From Persicimonas caeni (GTDB lineage Bacteria > Myxococcota_A > Bradymonadia > Bradymonadales > Bradymonadaceae): a DNA stretch of 64,000 nucleotides. The notes beneath the pieces were generated by a model. The model had not been told where the DNA came from, did not search any database, and saw only the letters and a program-made list of their open reading frames with translations. The position numbers and the translations under genes were made by a program. The stretch covers positions 5,049,074 to 5,113,073 of the forward strand of contig NZ_CP041186.1 of assembly GCF_006517175.1 (NCBI RefSeq). The letters run 5' to 3'. This document shows positions 1 to 64,000 of this stretch, piece by piece; the stretch's first letter is position 1, and each line of letters opens with the position of its first letter.

Positions 1-2282
1 ATGCCGGTGTCGGCGTCTTCGAGCAGGTTGTGTTGCAGCAGGGTTTGCGTGGCCGCCTCGGGGTAGGCCCAGCCGGCTTCGTCGAGGCAAGCTCGCCACT
101 CGTCGTCGTCGACCTCCATGCCGAGCACGGCGGCGAGCTCGAGGGCGCACATCGTCGCGTCGTCGGCGTCGGCCAGGACCTCGTCGAGGCGGCTCGACCA
201 GACGTCGAAGATGTCGGCGGGGATCTGGGCGTGTTCGCCGTCGGCGAGCACGAAGCCCTCCTCGCCGACCTCGAGCACGCCCCGGTCGACCCAGTCACCG
301 ATGAGCTGGACCGCGAAGAGGGGGTTGCCGCCGGTGCGATCGGCGACCTTGCGGGCCAGGGCGGGCGACAGGTAGAGCAGCTTTTCGATCAGGTCGGCCT
401 GCTCGTACTTGGAGAGCGGGTCGAGGCCGACGTGGGTGATGGTCTCGTCGACGGCGAGCTCGGCGATCTTGGAGTGGGCGGCCGACTCGTCGGCCAGCGC
501 CTCGTCGCGGATGGTGCCGAGCAGCAAGATGGGCAGCCGGGCGCACAGCTCGCTGTCGAGGCAGAAGCGCAAAAAGGCGAGGCTGTCGGTCGACCACTGC
601 AGGTCGTCGAGCCACACGATCACCGCGCGCTTCTGGGCCATCAGCTCGAGCAGGCGGGCGACGAGCGCGTAGCGTTGCTGGGGCCGGGCGAATTGGATCT
701 TGCGTTGGCCCCGGGCGACATCGGTTTCGGTCGCCGGCGAGATGAGCTCGGCCAGCGCGTCCCACTCGTAGGCGTCGTTGACCCCGCGCGAGCGGTACCA
801 GTCGCGCAGCCGGGCGACGAGGTCGGCGCGGTCGAGGCCGGCGGCGCGAAAGTGGCGCGCGAGCATGCGCGGCAGGCCCTCGGCGCCGCCGGGGTTGGGG
901 CTGTGGGTGGCCTGCAGGTGGACGGCCGCGCCCGACTCGAGGGCGCGCTCGCAGAGCCACTGGGCCAAAAAGCTCTTGCCCACGCCCGACGGGCCGCGAA
1001 CGAGCGCGGCGCGGGGGCTGCGGGTCTCGATGGCCTCGCAGAGCGTGTTCCAAAGGGCGTCGCGCTCGTCTTCGCGGCCGACCATCGGGATATGGCGCAG
1101 CCCGTAGAGGCCGAGGCCGGCGCCCAGCAGCCGGATCGAGGGGCGTCGGCCGACCATGTGCTGCCAGCTCGTCGACAAGGGGGCAGGGGCGGCGTCCAGA
1201 AGTGGTCCCGCCGAGGCGGGCGGTCGAGTGGGCGGGGGCGGCTCGTCGAGGACGGGCGCCGAGCTTCGAATCGCGCGTCCCGGTCCCGTCGAGTTCAACA
1301 GCTCGTCGAAGGGTGCGAGCACCAGGGTGCTGGCCTGGCCGCTAAAATCGTAGGCGTCGCCTCGCGGCGCGTCCTCGTCGGGCGCGTCCATCAACAACAG
1401 CGGCCAGGCGGCGTCGGCGGCGTTTCGAAAGCGCTCGAGGGGGTTCTTTTGAAGGAGTCGTCGCACCCAGCCCTCGAACTCGTCGGGCACCGCGATGCGC
1501 GGCTTCAGGCGAGGGACGGGGGCGCGCAGGTGCTTTTGGGCGACCTGAACGATGGAGCGGCCCGCGTAGGCCGGCTCGCCACAGACCAGGTAATAGGCCA
1601 GGCACCCGATGGAGTAGAGGTCGGTCCAGGGGCCGACGTCTCGCCAGCGTCCACGAAACTGCTCGGGGGACATGAACGCGGGCGTGCCGCAGGCCCCGCG
1701 GGTGGTCGCGTCCTCGACGCGTTCGGCGACGAAGGCGAGCCCGAAGTCGGTCAGCTTGACGCCGGTCCAGCCGGCCTTGTCGTGCTGCGAGACGTCGTCC
1801 AGCAGGATATTGGCCGGCTTGATGTCGCGGTGGACCATGCCGCGAGCGTGGGCGTGGGCCAGGGCGTCGAGCAGCGACAAGAGGATGGAGCGGATCGACC
1901 CAAAGGAGAGCTGGCGCTCGACGTCGGCCAGCGAGCCCCTGGGGCACAGCTCCATGGCCAGATACGGGCTCTGAGCTCGAAGTTCGCCCAGCGTCGCCTC
2001 CTCGACTTCGGGGGAGAGCTGGCCGTAGTCGAAGACCATGACCACGCCCGGGTGACTCAGCCCGGCGACGGCGCGCACTTCTTGGCGAAATTGGCGCCTG
2101 TATTCTTCGCGCAGGGCGCGCGCCTCGGTGACGACCTTGATGGCGGCGGGCACTCCCTGCTCGCGGTGACGCGCGCGCCACACCTGGCCCATAGAGCCCT
2201 CACCCACAAATTCGAGCAGGTCGAAGGGCCCCAACCGAGCGATGGGTTTGGGAGAACGATGGTCTGGTGCGTTCGAAGTCAC
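1..2282 (-). CDS. STAND-type Ser/Thr protein kinase, copy 1 of 3 (C-terminus outside window)
   Basis: The frame encodes a eukaryotic-type kinase domain (Gly-rich loop GEGSMGQV, AAIKVV lysine, catalytic HRDIKPAN, DFG in LTDFGLAF, GTPAFMSPE), then a linker and an AAA/STAND ATPase module with P-loop GPSGVGKS and Walker B-like VIVWLDDLQW. The gene runs off the left edge before the TPR tail seen in copy 2. In PknK-like kinases of this kind the ATPase/TPR half is thought to sense a signal and control a cytoplasmic kinase; substrate unknown. The start is taken as GTG at 2282: copy 2 has GTG at the equivalent place, and a one-base indel just upstream between the copies breaks any shared earlier frame. 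No clear ribosome site is visible. DNA is almost identical to copy 2 over 1-1184. Confidence 0.88.
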   Translation of the reverse strand, partial: MTSNAPDHRSPKPIARLGPFDLLEFVGEGSMGQVWRARHREQGVPAAIKVVTEARALREEYRRQFRQEVRAVAGLSHPGVVMVFDYGQLSPEVEEATLGELRAQSPYLAMELCPRGSLADVERQLSFGSIRSILLSLLDALAHAHARGMVHRDIKPANILLDDVSQHDKAGWTGVKLTDFGLAFVAERVEDATTRGACGTPAFMSPEQFRGRWRDVGPWTDLYSIGCLAYYLVCGEPAYAGRSIVQVAQKHLRAPVPRLKPRIAVPDEFEGWVRRLLQKNPLERFRNAADAAWPLLLMDAPDEDAPRGDAYDFSGQASTLVLAPFDELLNSTGPGRAIRSSAPVLDEPPPPTRPPASAGPLLDAAPAPLSTSWQHMVGRRPSIRLLGAGLGLYGLRHIPMVGREDERDALWNTLCEAIETRSPRAALVRGPSGVGKSFLAQWLCERALESGAAVHLQATHSPNPGGAEGLPRMLARHFRAAGLDRADLVARLRDWYRSRGVNDAYEWDALAELISPATETDVARGQRKIQFARPQQRYALVARLLELMAQKRAVIVWLDDLQWSTDSLAFLRFCLDSELCARLPILLLGTIRDEALADESAAHSKIAELAVDETITHVGLDPLSKYEQADLIEKLLYLSPALARKVADRTGGNPLFAVQLIGDWVDRGVLEVGEEGFVLADGEHAQIPADIFDVWSSRLDEVLADADDATMCALELAAVLGMEVDDDEWRACLDEAGWAYPEAATQTLLQHNLLEDADTG

Positions 2283-2498
2283 GGCGTCACTGGCAAGAGA
2301 TAGTGCATTGCTAAGAATCGGGGATCTGGCAGTGATTGCCAAGGGGCGCAGAGTGCGTTTGTGATGGGGCTGGTCTTTCTGTACATTTAACGAAGCTGCC
2401 AATAACGAGGGTTTCAACAAAAACGTGTGCTTTTTGGCAGCGGCACCCTACCTCGCCTGAATCACGCTACACCCGGTGAGGGGGGGATGGATCGATCG

Positions 2499-2533
2499 CG
2501 GGCCCTGACGGCCCGTGGAGTTTGTTTTTTTTT
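2499..2533 (+). terminator. hairpin plus T-tract in the leader of the small ORF
   Basis: A six-base-pair GC stem (CGGGCC, loop CTGAC, GGCCCG) at 2499-2515 is followed five bases later by a run of twelve T broken by one G. It lies between the divergent kinase copy 1 start and the small ORF at 2583, on the reading strand of the latter. It looks like an intrinsic terminator or attenuator. The rest of 2283-2582 holds no gene that I can support. Confidence 0.5.
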
Positions 2534-2582
2534 CAGGTGAGGTGCGCGTGGGCGCGCCCACCCCAGCCAGGAGGTAAGCGGT

Positions 2583-2897
2583 ATGGCATTCAAGCGAGCA
2601 CATCACCGAGCGGAGTTCGACAGCAACCTGAGCACGTCGGATATCAACCAGTTCGTCGACGACTTCTACAACTACTGCGTCAAGAATAGTGTCGATGGGC
2701 TGATCGTTGAAGCTGATATTGGGGGATGCTTCATCTTGGAGGGAGATGACTCTGGGGTCGACAATGCTCTCAACTATTTGGATAGCGCTAACGAACTCGT
2801 GAGCAACGATACGTACCTGGTGGAGACGACTGGAGGCTCGTTCTACACGTGTCTGTCGTCGTTCGTGTCGGCCGATGCGCGCAACAGCAACTGCTAG
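2583..2897 (+). CDS. small hypothetical protein (104 aa) between two kinase copies
   Basis: The ATG is preceded by a strong AGGAGG ribosome site about seven bases upstream, which makes the ORF credible. The product is acidic, with no signal peptide or membrane segment, and contains three cysteines (two in the last third). I do not recognise the family. The middle (INQFVDDFYNYC, then GLIVEADIGGCFILEG and a helix) has a helix-strand-strand-helix rhythm vaguely like ferredoxin-like folds such as acylphosphatase or BLUF, but this is only an impression. Base composition is about 50 percent GC over 2701-2820 by hand count, far below the flanking kinases, which suggests separate origin. It ends 15 bases before the stop of kinase copy 2, which converges on it. 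Confidence 0.7.
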   Translation: MAFKRAHHRAEFDSNLSTSDINQFVDDFYNYCVKNSVDGLIVEADIGGCFILEGDDSGVDNALNYLDSANELVSNDTYLVETTGGSFYTCLSSFVSADARNSNC

Positions 2898-2912
2898 ATC
2901 GGTGGTGGCGCG

Positions 2913-5900
2913 CTACGCGGAGGGAGTGGAGATGGTCTCCATCTTCTGGAGCGTAGCGCGCTGGCGCGCTTCATCGCCGACTTTCTCCCACTGGAGCGCG
3001 GCGAAGCGCAGAGCTCTCCGAGCAACTTCCCGGCGTCCCGCTTTGCTGGCTAACTCCCCGGCCAATTGGATGGGGATCGCCAGATCGGCGTCGCACCTTC
3101 CCGACGCGTCGAGTTGGGCGAGCAGGTCATCGAGCAGAGTCTCGAATGCATTCCAGTCGGCGTCGTGTGCGAGACAGGGTAATAGGACGGCGCGCGCGTA
3201 AGGGAGATAACTGTCGTTGCGGTTCCGCTCGAACTCTTCAATTAGTTTTTCGGCAGCCGTCCGAGCCTCAGGAAAGCGTTGGGTTTGCAGATAAACGAAT
3301 GCAAGGTTGAGTTTCGCAACCGGCACCAAGTTGGGGGCCAACGTCTGCGACTCGGCGAGAGCCGCTGCGTAGAATTGCTCGGCATCACCGGGCTTATCTT
3401 GTAGCCTCACCACATCGCCGAGAGAGAAGAGAATGGTGCAACTATGGAGGTTGCTGCCCATCTCTTTGCTCCACTGAAGCGCTTCTCGAAGCCAAGCTTC
3501 GGCGGCGTCGAGATTGCTGCGCCTGCGCTCGCAACTGCCGAGATTTCTCAGGATGGAAATCTCGACGACTTCTTTGTCTTGCTCGGCTGCTCGTCGACGC
3601 GCCTGCTCGAGCAATTCGGCGGCTTCGTCGAGCCGGTCCACCCGGATCAGCGCGATGCCAAGCGCGTCGTCGATTTGCAGGAGAAGGTGGTCGTGGCCAC
3701 CCACCTGTCGCACGAGCTCCTTGGCTCGCTCGTGTAAGGGCAGCGCGGCTTCCTGATTGCCCTGAAACTGATGGCACTGGGCGAGGCGAAAAGAGCAGGT
3801 GGCGACCAGAAGAGGATCTTCGGTCTTTTCGGCAAGTTCGAGCGCTTGTGTAGCGAGTTGCTCGGCCTCCGAGTGATTGCCTCGCACTGCCTCCGTAAGG
3901 GCACGAAGCGCCTGGTTGTGGACCCTGGGGGCCGCGTTTTGAGGAAGTTCGAGCGCGTCGATGGCCGCCAGGCGCAGGTCGAGGAGCACGAGCGCAACGT
4001 CGAGTTCCATCGCATTGCCGCGCGCCTTCGCCCCCTCGAGCAGCGGCTCGAGCGCCTCCTGGTAGGACTCCGCGGCCAACAGGTGACGGCCGAGCCTCTC
4101 GGCGAGTTGGGGTTCGTCGTCGTACAGGCGTTGGAGGACCTGGGCGCAGATGAAGTGGTGGGCGACCAGCCGGTCGTGTTGCTCGGCGCGGCGCTCGAGT
4201 GACTCGCGCAGCATGCCGTGGACGAAGCGGATGCCGGTGTCGGCGTCTTCGAGCAGGTTGTGTTGCAACAAGGTTTGCGTGGCCGCCTCGGGGTAGGCCC
4301 AGCCGGCTTCGTCGAGGCAAGCTCGCCACTCGTCGTCGTCGACCTCCATGCCGAGCACGGCGGCGAGCTCGAGGGCGCACATCGTCGCGTCGTCGGCGTC
4401 GGCCAGGACCTCGTCGAGGCGGCTCGACCAGACGTCGAAGATGTCGTCGGGGATCTGGGCGTGTTCGCCGTCGGCGAGCACGAAGCCCTCCTCGCCGACC
4501 TCGAGCACGCCCCGGTCGACCCAGTCACCGATGAGCTGGACTGCAAAGAGGGGGTTGCCGCCGGTGCGATCGGCGACCTTGCGGGCCAGGGCGGGCGACA
4601 GGTAGAGCAGCTTTTCGATCAGGTCGGCCTGCTCGTGCTTGGAGAGCGGGTCGAGGCCGACGTGGGTGATGGTCTCGTCGACGGCGAGCTCGGCGATCTT
4701 GGAGTGAGCGACGGATTCGTCGGCCAGCGCCTCGTCGCGGATGGTGCCGAGCAGCAAGATGGGCAGCCGGGCGCACAGCTCGCTGTCGAGGCAGAAGCGC
4801 AAAAAGGCGAGGCTGTCGGTCGACCACTGCAGGTCGTCGAGCCACACGATCACCGCGCGCTTCTGGGCCATCAGCTCGAGCAGGCGGGCGACGAGCGCGT
4901 AGCGTTGCTGGGGCCGGGCGAATTGGATCTTGCGTTGGCCCCGGGCGACGTCGGTTTCGGTCGCCGGCGAGATAAGCTCGGCCAGCGCGTCCCACTCGTA
5001 GGCGTCGTTGACCCCGCGCGAGCGGTACCAGTCGCGCAGCCGGGCGACGAGGTCGGCGCGGTCGAGGCCGGCGGCGCGAAAGTGGCGCGCGAGCATGCGC
5101 GGCAGGCCCTCGGCGCCGCCGGGGTTGGGGCTGTGGGTGGCCTGCAGGTGGACGGCCGCGCCCGATTCGAGGGCGCGCTCGCAGAGCCACTGGGCCAAAA
5201 AGCTCTTGCCCACGCCCGACGGGCCGCGAACGAGCGCGGCGCGGGGGCTGCGGGTCTCGATGGCCTCGCAGAGCGTGTTCCACAGGGCGTCGCGCTCGCC
5301 TTCGCGGCCGACCATCGGGATATGGCGCAGCCCGTAGAGGCCGAGGCCGGCGCCCAGCAGCCGGATCGAGGGGCGTCGGCCGACCATGTGCTGCCAGCTC
5401 GTCGACAAGGGGGCGGTCGTGGCCTCGATGAGCGGGGCGTCGGTGGGTCGCACGTGCCCGGCCAGCTGCTTGTCGAAATCGGGCGCCGAGCTTCGAAGCG
5501 CGCGCCCCGGCCCGGTCGAAACCAGGAGGTTGTCGAAGGGCTTGAGCACCAGCGTGCTCGCCCGCGAGTCGAAGCTGTACTCGGCGTCGGCGTCGGTGGG
5601 CGCGTCCTCGTCGGGCTCGCTCATCAACAACAGTTGCCAGGCGGCGTCGGCGGCGTTTCGAAAGCGCTCGAGCGGGTTTTTCTGGATGAGCCGTCGCACC
5701 CAGCCCTCGAACTCGTCGGGCACCGCGATGCGCGGCTTCAGGCGCGGGACGGGGGCGCGCAGGTGCTTCTTGGCGACCTTGACGATGGAGCGGCCCACGT
5801 AGACCGGCTCGCCGCAGACCAGGTAATAGGCCAGGCACCCGATGGAGTAGAGGTCGGTCCAGGGGCCGACGTCTCGCCAGCGTCCGCGAAATTGCTCGGG

Positions 5901-6500
5901 GGACATGAACGCGGGCGTGCCGCAGGCGCCGCGGGTGGTCGCGTCGTCGACGCGCTCGGCCACGAAGGCGAGCCCGAAGTCGGTCAGCTTGACGCCGGTC
6001 CAGTCGGTGTCGTCGCCCAGCAGGATATTGGCCGGCTTGATGTCGCGGTGGACCACGCCGCGAGCGTGGGCGTGGGCCAGGGCGTCGAGCAGCGACAAGA
6101 GGATGGAGCGGATCGACCGAAAGGAGAGCTGGCGCTTGATGTCGGCCAGCGAGCCCCGGGGACACAGCTCCATGGCCAGGTACGGGCGTTCGGCGCGCAG
6201 CTCGCCCAGCGTCGCCTCTTCGACTTCGGGGGGGATTTGGCCGTAGTCGAAGACCATGACCACGCCGGGGTGGCTCAAGCCGGCGACGGCGCGAACCTCC
6301 TGGCGAAATTGGCGTCCGTAATCTTCGTGCTGGGCGCGCGCCTCGGTGACCACCTTGATGGCGGCGGGGACGTCCTGCTCGCGGTGGCGAGCGCGCCAAA
6401 CTTGTCCCATGGCGCCCTTGCCCAAAAACTCGAGCAGGTCGAAGGGGCCGAGCTGGGCGATAGGGGTGAGTCGTCGATTGTCTGGAACGTTCGAAGCCAC
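2913..6500 (-). CDS. STAND-type Ser/Thr protein kinase with ATPase and TPR tail, copy 2 of 3
   Basis: About 1195 residues from a GTG start at 6500; an open frame continues to an ATG at 6677, but that would overlap the divergent peptidase gene. The kinase domain is at about 20-285, with GKGAMGQV (27-34), K49, catalytic D153 in HRDIKPAN, DFG D174 and SPE E202, so it should be active. A linker of about 130 residues follows, then an AAA_16/STAND ATPase with P-loop GPSGVGKS near 430 and VIVWLDDLQW. The last third is helical with TPR-like units (for example AEAWLREALQWSKEMG). No membrane segment is seen, so it is probably cytosolic. The family (PknK-like) couples nucleotide-driven conformational switching to kinase activity. 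It sits head-to-head with the isoaspartyl peptidase. Partner and signal are unknown. Confidence 0.92.
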   Translation of the reverse strand: MASNVPDNRRLTPIAQLGPFDLLEFLGKGAMGQVWRARHREQDVPAAIKVVTEARAQHEDYGRQFRQEVRAVAGLSHPGVVMVFDYGQIPPEVEEATLGELRAERPYLAMELCPRGSLADIKRQLSFRSIRSILLSLLDALAHAHARGVVHRDIKPANILLGDDTDWTGVKLTDFGLAFVAERVDDATTRGACGTPAFMSPEQFRGRWRDVGPWTDLYSIGCLAYYLVCGEPVYVGRSIVKVAKKHLRAPVPRLKPRIAVPDEFEGWVRRLIQKNPLERFRNAADAAWQLLLMSEPDEDAPTDADAEYSFDSRASTLVLKPFDNLLVSTGPGRALRSSAPDFDKQLAGHVRPTDAPLIEATTAPLSTSWQHMVGRRPSIRLLGAGLGLYGLRHIPMVGREGERDALWNTLCEAIETRSPRAALVRGPSGVGKSFLAQWLCERALESGAAVHLQATHSPNPGGAEGLPRMLARHFRAAGLDRADLVARLRDWYRSRGVNDAYEWDALAELISPATETDVARGQRKIQFARPQQRYALVARLLELMAQKRAVIVWLDDLQWSTDSLAFLRFCLDSELCARLPILLLGTIRDEALADESVAHSKIAELAVDETITHVGLDPLSKHEQADLIEKLLYLSPALARKVADRTGGNPLFAVQLIGDWVDRGVLEVGEEGFVLADGEHAQIPDDIFDVWSSRLDEVLADADDATMCALELAAVLGMEVDDDEWRACLDEAGWAYPEAATQTLLQHNLLEDADTGIRFVHGMLRESLERRAEQHDRLVAHHFICAQVLQRLYDDEPQLAERLGRHLLAAESYQEALEPLLEGAKARGNAMELDVALVLLDLRLAAIDALELPQNAAPRVHNQALRALTEAVRGNHSEAEQLATQALELAEKTEDPLLVATCSFRLAQCHQFQGNQEAALPLHERAKELVRQVGGHDHLLLQIDDALGIALIRVDRLDEAAELLEQARRRAAEQDKEVVEISILRNLGSCERRRSNLDAAEAWLREALQWSKEMGSNLHSCTILFSLGDVVRLQDKPGDAEQFYAAALAESQTLAPNLVPVAKLNLAFVYLQTQRFPEARTAAEKLIEEFERNRNDSYLPYARAVLLPCLAHDADWNAFETLLDDLLAQLDASGRCDADLAIPIQLAGELASKAGRREVARRALRFAALQWEKVGDEARQRATLQKMETISTPSA

Positions 6501-6670
6501 GGCGTCACTTGCAAAAGATGGTGCGTAGCAAGGATCGGGGATCAGATTCGATTTGCCAAGTAATAGATTGGAAGGCGAGAGATTGGAAAGCGAGAGATTG
6601 ATCGGATGGGCGGTGTTGCTCGATAGTGCTTGCCTGTAACCCACCAAACTCGAGGAAAGGAGGAGCTGTG

Positions 6671-7642
6671 ATGGCACAACCCCGACTCATCATTCATGGC
6701 GGCGCGGGGAGCGCGCTCAAAGATCCGTCGCGCGGCGACCGGGTGCGCGAGGCGTTGTACGCGGTGATCGACCCGGTCTACGAGATGCTGCTCGACGGGG
6801 CGTCGGCCTTCGAGGCGGTCGTCGAGGGGTGTCGGCGCCTCGAGGAGGACCCGACGTTCAACGCGGGGACCGGCTCGGCGATCCAGTCGGACGGACAGGT
6901 GCGCATGAGCGCGTCTTTGATGGACGGCGCCACGCAGAGCTTCAGCGGGGTGATCAACGCGATGCGCCTGGCGCATCCGGTCGAGCTCGCCGAGCACCTG
7001 CAGGGCGAGCGCGATCGGGTGCTCGACGGGGCGGGGGCGCAGGAGTTGATGCGCGAGCTGGGCGTGCCCCCGCACGATCCGATCGTCGAGCGGCGCTTTC
7101 GCCAGTGGATCCGCGAGCGGGAGCGCGGGTTTTCGAAGCAGGCGGTGGAGGTCGTCGCCCAGGAGGATCGAACCGAGCAAGACGAGCCCGACGATCGAGG
7201 CCGCGGCACCATCGGCGTGGTCGCCTTCGATAAGGACGGCAAGCTGAGCGCGGGGACGTCGACCGGCGGGCGCGGCTTCGAGCGCGTCGGGCGGGTGAGC
7301 GACTCGGCGATGCCCGCGGGCAACTACGCCGACGCCCACTGCGCGGTCAGCGCCACGGGCATCGGCGAGCATATCATCGACGCGTGTTTGAGCGCGCGGA
7401 TCTGCGTTCGCGTGGCCGACGGCATGAGCCTCGAGGAGGCGCTTCGAAAGTCGTTCGACGAGAGCGAGGCCAAACAATACAGCTTCGGGGCGATCGCCAT
7501 CGACCACGAGGGCCGCATCGGCTGGGGCAAGACGAGCGATATCTTGCTGGCGGCGTACCGGGTGGGCGACGAGGTGGGGGATACGATTTCGTTGCCGGGC
7601 GGAACGATTGTGGGGGTGTTGGGGGCTCTGCAGGGGGTGTGA
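6671..7642 (+). CDS. isoaspartyl peptidase / plant-type L-asparaginase (Ntn hydrolase)
   Basis: Begins at ATG 6671 with AGGAGG just upstream; the frame stays open to 6626, but the ribosome site fixes the later start. 323 residues. MAQPRLIIHGGAG is the typical N-terminus of the family, and GTIGVVAFD contains the expected autoproteolysis site with nucleophile T180 after G179. TSTGG and TGIGEHII match substrate-pocket segments. The enzyme matures by self-cleavage into two subunits and hydrolyses isoaspartyl dipeptides and asparagine, in repair and turnover of damaged protein. It has no signal peptide. It is divergent from kinase copy 2 and converges on kinase copy 3, with only 13 bases between stops. 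I see no functional link to the kinases. Confidence 0.93.
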   Translation: MAQPRLIIHGGAGSALKDPSRGDRVREALYAVIDPVYEMLLDGASAFEAVVEGCRRLEEDPTFNAGTGSAIQSDGQVRMSASLMDGATQSFSGVINAMRLAHPVELAEHLQGERDRVLDGAGAQELMRELGVPPHDPIVERRFRQWIRERERGFSKQAVEVVAQEDRTEQDEPDDRGRGTIGVVAFDKDGKLSAGTSTGGRGFERVGRVSDSAMPAGNYADAHCAVSATGIGEHIIDACLSARICVRVADGMSLEEALRKSFDESEAKQYSFGAIAIDHEGRIGWGKTSDILLAAYRVGDEVGDTISLPGGTIVGVLGALQGV

Positions 7643-7655
7643 ACCGCGTTGGCGG

Positions 7656-10600
7656 TCATTGCGGTAGTTTTTTGCGGGTGGCGTGGGCTTTTTCGTGGGC
7701 GCCGGCGGCTTCCCATTGGTGGGCGGCGGCCTCGTAGAGGCGTCGGGCGTGGTGGGGTTGGTTGGCGGTGGAGCAGAGGCGTGCGGCGGCGTCGAGACAG
7801 ATGGCGACGTCGGCGTCGACGAGTTGGGTGTCGTCGAGCTCTCGCTGTACGTGGTCGACGTGGGCGTCGAGCGCGGCCCACGCGCCGCGGTCGGCGAGGC
7901 AGGCGAGCTTCATGACGGCGACGTAGAGCAGCATCGTGCGGTTTTGGCGTTCCTCGTACAGCTCTTCGAGTCGGTCGAGGAGGGGGGCGGCCTCGTCGAA
8001 GTCGCCGGTTTGAATCGCGACGAGGGCGAGGTTGAGCCGGCCGATGAGCGTCTCGTGTTGGCGTTCGCTGTGCCCGTAGTCGAGCACACGGCGATAGAGC
8101 TCGGCGGCGTCGTCGAGGCGGCCTTGCAGGCGGACGACGTCGCCCAGCGAGACGAGCGCGCGGGCCACGGTCATCTGGTGGCCGAGCTGCTCGCCGCGGG
8201 CGATGGCGTCTTCGAGCAGCGTCTCGGCTTCGGCCAGGTTCCCGCGGTGTCGCTCGCAGCTTCCCAGCGCCCACAAGATATTGTCGAGTTTGAGCGTCCT
8301 GCCGATGGTGTCGGCAATGTCGCGGGCGCGGTACAGATGCTCGATCGCCTCGTCGGCGCGGCCCAGCCGGGCGAGCGCCTGGCCGGTGACCCCTTCGAGA
8401 TCCATCAACAGACGTCGCTCGCAGTCGTGCTCCTCGACGAGGTCGCTGCCCCGGGCGAGCAGGGGGAGGCAGGCGTCGAAGTCGTTCAAGAATAGATAGG
8501 TCTGCGCGAGGCGGTAGCAGCAGGTGGCGACCAGGCAGGGGTCGTCGAGCGCCTCGGCCTCCTCGAGCGCGGCTCGAGCGAAGGTCGTGGCCAGCTCGCG
8601 CTTGCCGAGCACGGCCTTGGTCAAGCCGCGGAGGGCCTGGTTTTCGGCGCTCGCGCGTCGGGCCAGCGAGGGCGATTCGATGCGGTCGATCGCCTCGCAG
8701 CGCAGGTCGAGGAGCGTGAGGCATCGGTCGAACTCGGCGGCGTTGCCGCAGCGCATGGCGCCCTCGTACAGCGGAGCGAGGGCGTCTCGGTAGGCCTGCG
8801 CGGCCAAGAGGTGGCGGCCGAGGCGCTCGGCGAGTTGGGGCTCGTCGGCGTAGCGCGCCTGGAGCATGGCGGCGCAAACGCGATTGTGCGCGACGCAGCG
8901 CGCGCCTTCCCTGGCGCGACGCACGAGCGTCTCTCGCAGCATGCCGTGCGTGAAGCGAACGCCGGTGTCGGTCTCCTCGAGCAGCCGCTGTTGCAGCAGC
9001 GACTGGACGACGCGCGTCGGGAACGAGAGGGACGCGAGGTTCAAGCAGGCGCTCCACTCGTTCTCGTCGACCTCCTGGCCCAGCACCGCGGCGAGTTCGA
9101 GGGCGTGGAGGTTCGGTTCGTCGTCGTCGAGGAGTTCGTCGAGGCGGCTCGACCAGACGTCGAAGATGCTGTTGGGCACCGGCGCCTGCTCGTCGTCGGC
9201 GAGCACGAAGCCTCGCTCGCCGACCTCGAGCACGCCGCGATCGACCCAGTCGCCCACGAGTTGGACGGCGAAGAGAGGGTTTCCGCCGGTGCGGTCGGCC
9301 ACTCGGCGGGCCAGCGGGGGGGCGAGGTAGAGCAGCTTTTCGATGAAGTCGGCCTGCTCGTGCGAGGTGAGCGGGCCGAGCTCGACGTGGGTGACGGCGT
9401 CGTCGAGGGCGAGGCGAGCGAGGCGCGCCTGGGTGCGCGTGTCGTCGGCGATCGCCTCGTCGCGCACGGTGCCGACGACGACGAGCGGCAGGTCGACGCA
9501 CACGTCGCTGTCGAGGCAGAAGCGAAGAAAGGCGAGGCTGTCGGCCGACCACTGCAGGTCGTCGAGCCAGACGATGACCGCGCGGCGGCGGGCGATGAGG
9601 CCGAGGACACTCGCCACGAGCGCGTAGCGTTGCTCGGGGCGGGCGAACTGGATCTTTCGCTGCCCCGCGTCGACGTCGGCCTCGGTCGCAGGCGAGAGGA
9701 TCTCGGCGAGCGCGTCGGGCTTGTAGGGGTCGTCGACGCCGCGCGCTCGGAACCAGTCGCGAAGCCGCTCGAGGACCTCGGCGCGGTCGAGGCCGGCGGT
9801 GCGAAAATGCCGGGCGAGCATCGTGCGAAGCCCCTCGCCGCCGCTGGTGTTGCGCCCGTGACGAGCCCGCAGGCAAATCGCCGCGCCTGTCTCTTGGGCG
9901 CGCTCGCACAGCCACTGCGCCAAAGAGCTCTTTCCCACCCCGGACGGCCCGCGAACGAGCGCCGCGCGCGGCTGTCGCGTCTGAAAGGTCTCGGCGAGGG
10001 TGCACCACAGCGCGTCGCGCTCGTCGTGGCGGCCGACCAGCGGGATATGGCGAAGCCCGTACAGGCCGAGGCCGGCTCCCAAGAGCTGCAATGAGGGGCG
10101 ATGGTCTTTGATCTGCTGCCAATCGCTCGCCAGCGGCGCCGGCGTCGGCTCGAGCAGCGGGGCCGCGTCCTGCGGTGGGCTCGACGCGGGCGGCTCGCCG
10201 ACTTCGGGGCTGGTGGCGTATAGCAGCTCGTCGGTGTCGGTCGAGTGGAGCAGGTTCTCGAGCGGCTGCAGCACAAGCGTGCTCGGCCGTGAGCCGACGT
10301 CGTAGCTGCCCTCGTAGTCCTGACGATCGTCGAGCGGGCTCATTTTGAGCAGGGGCCACGCGGCGTCGGCCGCGTTTTGGTAGCGCTCGAGCGGGTTTTT
10401 CTGGAGCAGCCGTCGCACCCAGGCCTCGAACTCCTCGGGGACCGCGATGCGCGGCTCGAGGCGCGGGACGGGGGCGCGCAGGTGCTTCTTGGCGACTTCG
10501 ACGATCGATCTGCCCCGGTAGGGCGGCTCGCCGCAGGTCAGGTAGTAGGCGAGGCATCCGATGGAGTAGAGATCGGTCCAGGGGCCGATGTCTCGCCAGT

Positions 10601-11219
10601 GGCCGCGAAACTGCTCGGGGGACATGAACGCCGGTGTGCCGCAGGCGGCGCGGGGGGCGCCGTCGAGGCCCTCGGCGACAAACGCCAGGCCGAAGTCGGT
10701 CAATTTGATGCCGGTCCAGTCAGCGTCGTCGCCCAGCGAGACGTCGCCTAACAAAATATTGGCCGGCTTGATGTCGCGATGGACGACGCCGCGAGCATGA
10801 GCGTGGGCGAGGGCGTCGAGGAGCGACAAGAGGATCGAGCGGATGGACACGAAGGGAAATTGGCGATCGATGTCTGCAAGCGAACCCTTCGGGCAGAGCT
10901 CCATCGCCAGGTAGGGGCTCCCGGCGCGGAGCGCGCCGTACGTCGCCTCCTCGACCTCGCGGGAGACCTCGCCATAGTCGAAGACCGTGATCAGCCCGGG
11001 GTGGCTCAGCCCGGCGACCGCGCGCGTCTCCTGGCGAAAATGGCGCCGGTAGTCGGGGAGCCGCGCGCGCCTTTCAGTGACGACCTTGATCGCCGCGGGT
11101 ACGCCTTGGGCGCGATGACGCGCACGCCAAACCTGCCCCATGGCCCCTTGACCGAGGAAGGCGAGCAGGTCGAAGGGGCCCAGTCGGGCGATCGCGGCGT
11201 CGGTGTCGGTAGCGGTCAA
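7656..11219 (-). CDS. STAND-type Ser/Thr protein kinase with ATPase and TPR tail, copy 3 of 3
   Basis: Same architecture as copies 1 and 2 but clearly more divergent: kinase (GQGAMGQV, AAIKVV, HRDIKPAN, LTDFGLAF, GTPAFMSPE), variable linker, ATPase with GPSGVGKS and VIVWLDDLQW, then a helical TPR-type tail. About 1187 residues from a TTG at 11219, the only start-like codon close upstream of the conserved IARLGPFDLL segment; a longer frame runs back to 11732 but overlaps the next gene antisense-free and is unlikely. No ribosome site is visible, so the start is uncertain. The gene lies 32 bases downstream of the DUF4261-like gene on the same strand and may be co-transcribed with it. All catalytic residues appear intact. 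Likely cytosolic regulator; target unknown. Confidence 0.9.
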   Translation of the reverse strand: MTATDTDAAIARLGPFDLLAFLGQGAMGQVWRARHRAQGVPAAIKVVTERRARLPDYRRHFRQETRAVAGLSHPGLITVFDYGEVSREVEEATYGALRAGSPYLAMELCPKGSLADIDRQFPFVSIRSILLSLLDALAHAHARGVVHRDIKPANILLGDVSLGDDADWTGIKLTDFGLAFVAEGLDGAPRAACGTPAFMSPEQFRGHWRDIGPWTDLYSIGCLAYYLTCGEPPYRGRSIVEVAKKHLRAPVPRLEPRIAVPEEFEAWVRRLLQKNPLERYQNAADAAWPLLKMSPLDDRQDYEGSYDVGSRPSTLVLQPLENLLHSTDTDELLYATSPEVGEPPASSPPQDAAPLLEPTPAPLASDWQQIKDHRPSLQLLGAGLGLYGLRHIPLVGRHDERDALWCTLAETFQTRQPRAALVRGPSGVGKSSLAQWLCERAQETGAAICLRARHGRNTSGGEGLRTMLARHFRTAGLDRAEVLERLRDWFRARGVDDPYKPDALAEILSPATEADVDAGQRKIQFARPEQRYALVASVLGLIARRRAVIVWLDDLQWSADSLAFLRFCLDSDVCVDLPLVVVGTVRDEAIADDTRTQARLARLALDDAVTHVELGPLTSHEQADFIEKLLYLAPPLARRVADRTGGNPLFAVQLVGDWVDRGVLEVGERGFVLADDEQAPVPNSIFDVWSSRLDELLDDDEPNLHALELAAVLGQEVDENEWSACLNLASLSFPTRVVQSLLQQRLLEETDTGVRFTHGMLRETLVRRAREGARCVAHNRVCAAMLQARYADEPQLAERLGRHLLAAQAYRDALAPLYEGAMRCGNAAEFDRCLTLLDLRCEAIDRIESPSLARRASAENQALRGLTKAVLGKRELATTFARAALEEAEALDDPCLVATCCYRLAQTYLFLNDFDACLPLLARGSDLVEEHDCERRLLMDLEGVTGQALARLGRADEAIEHLYRARDIADTIGRTLKLDNILWALGSCERHRGNLAEAETLLEDAIARGEQLGHQMTVARALVSLGDVVRLQGRLDDAAELYRRVLDYGHSERQHETLIGRLNLALVAIQTGDFDEAAPLLDRLEELYEERQNRTMLLYVAVMKLACLADRGAWAALDAHVDHVQRELDDTQLVDADVAICLDAAARLCSTANQPHHARRLYEAAAHQWEAAGAHEKAHATRKKLPQ

Positions 11220-11251
11220 GTCACTGCGGGTTAATGACGGAGTAAAGCTAT

Positions 11252-12040
11252 TTAACCAAAAGGAGCGATGGTCTGCACGCCAAATGTGCCAGAAAAAGGC
11301 ACTTGTTCGTCGCGCGGGCCCTCTTGGCCGTCGGCCAGCTTGTAGGTTTTGGGGCCGACCGACAGCTTCGAGCCGTCGGGGAAGGCCTTGTTTTGGGCGA
11401 TCATACCCGCGGCAATGTCCATGAGGCGGAAGTAGGCGGCGTTCATCCCCTCGTCGATGGGCGTCTCGAGTTCGGGCAGGCCGAAGGCGGTCAACCCGCG
11501 GGTGGCCATCCAACCCTCTTCGTGCCAGGCGTGCACGCACAGGTTGGCCAGGTTCTGGGTCTGGTCGAGGTCCATGGTGATGACCTTGATGAACCGCGGC
11601 GAGTGCAGCGTGACCACGCCGGGCATGAAGATGCCGGCGGCGCCCGCCTCGATCATCGTGCTGGCGATGCGCGCGAAGTGGCGGGCCGCGTCGGTGCCGC
11701 GCTTGGAGCCGCCCTTGACCACAAAGCGCCACGAGGCCTTGTGCTCCTTGAGCATGACCACCTCGGTGGGCGTGTAAGGCTCCTTGCTGGTGCCCGCGAG
11801 CGTGTGCAACTGCTCGAGCGGCTCCTCGACGACGAGCACGGCCTCGACGCCGTCTTCGAAGACGACGCGACCGCGGGCGAGGACGCCCTCTTCACCCTCG
11901 ACGGGCTCGACTTCGTAAGTCGCCTCCTCCTGCCAATGCACGGCGTGGGTTTCGGTGAGCACGTCGGTGTTCTCGAGCCCCCAACTGACCGGGGCGACGC
12001 CGACGAACGAATCTGGTGTGGCTTTGTCTGTATGTTGCAT
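11252..12040 (-). CDS. DUF4261-like hypothetical protein
   Basis: 262 residues from ATG at 12040; the open frame continues far upstream, but that part is a shadow of the lipoprotein gene. Soluble, no signal peptide. The C-terminal half (AGAAGIFMPGVVTLHSP, then NLCVHAWHEEGWMATRGLTA, FGLPELE and a final GDGQ-less strand region) resembles what I remember of DUF4261, a family of unknown function; this is from memory and unverified. Followed 32 bases later by kinase copy 3 on the same strand, so the two may form an operon. The lipoprotein upstream on the same strand is separated by a hairpin repeat that could stop transcription. Confidence 0.72.
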   Translation of the reverse strand: MQHTDKATPDSFVGVAPVSWGLENTDVLTETHAVHWQEEATYEVEPVEGEEGVLARGRVVFEDGVEAVLVVEEPLEQLHTLAGTSKEPYTPTEVVMLKEHKASWRFVVKGGSKRGTDAARHFARIASTMIEAGAAGIFMPGVVTLHSPRFIKVITMDLDQTQNLANLCVHAWHEEGWMATRGLTAFGLPELETPIDEGMNAAYFRLMDIAAGMIAQNKAFPDGSKLSVGPKTYKLADGQEGPRDEQVPFSGTFGVQTIAPFG

Positions 12041-12066
12041 GGTGTGAGTGGTGGCTATGGGGCGTG

Positions 12067-12140
12067 ATTCACCACGGAGAACACAGTGAGCACGGGGAAC
12101 TACTTTTTCTCTCCGTGGCCCCGTGTGCACCGTGGTGAAA
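12067..12140. repeat. intergenic hairpin repeat, family A copy 1
   Basis: The 74-base segment starts with ATTCACCACGG and ends with CCGTGGTGAAA, making an imperfect inverted repeat with a T-rich centre. A closer-paired relative is at 21176-21256. It lies between the stop of the lipoprotein gene and the start of the DUF4261-like gene, and could act as a transcript-processing or termination hairpin. Confidence 0.75.
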
Positions 12141-12147
12141 TCGCAGT

Positions 12148-12987
12148 TTAGGGGCGTTTGAACTTGCGAATGCGCAGTTGTTTTTCGAGTCGCTCGAGCA
12201 CCGTTTGGGCCGCGGTCGCGTCGGCCTCGGACGACCCGGCGAGTTGCTCGGGCGTCAAGCCTGCGAATAGCGCGGGGGTGACGGTCTTGTCGAGCAGGAT
12301 CATCTTGCTCTGCGACGGGTCTTCGAGGCGCAGCGGGGTGGCGCCGGTCGACGGGTCGATGGCCTCGAGGGGGACGACGTCGCGGGCGTCCGAGGACGAG
12401 GAGAAGGTCTGCCACTCGGCGTCGGCGCCGGTGCGGAAGCGTCCGCGCAAGAGGAGGCTCTTTCCGACGATGTCGGCGGTGTCGAGCGCGCTCAGGTTGC
12501 GCACGTCGTCGTCGGCCGGCGAGACGACCGCGTAGATTCGGCAGTAGTCGCCCAGCGGCGGGGCGATCTCGCCGACGATGCGCGCCTTGCCCTCGGCGAG
12601 CAGGTCTTCGACGAACGGCGTCCCCAGCCGCGTCGCCGAACTGGGCACGTGCGCCCAGGCCGTGCCGATGAATAGCTCTTCGAGGCTGCTCCCTTTGGAC
12701 GCCTGCTCGGGCTCGCACAGGTGCGCTTCGATGCCCGAGACGACCAGGTACGCCTCCTGAATCTCGATCTCGGCGCCTGCGTCGGTCGTCAGCGTGACCG
12801 GGCCGCCCGGCTCGAGGTCCTCGAGCTCGTGGATATAGCCGAAGCTCATCGAGGCGCGCGGCGGGCGCTCCTTGGCCTGGGCTTCGAGCCGGCGTTTGAG
12901 CTCGGCGTCTTTGTCCTCGGGCTGGCAGGCGGTGAGGGGGAGCGCTGCCAAGATGAGGATGAGTAGCTTTAAGGAGACGTGTTGCAT
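12148..12987 (-). CDS. hypothetical lipoprotein (279 aa)
   Basis: ATG at 12987 with AAGGAG about ten bases upstream. A short hydrophobic signal (LLILILAALPLTAC) ends in lipobox LTAC with the lipidated cysteine at residue 21, so it is exported and membrane-anchored. The mature part begins highly charged (EDKDAELKRRLEAQ) and continues as a mixed soluble domain that I do not recognise. It contains paired clauses on a carried value and its range, but no catalytic motif. Upstream is the divergent region carrying repeat family B; downstream is hairpin A. Confidence 0.85.
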   Translation of the reverse strand: MQHVSLKLLILILAALPLTACQPEDKDAELKRRLEAQAKERPPRASMSFGYIHELEDLEPGGPVTLTTDAGAEIEIQEAYLVVSGIEAHLCEPEQASKGSSLEELFIGTAWAHVPSSATRLGTPFVEDLLAEGKARIVGEIAPPLGDYCRIYAVVSPADDDVRNLSALDTADIVGKSLLLRGRFRTGADAEWQTFSSSSDARDVVPLEAIDPSTGATPLRLEDPSQSKMILLDKTVTPALFAGLTPEQLAGSSEADATAAQTVLERLEKQLRIRKFKRP

Positions 12988-13073
12988 GAGTTGATTCGAA
13001 GTTGTGGGTGTTGCTTTTCTTGGGGCGCCCCATCCGCCTCGCGCTGTAGCGAGTTGAGACGTGGCAGCTTTGT

Positions 13074-13232
13074 GGCGCCCCCCATCCGCCTCGCGCTGTA
13101 CTGCGCGCTCGGCACCTTCCCCCGGGGGGAAGGGTTGCCTTAGCTATTCTGGACTACGTTGCTCTTCGCAAGGGCATCCCTTCCCCCCGGGGGAAGGTGC
13201 CCGTAGCGAAGCGAAGGGCGGATGGGGGCGCC
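13074..13232. repeat. long inverted repeat, family B copy 1
   Basis: About 159 bases bounded by GGCGCCCCCCATCCGCC and its near-complement GGATGGGGGCGCC. Inside are two further palindromes of the form CTTCCCC...GGGGAAG. A truncated left end occurs at 13022-13049. Two more full copies lie at 27450-27613 and 28811-28973. This copy is in the divergent region upstream of the 12987 lipoprotein and the 13356 small ORF. No ORF inside looks real; it resembles a MITE or REP-type element. Confidence 0.85.
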
Positions 13233-13355
13233 GCCAAGCCGCCACGTTCAATTCTGAAGTTGAAACCTACACGATTTCTCCCCATCTTATAACAGGGGCG
13301 CAAACGGTGCGCTTCCCGGGACATTCACCATCCCATCGGGGCCAGGCGATCGGCG

Positions 13356-13571
13356 ATGGAACATATCGAAGCCTTATTGCAAAGCGCGAGTTATTTCGGA
13401 GTGATCAAGAAGTTGATGGCGATGTCGCCCACCGACATCGCCGTGCTCTTCCTCGTCTCCAAGCCCGCCTTCATCCTGACGGCGGGCGTGGCGGTGTTGA
13501 CCTCCCGGAAAAAAGACGGCCCGCCGCAGTTGTCCGAAGAGGGCGGAGCGGCTGGACTTTTGCCGGATTGA
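13356..13571 (+). CDS. small membrane protein (71 aa), hypothetical
   Basis: Begins MEHIEALLQSASYF and has one hydrophobic stretch (IAVLFLVSKPAFILTAGVAVL) followed by basic residues, so it would be a single-pass membrane protein. There is no strong ribosome site. It ends 11 bases before the GTG of the next gene, which supports co-translation with that membrane-anchored protein. Family unknown; it could be a spurious ORF, but the spacing and hydrophobic profile favour a gene. Confidence 0.5.
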   Translation: MEHIEALLQSASYFGVIKKLMAMSPTDIAVLFLVSKPAFILTAGVAVLTSRKKDGPPQLSEEGGAAGLLPD

Positions 13572-13582
13572 GGTAATCTGAA

Positions 13583-14227
13583 GTGTCTGAATTGGAAAAT
13601 AGCGGTAAGAGCAAACTCGGCTACCTCATCGTCGCCGTGTCGGTCATCGTCGGCATCGCCGCCGTCGGCGCGGTGGGCTATCTCTCCGGCGCCGGCTGGT
13701 TCGGCTATCGCCAGATCATGTACGGCAACGCGCAGGTCTACCTGCTCAATATGGGCGACGAACCGCTCGAGGTGACCGTCGAGGAGCGCGAGAGCGTCGA
13801 AGTGCCCCCGGAGGACGCCCGCGCGGTCGACGTGGTCGGCGGGGAGTCGCAACTGGTGGTGCGCAACGCAGCCGGCGAGGTCGTCGAGCGCCACACGGTC
13901 TTCGTCGACAACTCCCACGCCCTGCTCAAGCTCACCAAGGACGGCTGCCTGGTCGCCTCGGATGTCGGCGCCTTCTACGGGCGCGGCGGCGAGGGCCTCG
14001 AGTTCGTCGAGATGATCGAAGAAGAGCAGCAGCTCTACGTCCCCGGCACCACCAACGTCATCTGGCCGCGCCAGACCTTCCCGCGCAAATTCGCCCGCGA
14101 GGGCGGCGACGCCATCTGGCTCGAACTCGTCGGCTGCTCGCTGCTCGAGCAGGAGGAGTTCTTGCGCGCGTATTTGGATGTGCGGTTGGGGAATCGGCTC
14201 AAAAAGGCCAAGGGAGCGAAAGAGTGA
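13583..14227 (+). CDS. membrane-anchored hypothetical protein (214 aa)
   Basis: Starts at GTG 13583 with GAGG upstream, just after the 71-aa ORF. One transmembrane segment at about 12-36 (YLIVAVSVIVGIAAVGAVGYL), then an extracytoplasmic beta-rich domain containing VYLLNMGDEPLEVTVEE and VEVPPEDARAVDVVGGESQL. Strand-forming segments about nominal values such as these suggest a carrier or binding domain, but I recognise no family. C-terminus is basic (GNRLKKAKGAKE) and runs into a low-complexity palindrome. It converges on the DinG-family helicase. Confidence 0.78.
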   Translation: MSELENSGKSKLGYLIVAVSVIVGIAAVGAVGYLSGAGWFGYRQIMYGNAQVYLLNMGDEPLEVTVEERESVEVPPEDARAVDVVGGESQLVVRNAAGEVVERHTVFVDNSHALLKLTKDGCLVASDVGAFYGRGGEGLEFVEMIEEEQQLYVPGTTNVIWPRQTFPRKFAREGGDAIWLELVGCSLLEQEEFLRAYLDVRLGNRLKKAKGAKE

Positions 14228-14350
14228 AAGAGTGAAAAAGTAAAAGAGTAAAAAAGTGAGTTCACTCCTTAGCTTCTTCACTCCTTAGCTTTTTCGCTCA
14301 TCCACTTTCGCTCATCCACTTTCGCTCATTCGCTTTTGGCTCTTTCGCTC
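14214..14350. repeat. mirror-like low-complexity palindrome between convergent genes
   Basis: A purine-rich left part built of GAGTGAAA-type units is followed by a pyrimidine-rich right part (TTCACTCC, CTTTTTCGCTC, CCACTTTCGCTC twice), around the centre GTGAGTTCAC. The halves can pair, so transcripts from either side could fold and terminate. It covers the end of the 214-aa gene and the last codons and stop of the helicase gene. Confidence 0.6.
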
Positions 14351-16299
14351 GCCTTACTCATCCACCACCCCTTCACCTGTGGGGCCGTCCACGCGATCGG
14401 CGCGGGCGGAAGCGAATTCAAAAAGTAGCTGCCGTAGCTCTTGTTGGCGATGCGTGAGTCCAGAATCGCCACGATGCCGGTGTCGGTGCGCGAGCGAATC
14501 AGGCGGCCGAAGCCCTGCTTGAGCGTCAGCGCGGCCGAGGGCATCGACAGGTCGCGGAAGGAGTTGCCGCCGCGGGCCTCGATGTCGTCGAGGCGAGCGC
14601 GGGTGAGCGGGTCGGAGGGGTTGGCGAAGGGGAGCTTGTCGATGATGACCAGGCTCAACGCCTCGCCCTCGACGTCGACGCCCTCCCAGAACGAGCTCGT
14701 GGCGAAGAGCACCGAGTGGGTGTCCTTGCGAAACTTGTCCAACAGCTCGGATTTGGGCGCGTCGCCCTGCTTGAGGATGGGGTAGTCGAGCTTGTACTCG
14801 AGCAGCTCGTGCACCGCGTTCATGTTCGAGTAGCTCGTAAAGAGCACGAACGCGCGGCCCTCGGTCACGTTGGTCAGGTACTCGACGATCAGCGCGACGT
14901 TGTCGGCGAAGTCGTCGGAGTTCGGCGCCGGGAGCTTTTTGGGGATATACAGCGCGCACTGCTCGCCGTAGTCGAAGACCGGCTCCAAGATGAGCTCGTC
15001 GACCTCGTACTCCTTTTTGTCGGGGACGGTCATCCCCATGCGCTTTTTGAAGAAGTCGAAGTGGCCGCCGGTGGTCAGCGTCGCCGAGGTGAACACGAGG
15101 GTGTCGTGGGTGTTCAAAAGCTTGTGGCGCAGCAAAAACGCGAGGTTGATGGGCGAGGCCTGCAAGAAGACGCCGCTGTCTCGTTTTTCGACGAGGTAGG
15201 CGTAGCGGCTCTTCTCCATGGCCAAGATCATCTGGACGTCGAGCTTGATCTCGAGGCAGCGTTCGGCCAGGCGTTTGCCGCCTTCGCCCAGGTCCGAGAG
15301 CGCCGACACGGCGTTGTGCAGATCGCTCAGCGCGTCGCGCAGCTCGAGGTGGGCCTCCGAGATCTTTTCGGACTGCGAGCCGTCGAGGACTTCTTCGAGG
15401 GCGTAGCGCCCGTCGTAGAGCCCGAAGCTCACGTGGGTGAAGAAGTCGGTGTAGACCGTCGATAACTCGCGTAGCGCCTCGTCGACGTCGACGTCGTCGA
15501 TGTCCTCGCCGTCGAGGGTGCGGCGGATGTCGCCGATCAGGTCTTTGAAGCGCCAGTTCGAGACCTGCATGCCGAAATACGAGGTGGCCACGTTCTCGAG
15601 ATGGTGGGCCTCGTCGAAGACGACCGCGTCGTACTCGGGCAAGATCTCGCCGAAGCCGACGTCGCGCAGGGCGAGGTCGGCGAAGAAGAGGTGGTGATTG
15701 ACGACAATGATGTCGGCGTGCTGGGCGCGCTCACGCGCCTCGAAGATGAAGCACTCTTCGTAGAACGGGCATTTCTGGCCCAGGCAGCCCTCCGAGCCGA
15801 CCGACAGGTCGCTCCAGGCGGCGTAGTCGTCGGGAAGTCCCTCGATCTCGGCGCGGTCGCCGGTGGTCGTCTTGTTGGCCCACTGCATGATCTTGGGCCA
15901 GTGCTTGGCGTCCTCGCGGTTTCGAAACCGCGGGCGGTCGCGCATCTCCTTGAAGCGCTGCAGGCACAGGTAATTTCGCCGCCCCTTGAGCTGGACCATC
16001 TTGAAGGGACGGTGCCAGTGCTTTTGCAAAAAGGGCAGGTCCTTGTTGAAGAGCTGGCCCTGCAGGGCCTTGGTGCCGGTGGAGACGACGACGCGCTTGC
16101 CCGACAACAGCGACGGGACCAGATAAGCGAGCGTCTTGCCGGTGCCCGTGGCGGCCTCGACGATCAGCGGGCGGCGCTTGTCGAGGGCGCGCTGGATGGC
16201 GCTGGCCATCTCGACCTGCTGCTCGCGGTACTCGTAGTTGGCGTGGACCTCGCTGAGGAGTCCGCCCTTGCCCAGAATGTCGTCGATAGATTGTGTCAC
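14326..16299 (-). CDS. DinG/XPD-family ATP-dependent DNA helicase
   Basis: 657 residues from GTG at 16299, 10 bases after the preceding gene. Walker A is EAATGTGKT (K55), DEAH at 229-232, and four cysteines (C112, C172, C177, C183) are placed to hold the 4Fe-4S cluster of this superfamily 2 group. The later motifs include LVFTSATLTTGG, FWEGVDVEGE and QGFGRLIRSRTDTG. Known role: 5'-to-3' unwinding of structured or damaged DNA. Length is between E. coli YoaA and DinG, so I do not assign a symbol. The C-terminal ASERAKSE lies inside a low-complexity palindrome, so the tail probably arose from repeat sequence. Last gene of the operon starting at 19095. Confidence 0.95.
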   Translation of the reverse strand: MTQSIDDILGKGGLLSEVHANYEYREQQVEMASAIQRALDKRRPLIVEAATGTGKTLAYLVPSLLSGKRVVVSTGTKALQGQLFNKDLPFLQKHWHRPFKMVQLKGRRNYLCLQRFKEMRDRPRFRNREDAKHWPKIMQWANKTTTGDRAEIEGLPDDYAAWSDLSVGSEGCLGQKCPFYEECFIFEARERAQHADIIVVNHHLFFADLALRDVGFGEILPEYDAVVFDEAHHLENVATSYFGMQVSNWRFKDLIGDIRRTLDGEDIDDVDVDEALRELSTVYTDFFTHVSFGLYDGRYALEEVLDGSQSEKISEAHLELRDALSDLHNAVSALSDLGEGGKRLAERCLEIKLDVQMILAMEKSRYAYLVEKRDSGVFLQASPINLAFLLRHKLLNTHDTLVFTSATLTTGGHFDFFKKRMGMTVPDKKEYEVDELILEPVFDYGEQCALYIPKKLPAPNSDDFADNVALIVEYLTNVTEGRAFVLFTSYSNMNAVHELLEYKLDYPILKQGDAPKSELLDKFRKDTHSVLFATSSFWEGVDVEGEALSLVIIDKLPFANPSDPLTRARLDDIEARGGNSFRDLSMPSAALTLKQGFGRLIRSRTDTGIVAILDSRIANKSYGSYFLNSLPPAPIAWTAPQVKGWWMSKASERAKSE

Positions 16300-16309
16300 G
16301 CTGAACTAT

Positions 16310-16942
16310 CTATTTGTTCAGTAGTTTCCAGATCTCGTCCCAGTCATTTGGCGTGACATGAGCCCAAATGTCAACGTCCTCGCCGCTGATTTCTTGGGCT
16401 TCCTCGGGTGTCGAGCCGTGGCCAGGGGAGCAGACCCAGATCGATTCGGCCTTGCGGCCCGACGGAGGACGCACCCCAATGCAGGGCGACTCGCCGCGGC
16501 GGCGAAGCTCGAGGCTATGCTCGCCGCGGTCGACGAGCACGCGGCGAAGCTTTTTGCCGTCTTCGCGCAGGATGAAGCGCTTGCCGTCGTGGACGAGCTC
16601 GCCCTGGGTCTTGGCGTCACGTACCTGCTGGGTACGGGCGCGCTTGAGGCGGCCGAGGAGGCTGCGCTTGGTGATCTCGGACATCGGCAAAAAGAGGGCG
16701 GACGCCATGATGGCGGCGCCCAGGAGAATCAGCCCGAGCTCGCCGCCGAAGATCATGATCGCCAGGCCGATGCCCAAGATGAGCACGCGGATCTGCTTGG
16801 CGTTTTGGCGGCCTTTTTTGGTGGCGCGGTGGGAGGGAAAGAAGCTGATGAGGGCTTCGATGGGCTTGAGAAGTACGCCCCAGGCGGGGGCGTACTTCTC
16901 TCGCCGAATCAGCGTGGCGGGGATGGTGAGCTCGTCGCTCAA
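16310..16942 (-). CDS. membrane protein, hypothetical (210 aa)
   Basis: Starts at a TTG whose last two bases overlap the TGA of nhaA, a sign of translational coupling. Two membrane segments lie close together (IRVLILGIGLAIMIFGG and GLILLGAAIMASALFLPM), with a basic N-terminal arm and a cytoplasmic C-terminal domain of about 110 residues that I do not recognise. Cysteines occur in ESPCIGV and IWVCSPG. It sits between nhaA and the helicase gene in one operon. Function unknown. Confidence 0.8.
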   Translation of the reverse strand: MSDELTIPATLIRREKYAPAWGVLLKPIEALISFFPSHRATKKGRQNAKQIRVLILGIGLAIMIFGGELGLILLGAAIMASALFLPMSEITKRSLLGRLKRARTQQVRDAKTQGELVHDGKRFILREDGKKLRRVLVDRGEHSLELRRRGESPCIGVRPPSGRKAESIWVCSPGHGSTPEEAQEISGEDVDIWAHVTPNDWDEIWKLLNK

Positions 16943-18246
16943 TGCCCGTGCCCCGTTGCTTGACCCGGTTCCGGGTGGATCTTTTCGACCTTCATGATGA
17001 TGGCCATGATCCAGGCGATCGGGCCGGCCGCGAAGCTAAGCAGCGCGCCCAGCTTGAGCATGTCGCCGGTGCCCGGCGGAAGCTCCCAACCCTGCGCGGG
17101 CGCCAGACCGAGGGCGACGGTGGTCACGAACAACGCCACCGTAAAGCCGATGCCGGCCACGCAGCCGAGCACGAGGGTCTGGGGGAGCGTCATCGGCTTG
17201 GGCAGGCTGAGGCCGAATTTGCTGCCGACCCACGAGAAGCCGAAGATGCCGAAGGTCTTGCCCAAAAGCAGGGCGCCGAAGATGGCCCAGGTGGCGCCGC
17301 CGCCGAAGGACTCGCCGCTGAGGAACACGCCGGCGTTGGCCAGACCGAAGGCGAGCAGGCCGACGTCGACGATGGGCGCGAAGAAGTGCTCGAAGTGGTT
17401 CATCGTGTCGTCGTGATGCGCGCTCTCCTCCTCGGCGGACTCGAACAGACCAGCGTCGCGCTCGCCGTGCGGCATGAACGGCACGATGGGCACTAGCGCC
17501 AGCGCAGCGTGCACGCCGGTGTTGTGCAGACCGATCCACGACAGCACGCCGCCGATGATGGCGTAGGGCCAGAAGTTTTTGACGCCCATGCGGCGCATGC
17601 CCTCACAGATCGCCATCGCCAGCACCACCAGGCCGAGCCACTCGATGTGGACCTCGGGGGTGTAATAGACGGCGATGATCATCATGCCGATCATGTCGTC
17701 GAGCACGGCGAGCACCAAAAGGAAGGTGACCGCCGGGTGGGCGCGTCCGAAGATCAGGCCGGCGAAGAGCCAGCAATAGGCGATATCAGTCGCCGTGGGC
17801 ACCGCCCAGGCGGCCTTGGCCAAGTCGGGGGAGAGGCCCAGCGCGGCGTGCAGCGCGAAGAACGCTGCGATCGGGCCGAGCACGCCGCCGGCAGTGGCGA
17901 TGGCCGGCATGGCTGCTTTCTTGAGGCTCGACAGCGCACCACCGGGCAGGAAACTCTCGGAGACCTCTTTTCCGGCGATGCCGAAGAAGAGGACCATGAA
18001 GATGTCGTTGACCACAAAGTGGAAGCTGACCGGGTGCTTGGATGGATCGTACTCGGTCTTCATCCACTCCATGGCTCCTTCGACGCCGCTGGCGAAGAGC
18101 ACCGACAGGGGCGCGTCCATCACCGCCTTGTAGGTGTCGGGGTCGAGGTTGGCCCAAATGAGCGCGACGACCGTGCCGAAGAGCAAGAAGGCCGAAAAAT
18201 CGCGCAGGAGTTTGAAACTGCTCTTGAGAATATCCATCTGTATCAT
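16939..18246 (-). CDS. nhaA: Na+/H+ antiporter NhaA
   Basis: 435 residues with about 11-12 hydrophobic segments. Carries the NhaA signature ATDIAYCW (D154) and VLDDMIG (D183, D184), matching E. coli D133, D163 and D164 needed for ion binding and transport. It exchanges cytoplasmic Na+ for external protons and helps pH and salt tolerance, fitting a saline habitat. A hydrophilic insert around 275-300 (RDAGLFESAEEESAHHDD) is unusual, and the tail is His-rich. Transcribed after the exonuclease gene (36-base gap) and coupled to the next membrane protein. Confidence 0.96.
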   Translation of the reverse strand: MIQMDILKSSFKLLRDFSAFLLFGTVVALIWANLDPDTYKAVMDAPLSVLFASGVEGAMEWMKTEYDPSKHPVSFHFVVNDIFMVLFFGIAGKEVSESFLPGGALSSLKKAAMPAIATAGGVLGPIAAFFALHAALGLSPDLAKAAWAVPTATDIAYCWLFAGLIFGRAHPAVTFLLVLAVLDDMIGMMIIAVYYTPEVHIEWLGLVVLAMAICEGMRRMGVKNFWPYAIIGGVLSWIGLHNTGVHAALALVPIVPFMPHGERDAGLFESAEEESAHHDDTMNHFEHFFAPIVDVGLLAFGLANAGVFLSGESFGGGATWAIFGALLLGKTFGIFGFSWVGSKFGLSLPKPMTLPQTLVLGCVAGIGFTVALFVTTVALGLAPAQGWELPPGTGDMLKLGALLSFAAGPIAWIMAIIMKVEKIHPEPGQATGHGH

Positions 18247-18282
18247 CGATTCAATCCAGACGTCGTCGGGAGATTGTGCTGT

Positions 18283-19095
18283 TTAATCGCGGTCGCGGGC
18301 CTCTGGCACGCTCGTGTAGAGCGCGCGCAGCGGGTCGGCCTCGTCGCCGTAGATATAACCGGGGCCCAGCCCGATAGGCTGCTCCCCGAGTGCATCGGCG
18401 AGGGACTCGCCGGAGTCGTTCTTTCGCCAGCTCATCTCCTGAGCCTGGGCATTCTCCCACTGAGCCTGCAGGACCAGCAGGTCTTGCAGATTCTCCGGGA
18501 GCCTGTCGGCAAAGGCGTAGAGCACGTGGCCGGCGACCTCCGCATCGTGGGTGGCCCGGTGGGCCTCTTCGAGCGGAATGCCCAGCTTGTCGGCGATGGT
18601 TCCGAGGTTCTTGCGGCGCAAGTTCTTGTAGAACTGGCGCGCAAAGATCAACGGGTCGAAGGAGGGGGCTTCGTCAGGCCAAGCCAGGCCGCAGCGTTCG
18701 AGTTCGGCGGCCACAAAACCCTTATCGAAGCTCAAGTTGTAGGCGACGATGCCCACCCCTTGGAGTCGCTGGTGGATTTCGTCGGCTACCTCGGCGAAGG
18801 TCGGCTTGCCCTCGAGGTCTTCGGGCTTGATGCCCGTCAGTTCGACGACCTCTTCGGGGACTTCGCACTCGGGGTCGATGAGCTGGCCGTAACTCTCGAC
18901 CACCTCACCTTGTTCGAAACGAATGATACCCACCTCGATGACGCGGTCGTTTTCGCTGTCGAGACCGGTGGTCTCGACGTCGATAACCGCGAGGGGCAGG
19001 TCCTTCCATTTTTGGGGCCACTGGGACACGCTTTCGGCCTCGATTTTTACTGCAGTTTTTGGCTGAAAAAGCCGTTCCGGGGCGGATTGTGCCAT
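18283..19095 (-). CDS. DEDDh-type 3'-5' exonuclease (DnaQ-like)
   Basis: 270 residues if started at ATG 19095 (MAQSAPERLFQPK); the frame is open to 19194 but the extra part is Cys-rich and unconvincing. Exo I motif VIDVETTG carries D39 and E41, Exo II lies in YNLSFDKGF, and Exo III in HRATHDAE, so all metal-binding acids and the general-base histidine are present. It matches polymerase III epsilon-like or related repair exonucleases. First gene of the operon with nhaA, a membrane protein and a DinG-family helicase. The exonuclease-helicase pairing suggests DNA repair; nhaA in the same unit is unexplained. Confidence 0.9.
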   Translation of the reverse strand: MAQSAPERLFQPKTAVKIEAESVSQWPQKWKDLPLAVIDVETTGLDSENDRVIEVGIIRFEQGEVVESYGQLIDPECEVPEEVVELTGIKPEDLEGKPTFAEVADEIHQRLQGVGIVAYNLSFDKGFVAAELERCGLAWPDEAPSFDPLIFARQFYKNLRRKNLGTIADKLGIPLEEAHRATHDAEVAGHVLYAFADRLPENLQDLLVLQAQWENAQAQEMSWRKNDSGESLADALGEQPIGLGPGYIYGDEADPLRALYTSVPEARDRD

Positions 19096-19201
19096 TAAGG
19101 GACTGTAGGCACAAGGGTGGGTCCGCAACACGGTTGCACCGCACCCACACCGCACATAAGATTCGACCATCGACGAGACTCTGCAACCCCACATTCACGT
19201 C

Positions 19202-19648
19202 ATGATCCGAACTTTTTTCACGCTCGCCGCTCTCGCCCTCGTGCTCCCGGCTTGTCAGGCCGATCAGAGCGGCACCAACGCCGTCAGCGGCACGGTGCTC
19301 GACCAGCGCTTCGACGGCATGTCGGGCGTCGCCGAGTTTATCGGCGGGGACTATATCGTGACGCTGTCGGACGATCCGAATTTCACGTGCACGTCGAGCC
19401 CGCTGGGCGACTATCTGACCGTCGAGATGTTCAATATCGACGGATCGGGTGGCTTCGACGCGTCGGGCAACGTCACGTTCAACGAGATCGCCGGTGGCGT
19501 GGTCGAGCAGGAGGCCGCGCAGTCGGGCTCGTTCGACGTGACCGTGATGAGCGACGTCGACGGCGGCGAGGTGTTGCAGGGGAGCATCGACGCGATCGGG
19601 CCGACCAGCTCGGTCGGCGGGTCGTTCGAGGTGCCCGTCTGCGATTGA
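19202..19648 (+). CDS. hypothetical lipoprotein (148 aa)
   Basis: Signal FFTLAALALVLPAC ends with lipobox LPAC (Cys18). The mature domain is short, glycine- and serine-rich, probably beta-sandwich (VAEFIGGDYIVTLS, VEMFNIDGSG, NVTFNEIAGG), and holds one cysteine pair (C61-like FTCTSS and the C-terminal VCD). Divergent from the exonuclease gene, convergent with the M28 peptidase. No recognised family. Confidence 0.82.
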   Translation: MIRTFFTLAALALVLPACQADQSGTNAVSGTVLDQRFDGMSGVAEFIGGDYIVTLSDDPNFTCTSSPLGDYLTVEMFNIDGSGGFDASGNVTFNEIAGGVVEQEAAQSGSFDVTVMSDVDGGEVLQGSIDAIGPTSSVGGSFEVPVCD

Positions 19649-19661
19649 GGAGAGTTTTCCG

Positions 19662-21161
19662 TCAGTCGGAGGTTTCGGCGCGCGCCAGCCGGCGCAGCAA
19701 ACCTTCGACGAACTGATTGGCGCCGGCCAATCCTTCCCAGTTGATCTTGTCGAGGGTGTCGCCCGGCACGTGGTAGTCGGCGTGGCGCCCGGACGTGATG
19801 TTCACCCCCCGAAAACCGAGTTCGACGAACGAGACGTGATCGCTGAATCGCTCGGTGAGCGCTTCGGCGCGGATCGTCAGCCCGGCGTCGCTAGAGGCAG
19901 CGTCGAGCAAGGCGACGAGCGCGTTGTCGGCGCCGTGGGCAACTTTGAGTTCGCCCTCGCGCAGCCGGCCGAGCATGTCGAAGTTGACGACGGTGCCGCC
20001 GCCGTAGGTGTCGACGAGCTGGCGCGCCAGGCGTCGTGATCCGCGCAGGCCGAGCTCTTCGCCGACGGGGGCGGCGAAGAGGATCGGCGGCCGGCCTTCG
20101 GGAGGCGTGGCCGCGAGCGCGCGGGCAACCTCGAGCAAGACGGCCACGCCCGAGGCGTTGTCGTCGGCGCCCGGATGCAGCGCGGGGACTTGCCGGCTCA
20201 AGCTTCCGGCGTGGCCATAACCGAGGCCATCGTAATGGGCGGTGACCACGATCGGTGTTTGGGGGGCGTCGGAGGTGCCGGCGATGCGGCCCACGATGTT
20301 GTAGAGGGTGGCGCTCGTTCGGTCGAGCGTGAGATCGCCGCGCACCGTTAGCTCGAGCGAGCGGCTGTGCGGCTCGCCCGAGTCGTCGATATCGCGCTGG
20401 AGTTGCGCCAAGTCGACGCCCGTCTCGCTCAAGATGCGCGTGGCCGACTTTTCGCTCAAGTAGCCCGCCGAAATACCGGTCAGCGGCAGGGCGGGGCGAA
20501 GCGTGGGCAATTCGTCGGCCGCTTGTTCGGGTCGATCGCCATGGCCGCGCGGGTCGTTGACCAAAAGGAGCGCGCGAGCACCGTTGGCGAGGGCGACGGC
20601 GGCCTTCGAGCCGGCCGAGAGGAGGTAGCCGCGCTCGTCGGAGGTGAGCGCCTGGACGTGTCCAGCGGGGGCGCCGGTGAGCGCGACGACGACTTTGTTA
20701 CGCACGTCGACGCCGGCGTAGTCATCGTAGCCGACCGACGGGGCCGACAGCCCGTAGCCGACGAAGACGGCCTCGGCGTCGAAGCTTCCGTCGTCGCTAA
20801 AGCTCGCCGGGGCAAACTCGACGTCGCCCGCCAACACATGCTCGCCGATGGCGAGGGAGAGGCTTCGCGACGGCTCCGAGCGGACGACCGCCTCGAGCGG
20901 GCTCAAATAGCCGTCTTCGCCGGCCGGCTCGAGCCCGATCTCCTGCATCTGCTCGACGATATAAGCGCGCGCGGCGTCGAGCCCCTGCGAGCCGTTGCCA
21001 CGGCCCTCCAATTCGGGCGCGGCGAGCGTGGTCACGTGCGCCTCGAGGCGCTCTTGAGTCGACTGGGCATGCACCGGGCGGCCTAAACCGGGCACCGCAC
21101 ATACCGCCGCGGCTACCACCACGCTCCCCACGAGCTGTCGCCATCGTTGCTGCACAGACAC
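19662..21161 (-). CDS. secreted M28-family metallopeptidase (aminopeptidase-like)
   Basis: 499 residues with a cleavable signal peptide ending near HAQS (about 33). Two-zinc ligands are visible: H309 in TAHYDG, bridging D333 in GADDNASG, E368/E369 (EEL, general base and ligand), D395 in NFDMLG, and a histidine in the final YHVPGDT. A protease-associated type insertion occupies about 130-260. The fold and motif order fit periplasmic or secreted M28 aminopeptidases or glutaminyl cyclases; the conserved EE pair favours peptidase. Converges on the small lipoprotein; upstream is hairpin A2. Confidence 0.93.
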   Translation of the reverse strand: MSVQQRWRQLVGSVVVAAAVCAVPGLGRPVHAQSTQERLEAHVTTLAAPELEGRGNGSQGLDAARAYIVEQMQEIGLEPAGEDGYLSPLEAVVRSEPSRSLSLAIGEHVLAGDVEFAPASFSDDGSFDAEAVFVGYGLSAPSVGYDDYAGVDVRNKVVVALTGAPAGHVQALTSDERGYLLSAGSKAAVALANGARALLLVNDPRGHGDRPEQAADELPTLRPALPLTGISAGYLSEKSATRILSETGVDLAQLQRDIDDSGEPHSRSLELTVRGDLTLDRTSATLYNIVGRIAGTSDAPQTPIVVTAHYDGLGYGHAGSLSRQVPALHPGADDNASGVAVLLEVARALAATPPEGRPPILFAAPVGEELGLRGSRRLARQLVDTYGGGTVVNFDMLGRLREGELKVAHGADNALVALLDAASSDAGLTIRAEALTERFSDHVSFVELGFRGVNITSGRHADYHVPGDTLDKINWEGLAGANQFVEGLLRRLARAETSD

Positions 21162-21175
21162 TCCAAGAACTACAA

Positions 21176-21256
21176 ATTCACCACGGGGACACGGGGAGCA
21201 CTGGGGAACAGAGAAAAAGTTCTTTTCTCCGTGTCCCCCGTGTCCCCGTGGTGAAT
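21176..21256. repeat. intergenic hairpin repeat, family A copy 2
   Basis: An 81-base inverted repeat starts ATTCACCACGGGGACAC and ends GTGTCCCCGTGGTGAAT, so the outer arms are perfectly complementary over about 17 bases. It lies between the trpS stop and the start of the M28 peptidase gene on the same strand and could terminate trpS transcription. Related to 12067-12140. Confidence 0.85.
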
Positions 21257-21263
21257 CACGCCT

Positions 21264-22250
21264 TTAAGGTCGGCCCAGGCCGGTTGCGGAGCGCACGCGG
21301 TCCATGACCCCTTCGACGACCGGGCGCACCTTGGCGGCGCCGTGGGCGAGGACCTCTTCGAGGTACTCTTCGTCCTCGCGAAGGTCGACGTACTTTTCGC
21401 GATAGGGCGCGAAGTAGTCGACGAGCTTCTCGTACAGCGCCAGCTTGGCGTGGCCGTAGCCGTAGTCGCCGCCCTCGTAGTTTTCGCGCATCTCCATGAT
21501 CTCGTCGGCCGACGAGAAGAGCTTGTAGAGGGCGAAGACGTTGCAGGTGTCGGGATCTTTGGGATCCTCGAGCGGCGTCGAGTCGGTCTCGATCGACATG
21601 CACTGCTTCTTGAGCTTCTTGGGGGGAAGCAGCGGCTCGATCAAGTTGTTGTACGACTTCGACATCTTGCGCCCGTCGATGCCCGGCACCACGGCGACGT
21701 CGTCGCGCACCTTGGCCTCGGGCAGCTTGAGGTAGTCGCCGCCGAAGGCGTGGTTGAATTTCTGGGCCATGTCCCGAGTCATCTCCACGTGCTGGATCTG
21801 ATCTTTGCCGACCGGGACGATGTCCGAGTCGTAGATCAGGATGTCCGAGGCCATGAGCACCGGGTAGGAGAAGAGCCCGTGGCTGATCTCCTTTTCGCGG
21901 CCCTCGTCTTTGGCCGCTTTGTAGGCGTGAGCACGCTCGAGCAGCCCCATATGGGTCACGCAGTCGAGCATCCACGTCAGCTCGGTGACCTCGGGCACGT
22001 CGGACTGACGGAAGAAGGCGGCCTTTTCGGGGTCGAGGCCGAAGGCCAAAAAGTAGGCCGTCAGCTCGTAGACCGAGTGGCGCAGCGCCTTGGGATCGTG
22101 CACGGTCGTCAGCGCGTGGTAGTCGGCCGCGAAATAAAAGGACTCGTATTCGTCTTGCAGATCGATGGCAGGACGAATCATCCCGAGGTAATTCCCCAGG
22201 TGGGGAAAGCCGGTCGGTTTGATACCTGAGAGACTGCGTTTTTTCGCCAT
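21264..22250 (-). CDS. trpS: tryptophanyl-tRNA synthetase
   Basis: 328 residues, normal bacterial length. Class I signatures: HLGNYLG at 17-23 (the HIGH motif) and KMSKS at 195-199, together with GKDQIQHVE and GRKMSKSYNN. It charges tRNA-Trp with tryptophan in the cytoplasm. Starts MAKKRSLSGIKPTGF with ATG at 22250. Followed by hairpin A2, which may serve as its terminator. Confidence 0.97.
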   Translation of the reverse strand: MAKKRSLSGIKPTGFPHLGNYLGMIRPAIDLQDEYESFYFAADYHALTTVHDPKALRHSVYELTAYFLAFGLDPEKAAFFRQSDVPEVTELTWMLDCVTHMGLLERAHAYKAAKDEGREKEISHGLFSYPVLMASDILIYDSDIVPVGKDQIQHVEMTRDMAQKFNHAFGGDYLKLPEAKVRDDVAVVPGIDGRKMSKSYNNLIEPLLPPKKLKKQCMSIETDSTPLEDPKDPDTCNVFALYKLFSSADEIMEMRENYEGGDYGYGHAKLALYEKLVDYFAPYREKYVDLREDEEYLEEVLAHGAAKVRPVVEGVMDRVRSATGLGRP

Positions 22251-22381
22251 GGTTCTTCGGGTCGTTTGGAGTTGAGCTAGCTACGGCGTTCATAGCACGA
22301 GGCCAGCGTAGTTGTCATGAATCTGATTCGTTCCTAGTATACCGGCACTGACCGATTCCGAACTCGAGTAGGAGGCGCCAA

Positions 22382-22804
22382 ATGACTCGCCACATCGTTT
22401 CGACGCTCATCGCAGCGTATCAACTCTTCAGCACGGGTTTGAGCAGCGCCAACTCCGGCTATCAGCCCCCGTCACAACCGCCGCGCTCGGGCGGAAGTGG
22501 CCAGGGTGAGAGCGCCTCGGGTTTGGCGATCGCCACGCTCGCGCTGGGCATCGGCGCCTGGACCTACTTTCCCATCTTGGGTGCCTGGATCGGCGTGATC
22601 ACCGGGTGGATCGAGCTCAAGAGGATCGAGCGCGGCGAGAGCCCGGCCGCCGGCGAGACATTCGCCAAAATCGGCTTCTGGCTCAGCGTGGCCAGCATCG
22701 TGTTCAGCGTGCTCGGAAGCTGCGCGGCCATCGCGCTGATCATGTTCGTCTACGGCAGCTTAGCGGCGCTGCTCACCGGCATCGGCCTGGCCGGAGCCGT
22801 CTGA
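22382..22804 (+). CDS. DUF4190-like small membrane protein (140 aa)
   Basis: The ATG is preceded by AGGAGG. A Ser/Pro/Gly-rich N-terminal part (GYQPPSQPPRSGG) is followed by two hydrophobic segments (IATLALGIGAW... with WIGVITGWIEL, and SIVFSVLGSCAAIALIMFVYG). Pattern and length fit the DUF4190-type proteins often found in actinobacteria and deltaproteobacteria; function unknown. Followed at once by a strong terminator. Confidence 0.8.
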   Translation: MTRHIVSTLIAAYQLFSTGLSSANSGYQPPSQPPRSGGSGQGESASGLAIATLALGIGAWTYFPILGAWIGVITGWIELKRIERGESPAAGETFAKIGFWLSVASIVFSVLGSCAAIALIMFVYGSLAALLTGIGLAGAV

Positions 22805-22823
22805 GCTATTATCTGCAGACATC

Positions 22824-22860
22824 AAAAAAGCCGGCCTCCAGGGCCGGCTTTCTTCGTTTC
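22824..22860. terminator. bidirectional intrinsic terminator
   Basis: Perfect stem AAGCCGGCC / GGCCGGCTT with loop TCCAG, flanked by A-rich sequence on the left and T-rich on the right, located between the convergent genes ending at 22804 and 22880. Serves both directions. Confidence 0.9.
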
Positions 22861-22879
22861 TTGGTCTGTCGTCAGACTG

Positions 22880-23212
22880 TCAGACCGCGAAGCTCGTGCC
22901 GCAACCACAGGAGCGTTTGGCGTTCGGGTTGCTGAACTTGAACCCGGCGTCCACCATGCCGTCCTGCCAATCGACCTGGGTACCGTTGAGGTACAGGTAG
23001 CTCTTCGGATCGACGTAGACGTTGACGCCGTGCATGTTGAAGACACGGTCGTTGTCGTTGGGGCTGTCGACGATGTCGAGCACGTAGTTCATGCCCGAGC
23101 AACCGCCCGCTTTGACACCCACGCGCAGCCCATAGTCGCTGTCGGGGTCGATGTCATTGTCGCGCATCATTTTGACGGCCTGCTCGGCCGCTTTTTCGCT
23201 CAGTGAGATCAT
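22880..23212 (-). CDS. A-type iron-sulfur cluster carrier (IscA/ErpA family)
   Basis: 110 residues from ATG 23212; AGGAGG is placed nine bases before it, so this start is better than the upstream one at 23245. Three conserved cysteines, C38 in GGCSGMNY and C102/C104 in SCGCGTSF, are the cluster ligands. It carries Fe-S clusters to client proteins in the cytoplasm. The DinG-family helicase of the same window would be one such client type. I cannot tell ErpA from IscA by eye. Confidence 0.92.
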   Translation of the reverse strand: MISLSEKAAEQAVKMMRDNDIDPDSDYGLRVGVKAGGCSGMNYVLDIVDSPNDNDRVFNMHGVNVYVDPKSYLYLNGTQVDWQDGMVDAGFKFSNPNAKRSCGCGTSFAV

Positions 23213-23401
23213 CGGTCTGGCCTCCTGCGTTATTAACTGGCTCACCGGTCAAAGAAACTAGATAGCACGTTCGTGCTCGTCAAGGTGCGCGCAATTTTTG
23301 CCGAGCGCACCGTTTTCTACCGAGTGATGCGTTTTTTCAACGCATCCGCTAGGCTGAGAATTCCTCGAGGTGTTTCGACTCTCACCCTTTACGAGCCAAC
23401 G

Positions 23402-24688
23402 ATGAAGCTGAAAGCCTGGGCCCTGAGTGACGTGGGCAATGTTCGCACCAACAACGAAGACAATTTCTTCGCCGACGCCGATCGTGGGGTGTTCGTCGTC
23501 GCGGACGGGGTGGGAGGACGAGACAAGGGGGAGGTGGCCAGCAGCATGGTCGCCGCGGCGGTCGAGGAAGCGGCGCCCAATCTGCGTCAAGTCGCTCGTG
23601 AGGCCGATCCGGTCAAGAGTCCCGACCACCGCGAGCGCATGCTCGACCTGATTCGACGGCATATCCAGCAGGTCAACACCGACATCTTCAACGAGGACAC
23701 CAGCCGCGACAACGAGCACGGCATGGCGACGACGACCGACCTGTTGGTCGTCGCCGGCAGCTCGGCCTACGTCGGGCACGTGGGCGACAGCCGCGTTTAC
23801 CTGATCCGCAACGGACAGATCTACCGCATCACCGAGGACCACACCTACGCCGAGATGCTGCGGCGAAATCAGCGCGCCGAGATGCGCCGGCTGGCCGAGG
23901 CGAACAAGAAGTTCGAGCATATGCTCACCCGCAGCATGGGCGCCAAGCCGCATGTCGAGCCCGATACCCTCTTTATCGACGTGCGTCCGGGCGACCAGTT
24001 CGTGCTGTGCACCGACGGGCTGACCGATTACCTGAGCGGCAGCGAGATCTTGGAGCGCTCCACCAACATGAAGGGGCAGCGCCTGGTCGACGAGCTCGTG
24101 GCCGAAGCCAAGCAGCGCGGGGGACGCGACAATATCACCGTGGTCGTCGTCGACGTGCTCGACGAGCCCGACACCGCCCGTTCGCTGCCGCCGCAGGCCG
24201 TGGACACCATCCGCCAGATCAATTTTCTGGAGCAAATCGAGCTCTTCGACGGGCTGGCAGCCGTCGAGCTGATCAAGGTGTTGCGCACCGTCTACGAGCG
24301 CTCCTACAGCCCGGGCGACATTATTTTGCGCCAGGGCGAGCAGAGTGGGGCGCTGTACCTGATCGTCGAGGGCGAGATCGCGCTGACCGTCGACGGCACC
24401 GAGGTCGCTCGTCTCCACGCCGGGCAGCATTTCGGGGAGTTGGCGCTCTTTGCCGACGATCACACGCGCTCGGCGACGGCTACGTGTGCCTCCGAGGCGC
24501 TTCTGCTGGTGATTCCCGCCGACAAGTTCGAGAAACTGACCGGTGAAGATCTCGAGATCGGCAACAAGCTGCTGCGCAACCTGGTGCGCCACGCCGGCCA
24601 GCATATCCGTATGATGAACGCTCGCCTGGCGGCGGGGGCGCATATGGATACGATGGAGATGATGAAGAGGGATTTGGGGAAGGATTAA
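23402..24688 (+). CDS. PP2C-type Ser/Thr phosphatase fused to cyclic-nucleotide-binding domain
   Basis: 428 residues from ATG 23402 (MKLKAWALSDVG); the frame is open earlier but homologous PP2C sequence starts here. PP2C motifs: GNVRTNNEDN, VVADGVGG, HVGDSRVYLI, CTDGLTDYL and GGRDNITVVVVD, with the aspartates that hold two metal ions. Residues about 285-400 form a CNB domain (LFDGLAAVEL, SPGDIILRQGE, GALYLIVEGEIAL, FGELALFADDHTRSATA). It would reverse Ser/Thr phosphorylation under control of cAMP/cGMP or a similar ligand. The binding motif has FGELALF then RSATA, close to the cAMP-binding consensus. Plausible partner of the kinases in this genome, though not linked to them here. Confidence 0.94.
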   Translation: MKLKAWALSDVGNVRTNNEDNFFADADRGVFVVADGVGGRDKGEVASSMVAAAVEEAAPNLRQVAREADPVKSPDHRERMLDLIRRHIQQVNTDIFNEDTSRDNEHGMATTTDLLVVAGSSAYVGHVGDSRVYLIRNGQIYRITEDHTYAEMLRRNQRAEMRRLAEANKKFEHMLTRSMGAKPHVEPDTLFIDVRPGDQFVLCTDGLTDYLSGSEILERSTNMKGQRLVDELVAEAKQRGGRDNITVVVVDVLDEPDTARSLPPQAVDTIRQINFLEQIELFDGLAAVELIKVLRTVYERSYSPGDIILRQGEQSGALYLIVEGEIALTVDGTEVARLHAGQHFGELALFADDHTRSATATCASEALLLVIPADKFEKLTGEDLEIGNKLLRNLVRHAGQHIRMMNARLAAGAHMDTMEMMKRDLGKD

Positions 24689-24695
24689 CCCCTTA

Positions 24696-24856
24696 GGGCC
24701 TGTATGAAAATTAATTTGGTCGCGAATGACGGCTGAGTTTTGGTCCATTTTTGCCCGAAAAGCCTCGACTTAGCGCTGCTAAGCCTACGTTTTCCGAACA
24801 AAAATGGCCTCAAAATCAGCTCGCCCTCGCTCGGGCATTTATTTTCATACAGGCCC
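24696..24856. repeat. 161-base imperfect palindrome, MITE-like
   Basis: Left end GGGCCTGTATGAAAAT is matched by right end ATTTTCATACAGGCCC. Inside, TGGTCCATTTTTG pairs with CAAAAATGGCC, and the centre has CTTAGCGCTGCTAAG. It lies between convergent genes, so its hairpins could end both transcripts. Its right end supplies the last codons (Gly-Pro-Val) and the TGA of the MshEN gene. Confidence 0.85.
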
Positions 24857-26590
24857 CAAATACTCCAACAACTCGCGCACATCGAGCACGTCGGACTGCG
24901 CCAGGGCGAGGACCGTGGCGTAGATCAACTCCGACGGGGCGGCGTTCGCGAGTAATTCTTTGTGGCGCTCGTCGAGGTCGGCCAGCTCGGCCATGCGCGT
25001 CGCGAAGAGCTCGCTGGGATCCTGCACGTCGTTCATCTTCTTGGCTTTCTCGAAGACGACGGCGTGGTTTTTCTGCGTGGAGCGGACGTCGCTGAAGCCA
25101 TCTTCGGACTCTTTGCGTTCCGCGGCGGGCTCGTCGTCGGCCTCCGAGGCTTCGGACTCGGCTAGCAGCGAGGCGGGGCCGAATCCAAAGGCGGTGTGGC
25201 TGCCGGTATCCTCGAACTCGTCCTCATCGTCTTCGTCTTCGAGTTCGATCTCTTCTTCGAGTTCGACCACGTCGTCGAGCTCGACCACTTCTTCGAGCTC
25301 GAGCGGCTCGGACACCTCGGACAACTCGTCGCTGCCCATGCCGAAGGGGCTCGCCGAAACGCTGGTCCTGTCGACCGGCTCTTCGTCGGCGTCGCTTGGC
25401 TCGTCGGCGACCTCGTTCGGCGCGCTCTTCTTGTCCAGTTTCTGCTTGTCCAGTTTCTGCTTGTCGAGCTTCGGCTTGTCGAGCTTCTTTTTGGGCGTGA
25501 TGATCGCCGCCGCTTTCGAAGGCTCGTCACCGATGCCCACGCCGGCCATGGTGCGGTCGGACTCGTCCTCCGGCTCGGGCTTCGACTCGGACTCTTGGCT
25601 CTCTTGCTTCTCGGCCTTCTGGCTCTCCTGCTCCTTGGCCTTCTGGCTCTTCTTCTCTTTGGGCTTTTTGCTCTCTTTCTTCTCGTCGGTCGCCTCGGAC
25701 TGAGCGGCGGCCTTCTCGGGAGAGTAGACGAAGAGTTGGCCGATTTTGGCGTAGTCGGTGGCCGTGTCCTGGCCGTCGAGCGCGCCGTCGACCTCCCAGT
25801 CGGCGAGGTCGGGCTGGATGCCGCCGGTGATCTGGCTCTTGCTCAGCGGCTCGTCGAGTGATTTGAGGCTGTCCTCGCCGTCGGCCTCGTCGTCGTCCTG
25901 AGGGTCGACCGCGTCGAGCACGCTCGAGATCGCCCGATCCTTCATGTCGCGTGAGATGACCGCGCTGTCTTCGGTCATGTCGACGTCTTCGGCCTGATCG
26001 AAGAAGGTCGCCCAGCTGTCGTCTTCGAGCCCGTCGTCGGCCACGTCGTCGAGCAACTCGTCTTCGAAGTCCGTGGCGTCGAACTCACCGGAGGCGGCCT
26101 GCTCGAGGAAGTCGAGCTCGGCCGAGTCTTCTTCTTCGGGGGCTGCGCCGTACACACGCTCGAGTGCCCGGGCCAGGTCGCCGGGGCCGGCGAGCACCGG
26201 GCGCACGTCGACGCCGGTGTGGCTGGCGACCTCGTCCATGGCGAGCACGTCGAGGGGATCGTACATCGCCAGCACGAGGCGATCGCTGTCGCTGCCGCTT
26301 TCGACCTTGAGGGGGAGCACCTTGTTGCGCAGCGCCAGAGAGCGCGGCACCCGGTCGGTGACCTCTTCGTCGGGGGTGCGATCACCGAGCCAGACCGGAC
26401 GCACGTTCAAGAATTTGCCGATCCCCTTGACCAACGCACGCTCGTCGATGAGCTCGTGCTCGACGAGGGTCTCGTACAGCGCCTTGCCGCGCTTTTGAGC
26501 GAGGGCGACGCCCTTGCGAAGGTCCTTCTTGGAGATCGCGTCGCTTTTGGCGAGCAGATCTATCAGTTGCGAATCATCGATCATCGACAT
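24845..26590 (-). CDS. MshEN-domain protein with long acidic low-complexity region
   Basis: 581 residues from the ATG at 26590, 16 bases after the lipoprotein stop. Residues about 1-170 resemble two helical MshEN/GspE N-terminal units (DDSQLIDLLAKSDAISKKD, then RVPRSLALRNKVLPL and MYDPLDVLAMDEV), a domain that in some type II secretion and pilus ATPases binds c-di-GMP. The middle is Glu/Asp/Ser/Lys-rich with repeated QKLDK-type and EEVVELD-type tracts. There is no ATPase P-loop, so it is not a secretion motor. The C-terminus (LADLDERHKELLANAA and VLALAQSDVLDVRELL) is helical. Possibly a signalling scaffold. Final residues come from a repeat element. Confidence 0.8.
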   Translation of the reverse strand: MSMIDDSQLIDLLAKSDAISKKDLRKGVALAQKRGKALYETLVEHELIDERALVKGIGKFLNVRPVWLGDRTPDEEVTDRVPRSLALRNKVLPLKVESGSDSDRLVLAMYDPLDVLAMDEVASHTGVDVRPVLAGPGDLARALERVYGAAPEEEDSAELDFLEQAASGEFDATDFEDELLDDVADDGLEDDSWATFFDQAEDVDMTEDSAVISRDMKDRAISSVLDAVDPQDDDEADGEDSLKSLDEPLSKSQITGGIQPDLADWEVDGALDGQDTATDYAKIGQLFVYSPEKAAAQSEATDEKKESKKPKEKKSQKAKEQESQKAEKQESQESESKPEPEDESDRTMAGVGIGDEPSKAAAIITPKKKLDKPKLDKQKLDKQKLDKKSAPNEVADEPSDADEEPVDRTSVSASPFGMGSDELSEVSEPLELEEVVELDDVVELEEEIELEDEDDEDEFEDTGSHTAFGFGPASLLAESEASEADDEPAAERKESEDGFSDVRSTQKNHAVVFEKAKKMNDVQDPSELFATRMAELADLDERHKELLANAAPSELIYATVLALAQSDVLDVRELLEYLGPV

Positions 26591-26606
26591 CACTGACTCA
26601 TCGTCA

Positions 26607-27419
26607 TCACTGTACTTCGATGACGTTGCTGCCCGGGGGTGGGGGGAGTTGGAACAGTGCGTCCTGCAAGTTCTGGTCGACCTGAGTTTCACCAACATCC
26701 AGCGAGAAGTCAAGATCTCGGGCCGGCCAGACGAATCGCCGGTAAGCGGGCAGCGCGATGTTGCCGAAACGTTTCCAATCCTCAGTGGTATACTTGTAGG
26801 TCAGCTTGCCTTTGGCGTTCTTTTCGGTCACCGACGTCACCGCGTAGTCTTTCGGGCGTACCTGCATCGACAGCGATCCGCCGCCGGGGAGCGCGCGCGA
26901 GTATACATAGCGTCCGGTCTCGCGGTTCCACTCGAGGGTGGGCTCACCGGTGCCCCGCTCGAAGCGATCCCAGGGGGCGCCACCGAAGAGCACGCGTACG
27001 ACGTCTTGGGCCGACAGGTCCACCGGCAGAAGCCGGCTGATATTCGCCGGGGTCGGCTCCCCGGTGAAGTACTCGTTGGTCTCGCGCTTGTGCATGGCGA
27101 ACTGCTCGCCGTCGGTGACCAGCAGGCTCATGATCTCGTCGGTGCCGGGCACGCGCGTCTGCACCCGGAGCATGTCGGGGCGCTTGGCCAGGATGAGCTG
27201 GCGCACTTTGACGCGCTCGCCGTCTCCGAAATAATCGAGCACGACCTCCTTGAAGCGCGCGTCTTCGATCTGGGTGAGGCGGGTGTCGATCGCTTCGCGC
27301 AGCGCCTGGGGCTCTTCGAGGGCGTTGTCGGGGGGCGGGATGTCTTTGGTGCAGCTTGCTGGGCCAAGGGGGAGGACGAACAGGAGGGCGAGTAATGTAA
27401 TCAGATTGAGAGGTTTCAT
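26607..27419 (-). CDS. outer-membrane lipoprotein, DUF4292/LolA-like
   Basis: 270 residues from ATG 27419; the open frame upstream of this is a shadow of the neighbouring outer-membrane gene. Signal with lipobox PASC, Cys23. The body has antiparallel strands like the LolA/LolB half-barrel (VKVRQLILAKRPDMLRVQT, LLVTDGEQFAMHKRE, RYVYSRALPGGG, GNIALPAYRRFVWPA), so it may bind lipid or lipoprotein. First gene of an operon with the MshEN protein. Divergent from the outer-membrane gene across repeat B2. Confidence 0.8.
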   Translation of the reverse strand: MKPLNLITLLALLFVLPLGPASCTKDIPPPDNALEEPQALREAIDTRLTQIEDARFKEVVLDYFGDGERVKVRQLILAKRPDMLRVQTRVPGTDEIMSLLVTDGEQFAMHKRETNEYFTGEPTPANISRLLPVDLSAQDVVRVLFGGAPWDRFERGTGEPTLEWNRETGRYVYSRALPGGGSLSMQVRPKDYAVTSVTEKNAKGKLTYKYTTEDWKRFGNIALPAYRRFVWPARDLDFSLDVGETQVDQNLQDALFQLPPPPGSNVIEVQ

Positions 27420-27449
27420 TCTTGGTTTCTGTGGAAAGTTTGGGTTCTT

Positions 27450-27613
27450 GGCGCCCCCCATCCGCCTCGTGCTAAACTGCGCACTCGGCACCTTCCCCAC
27501 CGGGGAAGGGATGCCCCTGCGGAAAGCTACGCGGTCGATTCGCGCAAGGAAATCCCTTCCCCCTGGGGGAAGGTGGCTCGCGCGTCGTACAGCGCGAGTC
27601 GGATGGGGGCGCC
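27450..27613. repeat. long inverted repeat, family B copy 2
   Basis: 164 bases, ends GGCGCCCCCCATCCGCC / GGATGGGGGCGCC, with two inner CTTCCCC..GGGGAAG palindromes. It fills the divergent promoter space between the DUF4292-like lipoprotein and the outer-membrane gene. Confidence 0.85.
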
Positions 27614-27701
27614 AGAAAGCTACGCCTTGCTTCACGGACACGAAGCCTTGCTTCTCGAACACTGAGCCTTGCTTCTCGAGCAAAAGGAACACCGCGAACC
27701 T

Positions 27702-28784
27702 ATGCAACCTCACCCCATCACGCAACTCATCGCCGGTCTTTGCCTGGCGATGACGCTCTGCGCCGCATCCGAGGCCGTCGCCCAAGACGACGGCTCGCGG
27801 CTCGAGGGCTCGGTGCGTGTGGGGATGGAGTACGACGACAACCCGTTGAGGCTGCAGACGAACGACCCGCGCCTGGAGTCGGACGACCCGAGGCTCGCTT
27901 TTCTTCACGACGACCCCGACATGCTCGCGCGCTACTTCACCACGCTCGACTCGACGCATCGGGTCGGCGGGCGCGGCCAGGCGAGCCTGCGGGTGCGCCA
28001 CGGGGGCAAGTTCTATCGGCGCACCACCGAGGCCGACGCGATGCTCACCCAGGTGCTCGTAGCGTATCGGTATCGGCTGGCCGAGCGCCTCTCGCTGGTG
28101 TTCGACGCCGACGTCAAAGACCGCACCGAGCGGCTCAGCCGCCTCGACTACAACCGCGGCGGGGTGCGCCTGGGGCTCGGTTGGGCGCCCGAGAAGTGGC
28201 GGCTGAGCGCGCGCGCCGGCTGGCGCTACTTCGCCTACAAGCCGGTGGCCGCGCTGAGCAGCCAGGGCCCGCAATTCGACGCGCTGGTGCGCCGCTACTT
28301 CACCGACACCCTCGCCGGCCAAGCCTCCTACAGCCTGACCGAGCGCCAATTCGACGACGGGCGCCAGGACACGTTCCACGTGGGACGGCTGGGCCTCGTC
28401 TACCGAAGCGATATCTTCGTGGACGCCTCGTACGTCTTGTCGATCAACCGCTCCCCGCTCGACTCGCAGGATTTGACTCGCCACGGTATGGAGGTGACGC
28501 TGACCGCCCCGCTGTTCGAGAAGTTCTACGGCTCCTCGAAGCTGCAGTTGCAGCGCACCGCGGTCGCCGAGGAGTCCGGCCCCGACGCGCTCTTCTTCGT
28601 CGACGAGGAGAATCGCAACGTCGTCGTCATGTCGCTGGCGCGCCCCATCGGCGAGCAGTGGGAGGTCGAGGGGCGCTGGAGCATGTATATCGAGGAATTC
28701 GACGACGCCCAGCCTACAGGCGGCGTGCAGCTGGACTATTCGCGCCAGACGTTTTTATTGGCGGTGGGGTGGGGGTTTGAGTGA
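27702..28784 (+). CDS. outer-membrane beta-barrel protein (hypothetical)
   Basis: 360 residues from ATG 27702 with a signal peptide ending near AVA-QDD. The rest alternates hydrophobic and polar residues in strands of 8-12 residues separated by acidic loops (VRVGMEYDDNPL, LSLVFDADVKDR, WRLSARAGWRYFAY, IFVDASYVLSIN, WEVEGRWSMYIEEF), ending in an aromatic strand LLAVGWGFE typical of BamA-assembled barrels. Looks like a 12-16 strand porin or surface protein; substrate unknown. Confidence 0.78.
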   Translation: MQPHPITQLIAGLCLAMTLCAASEAVAQDDGSRLEGSVRVGMEYDDNPLRLQTNDPRLESDDPRLAFLHDDPDMLARYFTTLDSTHRVGGRGQASLRVRHGGKFYRRTTEADAMLTQVLVAYRYRLAERLSLVFDADVKDRTERLSRLDYNRGGVRLGLGWAPEKWRLSARAGWRYFAYKPVAALSSQGPQFDALVRRYFTDTLAGQASYSLTERQFDDGRQDTFHVGRLGLVYRSDIFVDASYVLSINRSPLDSQDLTRHGMEVTLTAPLFEKFYGSSKLQLQRTAVAEESGPDALFFVDEENRNVVVMSLARPIGEQWEVEGRWSMYIEEFDDAQPTGGVQLDYSRQTFLLAVGWGFE

Positions 28785-28810
28785 GGAGGGGGAGTGCGGC
28801 GTAGCTTCTC

Positions 28811-28973
28811 GGCGCCCCCCATCCGCCTCGTGCTCAACTACGCACTCGGCACCTTCCCCCAGGGGAAGGGTTGCCTTAGCTGACCTGAACCACGTAGCTT
28901 TTCGTAACAGCATCCCTTCCCCTGGGGGAAGGTGGCTCGCGCGCCGTACAGCGCGAGTCGGATGGGGGGCGCC
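28811..28973. repeat. long inverted repeat, family B copy 3
   Basis: 163 bases with the same termini (GGCGCCCCCCATCCGCC / GGATGGGGGGCGCC) and inner palindromes as the other two copies. It lies between two same-strand envelope genes. The centre differs from copies 1 and 2 while the arms are conserved, which fits an element maintained by pairing. Confidence 0.85.
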
Positions 28974-29011
28974 AGAAGGCTACCTCTTACAATACCCAAC
29001 CCGAACAACAC

Positions 29012-29902
29012 ATGAAACACCTAACAAAACTCATCCTCCTGCTCCTCATCCTCCCCGCCTGCGCCACCTCCAGTGGCTCCGGCAGCGGCGACTCCGGCCT
29101 CATGGGCCTGGGAGACGAGCCCGCCAAGGCGGTCTGGGAGGACTGGACGGCGAAGCCCGCCGCGGGCATCGCGCCCGAGGCGTTCGTCGACCAAATGGTC
29201 GCCTTCGACTATTGGCAGGTCGACGACGAGAACTTCATCGAGGAGAGCTGGGCAGGCGTCTCCGGCGTGCTCGACTTCGTGCGCCGCGAGGGCTTGCCCG
29301 AGGCGCAGGAGAATACCGCCACGCTGCTGCTCCAGGCGCTCGACAGCCGCCAGGGCGACCAGCAGACGAGCATGGACGTGACCTACGTCGTCTCGCTCGA
29401 CCAACAGAACCCCTCCGAGGGTCTCGTGGTGCGCCTCTACTCGCCGATCGCGGACAAGAAGGCCACCCCCGGCGTCGCCATCTACATGGGCCGCGACAGC
29501 GGCTCGCCGGCCGAGGGCTACGATCGCGCGGTGATCTGGGCGGCGCCCGATTTCGAGGAGGCCGAGGGCTTTACGGTCGCCCTCGATCGCACCGACGCGG
29601 GCTGGGTCGCCGCCAAGGACAACGGCGTGGTCTACCCGGTCGGCGAGTCGAAGTCCGACTCGCTCACCGGCGCGGCGGGGCTCGCTCGCGAGATCCTGAC
29701 CAAGCGTTTCTGGGAGCCGTTGACCGGCGTGGGCTTCGTCGAGGCGAAGCAGAGCGCGACCGAGGAGAGCGAGCTGCCCGCCGACATCGAGCGTGCGCTC
29801 GGTTTGGAGGTGCGTGAGCGCCAGATCGAGGAGGTCTACAAGGACACCGTCTTCCCGCCGCGCGCCGAGATCCCGCCGCTGGGGCTCAAAGAGGATTTCT
29901 GA
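29012..29902 (+). CDS. hypothetical lipoprotein (296 aa)
   Basis: Signal KLILLLLILPAC with lipobox LPAC, Cys17, followed by a Gly/Ser-rich linker (SSGSGSGDSG). The mature domain is acidic; ENFIEESWAG, VVRLYSPIADKK and FTVALDRTDAGW look like strand segments. No catalytic motif and no family recognised. Its stop is 4 bases from the stop of the large membrane protein that converges on it. Confidence 0.82.
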   Translation: MKHLTKLILLLLILPACATSSGSGSGDSGLMGLGDEPAKAVWEDWTAKPAAGIAPEAFVDQMVAFDYWQVDDENFIEESWAGVSGVLDFVRREGLPEAQENTATLLLQALDSRQGDQQTSMDVTYVVSLDQQNPSEGLVVRLYSPIADKKATPGVAIYMGRDSGSPAEGYDRAVIWAAPDFEEAEGFTVALDRTDAGWVAAKDNGVVYPVGESKSDSLTGAAGLAREILTKRFWEPLTGVGFVEAKQSATEESELPADIERALGLEVRERQIEEVYKDTVFPPRAEIPPLGLKEDF

Positions 29903-29905
29903 GCC

Positions 29906-32746
29906 CTACTGGTCGACGACCTGGGCGTTGAAGCAGAAGTGGCGGCGGCCCACGTCGTCGGCGCGAATCTCGAAGCTCACCTCGTGAGAGCCGTCCTTGC
30001 GCTCGAGGGGGATCTCGAAGGTCGAGATCTCCTTGGCGCGCGTGCTCTTCACCGTCTTGGCGGCGACGCCGTCGATTCCCACCGTCATCTCGACCGGCGC
30101 GCGAGCGCTCGTCGTGCCCGATTTGGCCACGCCGTAGTAGCCCACCAGCGCGTCGCCCGACGGGACGTCCGGGTAGTGCACCACCAGGGTCGTGTTCTCG
30201 ACCGGGTGCGCCCAGATGCAGCGTCGAATCGTGCCCGCCTCGAAGTCGACGGCGCGCAGCGAGACGCGGTTCCACTCGTTATTCGTGCAGAAGAAGTGGT
30301 CGAGGAACTGGGCGCAGGGGTCGAAGTCGCCCTTGCGGTCGAGGCCGACCGACGCGTCGACGAGGCGGTCGCCGAAGTCGTAGTGGACGTCGTCGATCGA
30401 GTCGGCGAGGGCTTCGTCGTCGGTCTGCATGGGCGGGTTCCACCAGGCGAGGGCGAGCCCCGCGATGATCGCCAGCGAGACGGCCGCGCCGAAGCCCACG
30501 TCGAGGGCGCGCCCGTGGCGATCGGTCAGCGCGCCGAGCTTCTCGTCGAGTCGCTCGAGCCACGCGTTTGCCCGCCGGCCCAAGCGCGTGTGGGTGTCGG
30601 CCACGCACAGCACGATGCTGGCGAAGAGCGCGACCAAAAAGAGCAGCAGGCTCACCCATTCAAGCCAGCTACGCTCGAACTCGAAGCGATAGGTCCCCGG
30701 CTCGAGGGGCACCGTCATAAATGCGGTCTTTTCTTCAAACCCGTCGAGGGCCATCGGCTCGATGTCGACCGGCTCGCCGTCACGCGTGACGCTCCAGCGG
30801 GGGAAATACGACACGTTCAGGCGCAGCGTACCCTTCGAGCCCTCGGCGGCCTTCAAGACGATCTCTTCGTTGGCGAAGCGCTCGACGCTCACCTCGCCCT
30901 CGCCGTCGATGATCTCGAAGGGCTGCTCCTTCCACCTCTTATATTCGTACAGTCGCAGCTCTCCGAAGCTCTCCACGAGCTCGTACTGGCTCTTGGGCAT
31001 GCTGCGCGAGGTGATCACGTAGCGAATATTGAGCGCGTCGAGCAGCTCGGGGGCGGTCGCCTCCATCTTGTAGGCGTAGTTGGACACCGGCGTGAACCCC
31101 GTCTTGTAGAGCGGGAAGGCCAGCCGAGTGCCCAGGTCGGTGTAGCTGTGGTCGTGGTAGTGGACGCGCAGCATGATCCGGAAGAACGGCTCGGCGTCGG
31201 GGTATTCGCGCTCGAACCAGGCGACCAGCTCGTCGCGGGCCTGCTGGTGGGGGCGCTGCGAGGCCTCGGTGAGGCTTCGGCTGAGCTGCGTCTTTCCGAA
31301 TTGATGGAAGTACGGGATCGCAAACGGGACGATGAGCAAGACCGGAAGGGCGGTCGCGGCGAAGACGCGCACGAGCCCGGTGTCGGCCAGCTTGTCGGTC
31401 TCGTCGGTCTCGTCGGTCGCCCCAAACGACATGCGCCGAGCCGCGATCACCGCGGCCACGGCCGCGTAGGCCGCCGCCACGAACCAATACGGCTTGAGCA
31501 TCAGCGAGAAGCGCTGGAACTGGATATGCTCGAACGCCTTGGCGAGCTCGAGCAGGTGGAACTCGCTCAGCACGGTCACCGAGCCGCCCAGCAGGAAGAC
31601 GAAGACGAGCAGCGCGGTCAAAAAGTGGTGGAACTTGCGCACGAAGAGCAGGCCGACCGAGCCCACCAGCCCCAGCCCGATGACCAAGGGCATGGTGCCG
31701 GGGAAGACGTCGAGCTCGAAGAGGTCCTTGCCCATCGTGAACGTGGTCGTCCACACCTCGCCGTAGGACGCGGCGAATTTGCGCACCGACATGAACGGAA
31801 AGACCCACAGCCCGCCGATCAGGATGCCGAGCACGTAGCCGGCGATCAGGCGCAGGCTCGCCTGCGGCCACGGGCGCCGGTTATCGGTCATGCGGTAGGC
31901 CAGCAAGATGAGCGGGCCGGCGATGGCGAAGTGCAGAATCTGGACCGGGTGGGTGAGCAGCGAGGCGCCCAGGAAGAGCGCGAAGATGCCCGTGTCGCGC
32001 CAGCGCGATTCGCGCAAAAGGCTGGGCACCCGGGCCATGGCCAACAGGGCGAAGGCCGTCGACAACGCCTGCGGCCACACGCCCCACTCGGCGGTGTAGA
32101 CCCAGCCGCCGAAGCGGTAGCTGGCGGTGTCGGCCATGAAGAGCACGCCGCCCAGCACGCCCACCCAGCGGCCGAAGCCGACCCGGGCGAACGCGTAGAC
32201 CGAGTAGCCCATCAAGACCCACAACAGGAAGAACGCCACCCCGTAGGCCTGCCCCAGTTCGAGCAGCCCGAGGCTCGCCCACTGCACGGCGTTCACCCAC
32301 AGGTCGGCGCCGATGGGGTACAGATACTGCGCCGGATAGCCGGCGAACCACTTGTGGCTCCAGCCCCAGAGGCGGCCGTCGGCCAAGAAGTCTTGTTGGA
32401 GTTGCCAGGCTTTGAAGAAGTGAACCGGGTGGTCGTGATCGACCGGGCGGTCGCCCAGGGCGGCTTCGGGCAAGATGGCCGCGGCGACCGCGACGATCAC
32501 GCCCAAGCTCAAAAACCCGTAGACCCACTCGAGGGCCGAATACTCGATGCCCCACAGCTTGCGCGGCTCGGCGAGCCAGTCGCGAAGCCGCGTGAGCGGC
32601 TCGCGGGCGGTGCGCACGGCCACGGCGGCGGCGCCGGCGAGGAGCGCGGCGCCCAGCCATGGGAAGGGGCGCTCGGCAAAGAGAGCGAGCACGCCGACCA
32701 CGGCGAGCAGCCCCGAGACGACATATGGCACGGCATCACGTTTCAC
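29906..32746 (-). CDS. large polytopic membrane protein, PTPS-related/YfhO-like GT-C candidate
   Basis: 946 residues. The first half has about a dozen membrane segments with a luminal loop soon after the first ones (DHDHPVHFFKAWQLQQDFL, LWGWSHKWFAGYPAQ, YLYPIGADLW), a pattern of GT-C-type lipid-sugar transferases and the 6-pyruvoyl-tetrahydropterin-synthase-related membrane family. The C-terminal part has beta-rich extracytoplasmic stretches (TLRLNVSYFPRWSVTRDGEP, PGTYRFEFERSW), a typical YfhO-like ending. It probably handles a lipid-linked sugar on the outer face of the inner membrane. Last gene of the 38101-29906 operon, 25 bases after the methyltransferase. Confidence 0.85.
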   Translation of the reverse strand: MKRDAVPYVVSGLLAVVGVLALFAERPFPWLGAALLAGAAAVAVRTAREPLTRLRDWLAEPRKLWGIEYSALEWVYGFLSLGVIVAVAAAILPEAALGDRPVDHDHPVHFFKAWQLQQDFLADGRLWGWSHKWFAGYPAQYLYPIGADLWVNAVQWASLGLLELGQAYGVAFFLLWVLMGYSVYAFARVGFGRWVGVLGGVLFMADTASYRFGGWVYTAEWGVWPQALSTAFALLAMARVPSLLRESRWRDTGIFALFLGASLLTHPVQILHFAIAGPLILLAYRMTDNRRPWPQASLRLIAGYVLGILIGGLWVFPFMSVRKFAASYGEVWTTTFTMGKDLFELDVFPGTMPLVIGLGLVGSVGLLFVRKFHHFLTALLVFVFLLGGSVTVLSEFHLLELAKAFEHIQFQRFSLMLKPYWFVAAAYAAVAAVIAARRMSFGATDETDETDKLADTGLVRVFAATALPVLLIVPFAIPYFHQFGKTQLSRSLTEASQRPHQQARDELVAWFEREYPDAEPFFRIMLRVHYHDHSYTDLGTRLAFPLYKTGFTPVSNYAYKMEATAPELLDALNIRYVITSRSMPKSQYELVESFGELRLYEYKRWKEQPFEIIDGEGEVSVERFANEEIVLKAAEGSKGTLRLNVSYFPRWSVTRDGEPVDIEPMALDGFEEKTAFMTVPLEPGTYRFEFERSWLEWVSLLLFLVALFASIVLCVADTHTRLGRRANAWLERLDEKLGALTDRHGRALDVGFGAAVSLAIIAGLALAWWNPPMQTDDEALADSIDDVHYDFGDRLVDASVGLDRKGDFDPCAQFLDHFFCTNNEWNRVSLRAVDFEAGTIRRCIWAHPVENTTLVVHYPDVPSGDALVGYYGVAKSGTTSARAPVEMTVGIDGVAAKTVKSTRAKEISTFEIPLERKDGSHEVSFEIRADDVGRRHFCFNAQVVDQ

Positions 32747-32771
32747 GAGGGTCGGTCCCCGGGCTGGAAGC

Positions 32772-33431
32772 TCACAATTTGGTCACGTCGACCAGGACGA
32801 CGGTCCACGGAAGCGGCGAGCGCACCTCGATGACGCGGCCGTACTGGGCGGCGAAGTCGACGAAGCCGGTGCGCGACCAGTGGTTGAGGTGGCCGGGCGT
32901 GTTGCCCAGGTCGCGCAGGTAGGCGCCGCGGGCCATGTTGAGCACGCGCCACAGCGGCTCGCGGGGCACGCTGAGCACCAGCTTGCGCCGGGCGACGCGG
33001 GCCATCTCGGCCAAAGAGGCGTGCGGATCTTGGACGTGCTCGAGCACCTCGAGGGAGGTGATCGTGTCGAAAGCGTCGTCGTCGAAGGGCAGCGACTCGG
33101 CCACGCCGGTGCAGAAGCTGAGGCGATCGCCCTCCAGCCCCTTCCAGTGCGCCTCGAGTTCGTCGTCCTCCAGGTCGATGCCGGTCACCTCGACCGACGG
33201 GTAGCGCTCGACGATCGCGCGGGCCATGATGCCCTCGCCGCAACCGACGTCGAGCAGCTTTTCGGGCCCGGCGTAGTCGAGCAACTCCCACACCGAGGAC
33301 TTGAACTCGCGCATCATCCAGCGCACGACCGGGTTCGACGAGCCGTACTTGTCGTAGGTGTTGCCGGTGGGCACCGTGTCGGCGTTGGCTGAGTGCGCGC
33401 CCGTCGATTGGGCTGTTTGATCTTGGCTCAT
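32772..33431 (-). CDS. class I SAM-dependent methyltransferase
   Basis: 219 residues. Motif I LLDVGCGEG, acidic motif VTGIDLEDDEL, motif around AESLPFDDDAFDTITS and post-motif EVLEHVQDP identify a Methyltransf_11-type enzyme using S-adenosylmethionine. In this glycan operon the substrate is likely a sugar or polyprenyl-linked intermediate, but the sequence does not show which. 17 bases after the GT2 gene... upstream partner stop at 33449 shows it is translated just after that gene in the same transcript. Confidence 0.88.
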   Translation of the reverse strand: MSQDQTAQSTGAHSANADTVPTGNTYDKYGSSNPVVRWMMREFKSSVWELLDYAGPEKLLDVGCGEGIMARAIVERYPSVEVTGIDLEDDELEAHWKGLEGDRLSFCTGVAESLPFDDDAFDTITSLEVLEHVQDPHASLAEMARVARRKLVLSVPREPLWRVLNMARGAYLRDLGNTPGHLNHWSRTGFVDFAAQYGRVIEVRSPLPWTVVLVDVTKL

Positions 33432-33448
33432 AGCGTGTCGTTAGGCGT

Positions 33449-34450
33449 CTAGACCGCGGCCGGCTCGTTGGCCGGCTCGGTCTGCTTGGAGTGTTCGCGC
33501 TCCTTGTCGGTGTCGCCAAATTCGAGGCGACGTACCCGCCAGAGCGTCTCTTCGACGAGTTTGCGATTGTTGGCGATCAGGTCGGCCAGAAGCCCGGTCA
33601 GCCCGGTCTGGAAGCCGAGCGACATCAACAGGACGGCCAGCAAGAGCGATTGGACGTGCCCGTCGCCGTCGCCGATGGCATAGAAGTACAAAAAGCGCGC
33701 GCCCAGCACGAACCCCGCAAAGAAGAGCAGCGCGCCGATGCCCATAAAGACCTTCAGCGGCTGGTAGGTCGTGTAGATGCGCACGATCGTGCTCATCGAG
33801 CGGGTCACGTACGAGCGGATCGACCCGAAGAGCCGGCTCTCGCGCAGCTTCTCGTTGGTGCGGATGGGCACGTGCGACACCGCGATATTCTTGCGGCCCG
33901 CCTGGATGATCGTCTCGAGGGTGTAGGTGAAGTCGCTGACCACGTTCAGGCGCATGGCGCCTTCGCGCGAGAACGCCCGAAAGCCGCTGGTCGTATCCGG
34001 CACGTCGGTGCTCGACGCTTGCCGGACCACCCACGAGCCCAGGTGCTGCAGGCGCTTTTTGGTCCACGAGAAGTGCTCGATCGTGTCGGTCTGGCGGTCG
34101 CCGATGACCATGTCGGCCTCCCCGCGCACGATCGGGGCGACGAGCTTGGGGATGTCGGCGCCGTTGTACTGGTTGTCGCCGTCGGTGTTGACAATGGCGT
34201 CGGCACCAACACGCAAACAGGCGTTCAGCCCGGTGCGAAACGCCGCCGCCAGGCCCTTGTTGCCCGTGTGTCGCACGATATGGTGCACCCCGTGCTCGCG
34301 GGCGACCTCGACGGTGCGGTCGGTCGAGCCGTCATCGATGATCAGCCACTCGACGGTGTCGAAGCCCTCGACTTCGCGAGGAAGATCGCCCAGCGTCGTC
34401 GGCAGCGTCTTCTCCTCGTTAAAACACGGTATTTGGATGATCAGCTTCAT
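33449..34450 (-). CDS. GT2 glycosyltransferase, dolichol-phosphate-mannose-synthase-like
   Basis: 333 residues from ATG 34450 (MKLIIQIPCFNEE); the open frame further upstream is repeat sequence. GT-A motifs: IPCFNEE, IIDDGSTD, GLAAAFRTGL, NTDGDNQYN (metal-binding D-x-D type) and DTTSGFRAFSRE. Two membrane segments near the C-terminus (FMGIGALLFFAGFVLGARF, SLLLAVLLMSLGF) anchor it. Such enzymes attach a sugar from UDP/GDP donor to undecaprenyl phosphate at the cytoplasmic face. Neighbours supply flippase-like, GT-C and methyltransferase steps. Preceded by a TTCTTGG heptamer array. Confidence 0.92.
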   Translation of the reverse strand: MKLIIQIPCFNEEKTLPTTLGDLPREVEGFDTVEWLIIDDGSTDRTVEVAREHGVHHIVRHTGNKGLAAAFRTGLNACLRVGADAIVNTDGDNQYNGADIPKLVAPIVRGEADMVIGDRQTDTIEHFSWTKKRLQHLGSWVVRQASSTDVPDTTSGFRAFSREGAMRLNVVSDFTYTLETIIQAGRKNIAVSHVPIRTNEKLRESRLFGSIRSYVTRSMSTIVRIYTTYQPLKVFMGIGALLFFAGFVLGARFLYFYAIGDGDGHVQSLLLAVLLMSLGFQTGLTGLLADLIANNRKLVEETLWRVRRLEFGDTDKEREHSKQTEPANEPAAV

Positions 34451-34474
34451 AGAGGTGAATCTCACCCTGGAGTT

Positions 34475-34560
34475 TTCTTGGTTCTTGGTTCTTGGTTCTT
34501 GGTTCTTGGTAACAGCGTCGAGAGAGCGACCAAGAACCAAGAACTAACCACCAAGAACCG
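34475..34560. repeat. TTCTTGG heptamer array with inverted partner
   Basis: Five tandem TTCTTGG units at 34475-34509 are followed by CCAAGAACCAAGAAC and CCAAGAACC (34530-34559), so the segment can fold back. It occupies the leader of the GT2 gene. A second four-unit TTCTTGG array is at 49842-49869. Confidence 0.8.
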
Positions 34561-34655
34561 GTTCATAATCGTCGGACTATTCAGTAGCCGGAAGACGATT
34601 CTCGAAGTACGGAAGCTCCGTGTGTGTACTTAGCAGGCTCATACCGCGAAAACAA

Positions 34656-35666
34656 TTACTCCGATGCGTCGTCTGCCCCCATATCATCGGCGATCGGCTC
34701 GGGGAGTCGGTGCATATAGCGCAGCATGAAGGGGATGCCCACCACGGCGGGCACGCCGAGCACGGTCAGGCCGTAGGCGAGCGTCGAGGCGAGCAGGGCG
34801 GCGTCGTCGACCGGGCCGCTGCCGACCAGGTCGAGCATGGCGATGAACGCGGTGTCGCGGGTGCCCATCCCGCCGATGGTCAGCGGCAGAAGCCCCACGA
34901 ACACCGCGATGGGCCACAGGGCGATGATGTCGACCAACGCGACCTCGGCGCCGAAGACGCGCGTGAGCGTAAACAGAATCAGCAGGCCCACCGACCAGGC
35001 GAGCAGCGAGATCAGCGACAGCCCCACGTAGCGCCAAGGCCGCTGCCGCATGGCTCCAAACGCCATGAAGAGCTGCAAAAATTTCTTCTCGAAGCGGTTA
35101 AGTACCGGAAGGCTCAGGAAAAACGAGCGCTTCCAGGAAAGCAATCCGAGAAAGGCGAACCCCCCGGCGAGCACCGCGGCGATGCCCAGAGACCAGCCGT
35201 ATAGGCCGGTCAGGATGCCCCCGGTGATGCCGAGCAGGCAGAGCGACTGCACGTCGACGAATTTGTGGACGAGCACGCTCCCCGAGCCCTGCACGAGCGG
35301 GACGATGTCGCGAATGCCCACGGCGCGCAAAAAGTCGCTCACCCTCGACGGGGTCGCGATCGCCAGGGGGCAACTGGCCATGATGACCGACATCGTGCGC
35401 CCGAAGGGGAGCTCGAAGCCCATCGTCTGCACGATATAGCGCCAGCGGATGCCCGAAAGCAGGATGAAGACGACCAGCAGCCCCGCCGTGACCGGCAGGA
35501 GCGTCCAGTTGCCCGCCATGATCGCGTCGAGGAGCTGCTCGCCGCCGGCGAGCTTGCGGATCAGGATGTAGATGATCGCCGCGGTCGCCGTCAGAAGGAA
35601 GGCCATCTTGATGGCGTCCTTCGAGCGCGAGCGCCCGGGGGGCATGGCGTCGTCGAGGTCGCTCAC
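34656..35666 (-). CDS. LPG_synthase_TM-family membrane protein (UPF0104-like flippase candidate)
   Basis: 336 residues with about eight hydrophobic segments and no soluble catalytic domain. TIGGMGTRDTAF near the end and SDFLRAVGIRDIVPL fit the lysylphosphatidylglycerol-synthetase transmembrane family, members of which are proposed to move lipid-linked sugars across the membrane. Its ATG overlaps the TGA of the preceding GT-C gene by 4 bases (ATGA), so translation is coupled. Followed by a 205-base gap before the GT2 gene. Confidence 0.88.
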   Translation of the reverse strand: MSDLDDAMPPGRSRSKDAIKMAFLLTATAAIIYILIRKLAGGEQLLDAIMAGNWTLLPVTAGLLVVFILLSGIRWRYIVQTMGFELPFGRTMSVIMASCPLAIATPSRVSDFLRAVGIRDIVPLVQGSGSVLVHKFVDVQSLCLLGITGGILTGLYGWSLGIAAVLAGGFAFLGLLSWKRSFFLSLPVLNRFEKKFLQLFMAFGAMRQRPWRYVGLSLISLLAWSVGLLILFTLTRVFGAEVALVDIIALWPIAVFVGLLPLTIGGMGTRDTAFIAMLDLVGSGPVDDAALLASTLAYGLTVLGVPAVVGIPFMLRYMHRLPEPIADDMGADDASE

Positions 35667-38101
35667 TCGTCGCCTCCTGCGGCGTCAGCCGACGCGTCCG
35701 CGGGCTGGGGCGTGCTGCACATCAGCCCGACCGCGTCGATGAGGTGGCCCGAGCGGGTGACCACGCCGGTGGCGACCGTGCCCGCGGGGCACATCAACTC
35801 GAAGTCCTCGCCGCCGCTTCCCACCTCGCGGGTGCGGGTGGTCGCGCCGTGTTCGTCCGCGTCGAAATCCACTTGGGCGCAGACGGCCGACATGCGCTCG
35901 ATGAGCGAGCCTTTGCCGCCGGCGATGCCGACGACGGCCTTGCCGTGGGGGCACTCGAGCGGCGTCGATTTGCCGAAGCTGAGCTTGCCGAAGCCCGGGG
36001 CCTTCCCGTGGCGTCCGCTCAGCTTATAGGCGTCGCCCTTCTTCTCGACTCCTACGCATCGCGGGCGCAGCCAGCCGAGGGCGCGGCTCTTCTTGTCGTC
36101 GGAGACGTCGAAGCCCGCGAGCGCCTCGGCCGGCCCGCAGCGCCACTGGTGCTCGGTGCCGCCGCGGCCGCCGATCGTCTCGACGTGGGGCGGCTCGGCG
36201 CCGCACAGTTCTTGTTCGGCCACGAACGGATCGGGCGGCACGCGCAGGGTGTGGAAGCGAAAGGCCGCGCTCATGTTGCCGAAGAAGCGCCCGAAGGTCA
36301 GCGGGGCCTGCACCGCCTCGAGGAGCTCGGCGAGGCGGCCGCATTGGAGCACGCGGCGCGCGGTCTGGATGCGCGGATCTTCGCCGGGGACGGGCTCGGC
36401 GAAGCGCGCGACCATCCAGGCGTCGCTCAGAGACTTCTCGTGGCCCGGGCGGCCGCGCTTTTCGATCTTGAGGTGCGAGCTCAACGGGTCGGACAGCCCG
36501 ACGTGGTCGACGACGTGGACGTGCGGGCCGACGACGGTGCCCCGGATGCCCATGGCGGTGCGCTGGGCGGCCACGCCGATCTTGCGTTTGGCGACCTTGT
36601 CGCGCAGCGGATAGGTGCGCTTGCTCGGGAAGAGTTTGCCGAATTTGGTCCCCTGATACGGCCGCGCGTAGACGACCGGCTCGCAGGTGTCGCCCTCGCC
36701 GAAGGCCGCCGGACACTGCTTCTTGGCCATCTTGCGCAGCATGACCGCGTCGCGGTGGAAGCTCGTCTTCGCGAAGTCGTCGGCGGTGATCGGGTTGTCG
36801 ATGCCCGACAGGCGCGTCCACCAGCCGCGCTCGTCGCCGATGCCGTGGACGTTCTCGCGGGCTACGCGAATGGAGGTCGCGCAATAGACCGCCCACCCGA
36901 CGATGAGCGCGAAGACGAGCGCCCGTGCGCCCACATACGCCGGGGGCGTGTCCTGGGGGCGAAGGCGCACGACCATCACGGTGAGCAGCGTGCCGAAGAC
37001 CGGCGGCAAGAAGAGGCGGCCGTGCATGAAGCCGCCGCCGACTTTGACGACGTAGACGGTGTAGGCGATGCCGCACAGGGTGGGCAGCAGGACCAAGCTG
37101 AGCCTGCGCCAGCGCTTCTCGCTCGCCTCGCGCACGACCGCCGAGATCCACAGCACCGCGGCGAGCGCCATCGGAAAGAGGAGCTCGTAGAGGCCGAAGA
37201 AGTGGTCGAAATAGTGGCCGCCCTGCGTCCAGCGCGACTCGAACGCCTCTTTGGCGTAGGCCGTGTTGGGCACGAGCGCGGCGTAATAGCCCATGCGAAA
37301 GAGCTGGTAGCCCACCGGCAACGCGCCCATGGCGACGCCGAGGAGGACGAGTTTTTTGAAGCTGAAGCCGCCGCGCTCCCTGTGGAAAAACGCGAGGAGC
37401 AGGCAGGCCAAAAACGTAAAGCTGTAGAGGGCGAGCTCGGGGCGAACGAGCGGGCCGAGGCCCAGGACGAAGCCGGTGGCGTAGAAGTGCGAGTCGGGGC
37501 GTTCCTGGGCCGATTGTGTCTGGGCCGAGGAATCGTCGAGGCCGACGCGCGTGATCAACGTGAAACAAAGGGCCATCCAGAAGAGGGCGAGCCCCGTCTC
37601 GAGCCCCGAGCTGGCGTAGTCCCAGGCCGCCGGGATCGCCGCGTAGATGACCAGGCCCACTGGGAGCACCCCGGCAAAGCGGGGCGTCTCGTCGCCCGGC
37701 TCGCGGTGCAGCGCGCTCGCCGTCCAGGCGGCCAGCGCGAGCGCGGCGATCGACAGGCCGATGCCCCCATAGACCGCCGCGTACTCCACAGGCACGCCCA
37801 GCGCGCTGGGGATGGAGGTCAGCGCCACCCACAGGGTGCTCGTGTGCGCCTCGATGCGCTCGCCGACGTTAAAGACCGGGCCGAAGCCGTCCAAAATATT
37901 GTGGACGATGCGCACATTGATGAACCCGTCGTCGCTCATCCAGCGGCGCTGCCAGGCGCCCACGGCAAACGCGACGATGGGCACCAGGGTGAGCAGGAGC
38001 CACGGCAGGCTACGCCACCTGGGCGCGTCGCGCCGGCGGGTCGGGCGTTGTTTGGGTGATGTATCGGGTTGGGACGACACTGAATGGCCCCCAGAAGGCA
38101 C
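35663..38101 (-). CDS. GT-C glycosyltransferase with C-terminal Cys-repeat (lectin-like) module
   Basis: 812 residues. After a basic N-terminus and the first membrane segment comes MSDDGFINVRIVHNIL with D57/D58, followed by GFGPVFNVGERIEAHT, the typical first periplasmic loop of polyprenyl-phosphate-dependent arabinosyl/mannosyl-type GT-C enzymes. About ten more membrane segments follow to near 430. The C-terminal 170 residues contain three units of about 30 residues with C...A..G....G..Id....C spacing (WRCGPAEALAGF, LECPHGKAVVGI, LMCPAGTVATGV). I read the repeats as an extracytoplasmic binding module fused to the transferase. First gene of the operon. Confidence 0.87.
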   Translation of the reverse strand: MPSGGHSVSSQPDTSPKQRPTRRRDAPRWRSLPWLLLTLVPIVAFAVGAWQRRWMSDDGFINVRIVHNILDGFGPVFNVGERIEAHTSTLWVALTSIPSALGVPVEYAAVYGGIGLSIAALALAAWTASALHREPGDETPRFAGVLPVGLVIYAAIPAAWDYASSGLETGLALFWMALCFTLITRVGLDDSSAQTQSAQERPDSHFYATGFVLGLGPLVRPELALYSFTFLACLLLAFFHRERGGFSFKKLVLLGVAMGALPVGYQLFRMGYYAALVPNTAYAKEAFESRWTQGGHYFDHFFGLYELLFPMALAAVLWISAVVREASEKRWRRLSLVLLPTLCGIAYTVYVVKVGGGFMHGRLFLPPVFGTLLTVMVVRLRPQDTPPAYVGARALVFALIVGWAVYCATSIRVARENVHGIGDERGWWTRLSGIDNPITADDFAKTSFHRDAVMLRKMAKKQCPAAFGEGDTCEPVVYARPYQGTKFGKLFPSKRTYPLRDKVAKRKIGVAAQRTAMGIRGTVVGPHVHVVDHVGLSDPLSSHLKIEKRGRPGHEKSLSDAWMVARFAEPVPGEDPRIQTARRVLQCGRLAELLEAVQAPLTFGRFFGNMSAAFRFHTLRVPPDPFVAEQELCGAEPPHVETIGGRGGTEHQWRCGPAEALAGFDVSDDKKSRALGWLRPRCVGVEKKGDAYKLSGRHGKAPGFGKLSFGKSTPLECPHGKAVVGIAGGKGSLIERMSAVCAQVDFDADEHGATTRTREVGSGGEDFELMCPAGTVATGVVTRSGHLIDAVGLMCSTPQPADASADAAGGDE

Positions 38102-38517
38102 GTGACTTCAATGGGTCGAAAAGCAGCTGCGCGCGGCAGCGGCGCGAGTCTAGACCACATCGACTTACAACGCCAGAGATTGCTCGCAAGCCGACGGAAA
38201 CGTTGGTGAAGGTCCCCGCGGACCGCGTTGGCGCCCCCGATTTGGATATTGACCTGACGGCCGAGCCCGTTCGAGCACACGAGCGGCAGGGTGACTTCGC
38301 CCGCTGCATGCTCGAACGCGTTCGCGAGGCAGGGGTAGCAAGAAAAGAGAGTGCTCGCGGGCCTTCGCGCGCCAAGTCGAGTCGGCGACGAAGTGCTCGC
38401 GAGCACTTTCGGGTCAGGTCAAATGGCCGAGGGCGGGGCGTTTGCGCATTTTTGCGCCAGATCAACCTCGTCAAGAGGCGCGCCGGCGGGTTCGAGCCCC
38501 ACCCCCGGGGCCCCAAC
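38102..38517. other. intergenic region with a perfect 18-base palindrome
   Basis: No gene with codon-like structure is seen. At 38391-38408 lies the perfect palindrome AAGTGCTCGCGAGCACTT, with a related half GTGCTCGCG at 38351-38359. It may be an operator or a small hairpin upstream of the GT-C gene start at 38101. A tRNA-like 3' end near 38488-38515 is discussed under rejected items. Confidence 0.5.
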
Positions 38518-39339
38518 TCAGGCTTCGACGGCCGGCTGGTCGGGGAGGGGGGCGTCCTCGTCGGCGCGATTCTCACCGGTTTGCGGGTCGACCTCGGGGG
38601 GCTGGCCGCCACCGTTTCGGCTGTAGAACTCCGCGAGCCGATCGTTTTGCATGGCGAACGGCCCCAACAATTTGGAGCGCATGCGCAGGTCGGCCTCCGA
38701 GGTGGTCGGGTAGGCCCCGCCGATGCGCCAGATGCACTCGTACATTTTTGCGCGGATGCCGTCTTTGCTGGCGGCGATCGCCTGCTTGGTGGGCCCCTCG
38801 GCGTCGTGGTCGACGCTCATACGGGCGACGAACTCGTCGAAATCAGCCTGCAGCACGTCGAAGTGCGCCTCGAGCTCGCAGGTCTTGATCTCGTTGACGA
38901 AGTCGTTGGCCAACTGGCCGATGATGGTGCCCATGGTCGACTCCTGCTCCTCGCGGTGCACGTTGGTCACCGTGTGCACGGGCGCACGCAGCGGCCCGCC
39001 GAGCATCTTCTGGGCGGCCTTGCCACGCGCCGAATCCGCGCCGTACAGGTCGATCTCGGTCTCGACCTTGGCCACGAAGCTCGAATAGTTGCGGTCGAGC
39101 CGGTTGTCGGCCGGGCCGACCTCCGGGTCGACCACCTGCTCCTGGGCCACGCTATACGCCTGCAGCAGCCCGCTGTGGCTCACGCAACGATCGTAGAGCT
39201 CCTGCAGGCAGTCGGTGAGCTCCGGGTCGACGTTCTCCTGCTTCGCCGCCTCCAGCGCGTTGCGCGCCGACCACTGCGCGCGGGTGTGGTCCTGCTTGTA
39301 GGTGTCGATGAATTCGTCCTGCGGTACCGTGCGACTCAT
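38518..39339 (-). CDS. hypothetical protein (273 aa), helical
   Basis: Start ATG 39339 follows GGAG by five bases; the open frame upstream has no such site. No signal or membrane segment. Mostly helical (RAQWSARNALEAAKQ, CLQELYDRCVSHSGLLQAY, IGQLANDFVNEIKTCELEAHF) with a disordered acidic tail (ENRADEDAPLPDQPAVEA). Four cysteines spread over the helical part. No family recognised. It lies alone between the glycan operon and the repeat array. Confidence 0.8.
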   Translation of the reverse strand: MSRTVPQDEFIDTYKQDHTRAQWSARNALEAAKQENVDPELTDCLQELYDRCVSHSGLLQAYSVAQEQVVDPEVGPADNRLDRNYSSFVAKVETEIDLYGADSARGKAAQKMLGGPLRAPVHTVTNVHREEQESTMGTIIGQLANDFVNEIKTCELEAHFDVLQADFDEFVARMSVDHDAEGPTKQAIAASKDGIRAKMYECIWRIGGAYPTTSEADLRMRSKLLGPFAMQNDRLAEFYSRNGGGQPPEVDPQTGENRADEDAPLPDQPAVEA

Positions 39340-39496
39340 AGCAACTCCAGCGTTGGCGACGCGCACCCGCAGCACAGACGGGTGTGGCGTCTGGTTAGCT
39401 GCCCCCTCGTACCGACGTGGGCATGAATGAAAAGGATGTAGGGCGACGATAGCAGGAGAGGTGGCGGGGGGGAAGGGGCCGTTGAGGGTTCGGTGC

Positions 39497-39841
39497 CTTA
39501 AGAAATTCACCGTCGGGAAGCAGAACCGGTCAACTGCCCCCGTGATCGTGATCGGCTGTTGCAGTTGCTAGCGGTCAAACAGCCGATCACGATCACGATC
39601 ACGATCACGGACGGCGCGTAAGCCTGCGCTCAATTTGTGAAGCCTTCACTTGCCCTCGTCAGCGAGAGCTGGAAGCACTCGCACCGAAAGAAGACAGCGC
39701 GATGTGTGTTCGGTGCGTGGGCATCTTGCCCTCGTCAGCGAGGGCTGGAAGCACTCGCACCGAAAGGCGACAGCGCGATATGTGTTCGGTGCGTGGGCAT
39801 CTTGCCCTCGTCAGCGAGGGCTGGAAGCACTCGCACCGAAG
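39497..39841. repeat. repeat block D1 plus two E units
   Basis: D1 (39497-39690) starts CTTAAGAAATTCACCGTC, contains the hairpin GTGATCGTGATCGGCTGTT...AACAGCCGATCACGATCAC with loop of about 17 bases, then a shared tail ending GCACTCGCACCGAAAG. Two E units (39709-39766, 39785-39841, period 76) each begin TTCGGTGCG and end CGCACCGAA with inner CCCTCG/CGAGGG. Full D/E copies recur at 40471-40792 and 42341-42690. Confidence 0.85.
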
Positions 39842-40358
39842 GGCGACAGCCGTGTGTGACCGAAGGAAACGTCCGCGCGGCCGTCGGCCCTCGCCTCAGT
39901 GTTCTTCAACGTTTCCGGGGTCCTCGGTGTGCGCTTCCGTGTTTCCACGGCCTCAACGGCCTCGGTGCTTCCACGGCCTCAACAGAGCGATCCCGTCTGC
40001 CACACCCACCATGGCCCGATTTCAAAAATAGTACGCAACGATTCGGCAATTTTGCCGATAACCGTAATGAGGGCCTCGACGCGTCGTCTCACCCAGCGCC
40101 GTGTTCGAGATCGGCCCTCGCGGATGCGCACCCGACGACGAAATGACACCCCGGCCTGGCCCACGCCTCCAGCCGAGCCACCCCACGCGGGTGGGCGAAG
40201 CTGAGGCGGGCGGAGGCAGCGCCGAGGTACGTCTTGGATGGTCAATGGGGGTGGGTCCGCGGGACCCAGGGGGAGGGAGCCATGCTGCTACGCTCTTCGT
40301 ACTCGCAAGTCGCGCGCGCGAGGCAGGCGGCATGCAGCCATGGAAACACGGAGGCACA
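39842..40358. other. intergenic, repeat debris, no gene seen
   Basis: The segment 39890-39990 carries fragments related to the reverse complement of block F (CCTCGGTGTGCGCTTCC, CGGTGCTTCCACGGCC repeated twice). The stretch 40020-40330 is GC-rich with a G-run around 40240-40275. Short ORFs here lack ribosome sites and look like shadows. Confidence 0.5.
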
Positions 40359-40792
40359 GAAACATTGAGCCATGGAATCACGGTAGAGCACACCGAGAAC
40401 CGCGGAAGCACCGAAGAAGGCTGACCACGGAGGCGTGCCGCATGTGTTCGGTGCGTGGGCATCTTACAGTTTAAGACATTCACCGTCGGGAAGCAGAACC
40501 GGTCAACTGCCCCCGTGATCGTGATCGTAGTCGTGATCGTGATCGGCTGTTGCAGTTGCTAGCGGTCAAACAGCCGATCACGATCACGATCACGATCACG
40601 ATCACGGACAGAGCGTAAGCCTGCGCTCAATTTGTGAAGCCTTCACTTGCCCTCGTCAGCGAGGGCTGGAAGCACTCGCACCGAAAGAAGACAGCGCGAT
40701 GTTAGTTCGGTAAGAAGACAGCGCGAGGTAAGTTCGGTGCGTGGGCATCTTGCCCTCGTCAGCGAGAGCTGGAAGCACTCGCACCGAAAGGC
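40359..40792. repeat. direct repeat block F1-D2-E, left flank of the lone lipoprotein gene
   Basis: F1 (40359-40456, 98 bases starting GAAACATTGAGCCATGG) is the same as 42243-42340. D2 (40471-40687) has the longest GTGATC/CACGAT hairpin arms of the three D copies. One E unit follows at 40735-40792. The whole block precedes the GTG of the lipoprotein at 40883. Confidence 0.85.
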
Positions 40793-40882
40793 CAAGGTCC
40801 TCCGTGTTTGCACTTATGACTTCTGCCGTCGGACTTCTCGCGGCCGCACGACGCGTTCCTTTTTCTTCATCGAGGGGCAACA

Positions 40883-42175
40883 GTGCTTCGCTCGTTCACG
40901 ACACACTTCATTCGTCTCTGGTTGATCACAGCGACGTTGGCTGCACCGGCGCTGGGGTCCGTGGCGTGCGACGAGCACGGGCAGGGAGCGAACCCCGAGG
41001 TGTCGGACGTCGCACCATCGACCGACTCCGAGCCGGACGCGTCCGTCGACTCGACGGGGCAGGACGTCGGTGACGAGGGGTGTCGCGACCCGCTGGAGGG
41101 CCAGACGGGCTCGGGCGAGGCGTTTGCGAAGCCGGAGGCCGGGCTTGCCGCGGTGGGCGATATTCGTGGCATCGTCGATCCCGACAGCGCGCAGCCGGCT
41201 GAGGGCTACTCGAATCGCATGAGGCGTGTGCTGCGGCCTCGCGAGCACATGCGCCCGAGCTCTCGGGCCGACGAGGTGTGGCTGCACGAGGGGGAGTATG
41301 CGGTCATGGACGCCGCCTACGTGGTGACCGGCGAGGAGCTGAACCCTCCAAAGCTCTACGAGTTGTTTGTCTTCGTGGACTTCGAGCCCGTCGAGTTCGG
41401 GGTCATTCCGGTCAATCCCGAGCTGGGCTCGGAGCCGTTTCCCAGCCTCGAGGAGGCCCGGGGCGTCGACGAGTGGGTTCGCTCGAAGACGGTCGACCTG
41501 CAGATCGACCAGCCGGTGGCCTTTACGCTGGTGTTGCCGCCGTCGGTGTTCCCCGAAAAGAGCGCCTACGACGTGCGCGTCAGCCTGGTGGGTCGCCCGC
41601 CGCGCGACTCGGGCAAGGCGATGGGCATCGGCGAGGTGCGCAGTCACTCGCTGATCTTGAACTACGGGACGACGGCGTTCACGCACGCCGCGGCGGTCGA
41701 GCTCGAGAGTGGGGAGGGCGGCCCCGTGGCGCCTCCGGAGTATCTGCGCGCCGAGATGCGCAGTTTTGCCGGGTTTGTCGAGCCGCCCGAAGAGGTCTGG
41801 GATCCGTCGAGTCTCGATCCTCCCGCGGTGTACGACGACGTCGACCTGGCTCAGATCTTCGAGGTCGAGGCCGACACCGCCCGGCTTCGCGCCTGGCTGC
41901 GAAGCTCTTCGCGTGAGCCGCAGGCGCCCATGTACGTCGTCGCCCTCGACGGCCAGCGCGCGCTCGACGCCCCGCGCGGCTATGTCGAGCTGCCCGCGCG
42001 GCCGAGCGACTACTTCGGCACCCAAGAAAAGTTTGCCGTCGAGGTGCCCTTCGAGCTCGCCGTCGAACCCGAGCGTGTGCACGCGGTCCAGCTGCTCAGC
42101 TTCTCCAATCCGTATTGCCGCAGCGGGCGAAGAGAGGTGAGCTCGTCGAATATCGTGCACGTGACGAGGCAGTGA
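40883..42175 (+). CDS. hypothetical lipoprotein (430 aa) bracketed by direct repeats
   Basis: GTG start at 40883 with GAGGGG upstream. Signal ending at lipobox GSVAC (Cys29), followed by an acidic disordered region (DVAPSTDSEPDASVDS). The main domain includes EVWLHEGEYAVMDAAYV, PPKLYELFVFVDFEPVEF and VPFELAVEPERVHAVQLL, a repeated beta-rich layout; two C-terminal cysteines (PYCRSG and CRDPLEG) may pair. No recognised family or catalytic motif. Both sides carry the F-D-E repeat blocks (40359-40792 and 42243-42690), an unusual setting that could reflect mobility or duplication. Confidence 0.85.
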   Translation: MLRSFTTHFIRLWLITATLAAPALGSVACDEHGQGANPEVSDVAPSTDSEPDASVDSTGQDVGDEGCRDPLEGQTGSGEAFAKPEAGLAAVGDIRGIVDPDSAQPAEGYSNRMRRVLRPREHMRPSSRADEVWLHEGEYAVMDAAYVVTGEELNPPKLYELFVFVDFEPVEFGVIPVNPELGSEPFPSLEEARGVDEWVRSKTVDLQIDQPVAFTLVLPPSVFPEKSAYDVRVSLVGRPPRDSGKAMGIGEVRSHSLILNYGTTAFTHAAAVELESGEGGPVAPPEYLRAEMRSFAGFVEPPEEVWDPSSLDPPAVYDDVDLAQIFEVEADTARLRAWLRSSSREPQAPMYVVALDGQRALDAPRGYVELPARPSDYFGTQEKFAVEVPFELAVEPERVHAVQLLSFSNPYCRSGRREVSSSNIVHVTRQ

Positions 42176-42242
42176 GCGCGTGAGGAGGCGTGGAGGGCGT
42201 GGAGGCTCGGAGGCCGTGGAGGCATGGAAACATGGAGCCACG

Positions 42243-42690
42243 GAAACATTGAGCCATGGAATCACGGTAGAGCACACCGAGAACCGCGGAAGCACCGAAG
42301 AAGGCTGACCACGGAGGCGTGCCGCATGTGTTCGGTGCGTCTTAAGAAATTCACCGTCGGGAAGCAGAACCGGTCAACTGCCCCCGTGATCGTGATCGTA
42401 GTCGTGATCGTGATCGGCTGTTGCGGTTGCTAGCGGTCAAACAGCCGATCACGATCACGATCACGATCACGGACGGAGCGTAAGCCTGCGCTCAATTTGT
42501 GAAGCCTTCACTTGCCCTCGTCGGCGAGAGCTGGAAGCACCCGCACCGAAAGCGCGCGAATTGTTCGGTGCGTGGGCATCTTGCCTTCGTCGGCGAGAGC
42601 TGGAAGCACCCGCACCGAAAGCGCGCGAATTGTTCGGTGCGTGGGCATCTTGCCCTCGTAAGCGAGAGCTGGAAGCACTCGCACCGAAAG
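42243..42690. repeat. direct repeat block F2-D3-E-E, right flank of the lone lipoprotein gene
   Basis: F2 (42243-42340) is followed directly by D3 (42341-42552) and two E units (42564-42621, 42633-42690, period 69). The D loop differs from D1/D2 by one base (GCGGTTGCTAGCGG). Block ends about 85 bases before the GT-C gene start. Confidence 0.85.
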
Positions 42691-42776
42691 CGCGCGAATT
42701 GGCATTTGTCGCCGAACTCTTGTATATCGTTCAACGCCTTCGGGCGCTCCGATATCATCTGTAGGGACTCTGACCG

Positions 42777-44900
42777 ATGCAACAACCCGACGCCGATTCA
42801 CGCCTGTCCAAGTTCGACAGGTGGCTGACGGCGGCCTTCTGGCTGCTGTTGGCGCTTCCGGGGCTTCGCCAGCTCGGCCTGTTGGCCGGGGCGGTGGGGC
42901 GGCGGTTTGGTTACGGCTACGACCTCGAGTGGATGGAGGGCGGCAACCTGACCCACGCCTGGCGTATCGCCAACGGGTTGTCGGTGTATCCGCCGCCGTC
43001 GGTCGACTTCATTCCCTATCTCTATACGCCCGGCTACCCGGCGCTCATCGCGGCGCTGGGGAGCATCTTCGGGATTTCGTACGGCACGGCCCGGGCGGTC
43101 AGCAACCTGGCCATTCTGGGGTGTTTGGTGATCGTGGGGACGGTGGCGTACCGCTCGATGCAGGCCGCTCGCGTATCCGAGCCGGACGGGCTGTGGTGGC
43201 CGATCGCGGCCGCCGGGGCGTTGGGCGGCGCGGGGATCTATGCGTCGGGATATCCGTGGATGGACGGCTGGTACGATATCGGCCGCGCCGACTCCCTGCT
43301 CATCTTCATGGTAGCCGCCTCGGCTCTGGGGCTGATGGTGTGGGGGCCGAAGTCGAAGGAGTCGACCACGCTGGGCGGCTGGGTCGACTGGCGCATCGTC
43401 GGGTGCGCGGCGGTGCTCGCGCTCGGCTTTTTCGTCAAGCAGACCGGCGTGCTCTTCGTGGCCGCCGCCGGCGCGGCGATCCTGGTGCTCAACTGGCGCA
43501 TGGTGCCCGCCTACGTGGTCACCAGCGGCACGATCGGGCTGGGCGGCACCTACCTCTACAACACGCTGACCGACGGGTGGTTCTGGACCTACATCTACCA
43601 ATACCACCAACGCCACACCAACGAGAGCGAGCGCTTCTGGGGGGCGTTCGAGAAGTTCTGGGACAAATTTCCGACCGCGCTCGTCGTCGTCGGCGCGGCG
43701 CTGGTCGTCGTGGGCGTCTACGCGGCCGTGCGCCGCAGGCTGCCGCGCTCGGGCGGGCAGTTTTTGCTGTGGGCGTGGTTCTTCGGGGTCGCCGTGGTCG
43801 TCGGCGCGGTCGGCCTGACGACGCAGTGGTCGTACCTGAACGCGTTTATCCCGGCGCTCGTCTTCGGCGCCATCGCCTCGGCCGCCGGCGTGGTCACGCT
43901 CGCCGAGATCGGCCGCGAGATCGGCCCGCGCAGCCAGACCGCGCTCGTCTTCGCCGCGCTCGCCGCGCTCGCCGCGCACTCGCACGAGGCGCTGTGGGAG
44001 CCCGACAAATTCGTGCCCACCGCCCAAGACCAAGCCGCCGGCGACCGCCTCGTCGAGACGCTTCGCGAGGTCGACGGCCCGGTCTTCGTGCCCTATTCCC
44101 CGTGGTACGCGCACCTGGCCGGCAAGCCGCTGCACACCCACAAGATGAGCATCACCGACGTCACCAACCTGTCGCCTCGCCATTGCCCGCCGCCCGAGGA
44201 GCAGAAGCCCGGCGAGGAGTGCGTCTGGCTGCCCGATCGCGCGACCGAGGTCGTCGGGTTGAAGGAGGGGCTGCAGGAGAAGAGGTGGGATATCGTCATC
44301 CTCAAGCCGTATAATAGGGAGGCGATGTTTCGCCCCCTGGAGCGCAGCTATCGCCCCTCGCTCAAGCTGACCGACGAGATGATGCCCTCGCAGCCGACCG
44401 GCTACGAGGTGCGCGGCCTGCGCGTGTGGCGGCCGATCCGGCCGATGGAGCCGCCGGAGAACGCCCGCGTGGTCTTCGACTTCGAATCGACTCGCCTGCA
44501 GGGCTGGAATATCCGCGGCCGCGCCTGGGGCCGAGGGCCCGCCCGCGGCAAACTCGCCCGCCAGATGCCCGTGGGTGGCTTCGGCGGCGACCGCCTGATG
44601 AACTCGTACCACGGCGGCGACAAGGCCACCGGCACGGCGGTCTCGCCGCTCTTCGAGGTCGACGGCAACGAGCTGGTGCTTCGCGTCGGCGGCGGCAAGG
44701 GCGACAAGGTCCGCGTCGAGCTGCGCGACGCCCGCGGCAAGGTCCTGTTCACCGCCCGCGGCGAGAACAGCGAAATCTTGAGGGAAGTGCGGTGGGACGT
44801 GTCCGAGCTCGAGGGCCAGAAGGTGCGCCTCGCGCTCGTCGACGAGTCGACGGGCGGGTGGGGACACCTGTTGGTCGATGAAGTGTGGATGGTGCGGTGA
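42777..44900 (+). CDS. GT-C-type membrane glycosyltransferase with C-terminal jelly-roll domain
   Basis: 707 residues. After the first membrane segment, YGYDLEWMEGGNLTHAW carries the E/D signature of GT-C first loop; FIPYLYTPGYPA and YASGYPWMDGWYDIGRADS add further loop features. About ten membrane segments to near 400, then a soluble part. The last 140 residues (VVFDFESTRLQGWNIRGRAW ... SYHGGDKATG, LVLRVGGGKGDKVRVELRD) are beta-sandwich-like carbohydrate-binding type. It probably adds sugars to a lipid-linked or surface glycan from polyprenyl-phosphate donors. The sulfatase-fold gene follows. Confidence 0.88.
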   Translation: MQQPDADSRLSKFDRWLTAAFWLLLALPGLRQLGLLAGAVGRRFGYGYDLEWMEGGNLTHAWRIANGLSVYPPPSVDFIPYLYTPGYPALIAALGSIFGISYGTARAVSNLAILGCLVIVGTVAYRSMQAARVSEPDGLWWPIAAAGALGGAGIYASGYPWMDGWYDIGRADSLLIFMVAASALGLMVWGPKSKESTTLGGWVDWRIVGCAAVLALGFFVKQTGVLFVAAAGAAILVLNWRMVPAYVVTSGTIGLGGTYLYNTLTDGWFWTYIYQYHQRHTNESERFWGAFEKFWDKFPTALVVVGAALVVVGVYAAVRRRLPRSGGQFLLWAWFFGVAVVVGAVGLTTQWSYLNAFIPALVFGAIASAAGVVTLAEIGREIGPRSQTALVFAALAALAAHSHEALWEPDKFVPTAQDQAAGDRLVETLREVDGPVFVPYSPWYAHLAGKPLHTHKMSITDVTNLSPRHCPPPEEQKPGEECVWLPDRATEVVGLKEGLQEKRWDIVILKPYNREAMFRPLERSYRPSLKLTDEMMPSQPTGYEVRGLRVWRPIRPMEPPENARVVFDFESTRLQGWNIRGRAWGRGPARGKLARQMPVGGFGGDRLMNSYHGGDKATGTAVSPLFEVDGNELVLRVGGGKGDKVRVELRDARGKVLFTARGENSEILREVRWDVSELEGQKVRLALVDESTGGWGHLLVDEVWMVR

Positions 44901-44907
44901 ACTAACG

Positions 44908-44941
44908 TGTTTCGTCACACCGACTTGTTTCGTCACACCGA
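44908..44941. repeat. two direct repeats of TGTTTCGTCACACCGA
   Basis: Copies at 44908-44923 and 44926-44941 (period 18) lie in the 139-base gap between the GT-C gene and the sulfatase-fold gene. Spacing of about two helical turns is typical for a dimeric regulator site, but no other support is seen. Confidence 0.5.
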
Positions 44942-45039
44942 TATTACCTATGATGCCCCGGCTTGCGCCCAGCTCGCTCGTCCGTTCGAGCGCTCGGGCG
45001 CGGCCACGTCACTTCCGGTCATCCCCAAGCAGTAGTTGC

Positions 45040-47331
45040 ATGAGCTTCGTCGAGCGATTCATCAAGGGCGGCCTCTTTGGTCTGGCGTTCGCGCTGGGTT
45101 GGTTTGCGGTCGAGGGGCTCTACCTCGCGCTGCAGTCTGCGAGCGCGCCGGTGTGGAGTGCGCCGTTCAACGTCGGCGTCGCGGCCCCGCTTGTGCTCGG
45201 GGCCGGACTCGCCGCGGCGGCGATTTTCGCCGGGTGGAGTCTGTACCTCGACGCGTTCGAGCCGGCGCGCTTGCTCGTCCAGCGCGCGTCGGCCTGGCTC
45301 TGGCGAGGCTCGGCACGGCAGCACGCGCGCCGAAGCGCGTGGCTTCTGGCGTTGCCGCTGCTCCTCGCCGTCTGGTTCGGCGTCGGGGTCGTGACTGGCG
45401 AGGCCGTGTTGAGCACGGTCAAGACCACCGCCTTTGCGGTGTTGCTCATCGCCGGCGTCTTGCTGGTGGCTGCGTTGGCGTTGGCGCTGATCGCGCCTCT
45501 GCTCGTGTTGCCGCTCGAGGCGCTGTTGGGTTGGCTGGGCCGCTTCGTGCCCGGAGGGGCGCTGGCGCCGGCCTATACGCTCGCGGTGCTCGGGGCCTCG
45601 GGGTGTTTGGTGGTCGTGGCCCTCTGGTTCGCGCTGCCCGACGTCATTCCGCACCTTCCCTGGCACTTCGTCGCCAGTTTGTTGGCCGGATGCGCCGCCG
45701 TCGCGGGCACCTACAAGCTCATCGAGCGGTGGCCCGGGCATGTGCGCTGGCTCGCGAGTGCGTCGGCCGGTCTGACGATTTTGCTGGGCCTCGGCACCGC
45801 TTATATGCCCGTCTCGCTGGCCAAGGCGCGAGGCGTCTTCGTCGGTCAGACGTCGGTCGCCAGCGCGTGGTACGGCGTCCTGGACAAAAAGCTCGACTAC
45901 GACGACGACGGCGCGCTGCACGTCTTTGCAGGCAACGACTGCGCGCCCCACGACCCCAAGATCAGCCCGACCCAGAGTGAAATCATCTCCAATGGGATCG
46001 ACGAGAACTGCTCGGGCGCAGATCTGAGCATCGACTTGGCCGACTTCGAGGAGGGGACGAGCTCTCACCCGCAGCCCGAGGGGATCGCCAAAAAGCCGCA
46101 TATCATCCTGGTCACCACCGATGCGCTCTCCCACGGCCACACGAATATGGCGGGCTACAAGCGCGACACGACGCCGGAGCTGGCGAAGTGGGCCGAGCGC
46201 GCCACCGTCTTCGAGAATGGGTTCGCCCTCGCCCCGAGCACGCGCTTGGCGATGCCCGGGCTGCTCGCGGGCATGTTTAACAGCATGATGCCGCTGAAGA
46301 AGACCCGCATCCACCCCTTCCCGTGGAAGCGAGAGACGCCGTCGCTGGCGAGCAAGCTCACCGAGCGCGGCTACAGGACGGTGTTTCTTCCGGGAGACAA
46401 GCTCTTCGTGCCCAAGACCTGGCGCGGGTTGGCCCACGGCTTCGACGAGGTCGACACAAAGCCGATGCGTACGGCCAAGGACAAAGGCCACACCGCTCCC
46501 GAGCTAACCGAGCGTGCCATCGAGTTGATCCGCGAGCACAAGGGCAAGAAGCCGCTCTTTTTGTGGGTGCATTATTTCGACCACCACGCCCCCTACGAGG
46601 TGCCGAAGGGTCACGAGGTCTTCGAGGGCAACGAGCGGGTCGATCGCTTCGACAACGAGCTTCGCTGGACCGACAAGTATTGGGGCGAGCTGTTCGACGC
46701 CATCGCCCAGACCTACGAGCCCGAGGAGTACGTGCTCGCCTTCACCTCCGACCACGGCGAGGCGTTCGACGCCCGGCACAAAAAGCACCACCACGGCTAC
46801 ACGCTCGACACGCCGGTGCTGCACGTGCCCTTTGTCATCCAGGCGGCCAAAGGACGAGGGAAGCGCGTCGACGGTCTCGTCTCACACGCCGACATGCCCG
46901 TCACGCTGGCGAACCTCGCCGGCATCGAGGCCGACGAAGACTGGATCGGCGAGAGCTTGGTCCCGGTGCTGTTCGACGACAAGCCGGTCCAAAAGGACGT
47001 CGTCTTCGGGCTCTTCTACCTCCCCGAGGACCGCAAACGCTCCCAGGACCCGTTCCGCAAGCTGTCGATGCGCACCCTGGACTTCGCCTATATCGAAGAC
47101 CGGCGCAAAGGCCACCGTCGCCTGCTCGACTGGAAGAAAGACCCCGTCGGCCTCGACAACCTGGCCGACGAGAAGCCCGAAATGCTGGAGATGTATCGCT
47201 ACGTCACCGCTCAGAAGCTCGAGTGGCTGCGCGAGAACGAGCGTGCTCTGAGGCTTCGAAAGAAAGGCAAAGAGAAGAACCGCAAAGTGCGCAAAGGTCG
47301 CAAAGAGAAAAAGCTGCGCAAAGGTAATTGA
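45040..47331 (+). CDS. membrane-anchored sulfatase-fold transferase with MopE-type motif
   Basis: 763 residues if started at ATG 45040 (MSFVERFIKGG); the frame is open back to 44878 without a ribosome site. About six membrane segments to residue 265. Residues about 286-330 (LDYDDDGALHVF, NDCAPHDPK, NGIDENCSG) match the MopE putative metal-binding motif. From 351 on is an alkaline-phosphatase-superfamily domain: ILVTTDALSHGH, APSTRLAMP with S400/T401/R402 at the usual nucleophile position, FDHHAPY, TSDHGEAFD (about 571) and KKHHHGY. No Cys is at the nucleophile site, so it is not a formylglycine sulfatase; phosphoethanolamine or phosphoglycerol transfer to an envelope glycan is likely. Confidence 0.86.
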   Translation: MSFVERFIKGGLFGLAFALGWFAVEGLYLALQSASAPVWSAPFNVGVAAPLVLGAGLAAAAIFAGWSLYLDAFEPARLLVQRASAWLWRGSARQHARRSAWLLALPLLLAVWFGVGVVTGEAVLSTVKTTAFAVLLIAGVLLVAALALALIAPLLVLPLEALLGWLGRFVPGGALAPAYTLAVLGASGCLVVVALWFALPDVIPHLPWHFVASLLAGCAAVAGTYKLIERWPGHVRWLASASAGLTILLGLGTAYMPVSLAKARGVFVGQTSVASAWYGVLDKKLDYDDDGALHVFAGNDCAPHDPKISPTQSEIISNGIDENCSGADLSIDLADFEEGTSSHPQPEGIAKKPHIILVTTDALSHGHTNMAGYKRDTTPELAKWAERATVFENGFALAPSTRLAMPGLLAGMFNSMMPLKKTRIHPFPWKRETPSLASKLTERGYRTVFLPGDKLFVPKTWRGLAHGFDEVDTKPMRTAKDKGHTAPELTERAIELIREHKGKKPLFLWVHYFDHHAPYEVPKGHEVFEGNERVDRFDNELRWTDKYWGELFDAIAQTYEPEEYVLAFTSDHGEAFDARHKKHHHGYTLDTPVLHVPFVIQAAKGRGKRVDGLVSHADMPVTLANLAGIEADEDWIGESLVPVLFDDKPVQKDVVFGLFYLPEDRKRSQDPFRKLSMRTLDFAYIEDRRKGHRRLLDWKKDPVGLDNLADEKPEMLEMYRYVTAQKLEWLRENERALRLRKKGKEKNRKVRKGRKEKKLRKGN

Positions 47332-47388
47332 GTTTTTACTTTTGCGTCCCCAGCGCACTTGGCGCCCTTTGCGGTTAGCTCCCCGATT

Positions 47389-47796
47389 TCACGCCCCGAT
47401 ATGCACCACCACGCGCCGGCTCTTCGGGCTGGTGCGGTGCTCCCACAGGAAAATCCCCTGCCAAGTGCCCAGCGCCAGGTCGCCGTCGATGATCGGGATG
47501 GACAGCGTCGTCGAGGTGATTGCCGCCTTGATATGCGAGGGCATGTCGTCGGGGCCCTCCATCGTGTGGGTGTAGTGCGGGTCGTTCTCGGGCACGTGGC
47601 GGTTGATCCAGTTCTCGAGGTCGCGGCGCGCCGACGGGTCGGCGTTCTCTTGGATCGTCAGGCTGGCCGAGGTGTGTTGGATGAACAGCGTGCAGAGGCC
47701 CTCTTGGAGGTCGGCGCTGCGGACGACGTCGCGGACCTCGTGGGTGAATTCGTGGAGGCCTTGTGATGGGGTTTGGATTGTTAGGGTTTTGAGCAT
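47389..47796 (-). CDS. YjbQ family protein (UPF0047)
   Basis: 135 residues, normal for the family. HTSASLTIQENADP, MEGPDDMPSHIK and ALGTWQGIFLWEHR are the family signatures, including the three metal-type histidines. Members show weak thiamin phosphate synthase activity, but their true role is unclear. Divergent in sense from neighbours and directly preceded on the plus strand by a G-rich repeat tract. Confidence 0.92.
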   Translation of the reverse strand: MLKTLTIQTPSQGLHEFTHEVRDVVRSADLQEGLCTLFIQHTSASLTIQENADPSARRDLENWINRHVPENDPHYTHTMEGPDDMPSHIKAAITSTTLSIPIIDGDLALGTWQGIFLWEHRTSPKSRRVVVHIGA

Positions 47797-47800
47797 GGTT

Positions 47801-47846
47801 GGTTTGGGGTTTGGGGTTTGGGGTTTGGGGGTTTGGGGTTTAGGGG
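47801..47846 (+). repeat. GGGGTTT tandem repeat with G-quadruplex potential
   Basis: Five G4 or longer runs separated by TTT (TTTGGGGTTTGGGG type), ending in a run of six G at 47843-47848. Four regular G4 runs with 3-base loops satisfy a quadruplex pattern. It sits 5 bases from the yjbQ start codon, in its leader region, and adjoins the 143-base tandem duplication. Confidence 0.8.
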
Positions 47847-48272
47847 GGCCTCTCCCTCGGTCCCTCTCCTTCCCTTCGCTTCGCTACGGGTGGAGAGGGA
47901 GGCCTCTCCTCGGTCCTCTCCTTCCCTTCGCTTCGCTACGGGTGGAGAGGAAGATGTCGTTCAATCGATCTCTGTACAGAGTGCGATGGGGCCTCTCCCT
48001 CGGTCCCTCTCCTTCCCTTCGCTTCGCTACGGGTGGAGAGGGAGGCCTCTCCTCGGTCCTCTCCTTCCCTTCGCTTCGCTACGGGTGGAGAGGAAGATGT
48101 CGTTTAGTCGATCTCTGTACAGGGTGCGATGTTGCTCTACCGATCTCTGTACCAGGTGCGTACTGGCAACATCTTCCTCCCCTGCGCGAAGCAAAGCGTA
48201 GCGTAGGGGAGGACCGAGGAGGGGACTCCTCCTCCGCAAGCAAAGCGAAGTGGAGGAGGACCGAGGAGGAGG
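47847..48272. repeat. 143-base tandem duplication with inverted degenerate flank
   Basis: Units 47847-47989 and 47990-48132 start GGCCTCTCCCTCGG and end CTGTACAG(A/G)GTGCGATG. Each unit contains two near-copies of a shorter segment with CTTCGCTTCGCTACGGG. From 48175 the complementary sense appears (GTAGCGTAGGGGAGGACCG and GAAGTGGAGGAGGACCG), so long hairpins are possible. No gene. Confidence 0.8.
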
Positions 48273-48278
48273 AAAAAC

Positions 48279-49775
48279 TCATTTCCGATCACTCTCCTCC
48301 GTCACCTTCCCCAACCTCTCCCACGCTTCACCCGGCTCCAACAACGCCGCATCCATGCGCCACGTCCAGTTGTTCCCGTTGCCGCCGGGCACATTCATGC
48401 GCGCTTCGGTGCCGAGCTCGAAGATATCCTGCACGGGCACGATCGCCATGCCGGCGTCGGAGCCGAAGACTGCGTCGATCATGCACCAGACGATCTCGTC
48501 GTCGCCGCACGACAGGTACTCGCGCACCTTGTGCTGTTGCATGTCGTCGAGGTCTTCGTACCAGCCGCGGGTGGTGTCGTTGTCGTGGGTGCCGGTGTAG
48601 GCGACGAAGTTCTCTTCGTAGTTCTCCGGCAGGAAGATGTGCTCGGGGTCGTCCCAGTCGGCGAATTGCAGGACCTTCATGCCCGGCAGTTCGTGGCGGT
48701 CGCGAAGCTCGAGGACCTCGTCGGTGATCAGGCCGAGGTCTTCGGCGATGAAGGGGACCTCGCCGAGCTCGTCTTCGATCGCCTCGAAGAGGGCGTCTTT
48801 GGGGCCGTCTCGCCATTCGCCGTCGACGGCCGTGTCGGCCTCGGCGGGCACCGCCCAGTAGGCTTCGAAGCCGCGGAAGTGGTCGATGCGGATGAGGTCG
48901 ACGGTCTCGAGGACCGTCTCGATGCGGGCGAGCCACCACTTGTAGTTCTGCGCGTCGATGGCGTCCCAGTCGTACAGCGGGTTGCCCCACTTTTGGCCCG
49001 TCTTGCTGAAGTAGTCGGGGGGCACGCCGGAGACGTCGTCGACGTTGCCGTCTTCGTCCATCTGGAAGATGTCGCGGTTGGCCCACACGTCGGCGCTGTC
49101 CATGGCTACGAAGATGGGGATGTCGCCAATAAATTGGATGCCGCGCTCGCCGGCGTAGTCGCGAAGCTTTTGCCACTGGTCGAAGAAGATCCACTGGCGC
49201 CACTCGAGCTTTTCGATGCCGTCGGCGTGCTCCTCGCGAAAGCGCGCGAGCGCCACTTCGTCGCGCTCGACGTACTCGCTGGGCCACTGGCGCCACTCGA
49301 CGCCGCCGTACTCGAATTTAAGCTTCATAAAGAGCGCGTAGTCCTGGAGCCAGTCGGACTCGCGCTCGCAGAACGCGTCGAACTCGGCGCGGCTGCCCTG
49401 GTCGTCTTTTCGCCAGCGCTCGCAGGCGAGGTTGAGGAGCTCGCCCTTTGCGGGGGCGACCACGCCGTAGTCGAGGTGGTTGGGATCGAGGTCGGCGACC
49501 TTCTGGCGGTAGGCGTCGACCTCGTCGCGAGTCAGCCACGCGCGGCCGACGAGCGCGTCGAGGTCGATCATCAGGTCGTTTCCGGCGAAGGCCGACGTCG
49601 CCGAGTACGGCGAGCCGCCGTGGCCGGGCACGTTGAGCGGAAGCGTTTGCCACCACGATTGGCCCGCCTCGCCGAGGCGGTCGGCGAAGGCGCGCGCCTC
49701 GGCGCCGAGGGTTCCGATGCCGTCGGGGCTGGGCAAGCTTGTCGGGTGCAGCAAGACTCCGGCTGATCTTTCCAT
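48279..49775 (-). CDS. malQ: 4-alpha-glucanotransferase (amylomaltase)
   Basis: 498 residues from ATG 49775 (MERSAGVLLHPTSLPSP). GH77 features: LLHPTSLPSP near the N-terminus, SPYSATSAFAGN, ADVWANRDIFQ, catalytic nucleophile D in RIDHFRGFEAYW, acid/base E in FIAEDLG and the THDNDTT motif. It transfers alpha-1,4-glucan chains in maltodextrin and glycogen metabolism, in the cytoplasm. Length is typical of the shorter bacterial/plant-type group. No other glycogen gene is in the window. Its leader carries four TTCTTGG units. Confidence 0.96.
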   Translation of the reverse strand: MERSAGVLLHPTSLPSPDGIGTLGAEARAFADRLGEAGQSWWQTLPLNVPGHGGSPYSATSAFAGNDLMIDLDALVGRAWLTRDEVDAYRQKVADLDPNHLDYGVVAPAKGELLNLACERWRKDDQGSRAEFDAFCERESDWLQDYALFMKLKFEYGGVEWRQWPSEYVERDEVALARFREEHADGIEKLEWRQWIFFDQWQKLRDYAGERGIQFIGDIPIFVAMDSADVWANRDIFQMDEDGNVDDVSGVPPDYFSKTGQKWGNPLYDWDAIDAQNYKWWLARIETVLETVDLIRIDHFRGFEAYWAVPAEADTAVDGEWRDGPKDALFEAIEDELGEVPFIAEDLGLITDEVLELRDRHELPGMKVLQFADWDDPEHIFLPENYEENFVAYTGTHDNDTTRGWYEDLDDMQQHKVREYLSCGDDEIVWCMIDAVFGSDAGMAIVPVQDIFELGTEARMNVPGGNGNNWTWRMDAALLEPGEAWERLGKVTEESDRK

Positions 49776-49841
49776 ATCGCTACGTGGATGCGGGGATGTG
49801 AACGTGTCTGAAATACTAGTCGTGTCGAATTGGTGCAACTG

Positions 49842-49869
49842 TTCTTGGTTCTTGGTTCTTGGTTCTTGG
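49842..49869. repeat. TTCTTGG heptamer array, second locus
   Basis: Four tandem TTCTTGG units. Like the array at 34475 it lies upstream of a minus-strand gene (malQ, start 49775). No inverted partner is seen nearby. Confidence 0.8.
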
Positions 49870-49920
49870 AGGTGTAGCCTTCGGTGGTCGCCTTGCAGAT
49901 GCGCGGCGCCTGCTACATAA

Positions 49921-49999
49921 GCAATTAAGGACATGAGGGCTGCGAGTCGCCACGAGTCGGCTAGTCGACGCAATTCGCAGCCCCTATGTCCTTAATTGC
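49921..49999. repeat. intergenic hairpin with 25-base arms
   Basis: GCAATTAAGGACAT at the left edge pairs with ATGTCCTTAATTGC at the right; the inner GGGCTGCGA pairs with TCGCAGCCC. The AT-richer arm contrasts with the GC-rich genome and suggests a distinct repeat type or mobile origin. Between malQ and the THUMP methyltransferase gene. Confidence 0.85.
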
Positions 50000-50100
50000 C
50001 TAGGTAGACGGCGTTCCGATTCTGCAGGGCCCACGCCTCGACAAACCGAGCCAACAGCCTCTAACTTTCAACACTCCACCACTCCCAACAACCAAACCAC

Positions 50101-51237
50101 ATGACCCAACGCTATTTCGCCATCACAGCACCCGGATTCGAAAAACAACTCGCCGACGAGATCGACGCGGTCGGTGGCCGCAAGATCGAGAAGCACACAG
50201 GCGGGGTGGAGTTCGACGCGACCAACCGCGTGTTCTACCGGGCGAATTACGAGGTGCGTACGGCCAACCGGCTCTACCTGCGCCTCGACGAGTTTCGCGC
50301 CCGTGACTTCCCCGAGCTGTACCGCAAGACGCGTCGGTTCGGCTGGGAGCGGCTGCTGGGAGAGGAGAACAAGGTCTATATCAAGGGCGTGGGCCGAAAG
50401 TCGCATCTGATCCACACCGACCGCATCGCCGAGACGGTCGCCGACGCGATTCGCGAGCACTTCGAAGAGGACCTGAAGCGGCCGGCGCCGACGATCGTCG
50501 AGGAGCAAGAGGAGGGCGCGCAGTACCTGTTGGCGCGCATCCACGAAGACCGCTGCCAGTTGAGCCTCGATGCTTCGGGCGAGCACCTCTACAAGCGCGG
50601 CTGGCGCCAGGAGGCCGTCGAGGCGCCCATTCGCGAGACGCTGGCCGCCGCGCTGCTCATCCGGGCGGGGTGGAATCATCGAAAGCCCCTGGTCGACCCG
50701 ATGTGCGGCTCGGCGACGTTTCTGGTCGAGGCGGCGTGGATGGCCTCGAAGCGCCCGCCGGGCGATATGCGCGACTTCGCCTTTCATCGCTGGAAGAATT
50801 TTCGCCAGCCTTTGTGGGACGACGTCGTCGAGAAGGGGCGCCGGCGGATGCGCGAGATCGACGAGGTGCAGTTTTGGGGCTTCGACGCCAACCCCGAGGC
50901 GGTCGACGCGGCCCAGAAGAACGCCGAACTCGCCGGGATGTCGGCCTGCACCGAGTTCCGCCAGGCGGACGTCGCCGAGCTGACCCCGCCGAGTGAGAAG
51001 CGCGGCATGATCATCGCCAACCCGCCCTACGGCGAGCGCCTGGAGGAGGGCAGCGGACCGCGCGCGGCGTGGGAGACGCTGGTCGACCGCTTCGCCGAGC
51101 ACTTCAAGGGCTGGCGTATGGGGCTCGTGCTGCCGTCGGACATCACGCCGTCGCATGACCGGCTCAAGTTCAAAGAAGAGATGCGATTCCAGAACGGGGG
51201 GATCGCCGTCAAATTCTGGCTCGCTCGGCATCGCTGA
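50101..51237 (+). CDS. THUMP-domain 23S rRNA-type methyltransferase (RlmL N-terminal-like)
   Basis: 378 residues. The N-terminal part (AITAPGFEKQLADEIDAVGG, HTGGVEFDA, RTANRLYLRLDEF) is the ferredoxin-like plus THUMP RNA-binding region. The C-terminal Rossmann domain has VDPMCGSATFLVEAA (SAM), GFDANPEAVDAA and catalytic IIANPPYGERL. It matches the COG0116 group that makes m2G in 23S rRNA; the exact base cannot be read. Lacks the second RlmK domain of the E. coli fusion. Confidence 0.92.
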   Translation: MTQRYFAITAPGFEKQLADEIDAVGGRKIEKHTGGVEFDATNRVFYRANYEVRTANRLYLRLDEFRARDFPELYRKTRRFGWERLLGEENKVYIKGVGRKSHLIHTDRIAETVADAIREHFEEDLKRPAPTIVEEQEEGAQYLLARIHEDRCQLSLDASGEHLYKRGWRQEAVEAPIRETLAAALLIRAGWNHRKPLVDPMCGSATFLVEAAWMASKRPPGDMRDFAFHRWKNFRQPLWDDVVEKGRRRMREIDEVQFWGFDANPEAVDAAQKNAELAGMSACTEFRQADVAELTPPSEKRGMIIANPPYGERLEEGSGPRAAWETLVDRFAEHFKGWRMGLVLPSDITPSHDRLKFKEEMRFQNGGIAVKFWLARHR

Positions 51238-51254
51238 CATTGGTGGGTGAGTTC

Positions 51255-51365
51255 GCAAAGGCTAGGGGGCCTCTTCTCGGGCGAATGAACGGAGTACGAA
51301 TGCGCCGGCAGTCGAGCCATAGCGTCGATCGCATTCTTCCTCGAAGAGGCCCCCGTCGCCTTTGC
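51255..51365. repeat. imperfect 111-base inverted repeat
   Basis: Left arm starts GCAAAGGCTAGGGGGCCTC, right arm ends GAGGCCCCCGTCGCCTTTGC. Inner part GAATG/CATTC also pairs. Directly follows the methyltransferase gene, so it could end that transcript. Confidence 0.8.
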
Positions 51366-51460
51366 TTCCGACGCGCAACAGTGCGTGGGCCGGGGCGCGA
51401 ATTGGGGGCGACGTCGATTTCTGGACTAGATGCGAGGGCTATCGCATTATACGAACGTGC

Positions 51461-51654
51461 TATTTGGGCGGACAGACCACAATTTGAGGGTCGTATCGAT
51501 GGCCCGAGAAGGTGAAATGTGCGTCCCCCAAATTGTTGTTTGTCTGCTTCAATAGTCTATTTGGGCGGACAGACTACAATTTGAGGGTCGTATCGATGAC
51601 CCGAGAAGGTGAAATGTGCGTCCCCCAAATTGTTGTTTGTCTGCTTCAATAGTC
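51461..51654. repeat. two tandem 97-base hairpin repeats
   Basis: Units 51461-51557 and 51558-51654 are nearly identical. Each has a left arm with GGGCGGACAGACTACAATTTG (or ACCACAATTTG) and a right arm CAAATTGTTGTTTGTCTGC, complementary over about 19 bases with few mismatches. It ends 25 bases before the ATG of the lytic transglycosylase and so contributes to its leader. Confidence 0.88.
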
Positions 51655-51678
51655 CACGGAAGGCAAAAAAGGAACGTG

Positions 51679-54069
51679 ATGCACAACCGGGACATCCGTC
51701 CACACCTATTGGGGATTCTGCTCCTCCTCGTCATCACAAGCTGGGCCGCGATGGCCTGCGGCCAAGAAAGCAAGGGCGCGTCGTCGACGCTGCGCTCGGC
51801 GGGAGACGAGGCCAAATTTCGCGTCATTTCTCGTTTTCCCTCCGAGAAGACATCGGCCCAGAGCCCGCTCGGCGACGACGCCAAGCCGTTCGTCGACGAG
51901 GCGGTGCGCGACGCGATCGCCGAGGAGCGCTACGACGTGGCGTTGTTGCTCGTGCAGAAGAAGGGCGCCGAAGACGACCCCTACGTGGACCTGCTCGAAG
52001 GGTATTTGGCGCTGCAGGCCGACAAGCCTAAGGAGGCGTTCGCCAAGCTCGAGGGGCTGTCGGGGAAGGTCGACCGGCTCGAAGATTACCGGCTCTACTG
52101 GCTCGCCCAGAGCGCCGTGGCTGCCGAAAAGCACCACAAGGCGGCGCTCAGCGCAGCCCAGGTGCCGCACGACAGCCTGCTGTTGGGGAAGAGTCTGATT
52201 CTGCTGGCGAACGCGCTTTTGGAGACCGGCACGTCGAGTGATACCGAGCGGGCCATCAAGACGCTCGAGCTGTACCTGAACAAGTACCCGCGCGGCCGCT
52301 CCGCCGAAGACGCGCGTATGTCGCTGGCCGGCGCCTACGAGAAGACCAAGCAGTGGGACGCGGCCGCCAAGGCGTACCTGGCTGTGCTCGAAAAGCACGC
52401 GCTCACCGAGTCGGCGACCGAGGCGCAGAAGCGACTCGACGCCATCAAGAAGCATCTGTCCAAAGAGTTGAAGGCGGCTGTCGACGAGCCGTCGCGGGCG
52501 ATTCGGATGAACCGCTACCGCGCGCTCTTCGGCGCCCACCGCAGCAAGATGGTCATCGCCGAGGTCAAAGAGGAGCTCGACGGGCTCGAGGACGACAAGG
52601 CGCTTCGCTGCGAGTCGCTGTATCTCATCGCCAAGAGCTACTCGAAGCTTCGCCAGCACGCCGACGGCTCGGAGTGGTACGAGCGCATCGTCAAAGAGTG
52701 CGCCGGCACCGACTACGTGCTCAAGGCGCTGTACCTGGGCGGCAAGGGGTTCTGGAACTCGGGCGAGCGTGACGAGGCGCGCAAGTGGTTCGCGCGCATC
52801 TGGAAGGAGTTTGCGGACCACTCGTTTGCCGACGACGCGATGTATTTCGTCGCCCGGATTTTGCGCGAGGAGGAGAAGTCCGACGACGCGCGAAAGCTGT
52901 TGGCCAAGCAAGTCTCGAGTTATCCGACCGGCGATATGGCCAAGGACGCGCACTGGCTCTTGGTGCGCGAGATGTTCGGCGGCGAGAAGTACAAAGAGGT
53001 CGTCGCCTACGTCGACGGGCTCGACAAGACCGGCGAAGACGACATCTACTCGCGCGGTCGCCTGCACTATTTCAGGGCCCGCGCGCTCGAAAAGCTCAAG
53101 AAGACCGACGCGGCCAAGAAGGGCTACCGCGAGATCGCGCAGAAATACCCGCTCTCGTATTACGCCTACCTGGCCTTCAGCAGGCTCGGCTACCTCGAGG
53201 AGAGCGGCCAAAAGGGCGGGCGCGCGGCTGCGTCCGACCTGTGCTCGCTGCAAAACGGCAAGCTGTGCACGTTCGTCGAGCCGAAGCGCACCGAGGCGGT
53301 GAAGCTGTCGGACGGGTTGCGAAACGCCGACCACTTCAAGCGCGGCGTCGCGCTGTTGCGCCTCGGGTTGACCGACCTGGCCGAAGACGAGTTTCAGGCG
53401 CTTCGGCGAAGCCACGGCAGCGCGGCGAACCTGTGGGCGCTGACCTTTTTGTTGAACGCCGCCGAAGCCTACCGAATCTCGCACGACCTGCCGCGACGCC
53501 ACATCCAGGACTGGAAGACAGTCTACCCGAAGGACGCCGACGACCCGCGCTGGTCGCTCGCCTTCCCCACGCCGTTTCGACAGACCGTCGACAAGTACGT
53601 CACCGAGCGAAAGCTTCCGCGAGCGCTGGTCTACGCGATCATGCGCGAAGAGAGCGGGTTCAACCCGCGCATCGAGAGCTGGGCGAACGCCCGGGGCTTG
53701 TTGCAGTTGATGGAGGCGACGGCGAGTAAGATCGCCAAGAAGGACGGGCTGCAGGGGTTCTCGGCGGACAAGCTGCTCGAGCCGGCGACGAATATTCGGC
53801 TGGGCACCGGCTATATCGCCGAGCTCTCCGAGCAACTCGACGCCCATCCGGCGTTGGTGATCGCGGGGTATAACGGCGGGCACGGCAACGTGTCGCGTTG
53901 GCTCGAAGAGCGCGGCGACTTGCCGCTGGACCTGTGGGTCGAAGACATCCCCTACGGCCAGACCCGCAAGTACACCAAGCGGGTGCTGGCCAGCTTCTGG
54001 ACCTATTCGTGGATGTACGGCCAAGACCGCGTGCCGCGGCTTAGCTTCGAGTTGCCCGAATCGAATTAA
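51679..54069 (+). CDS. Slt-type lytic transglycosylase lipoprotein with TPR-rich N-terminus
   Basis: 796 residues from ATG 51679 (AAGGA seven bases upstream; the frame is open earlier through repeat sequence). Signal with lipobox MAC at Cys27 anchors it. A long helical superhelix of TPR-like units fills about 60-590 (for example LARIWKEFADHSFADDAMYF). The C-terminal SLT domain has catalytic E in AIMREESGFNP, ARGLLQLMEATA and AGYNGGHGNV. It cleaves peptidoglycan with anhydro-muropeptide formation at the outer membrane side. Overlaps polX by three bases at converging stops. Confidence 0.93.
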   Translation: MHNRDIRPHLLGILLLLVITSWAAMACGQESKGASSTLRSAGDEAKFRVISRFPSEKTSAQSPLGDDAKPFVDEAVRDAIAEERYDVALLLVQKKGAEDDPYVDLLEGYLALQADKPKEAFAKLEGLSGKVDRLEDYRLYWLAQSAVAAEKHHKAALSAAQVPHDSLLLGKSLILLANALLETGTSSDTERAIKTLELYLNKYPRGRSAEDARMSLAGAYEKTKQWDAAAKAYLAVLEKHALTESATEAQKRLDAIKKHLSKELKAAVDEPSRAIRMNRYRALFGAHRSKMVIAEVKEELDGLEDDKALRCESLYLIAKSYSKLRQHADGSEWYERIVKECAGTDYVLKALYLGGKGFWNSGERDEARKWFARIWKEFADHSFADDAMYFVARILREEEKSDDARKLLAKQVSSYPTGDMAKDAHWLLVREMFGGEKYKEVVAYVDGLDKTGEDDIYSRGRLHYFRARALEKLKKTDAAKKGYREIAQKYPLSYYAYLAFSRLGYLEESGQKGGRAAASDLCSLQNGKLCTFVEPKRTEAVKLSDGLRNADHFKRGVALLRLGLTDLAEDEFQALRRSHGSAANLWALTFLLNAAEAYRISHDLPRRHIQDWKTVYPKDADDPRWSLAFPTPFRQTVDKYVTERKLPRALVYAIMREESGFNPRIESWANARGLLQLMEATASKIAKKDGLQGFSADKLLEPATNIRLGTGYIAELSEQLDAHPALVIAGYNGGHGNVSRWLEERGDLPLDLWVEDIPYGQTRKYTKRVLASFWTYSWMYGQDRVPRLSFELPESN

Positions 54070-55790
54070 TGTTTCGGCCGTACTGACTTCAACAATTCGT
54101 CGACGGGCAGGGTGTTGAGCACGTCGTCGGCGGTGAGCCAGCCGCGGCGGGCCTGCTGGACGGCGTACTCGATGGCCGACAGGCCCTGGGTGGAGTGGGC
54201 GTCGGAGCCGAGCACGAGCTTCAGGCCGCGCGACTGGGCGCGGCGGGCGTTCTCGGCGTTGAAGTCGAGGCGGCCGGTCGAGCCGTTGAGCTCCATGGCC
54301 ACGCCGTGCTCGAGCGCGGCTTCCAGGACCGCGTCCATGTCGTAGGTGTACCCGTCTCGCCCGCCGAGCATCCGCCCGGTGGGGTGTCCCATCTCACAAA
54401 TCAGCCCCGTCTCGATGGCCGCGAGCAAGCGCTCGGTCATCTTGTCGGTCTCCATGTTGAAGTAGCTGTGCACGCTGGCGACGACCCAGTCGGCCGCGGC
54501 GAGCAGGTCGTGGTCCATGTCGAGCGAGCCGTCCTTGAGGATGTCGACCTCGATGCCCGACAGGATCGTGAAGTCGTCGATCTCGTCGTTGGCCTTTTTG
54601 ATCGCCTCGATATGCGCCTCGAAGCGCTCGGGCGTCATGCCGTTGGCGACGGTGACCGCCTGGGAGTGGTCGGTGATGGCGATATACGACCAGCCGAGCT
54701 CCTTGGCAGCCTGGGCCATCTCCAGAATGGAGGCGCGGCCGTCGGTCTCGGTGGTGTGCATGTGCAGGTCGCCGCGCACGTCGCTCATCTCGATGAGGTC
54801 GGGCAGGCGGCCCTCCTCGGCGGCTTCGATCTCGCCGTGGCCCTCGCGAATCTCCGGCGGGATATAGGGGAGGTCGAGGGCGGCGTAGATATCCTCTTCG
54901 GTCTTCGAGGCGACGAGGGTTTCGTCGTCGTCCGTCTTGAAGACGCCGTACTCGCTGATCTTGAGGCCGGCGCGCTTGGCGCGGGTGCGAAGCTCGATGT
55001 GGTGCTCTTTGCTGCCGGTGAAGTAGTGCAGGGCGGAGCCGAACAGGTCTTCGTCGACCACGCGCAGGTCGACCTGAATGCCGCCGACAAGGCGCACCGA
55101 CGTCTTGGTCTCGCCGCTGACGAGCACCTCGGCGACGTCGGTCAGCGAGACGAAGGCGTCGGTGACCGCCTGCGGGTCGTCGGTCGTCACCAGTACGTCG
55201 ATGTCGCCGATGGTCTCGCGGCCGCGGCGAATGGAGCCGGCGATTTCGATGCGGTCGACGGCGTCGAGTTTGGCGAGGCGGTCGCGGATCGACAACGCCG
55301 TGCGGCGCGCCTGGGGCAACGGCGTGCGCCCTGCGTGTCGCTCGAGGCGCTCGATCTCGGCCAAGATCTTCTGCTCGGTCTTTTTGCCCAGCCCAGAAAG
55401 CTTCTGAATTTCGCCGCTTTCAGCCGCCTCTTTCATGCTCGGAAGATCACAGACACCCAGCTCTTCGTAGATCGCTTTGATGCGCTTGGGGCCGAGTCCC
55501 TGAATCTCGAGCAGGTCGAGCAGCCCGGGGTCGAGCTCGCTCAAAAGCTCGGTGTGCACAGTGCAGGTGCCGGTTTCGTGGATCTCGCGCAGGTCCTCGG
55601 CGATGCTCTTGCCGATGCCCTTGATGTCTTCGACCGTGTCGTCCTCGATGCGTGCATCGATGGGCTCGGTCAGATTCTCTACGGTACGCGCAGCATTCTC
55701 ATATGCGCGAATTTTAAAGCGATTTACACCTTTTATCTGGCTTAAGGCCGCGATTTCGTTTAGGATGCGAGCGTAGTGGTTGTTGTCCAT
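54066..55790 (-). CDS. polX: bacterial/archaeal-type family X DNA polymerase with PHP domain
   Basis: 574 residues. Order: helix-hairpin-helix 8-kDa-like region with IKGIGKSIAEDL and LLEIQGLGPKRIKAIYEE, polymerase palm IAGSIRRGRETIGDIDVLV (D-x-D metal ligands) with VDLRVV, then a C-terminal PHP domain from about 340 with DLHMHTTETDG, AITDHSQ, GIEVDIL, GHPTGR and LVLGSDAHS. Fills short gaps in base-excision repair; the PHP domain is a 3'-5' exonuclease/phosphodiesterase. Stop overlaps the lytic transglycosylase stop. Confidence 0.96.
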   Translation of the reverse strand: MDNNHYARILNEIAALSQIKGVNRFKIRAYENAARTVENLTEPIDARIEDDTVEDIKGIGKSIAEDLREIHETGTCTVHTELLSELDPGLLDLLEIQGLGPKRIKAIYEELGVCDLPSMKEAAESGEIQKLSGLGKKTEQKILAEIERLERHAGRTPLPQARRTALSIRDRLAKLDAVDRIEIAGSIRRGRETIGDIDVLVTTDDPQAVTDAFVSLTDVAEVLVSGETKTSVRLVGGIQVDLRVVDEDLFGSALHYFTGSKEHHIELRTRAKRAGLKISEYGVFKTDDDETLVASKTEEDIYAALDLPYIPPEIREGHGEIEAAEEGRLPDLIEMSDVRGDLHMHTTETDGRASILEMAQAAKELGWSYIAITDHSQAVTVANGMTPERFEAHIEAIKKANDEIDDFTILSGIEVDILKDGSLDMDHDLLAAADWVVASVHSYFNMETDKMTERLLAAIETGLICEMGHPTGRMLGGRDGYTYDMDAVLEAALEHGVAMELNGSTGRLDFNAENARRAQSRGLKLVLGSDAHSTQGLSAIEYAVQQARRGWLTADDVLNTLPVDELLKSVRPKH

Positions 55791-56127
55791 GTGGAGATCC
55801 CGGGGGCGATGAATGAATTGACAGTGGATGCGTCCAACCTCACACGAGTCAAGAGCCGGAAAGCTTGACGTGGTTATTGGGATGCATCATTCTCCTCGCG
55901 CACTGTTCAATAGTGGCTTTTTGTCTCTGGCTTCAAGAAGAACTAATGAATCATCCAGCGGTCTCTGCTAAGGTATGGCAGAGATCGTAGCGCCGACAGG
56001 TGTGCGGCGGCGATAACGTCGCAGGCTGTCTGTTATAGCTGACGCCGATTCGTGTCGATGTGAGACGAGCGGGGCGGTGCTTGTACGAACATCAGAAACC
56101 ATCGTGGTCGATCAAGGGAATCACTGT
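55791..56127. other. divergent intergenic region, promoter area for polX and the TPR operon
   Basis: No ORF with a ribosome site. TTGACA at 55819 and TTGACG at 55867 look like -35 elements, but no well-placed -10 could be matched. No long repeats of the window's other families are present here. Confidence 0.4.
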
Positions 56128-57138
56128 ATGAAAACGCGATCCATTGCATATCTGGCAGCGTCGCTACTGGCGCTGAGTATCAGCCAGCCCGGATTCGCGC
56201 AGGAAGACTCCAGCGGAGAGCAGAAGGTGCCTGCCGAGGCAGCCGCACCGGATGAATCGTCTGCTGCCGAGGGGGAAGCTTCGGACGAGGCGGCGGAAGG
56301 CGAGCAGGCTGAAGCGGCCGAAGCGCCGGAAGCAGCCGAGGGTTCGGAGGCTGCCGAGGGCGAGGCGCAAGCCAAGGCCACGTCGGCCGAGGGCGACCCC
56401 GAGGAACCCAAGGTCGGCCCCGGCGGCAAGCCGCTGCGCGAGGATTATCCCGGCACCGACGAGTCCAAGAAAGCGCGCATGGAAACCGAGCGCATCGAGG
56501 GACTCAACTTCGAAGAGGGCGAGGCCGCCGAAGACTCCTACGACGTGCGTATCCGCGAGTTGGAGACCAAGGTCGACGACCTCAAAGAGAAAGTGTTCCG
56601 CTCGAAGAGCCGTATCGTGCTGCTCAAGGAGACGGTGCTCACCGGCAACTTGGCAGGCAGCCGAGCGATCGTCTCGCACGTCAACGATATCGGCGGCTCC
56701 TACGTGCTCAAGCGCGCTCACTACGCCCTCGACGGCTCGCGCGTGTTCAACAAGACCGACAACGACGGCAGCCTCGCCGATAAAGATGATTTCGAGCTCT
56801 ACAACGGCTCGATCACGCCGGGCGCTCACCGTCTGTCGGTGCTCTTGGAGCTCAAGGGCAGCGGTTACGGTCTGTTCAGCTACATGGACGGCTACAAGTT
56901 CACGATCAAAGACTCGTGCGACTTCACCGCCCAGGAAGGTCGAAGCACCATCTTGAAGGTCCGCCTGATCGACCGGGGCGGCGCCTTCGCGGCCTACGAA
57001 GAGCGGCCGGCAATCGAATGCGTCCTGAGCTCGGTCAAGCTGTCGGGAGACGGCCTCGAGGCAGGCGATGAAGAGGGCAAGGGCGCTGCGGGCGAAGGCG
57101 CCAAGTCCGACAAAGACGACAAGGCCGCCTCGAAGTGA
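56128..57138 (+). CDS. exported acidic protein with coiled coil, first gene of the TPR envelope operon
   Basis: 336 residues from ATG 56128 (AAGGGA upstream). Signal peptide ends near GFAQ-ED. Residues 25-115 are Glu/Ala-rich, low complexity. A coiled-coil stretch (RIRELETKVDDLKEKV) leads into a domain with VLTGNLAGSRAIVSHVND and GSITPGAHRLSVLLELKGSG, conserved-looking, with cysteines in DSCDFTAQ and AIECVLSS. Looks like a periplasmic adaptor. A Lys/Asp-rich tail ends it. Family not identified; annotated relatives in Myxococcota sometimes bear misleading names such as dihydrolipoamide acetyltransferase. Confidence 0.82.
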   Translation: MKTRSIAYLAASLLALSISQPGFAQEDSSGEQKVPAEAAAPDESSAAEGEASDEAAEGEQAEAAEAPEAAEGSEAAEGEAQAKATSAEGDPEEPKVGPGGKPLREDYPGTDESKKARMETERIEGLNFEEGEAAEDSYDVRIRELETKVDDLKEKVFRSKSRIVLLKETVLTGNLAGSRAIVSHVNDIGGSYVLKRAHYALDGSRVFNKTDNDGSLADKDDFELYNGSITPGAHRLSVLLELKGSGYGLFSYMDGYKFTIKDSCDFTAQEGRSTILKVRLIDRGGAFAAYEERPAIECVLSSVKLSGDGLEAGDEEGKGAAGEGAKSDKDDKAASK

Positions 57139-57226
57139 GCCCGGACCGTTTTACCTGCCATAAGGTATCTCGGGGCCCGATGGTTCCTCGGGGGAAGTCG
57201 AATTCGCCGCAGTGAAGTCTGACTTT

Positions 57227-59566
57227 ATGAAAGCTCAAACCAACCAGTTCTCCGCTCGACGCGCTCCCAAGGCGCGGCCTCCTTGCCGACAGATGCTAAG
57301 CCTCGCGCTGGCATGTGTCGTTCTGGCGGTTCTTGGCGTTCCCGAGGCACGTGCCCAAGGCATGGATGATTTCGAGGCGCAAGCACGCGGCCTCGAAAAG
57401 CAGGTGCGTCAGCTCGAAGAACGCTACCTCAAGCCCGAGCTGTTGCGCTCGCGCTACAAGATCGAGACGCGGTTCAACGACGCCAAAGTCGCCTACCTTC
57501 TCGAGGATTACGGGCGCGCATCGATCCTTTTTGTGGGACTGGTCGACAATCCGCGGGCGCAGAGCTTCGAGTCGTACGACGAAGCGTTGTACCTGCTCGC
57601 CGACAGCCTCCTCGAGCAGCGCAACTTTTTGGCCGCGCGCAAATATTTTCAGCGCGTCGTCGAGCGCGGGCAGGGACCGTTTTTCCAGAACGCGGTCATC
57701 AACCTGCTCGAGATCGCCGCGGCGACGGGCAATTACGAGGGCGTCGCCGAGCTCAACGCCATGCTCGACAACCAGAGCGAGCTGAGCCCGGCCGTCAATT
57801 ACGTGCGCGCCAAGACGCTGTACCGCCAAGGCAAATTCGCCGACGCGAGGCGTTACTTTCAGAAGGCTTCGCAGGTCTCGAAATTTGCGCTGCGCGCCGA
57901 CTACTTTCGCGGCGTTGCGTTCGCCGCCGAAAAGCAGTTCGACAATGCCGAGCAGGTCTTCAACAAGGTCATCGCAGACCACAAGCCCAAGACTCCCGAA
58001 GAGCAAGAGCTCATCGACCTGACCAATCTCGCCTTGGGTCGAATCGCCTACGAAAAGCAAGATTACGACACTGCGATCGGCTACTATCAGCGCCTCAAGC
58101 GTACTAGCCCGCACTTCGACCAAATGCTCTACGAGCTGACCTGGACGTTTATCGCCCAGGAAAACTACCAGGCTGCCAGTCGGGTCACCGACATCTTTTT
58201 GTACCTGGAGAACCCCGACCCGACTTTCGTGCCCAAGGTCAAGCTGCTCAAGGCGGACCTCTTGCTGCGCCTGCAGCGCTATGACCTGGCGCGCAGCGCC
58301 TACACCGAAGTCGTCGATACGTTCTCGCCGGTCAAACAAGAGCTGGAGGCGTTTGTCGCCAATCAGAGCGACCTGCAAACGTTCTTCAACGACCTCGTCG
58401 AGGCGCAGATTCGCGGCGAGCAGCCCGACTATCTGCCCACGCTCGTCCAGCAGTGGATCGACAATAGCGACGTGCTCGACGAGGCGAAGCTGACCGTCTC
58501 CGACCTCGCTTCGGTTCGTCAGAGCATCGAGAGTTCGTACTCGGCCATCGAGCAGATGGAGGCGCGTCTCGAGTCCGGGGCCCACGTGGAATCGTTTCCC
58601 AAGCTCGCCGAGGGGATGACCCTGGCCGTCGAGCTGGAGAGTCGCATGGTGGGTCTTCGTCAGGACATGATCGAAGCTCAGTACAAGCTGGTCTCCTCGT
58701 CGATGAGCCAAGCTGAAAAGCAGCAGTGGAAAGAGCTCGAAGAGAGGGTCGCCAAGCTTCGCGAGCGTTACGAGGCGATGCCCAAAACGCGCGCGCAGGT
58801 GCTGCAACGCGCCGAGCGCATCCAGGGCCGGTTCTCCCGGCTTCGAAAGGCGCTCGACCAGGTCAGCTTCGATATCGAGAGCCAGCAAGAGCAGCTCGAG
58901 GCGATCGAAAGCTACGTGGCCCGCAATAACTTCACCGCCGAGCAACTGCGCAAGATTGACGAGAAGAAGGCAAAGGCGCGCAAGACGCTCGCCGCGCTGC
59001 GAAAGCTGCAGGGCGAGCTGCGCCAGGAGATCGACGTGGCTCGCCAGCGCGTGGGTATGGGCGACAAGGTCACCACCAAAGAGCAAGCCATCCGCAACGA
59101 GTATCGAGACATGCTGGTCCAGCAGCGACAGTTCCTCGACAACGTTCAAGGCCGCTCCGGCGGGTCCAACGGCGTGTCCGTCGAGAACCTTCAGGCCGCA
59201 CGCACGATTCTTCCGCGTGTCGAGTCGAAGCTGCAGACCTACTTCACGCGCATGAACGAGCTCGTCGGCGAGCGCACCCAAGATCTGCGCCAGGATCTCG
59301 CCAGCGAGCGCAAAATGCTGGGGATGCTCGACAAAGAAGTGGCTCATCTGATGGGCGAGTCCAAGGCAGTCACCGCAGCGGTGGCCTACCGAGGCTTTAT
59401 CGGAGTCAAGCGTGACTTCCGAGACATCATCATGCGCGGTGATATCGGCCTGATCGATGTGGCTTGGCAGAAGAAAGAAGATATGACGCAGCGGATCAAT
59501 CAGCTCTTTGAAGATCGCACTGCCGAGCTCAAGACATTGCAGGAATCTTTTGAAGAAGTCCGATGA
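57227..59566 (+). CDS. exported TPR and coiled-coil protein, second gene of the envelope operon
   Basis: 779 residues from ATG 57227 (GTG 57212 is an alternative). Signal peptide ends near EARAQ-GM. Residues about 30-400 form TPR-like pairs (ALYLLADSLLEQRNFLAARK, LAARKYFQRVVERGQ, IGYYQRLKRTSPHFDQMLYE). The C-terminal half is a long Arg/Gln/Glu-rich coiled coil (KQQWKELEERVAKLRERYE, DIESQQEQLEAIESY). Probably a periplasmic scaffold. 73 bases separate it from the next gene. Confidence 0.88.
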   Translation: MKAQTNQFSARRAPKARPPCRQMLSLALACVVLAVLGVPEARAQGMDDFEAQARGLEKQVRQLEERYLKPELLRSRYKIETRFNDAKVAYLLEDYGRASILFVGLVDNPRAQSFESYDEALYLLADSLLEQRNFLAARKYFQRVVERGQGPFFQNAVINLLEIAAATGNYEGVAELNAMLDNQSELSPAVNYVRAKTLYRQGKFADARRYFQKASQVSKFALRADYFRGVAFAAEKQFDNAEQVFNKVIADHKPKTPEEQELIDLTNLALGRIAYEKQDYDTAIGYYQRLKRTSPHFDQMLYELTWTFIAQENYQAASRVTDIFLYLENPDPTFVPKVKLLKADLLLRLQRYDLARSAYTEVVDTFSPVKQELEAFVANQSDLQTFFNDLVEAQIRGEQPDYLPTLVQQWIDNSDVLDEAKLTVSDLASVRQSIESSYSAIEQMEARLESGAHVESFPKLAEGMTLAVELESRMVGLRQDMIEAQYKLVSSSMSQAEKQQWKELEERVAKLRERYEAMPKTRAQVLQRAERIQGRFSRLRKALDQVSFDIESQQEQLEAIESYVARNNFTAEQLRKIDEKKAKARKTLAALRKLQGELRQEIDVARQRVGMGDKVTTKEQAIRNEYRDMLVQQRQFLDNVQGRSGGSNGVSVENLQAARTILPRVESKLQTYFTRMNELVGERTQDLRQDLASERKMLGMLDKEVAHLMGESKAVTAAVAYRGFIGVKRDFRDIIMRGDIGLIDVAWQKKEDMTQRINQLFEDRTAELKTLQESFEEVR

Positions 59567-59639
59567 CGCGCGAGCGCCGCTCGGCTGCGAAAGTGCTTTT
59601 CGTAGCCGCCGGCCGGTCGTTCGAAGCAGCAGGCTGACC

Positions 59640-62600
59640 ATGGTCTTTCGGAAATTACAGCGTAGTACCTCTTCATCGGTTCGCTTGGCCGGGTGCGTTT
59701 TGTGCCTGTGTGTGGGGCTGGCCTCACCGGCCGCCGCGCAGGACTCCGGCGGCGAACCAGCTCAGCCAGTCGAGCAGACTGAGGAGGCTCAGACGGCCGA
59801 GGCTTCGGACGCAGAGGCGTCCCAGAGTGAGGCGTCATCCTCGGATGCCTCGGAACAGGAAGCTTCGGAGCAAGAAGCGTCCAATGGAGAAGCGTCGGAC
59901 GGCGAAGAAGACGCGGAGGCGTCGAACTCCGAATCGGCAGAGGCCGAAGGTGGCCTGGCGCAGGCGGAGAAGGATTTCCAAGAGGCCTACCGTCGCTACT
60001 CCGAGGAGATGAGCGACTACCAGGGCACCGTCGACTCCATCGTCGAAGCCGAGTACAACCAGCGCATCGCCAAGATCAACCGCGTCTACGACCGCAAGAT
60101 CGACAACCTCGAGGCGGTCGAACGGCAGCGCCGCAAAGAGGCGATCGCCGCGTTCGAAGAGTATCTGCGCCGGTATCCGGACACGCCGGGTTATACCCCC
60201 GACGCGCTGTTCCGCCTGGCCGAGCTCTATTTCGAGAAAGCCAACGACGACTACCTCGTCGCCGACGAAAACTATCAGTCGGAACTCGCCCTCTACGAGG
60301 CGGGAAAGCGCGCCGATCCGCCGAAGCTTCCCGAGCGTGACTACTCCAAAACGATGAGCCTGTTTACTCAGCTCATCACCGATTGGCCCGACTACGAGCA
60401 GGCCGACGGAGCCTACTACCTGCTGGCGTACACCAAGCTGCAGGACGCGCAGGATGACGAGGCTCGACAGCTTCTGACCGAGCTTGTCCAAAATTACCCC
60501 GACAGCCGATTCGTGCCGGAGGCGTGGATCCGCATCGGTGAGTACTGGTTCGCCTACGCTGAAGGACCCGAAGCGCTCGCCAAGGCGAAGAACGCCTACG
60601 AGCAGGCGATGCAGTACCCGGACAGTAAGTTCTACGACAAAGCGCTCTACAAGCTGGCGTGGACTTACTACCGCATGGACGACTTCAAGAAGGCCATCGG
60701 CGAGTTCAAACGCCTGGTCAAGTTCAGTGACGAGCAGAAGCAAAAGACCGGACGCTCCGGCTCGGTGCTGCGTGCCGAGGCGGTCCAGTATATCGCGGTC
60801 AGTTTGGCCGAAGAGGACTGGGACCTCGACGGCGCCGTCGATATGGGCTTTGGCCTCGACCGCGTCAAAAAATACTTGAGCGGCGACGAGCCCTACGAGC
60901 GCGAAGTGCTCGTGCAGTTCGTCGACTACATGTTCGAGAACAACCGCTACGCGGTGGCCGCCGAGACGATCAACTACGCCCTGTCGAAGTACCCGCGCCA
61001 TCGAGACAACCCGCAGCTCCACGAGAAGCTGATCCTCGCGCTGATCCGCGACGGGCGCCGCGACGCGTCGTTCGCCGAGCGCCGCAACTTGCTGGCCTAT
61101 TACGGCCCCGAGAGCGATTGGTACGAGTTTCAAGAGCGCGTCGGCCACGAGGACGCGGTGCGTCACGCCGACAACCTGGTCAAAGACAACTTGATCCAGT
61201 CGGCGACGTGGTTCCACGAAGAGGCGCAGAAGCTCAAGAACGAGGCGGTGGTCCGCCAGGACACCCAGATGCTGGCGCTCGCTCGCGAGAAGTACGCCAA
61301 GGCGGCCTCGGCCTACGAGGACTTCCTGGCGCGCTATCCGAACGACAAAGACCTGTACCAGTGGAACTTCTACTACGCTGAATGTCTGTACTACTCCGAG
61401 CAGTACGTGCCGGCCTACGAGCAGTACCGCGTGGTGCGTGAGCTCGACATCTCGGACAACAAGTACCAGGAGAAGGCGGCGTTCAACGCGATCAAGTCGA
61501 TCGAGTTCAAGATGCGTGAACTCGCCCAACGCGGCGAGATTCCTGCCAAAGCCGTGCCGGGAGGCGGCGTCGAGGACGCGCGTCAGGCGGCGCAGCAACA
61601 GGAGTCGGCCAGCGCGTCGGCACAACAAGCCGGCGAGGGCAATGACCAGAAGCGTGTCATCGAGCCCGAGGCGATGCCGGCGATGCTCGGCAAGTATATC
61701 ACTGCGATGGACCGATACGTGGTGCTCGGGCTCGAGAACGAGAGCGACCCGGACCTCGACCTGAAGTTCGCCTTCCAAGCCGGCAAGCTCTTCTACGACT
61801 TCAAAGACTACGACACTGCTCGCGAGCGCTTTAACTGGATCGTCGACAACTATCCGGAAAACGAGCTGGCGTACTTGGCCGGCAGTCTCATCTTGGAGAC
61901 CTACCGCCAGGAGCAGGATTACACCAAGCTCGCGGCGGCTGCCGAGAGGCTCAGCGAAGTCATCAAAGGCGAGCAGGCGCAGGCCATCAAAGAAGAAGTG
62001 CGCCAGTTCAAGCTGGGCGCGATGTTCAAATCGGCCGAGCAACTCTTCGCCAACAAGCAGTACGAGAAGGCCGCCAAAGAGTACCAGCGCGTGGTCAACA
62101 ACGCGCCGGATCACGAGTATGCGCCCAAAGCGCTGAACAACGCGGCGGTCGCCTACGAGAATATCGGCAAGTACGAATCGGCGATGAAGCTGTACGAGCG
62201 AGTCTACAATGACTACCCGCAGAATCCGCTGGCCGGCTACGCGCTGTATCGCGTCGCGGTCAACTCGGAGCGCTTCTTCGACTTCGATAAGGCTGTCCAG
62301 TCGTACACGCTCTTTTACGACAAGTACGAGGGGCAAAACCCTCAAGAGCTGACCGACATGGGCTTCATCATCGCCGACAAGCGCCAGAACGCGCTGCGAA
62401 GCGCCTCGGTCCTCACCGAGAACCTGCAGCGCTACGAGCGGGCCGCCAAGCTCTACGAACAGTATGTGCGTGCATATCCGAGCGCCGAAGATTCTGCAGG
62501 AGCTCAGTGGCGAGCGCTCAAGAGCTGGCAGAAGGCTGGCGAGCCGCGCAAGATGATGAAGGCGATCTCGACCTACCGACGCGAATTCGGTGGAAGCGCC

Positions 62601-63362
62601 GACAAGAATGCCAAGGTCCTCGAAGCGATGATGATGGTCGCCGAGCATTACGAGGACTCGGGCGACGAGCGCAAGGCCACCAAGTGGTACGAAGACATCG
62701 TCGAAGAGTTCAAAAAGCGCAGCCCCGAGGGCGACCCGGCGTCGGCCTACTACGCTGCCAACGCCCGCTTTCTGTTGGCCGAAGAGTCCTTCCAAGACTG
62801 GAAGGCCATCGAAATCAAAGGAAGCATGAAGCGGCAGGGCCGTCTGCTCAAGAAGAAGATCGAGGTTCAAAAAGAGGTCGCCAAGGAGTTCCAGGAAGTC
62901 TGGAGCTACGGAAGCCTCGAGTGGACCCTGGCCAGCACTTTCCGCATCGGCAGCCTCTATCAGGCCTTTGCCGAGTCGCTCTACAACGTGCCGATTCCCT
63001 TCGAGGAGGGCACCGAAGAGTTCGATATTTACCGGATGCAGCTCGACGACATGGTCATTCCGCTGGAGGACAAGGCCATCCAGTACTACGAGCAGACCAT
63101 CGCCAAGGCGCGCGAAGAGAAGGTGGTCAACGAGTGGACCAAGAAGACGCTCGAGGAGCTCAACAAGTTCATGCCGGACAAGTACCCGCTCTACAAAGAA
63201 GAGCGTCGCGAGGTTGCCAAGCGGGCTCGCACCGGCACGTCGTTCATGAGCGCCGACGCCTACGAAGCGAGCACCACCGAGCCTTCCGGCTCGGCGCTCG
63301 ACGAGGGCAGTGATTCTTCGGGAGCCAACGGAGCTGCCGGTGAGCAGGGAGATGACTCGTGA
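59640..63362 (+). CDS. giant exported TPR protein, third gene of the envelope operon
   Basis: 1240 residues from ATG 59640 (MVFRKLQRSTSS); the open frame upstream of that overlaps the previous gene. Signal ends near AAAQ-DSGG. A Ser/Glu/Ala repeat region (ASEQEASEQEAS) fills about 40-105, then a coiled coil (EYNQRIAKINRVYDRKIDNL) and more than fifteen TPR-like units of CpoB/YbgF style (AIAAFEEYLRRYPDTPGYTP, AAKEYQRVVNNAPDHEYAPK, YESAMKLYERVYNDYPQNP). Family role: protein-protein scaffolds in envelope machines. GTG of the next gene overlaps its stop. Confidence 0.9.
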   Translation: MVFRKLQRSTSSSVRLAGCVLCLCVGLASPAAAQDSGGEPAQPVEQTEEAQTAEASDAEASQSEASSSDASEQEASEQEASNGEASDGEEDAEASNSESAEAEGGLAQAEKDFQEAYRRYSEEMSDYQGTVDSIVEAEYNQRIAKINRVYDRKIDNLEAVERQRRKEAIAAFEEYLRRYPDTPGYTPDALFRLAELYFEKANDDYLVADENYQSELALYEAGKRADPPKLPERDYSKTMSLFTQLITDWPDYEQADGAYYLLAYTKLQDAQDDEARQLLTELVQNYPDSRFVPEAWIRIGEYWFAYAEGPEALAKAKNAYEQAMQYPDSKFYDKALYKLAWTYYRMDDFKKAIGEFKRLVKFSDEQKQKTGRSGSVLRAEAVQYIAVSLAEEDWDLDGAVDMGFGLDRVKKYLSGDEPYEREVLVQFVDYMFENNRYAVAAETINYALSKYPRHRDNPQLHEKLILALIRDGRRDASFAERRNLLAYYGPESDWYEFQERVGHEDAVRHADNLVKDNLIQSATWFHEEAQKLKNEAVVRQDTQMLALAREKYAKAASAYEDFLARYPNDKDLYQWNFYYAECLYYSEQYVPAYEQYRVVRELDISDNKYQEKAAFNAIKSIEFKMRELAQRGEIPAKAVPGGGVEDARQAAQQQESASASAQQAGEGNDQKRVIEPEAMPAMLGKYITAMDRYVVLGLENESDPDLDLKFAFQAGKLFYDFKDYDTARERFNWIVDNYPENELAYLAGSLILETYRQEQDYTKLAAAAERLSEVIKGEQAQAIKEEVRQFKLGAMFKSAEQLFANKQYEKAAKEYQRVVNNAPDHEYAPKALNNAAVAYENIGKYESAMKLYERVYNDYPQNPLAGYALYRVAVNSERFFDFDKAVQSYTLFYDKYEGQNPQELTDMGFIIADKRQNALRSASVLTENLQRYERAAKLYEQYVRAYPSAEDSAGAQWRALKSWQKAGEPRKMMKAISTYRREFGGSADKNAKVLEAMMMVAEHYEDSGDERKATKWYEDIVEEFKKRSPEGDPASAYYAANARFLLAEESFQDWKAIEIKGSMKRQGRLLKKKIEVQKEVAKEFQEVWSYGSLEWTLASTFRIGSLYQAFAESLYNVPIPFEEGTEEFDIYRMQLDDMVIPLEDKAIQYYEQTIAKAREEKVVNEWTKKTLEELNKFMPDKYPLYKEERREVAKRARTGTSFMSADAYEASTTEPSGSALDEGSDSSGANGAAGEQGDDS

Positions 63363-64000
63363 GCCGTACCCAACGTAAACATGCCATTGTCTGGTTGCTT
63401 TGCCTTGCCCTCGGGGGCGCTGCGTGCTCGACGCCCGAGCAAAAGCCCGACGAAACGCAAGAGCAGGTCGCCGAAAAGCCCGAGCAGTCTGCCTCGAAAG
63501 AGGTGCCGCCCGAGGTAGTCGACGGCCAATCGGACGAGCAGGCGCAACAAGAGGCCGAAGCGCTGCCGCAGGCCGACGAGCCTGAAGAGCAAGCGCCGGA
63601 AAGGAAGCCCGGCGAGAAGATCGTTATCGACAGCGACTTCAAGTCGGACCTCGCGGACGCGCTCGAGGCCGCCAAAGATGGTGATCGTGACGCCGCGGTC
63701 AGCGAACTGCAGAGCTTGGCGGATCGTCGCAACGGCGGCTTCTTGGCGGCATTCAACCTTGGCGTTCTCTACGAGCACGAGGGCGACTACCGCAAAGCCG
63801 CCCAGCGTTACTCGCAGGCGCTTCAGAAGAACCCCGATTTTTCCCCCGCGCTGCTCAACCTTGTACGCCTGTACCTGCGGCTCGATCAGCCGCGAGACGC
63901 TGAAAAGCTCGCGCGCAAGTATACCAACGATCGCCCGGAGAATATGGACCATCGCGCGGTCGCCCTGCAGGTCGACTTGCACGAAGGCAAATACGAAGAG
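63359..64000 (+). CDS. TPR lipoprotein, fourth gene of the envelope operon (partial)
   Basis: GTG at 63359 overlaps the TGA of the previous gene (GTGA), so translation is coupled. Lipobox GGAAC, Cys23, then an acidic Gln/Glu-rich linker and TPR units (FLAAFNLGVLYEHEGDYRKA, KNPDFSPALLNLVRLYLRL). 214 codons are visible before the window ends. Resembles outer-membrane TPR lipoproteins of Myxococcota gliding or envelope complexes (GltE/AglT style), but identity is only inferred. Confidence 0.85.
   Translation, partial: MSRTQRKHAIVWLLCLALGGAACSTPEQKPDETQEQVAEKPEQSASKEVPPEVVDGQSDEQAQQEAEALPQADEPEEQAPERKPGEKIVIDSDFKSDLADALEAAKDGDRDAAVSELQSLADRRNGGFLAAFNLGVLYEHEGDYRKAAQRYSQALQKNPDFSPALLNLVRLYLRLDQPRDAEKLARKYTNDRPENMDHRAVALQVDLHEGKYEE

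Follow-up and report, generated by a model that had tools for sequence, protein, structure and literature searches.

The direct repeats that bracket the lipoprotein-like gene of this locus are, with a probability of about 0.7, a by-product of a REP/RAYT system that spread around a resident, lineage-specific gene; the gene itself is not shown to be mobile. Coordinates without a prefix are positions in the window (the whole stretch of 64,000 nucleotides that was analysed); those prefixed C1: are coordinates of the genome contig. Repeat surveys covered 1.6 Mb and chosen loci, and the REP half-unit pattern was counted over the whole genome. The relatives found belong to the Bradymonadaceae.

Layout of the locus

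The elements stand in the order D1-E-X-F1-D2-E-gene-F2-D3-E (Table 1). A match of 98 bases between F1 and F2, given by the initial annotation, was borne out, the longest identical run being of exactly that length. The D hairpin block was found three times (39498-39648, 40471-40645 and 42342-42510), and alignment of the copies gave two to three substitutions together with indels in the hairpin arms; E units were aligned behind every D (three after D1, two after D2, three after D3), and copy 1 is without F, as first described. No transposase-like ORF was seen in 39340-42776 and no Y1 transposase match was obtained in the region; Rfam returned no family reaching the gathering score within 30000-50000, and no integron attC core was noticed at the locus on inspection by eye. 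The earlier statement that a transposase is lacking holds locally; genome-wide it fails, a candidate cognate RAYT being encoded elsewhere.

Table 1: Features of the bracketed locus (window positions).
Feature	Position	Strand	Basis or remark
Upstream neighbour, 273-aa protein	38521-39339	-	no Pfam or NCBIfam match
Copy 1, D-bearing REPIN, 200 bp, ends TTCGGTGC ... GCACCGAA, no F block	39489-39688	+	alignment
Array 1, two plain E REPINs (39709-39764, 39785-39840), linker type GACAGCGCGATRTGTG	39709-39840	+	alignment
Dispersed noncoding element X	40005-40330	+	
F1, 98 bp, identical to F2	40359-40456	+	
Copy 2, D-bearing REPIN, 239 bp (56-bp E unit + 183-bp insert)	40447-40685	+	
183-bp D insert in copy 2	40464-40646	+	removal test, hairpin fold
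Array 2, plain E REPIN	40733-40788	+	alignment, fold
Lipoprotein-like gene, 430 aa	40883-42175	+	
F2, 98 bp, identical to F1	42243-42340	+	
Copy 3, D-bearing REPIN, 220 bp	42331-42550	+	
Array 3, two plain E REPINs (42564-42619, 42633-42688), linker type AAAGCGCGCGAATTG	42564-42688	+	alignment
Downstream neighbour, 707-aa protein	42777-44900	+	homologues 39-46% in relatives

The E units as REPINs and their candidate RAYT

The E units are REPINs; the family is new, the kind already known. The 56-bp unit consists of two inverted 26-bp REPs. Search for the half-unit (degenerate pattern, ≤2 mismatches) gave 523 sites in the genome of 8,047,206 bp and 0 sites for the reversed control; about 90% of the matches were intergenic, often within tandem arrays, and E units are thus dispersed across the whole genome rather than specific to the locus. 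In the 1.6-Mb sample 202 REP sites were obtained (≤4 mismatches; control 2), 181 of them outside and 21 inside predicted genes, though approximately 83% of the sample was predicted to be coding (rough ORF filter; coding figures approximate). An inverted doublet at 30 bp was the commonest spacing of neighbouring REPs in this sample (37 cases), and many tandem REP arrays were present. Single-strand folding gave z = -4.8 to -7.9 for the E unit and z = -12 for the D hairpin (D2), both against dinucleotide shuffles; folding of D and E is therefore beyond chance. The assignment to REPINs follows from the inverted doublet at short fixed distance, the hairpin, the high extragenic copy number and a RAYT with the same REPs. 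Each array, or small group of arrays, has its own linker between tandem REPINs: one type is common to arrays 1 and 2, a second belongs to array 3, and each of the two is met again in further arrays.

Pseudomonas REPINs occur in ordered clusters (PMC3116915). Like the REPINs of Pseudomonas fluorescens SBW25, the E units are inverted REP doublets that form hairpins, are mostly extragenic and form tandem clusters in which flanking sequence is included, each RAYT having a distinct cluster beside it (PMC3116915); sequence and spacing differ, a large share of the copies here is held in tandem arrays, and a long palindromic insert is present in three of them. With the E. coli REP/BIME and TnpA_REP system the present one has in common a RAYT flanked by its own REPs and clustered palindromic intergenic repeats; in contrast to the E. 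coli GTAG REPs, the E consensus is without this tetranucleotide (PMC8266576, PMC3733652). The GTAG-tagged REP superfamily is defined by GTAG at one end (PMC3733652), and the family described here falls outside it, GTAG being absent from the E units read. CGTC was found at the centre of some E units only and is not conserved.

The strong hairpins upstream and downstream of genes would also suit a conserved role in regulation or at the mRNA ends of adjacent genes, with the blocks kept identical by selection. Such an explanation of the blocks is very unlikely: one terminator-like site was found against 2.3 expected, F is conserved as well as the D hairpin, and the E-type REP family is missing from 20 genomes of the bacterial family, bar one site with 2 mismatches.

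Genome-wide search for Y1 transposases gave 26 matches. One of them, L034 (C1:5453046-5453792, ~0.36 Mb from the locus), is a RAYT candidate with tandem E-type REPs upstream and one inverted E-type REP downstream; PF01797 was matched above the cut-off, and the best NCBIfam match was REP-associated tyrosine transposase (E 3.9e-18; 65.7 bits, below the cut-off of 80). By its flanking REPs and its co-occurrence with the family, L034 is well supported as the likely enzyme pairing with the E REPs. Among 26 Y1 transposases the probability of finding one close to an E cluster by chance cannot be neglected (rough estimate ~0.4); the two-sided inverted arrangement at L034 makes chance placement less likely. 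A RAYT paralogue (C1:3488200-3491200; 62% identical) is interrupted by an in-frame stop within the matched region; the tandem palindromic repeats on its two sides are its own and differ from E, and several RAYT homologues in relatives likewise have distinct palindromic arrays beside them. No close RAYT relative was found among 20 genomes of the bacterial family.

Repeat blocks and proposed origin of the bracket

Copy 2 reads GGGCATC-[183 bp]-TTGCCC around the D insert. After removal of the insert a sequence was left that matches the plain E unit 39709-39764 in 56/56 positions; D was therefore cleanly inserted into an E REPIN in this copy. Copies 1 and 3 keep the REPIN ends, and clean insertion is demonstrated for copy 2 only, since the left REPs of the other two are shortened. 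The insert meets the REPIN at C|T junctions. Characterised TnpA_REP enzymes cleave this dinucleotide (PMC8266576); C|T being common, the junctions are only compatible with such cleavage.

D is a 183-bp palindrome-bearing segment; D-type GTGATC palindromes were found at ~30 other places in the genome, and the whole-length block at this locus only. F has four diverged relatives elsewhere in the genome; one of these directly precedes a tandem REP array. Element X was obtained in seven full-length copies (this one and six others) and one split copy (C1:1360138-1362095), interrupted by a 1.6-kb two-ORF insertion that resembles an IS3-family element; a search of 20 relatives gave no copy of X. The initial 69 bp of X resemble the leader that precedes RAYT genes and recur at ~25 other places, several of which also precede such genes. 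An RNA structure of X was unsupported in the alignment of copies (double changes in 3/84 pairs; covariation term +0.92).

The initial annotation had proposed either a composite non-autonomous unit carrying the gene or a duplication hotspot, and its interpretation is supported in the second part only. The hotspot agrees with the near-identical blocks left and right of the gene, with array-specific linkers and with further brackets in the genome. The composite unit is not supported: E, D-type palindromes, F and X each occur elsewhere without the gene, and neither a second gene copy nor F-gene-F was found elsewhere in the genome, so that there is no evidence for the gene as cargo. Composite transposons and IS-based translocatable units also place direct repeats on either side of a gene; in contrast to these, the repeats here encode no transposase and are widespread without the gene.

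In a related scheme, a circle holding the gene together with a single F-D-E block would have entered a resident block by homologous recombination and could excise again; this would account for near-identical direct repeats that flank exactly one gene, and a second case, L070 (below), could be counted in its favour. The scheme is nevertheless unlikely, the genome having yielded no second copy of the unit either, the repeats being spread without the gene, D1 standing outside the unit, and the genes in other brackets looking unrelated. A block-gene segment duplicated in tandem, with one of the two genes then lost and the flanking blocks left behind, would suit both the repeating order of elements and the high identity of F1 and F2; this course is quite unlikely, because no gene remnant was found between array 1 and F1 (short, mostly chance-level matches only) and this space is occupied by X.

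For the preferred origin, as a by-product of REP/RAYT activity, the following course is proposed. L034 would, judging from its flanking REPs and co-occurrence, likely have copied E REPINs into intergenic sites; the arrays may then have grown by local tandem duplication, as the array-specific linkers suggest. The palindrome-bearing D was inserted into one E REPIN, as the clean insertion in copy 2 shows, and D-bearing REPINs, twice with the adjacent F, may then have been copied between the arrays to the left and right of the gene. The difference in linker type between arrays 1-2 and array 3, set against the near-identity of D and F in copies 2 and 3, argues for copying between arrays and not for a single region-wide duplication. 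Homologous recombination or conversion between REPIN arrays is the most likely route; copy 1 could alternatively have moved as a REPIN-bounded unit, because its left boundary is a REP end. Substitutions shared among the three D copies were considered as proof of conversion and rejected: with three sequences, independent change fits every difference. The outcome would be a lone gene between direct repeats of ~330 bp, in principle able to recombine. The locus is probably a recombination-prone REPIN hotspot, at which the gene might be excised or amplified.

The results add a large REPIN population and a candidate RAYT in a Bradymonadaceae genome; a literature search (open-licence papers only) gave no paper on Bradymonadales and palindromic repeats. 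They also show that one REPIN accepted a 183-bp palindromic insert, D-bearing copies now standing in three adjacent arrays. Should REPIN arrays favour local duplication around genes, they would provide lineage-specific lipoprotein genes with homologous sites through which these may be lost or amplified.

The bracketed gene, its neighbours and other brackets

The gene encodes a protein of 430 aa from a lipoprotein-like family; a Cys is conserved in 10 aligned homologues, and the gene product is therefore a real member of a protein family. Homologues of the family are confined to the bacterial family and are of low identity; paralogues in the same genome are 27-30% identical, and no close homologue was found in 57 other genomes searched. 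Pfam and NCBIfam were searched without a match, PDB sequences without a significant match; the predicted structure model has a mean pLDDT of 68.7. A tie between D palindromes and the lipoprotein paralogues was considered and rejected, the cases being too few: of three paralogues checked, one (C1:2808956) has a D-type palindrome at a distance of 0.5 kb and two do not.

The upstream neighbour has a paralogue (43% identical, C1:1988245-1989069) that is likewise preceded by an E array; a pair of 86-bp direct repeats encloses this paralogue. Synteny by way of the downstream neighbour was uninformative, its homologues in relatives having different neighbours.

In the 1.6-Mb sample single genes or transposases were also met between other pairs of direct repeats; some of the repeats concerned are coding or linked to insertion sequences, and the enclosed genes look unrelated. 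L070 (C1:2633400-2635600; repeats at 8-386 and 1558-1936), met through the search for D, consists of 379-bp direct repeats (98.7% identical) that carry a D-type palindrome and enclose one lipoprotein-like gene. With two lipoprotein brackets at hand, the idea that lone lineage-specific surface lipoprotein genes are recombinational cassettes, excising, amplifying or relocating by means of palindrome-bearing repeats, is kept alive at a low probability; if true, such cassette behaviour would vary the cell surface.

Two further sets of direct repeats were observed. At C1:6155123-6158523 repeats of ~207-240 bp, several at 239-bp spacing, surround small genes, one of them resembling a toxin of the ParE/RelE type. 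Within the window, 1-2326 and 3951-6543 belong to 2.6-kb direct repeats (92% identical; C1:5048794-5051399 and 5053024-5055616), which probably represent a gene duplication.
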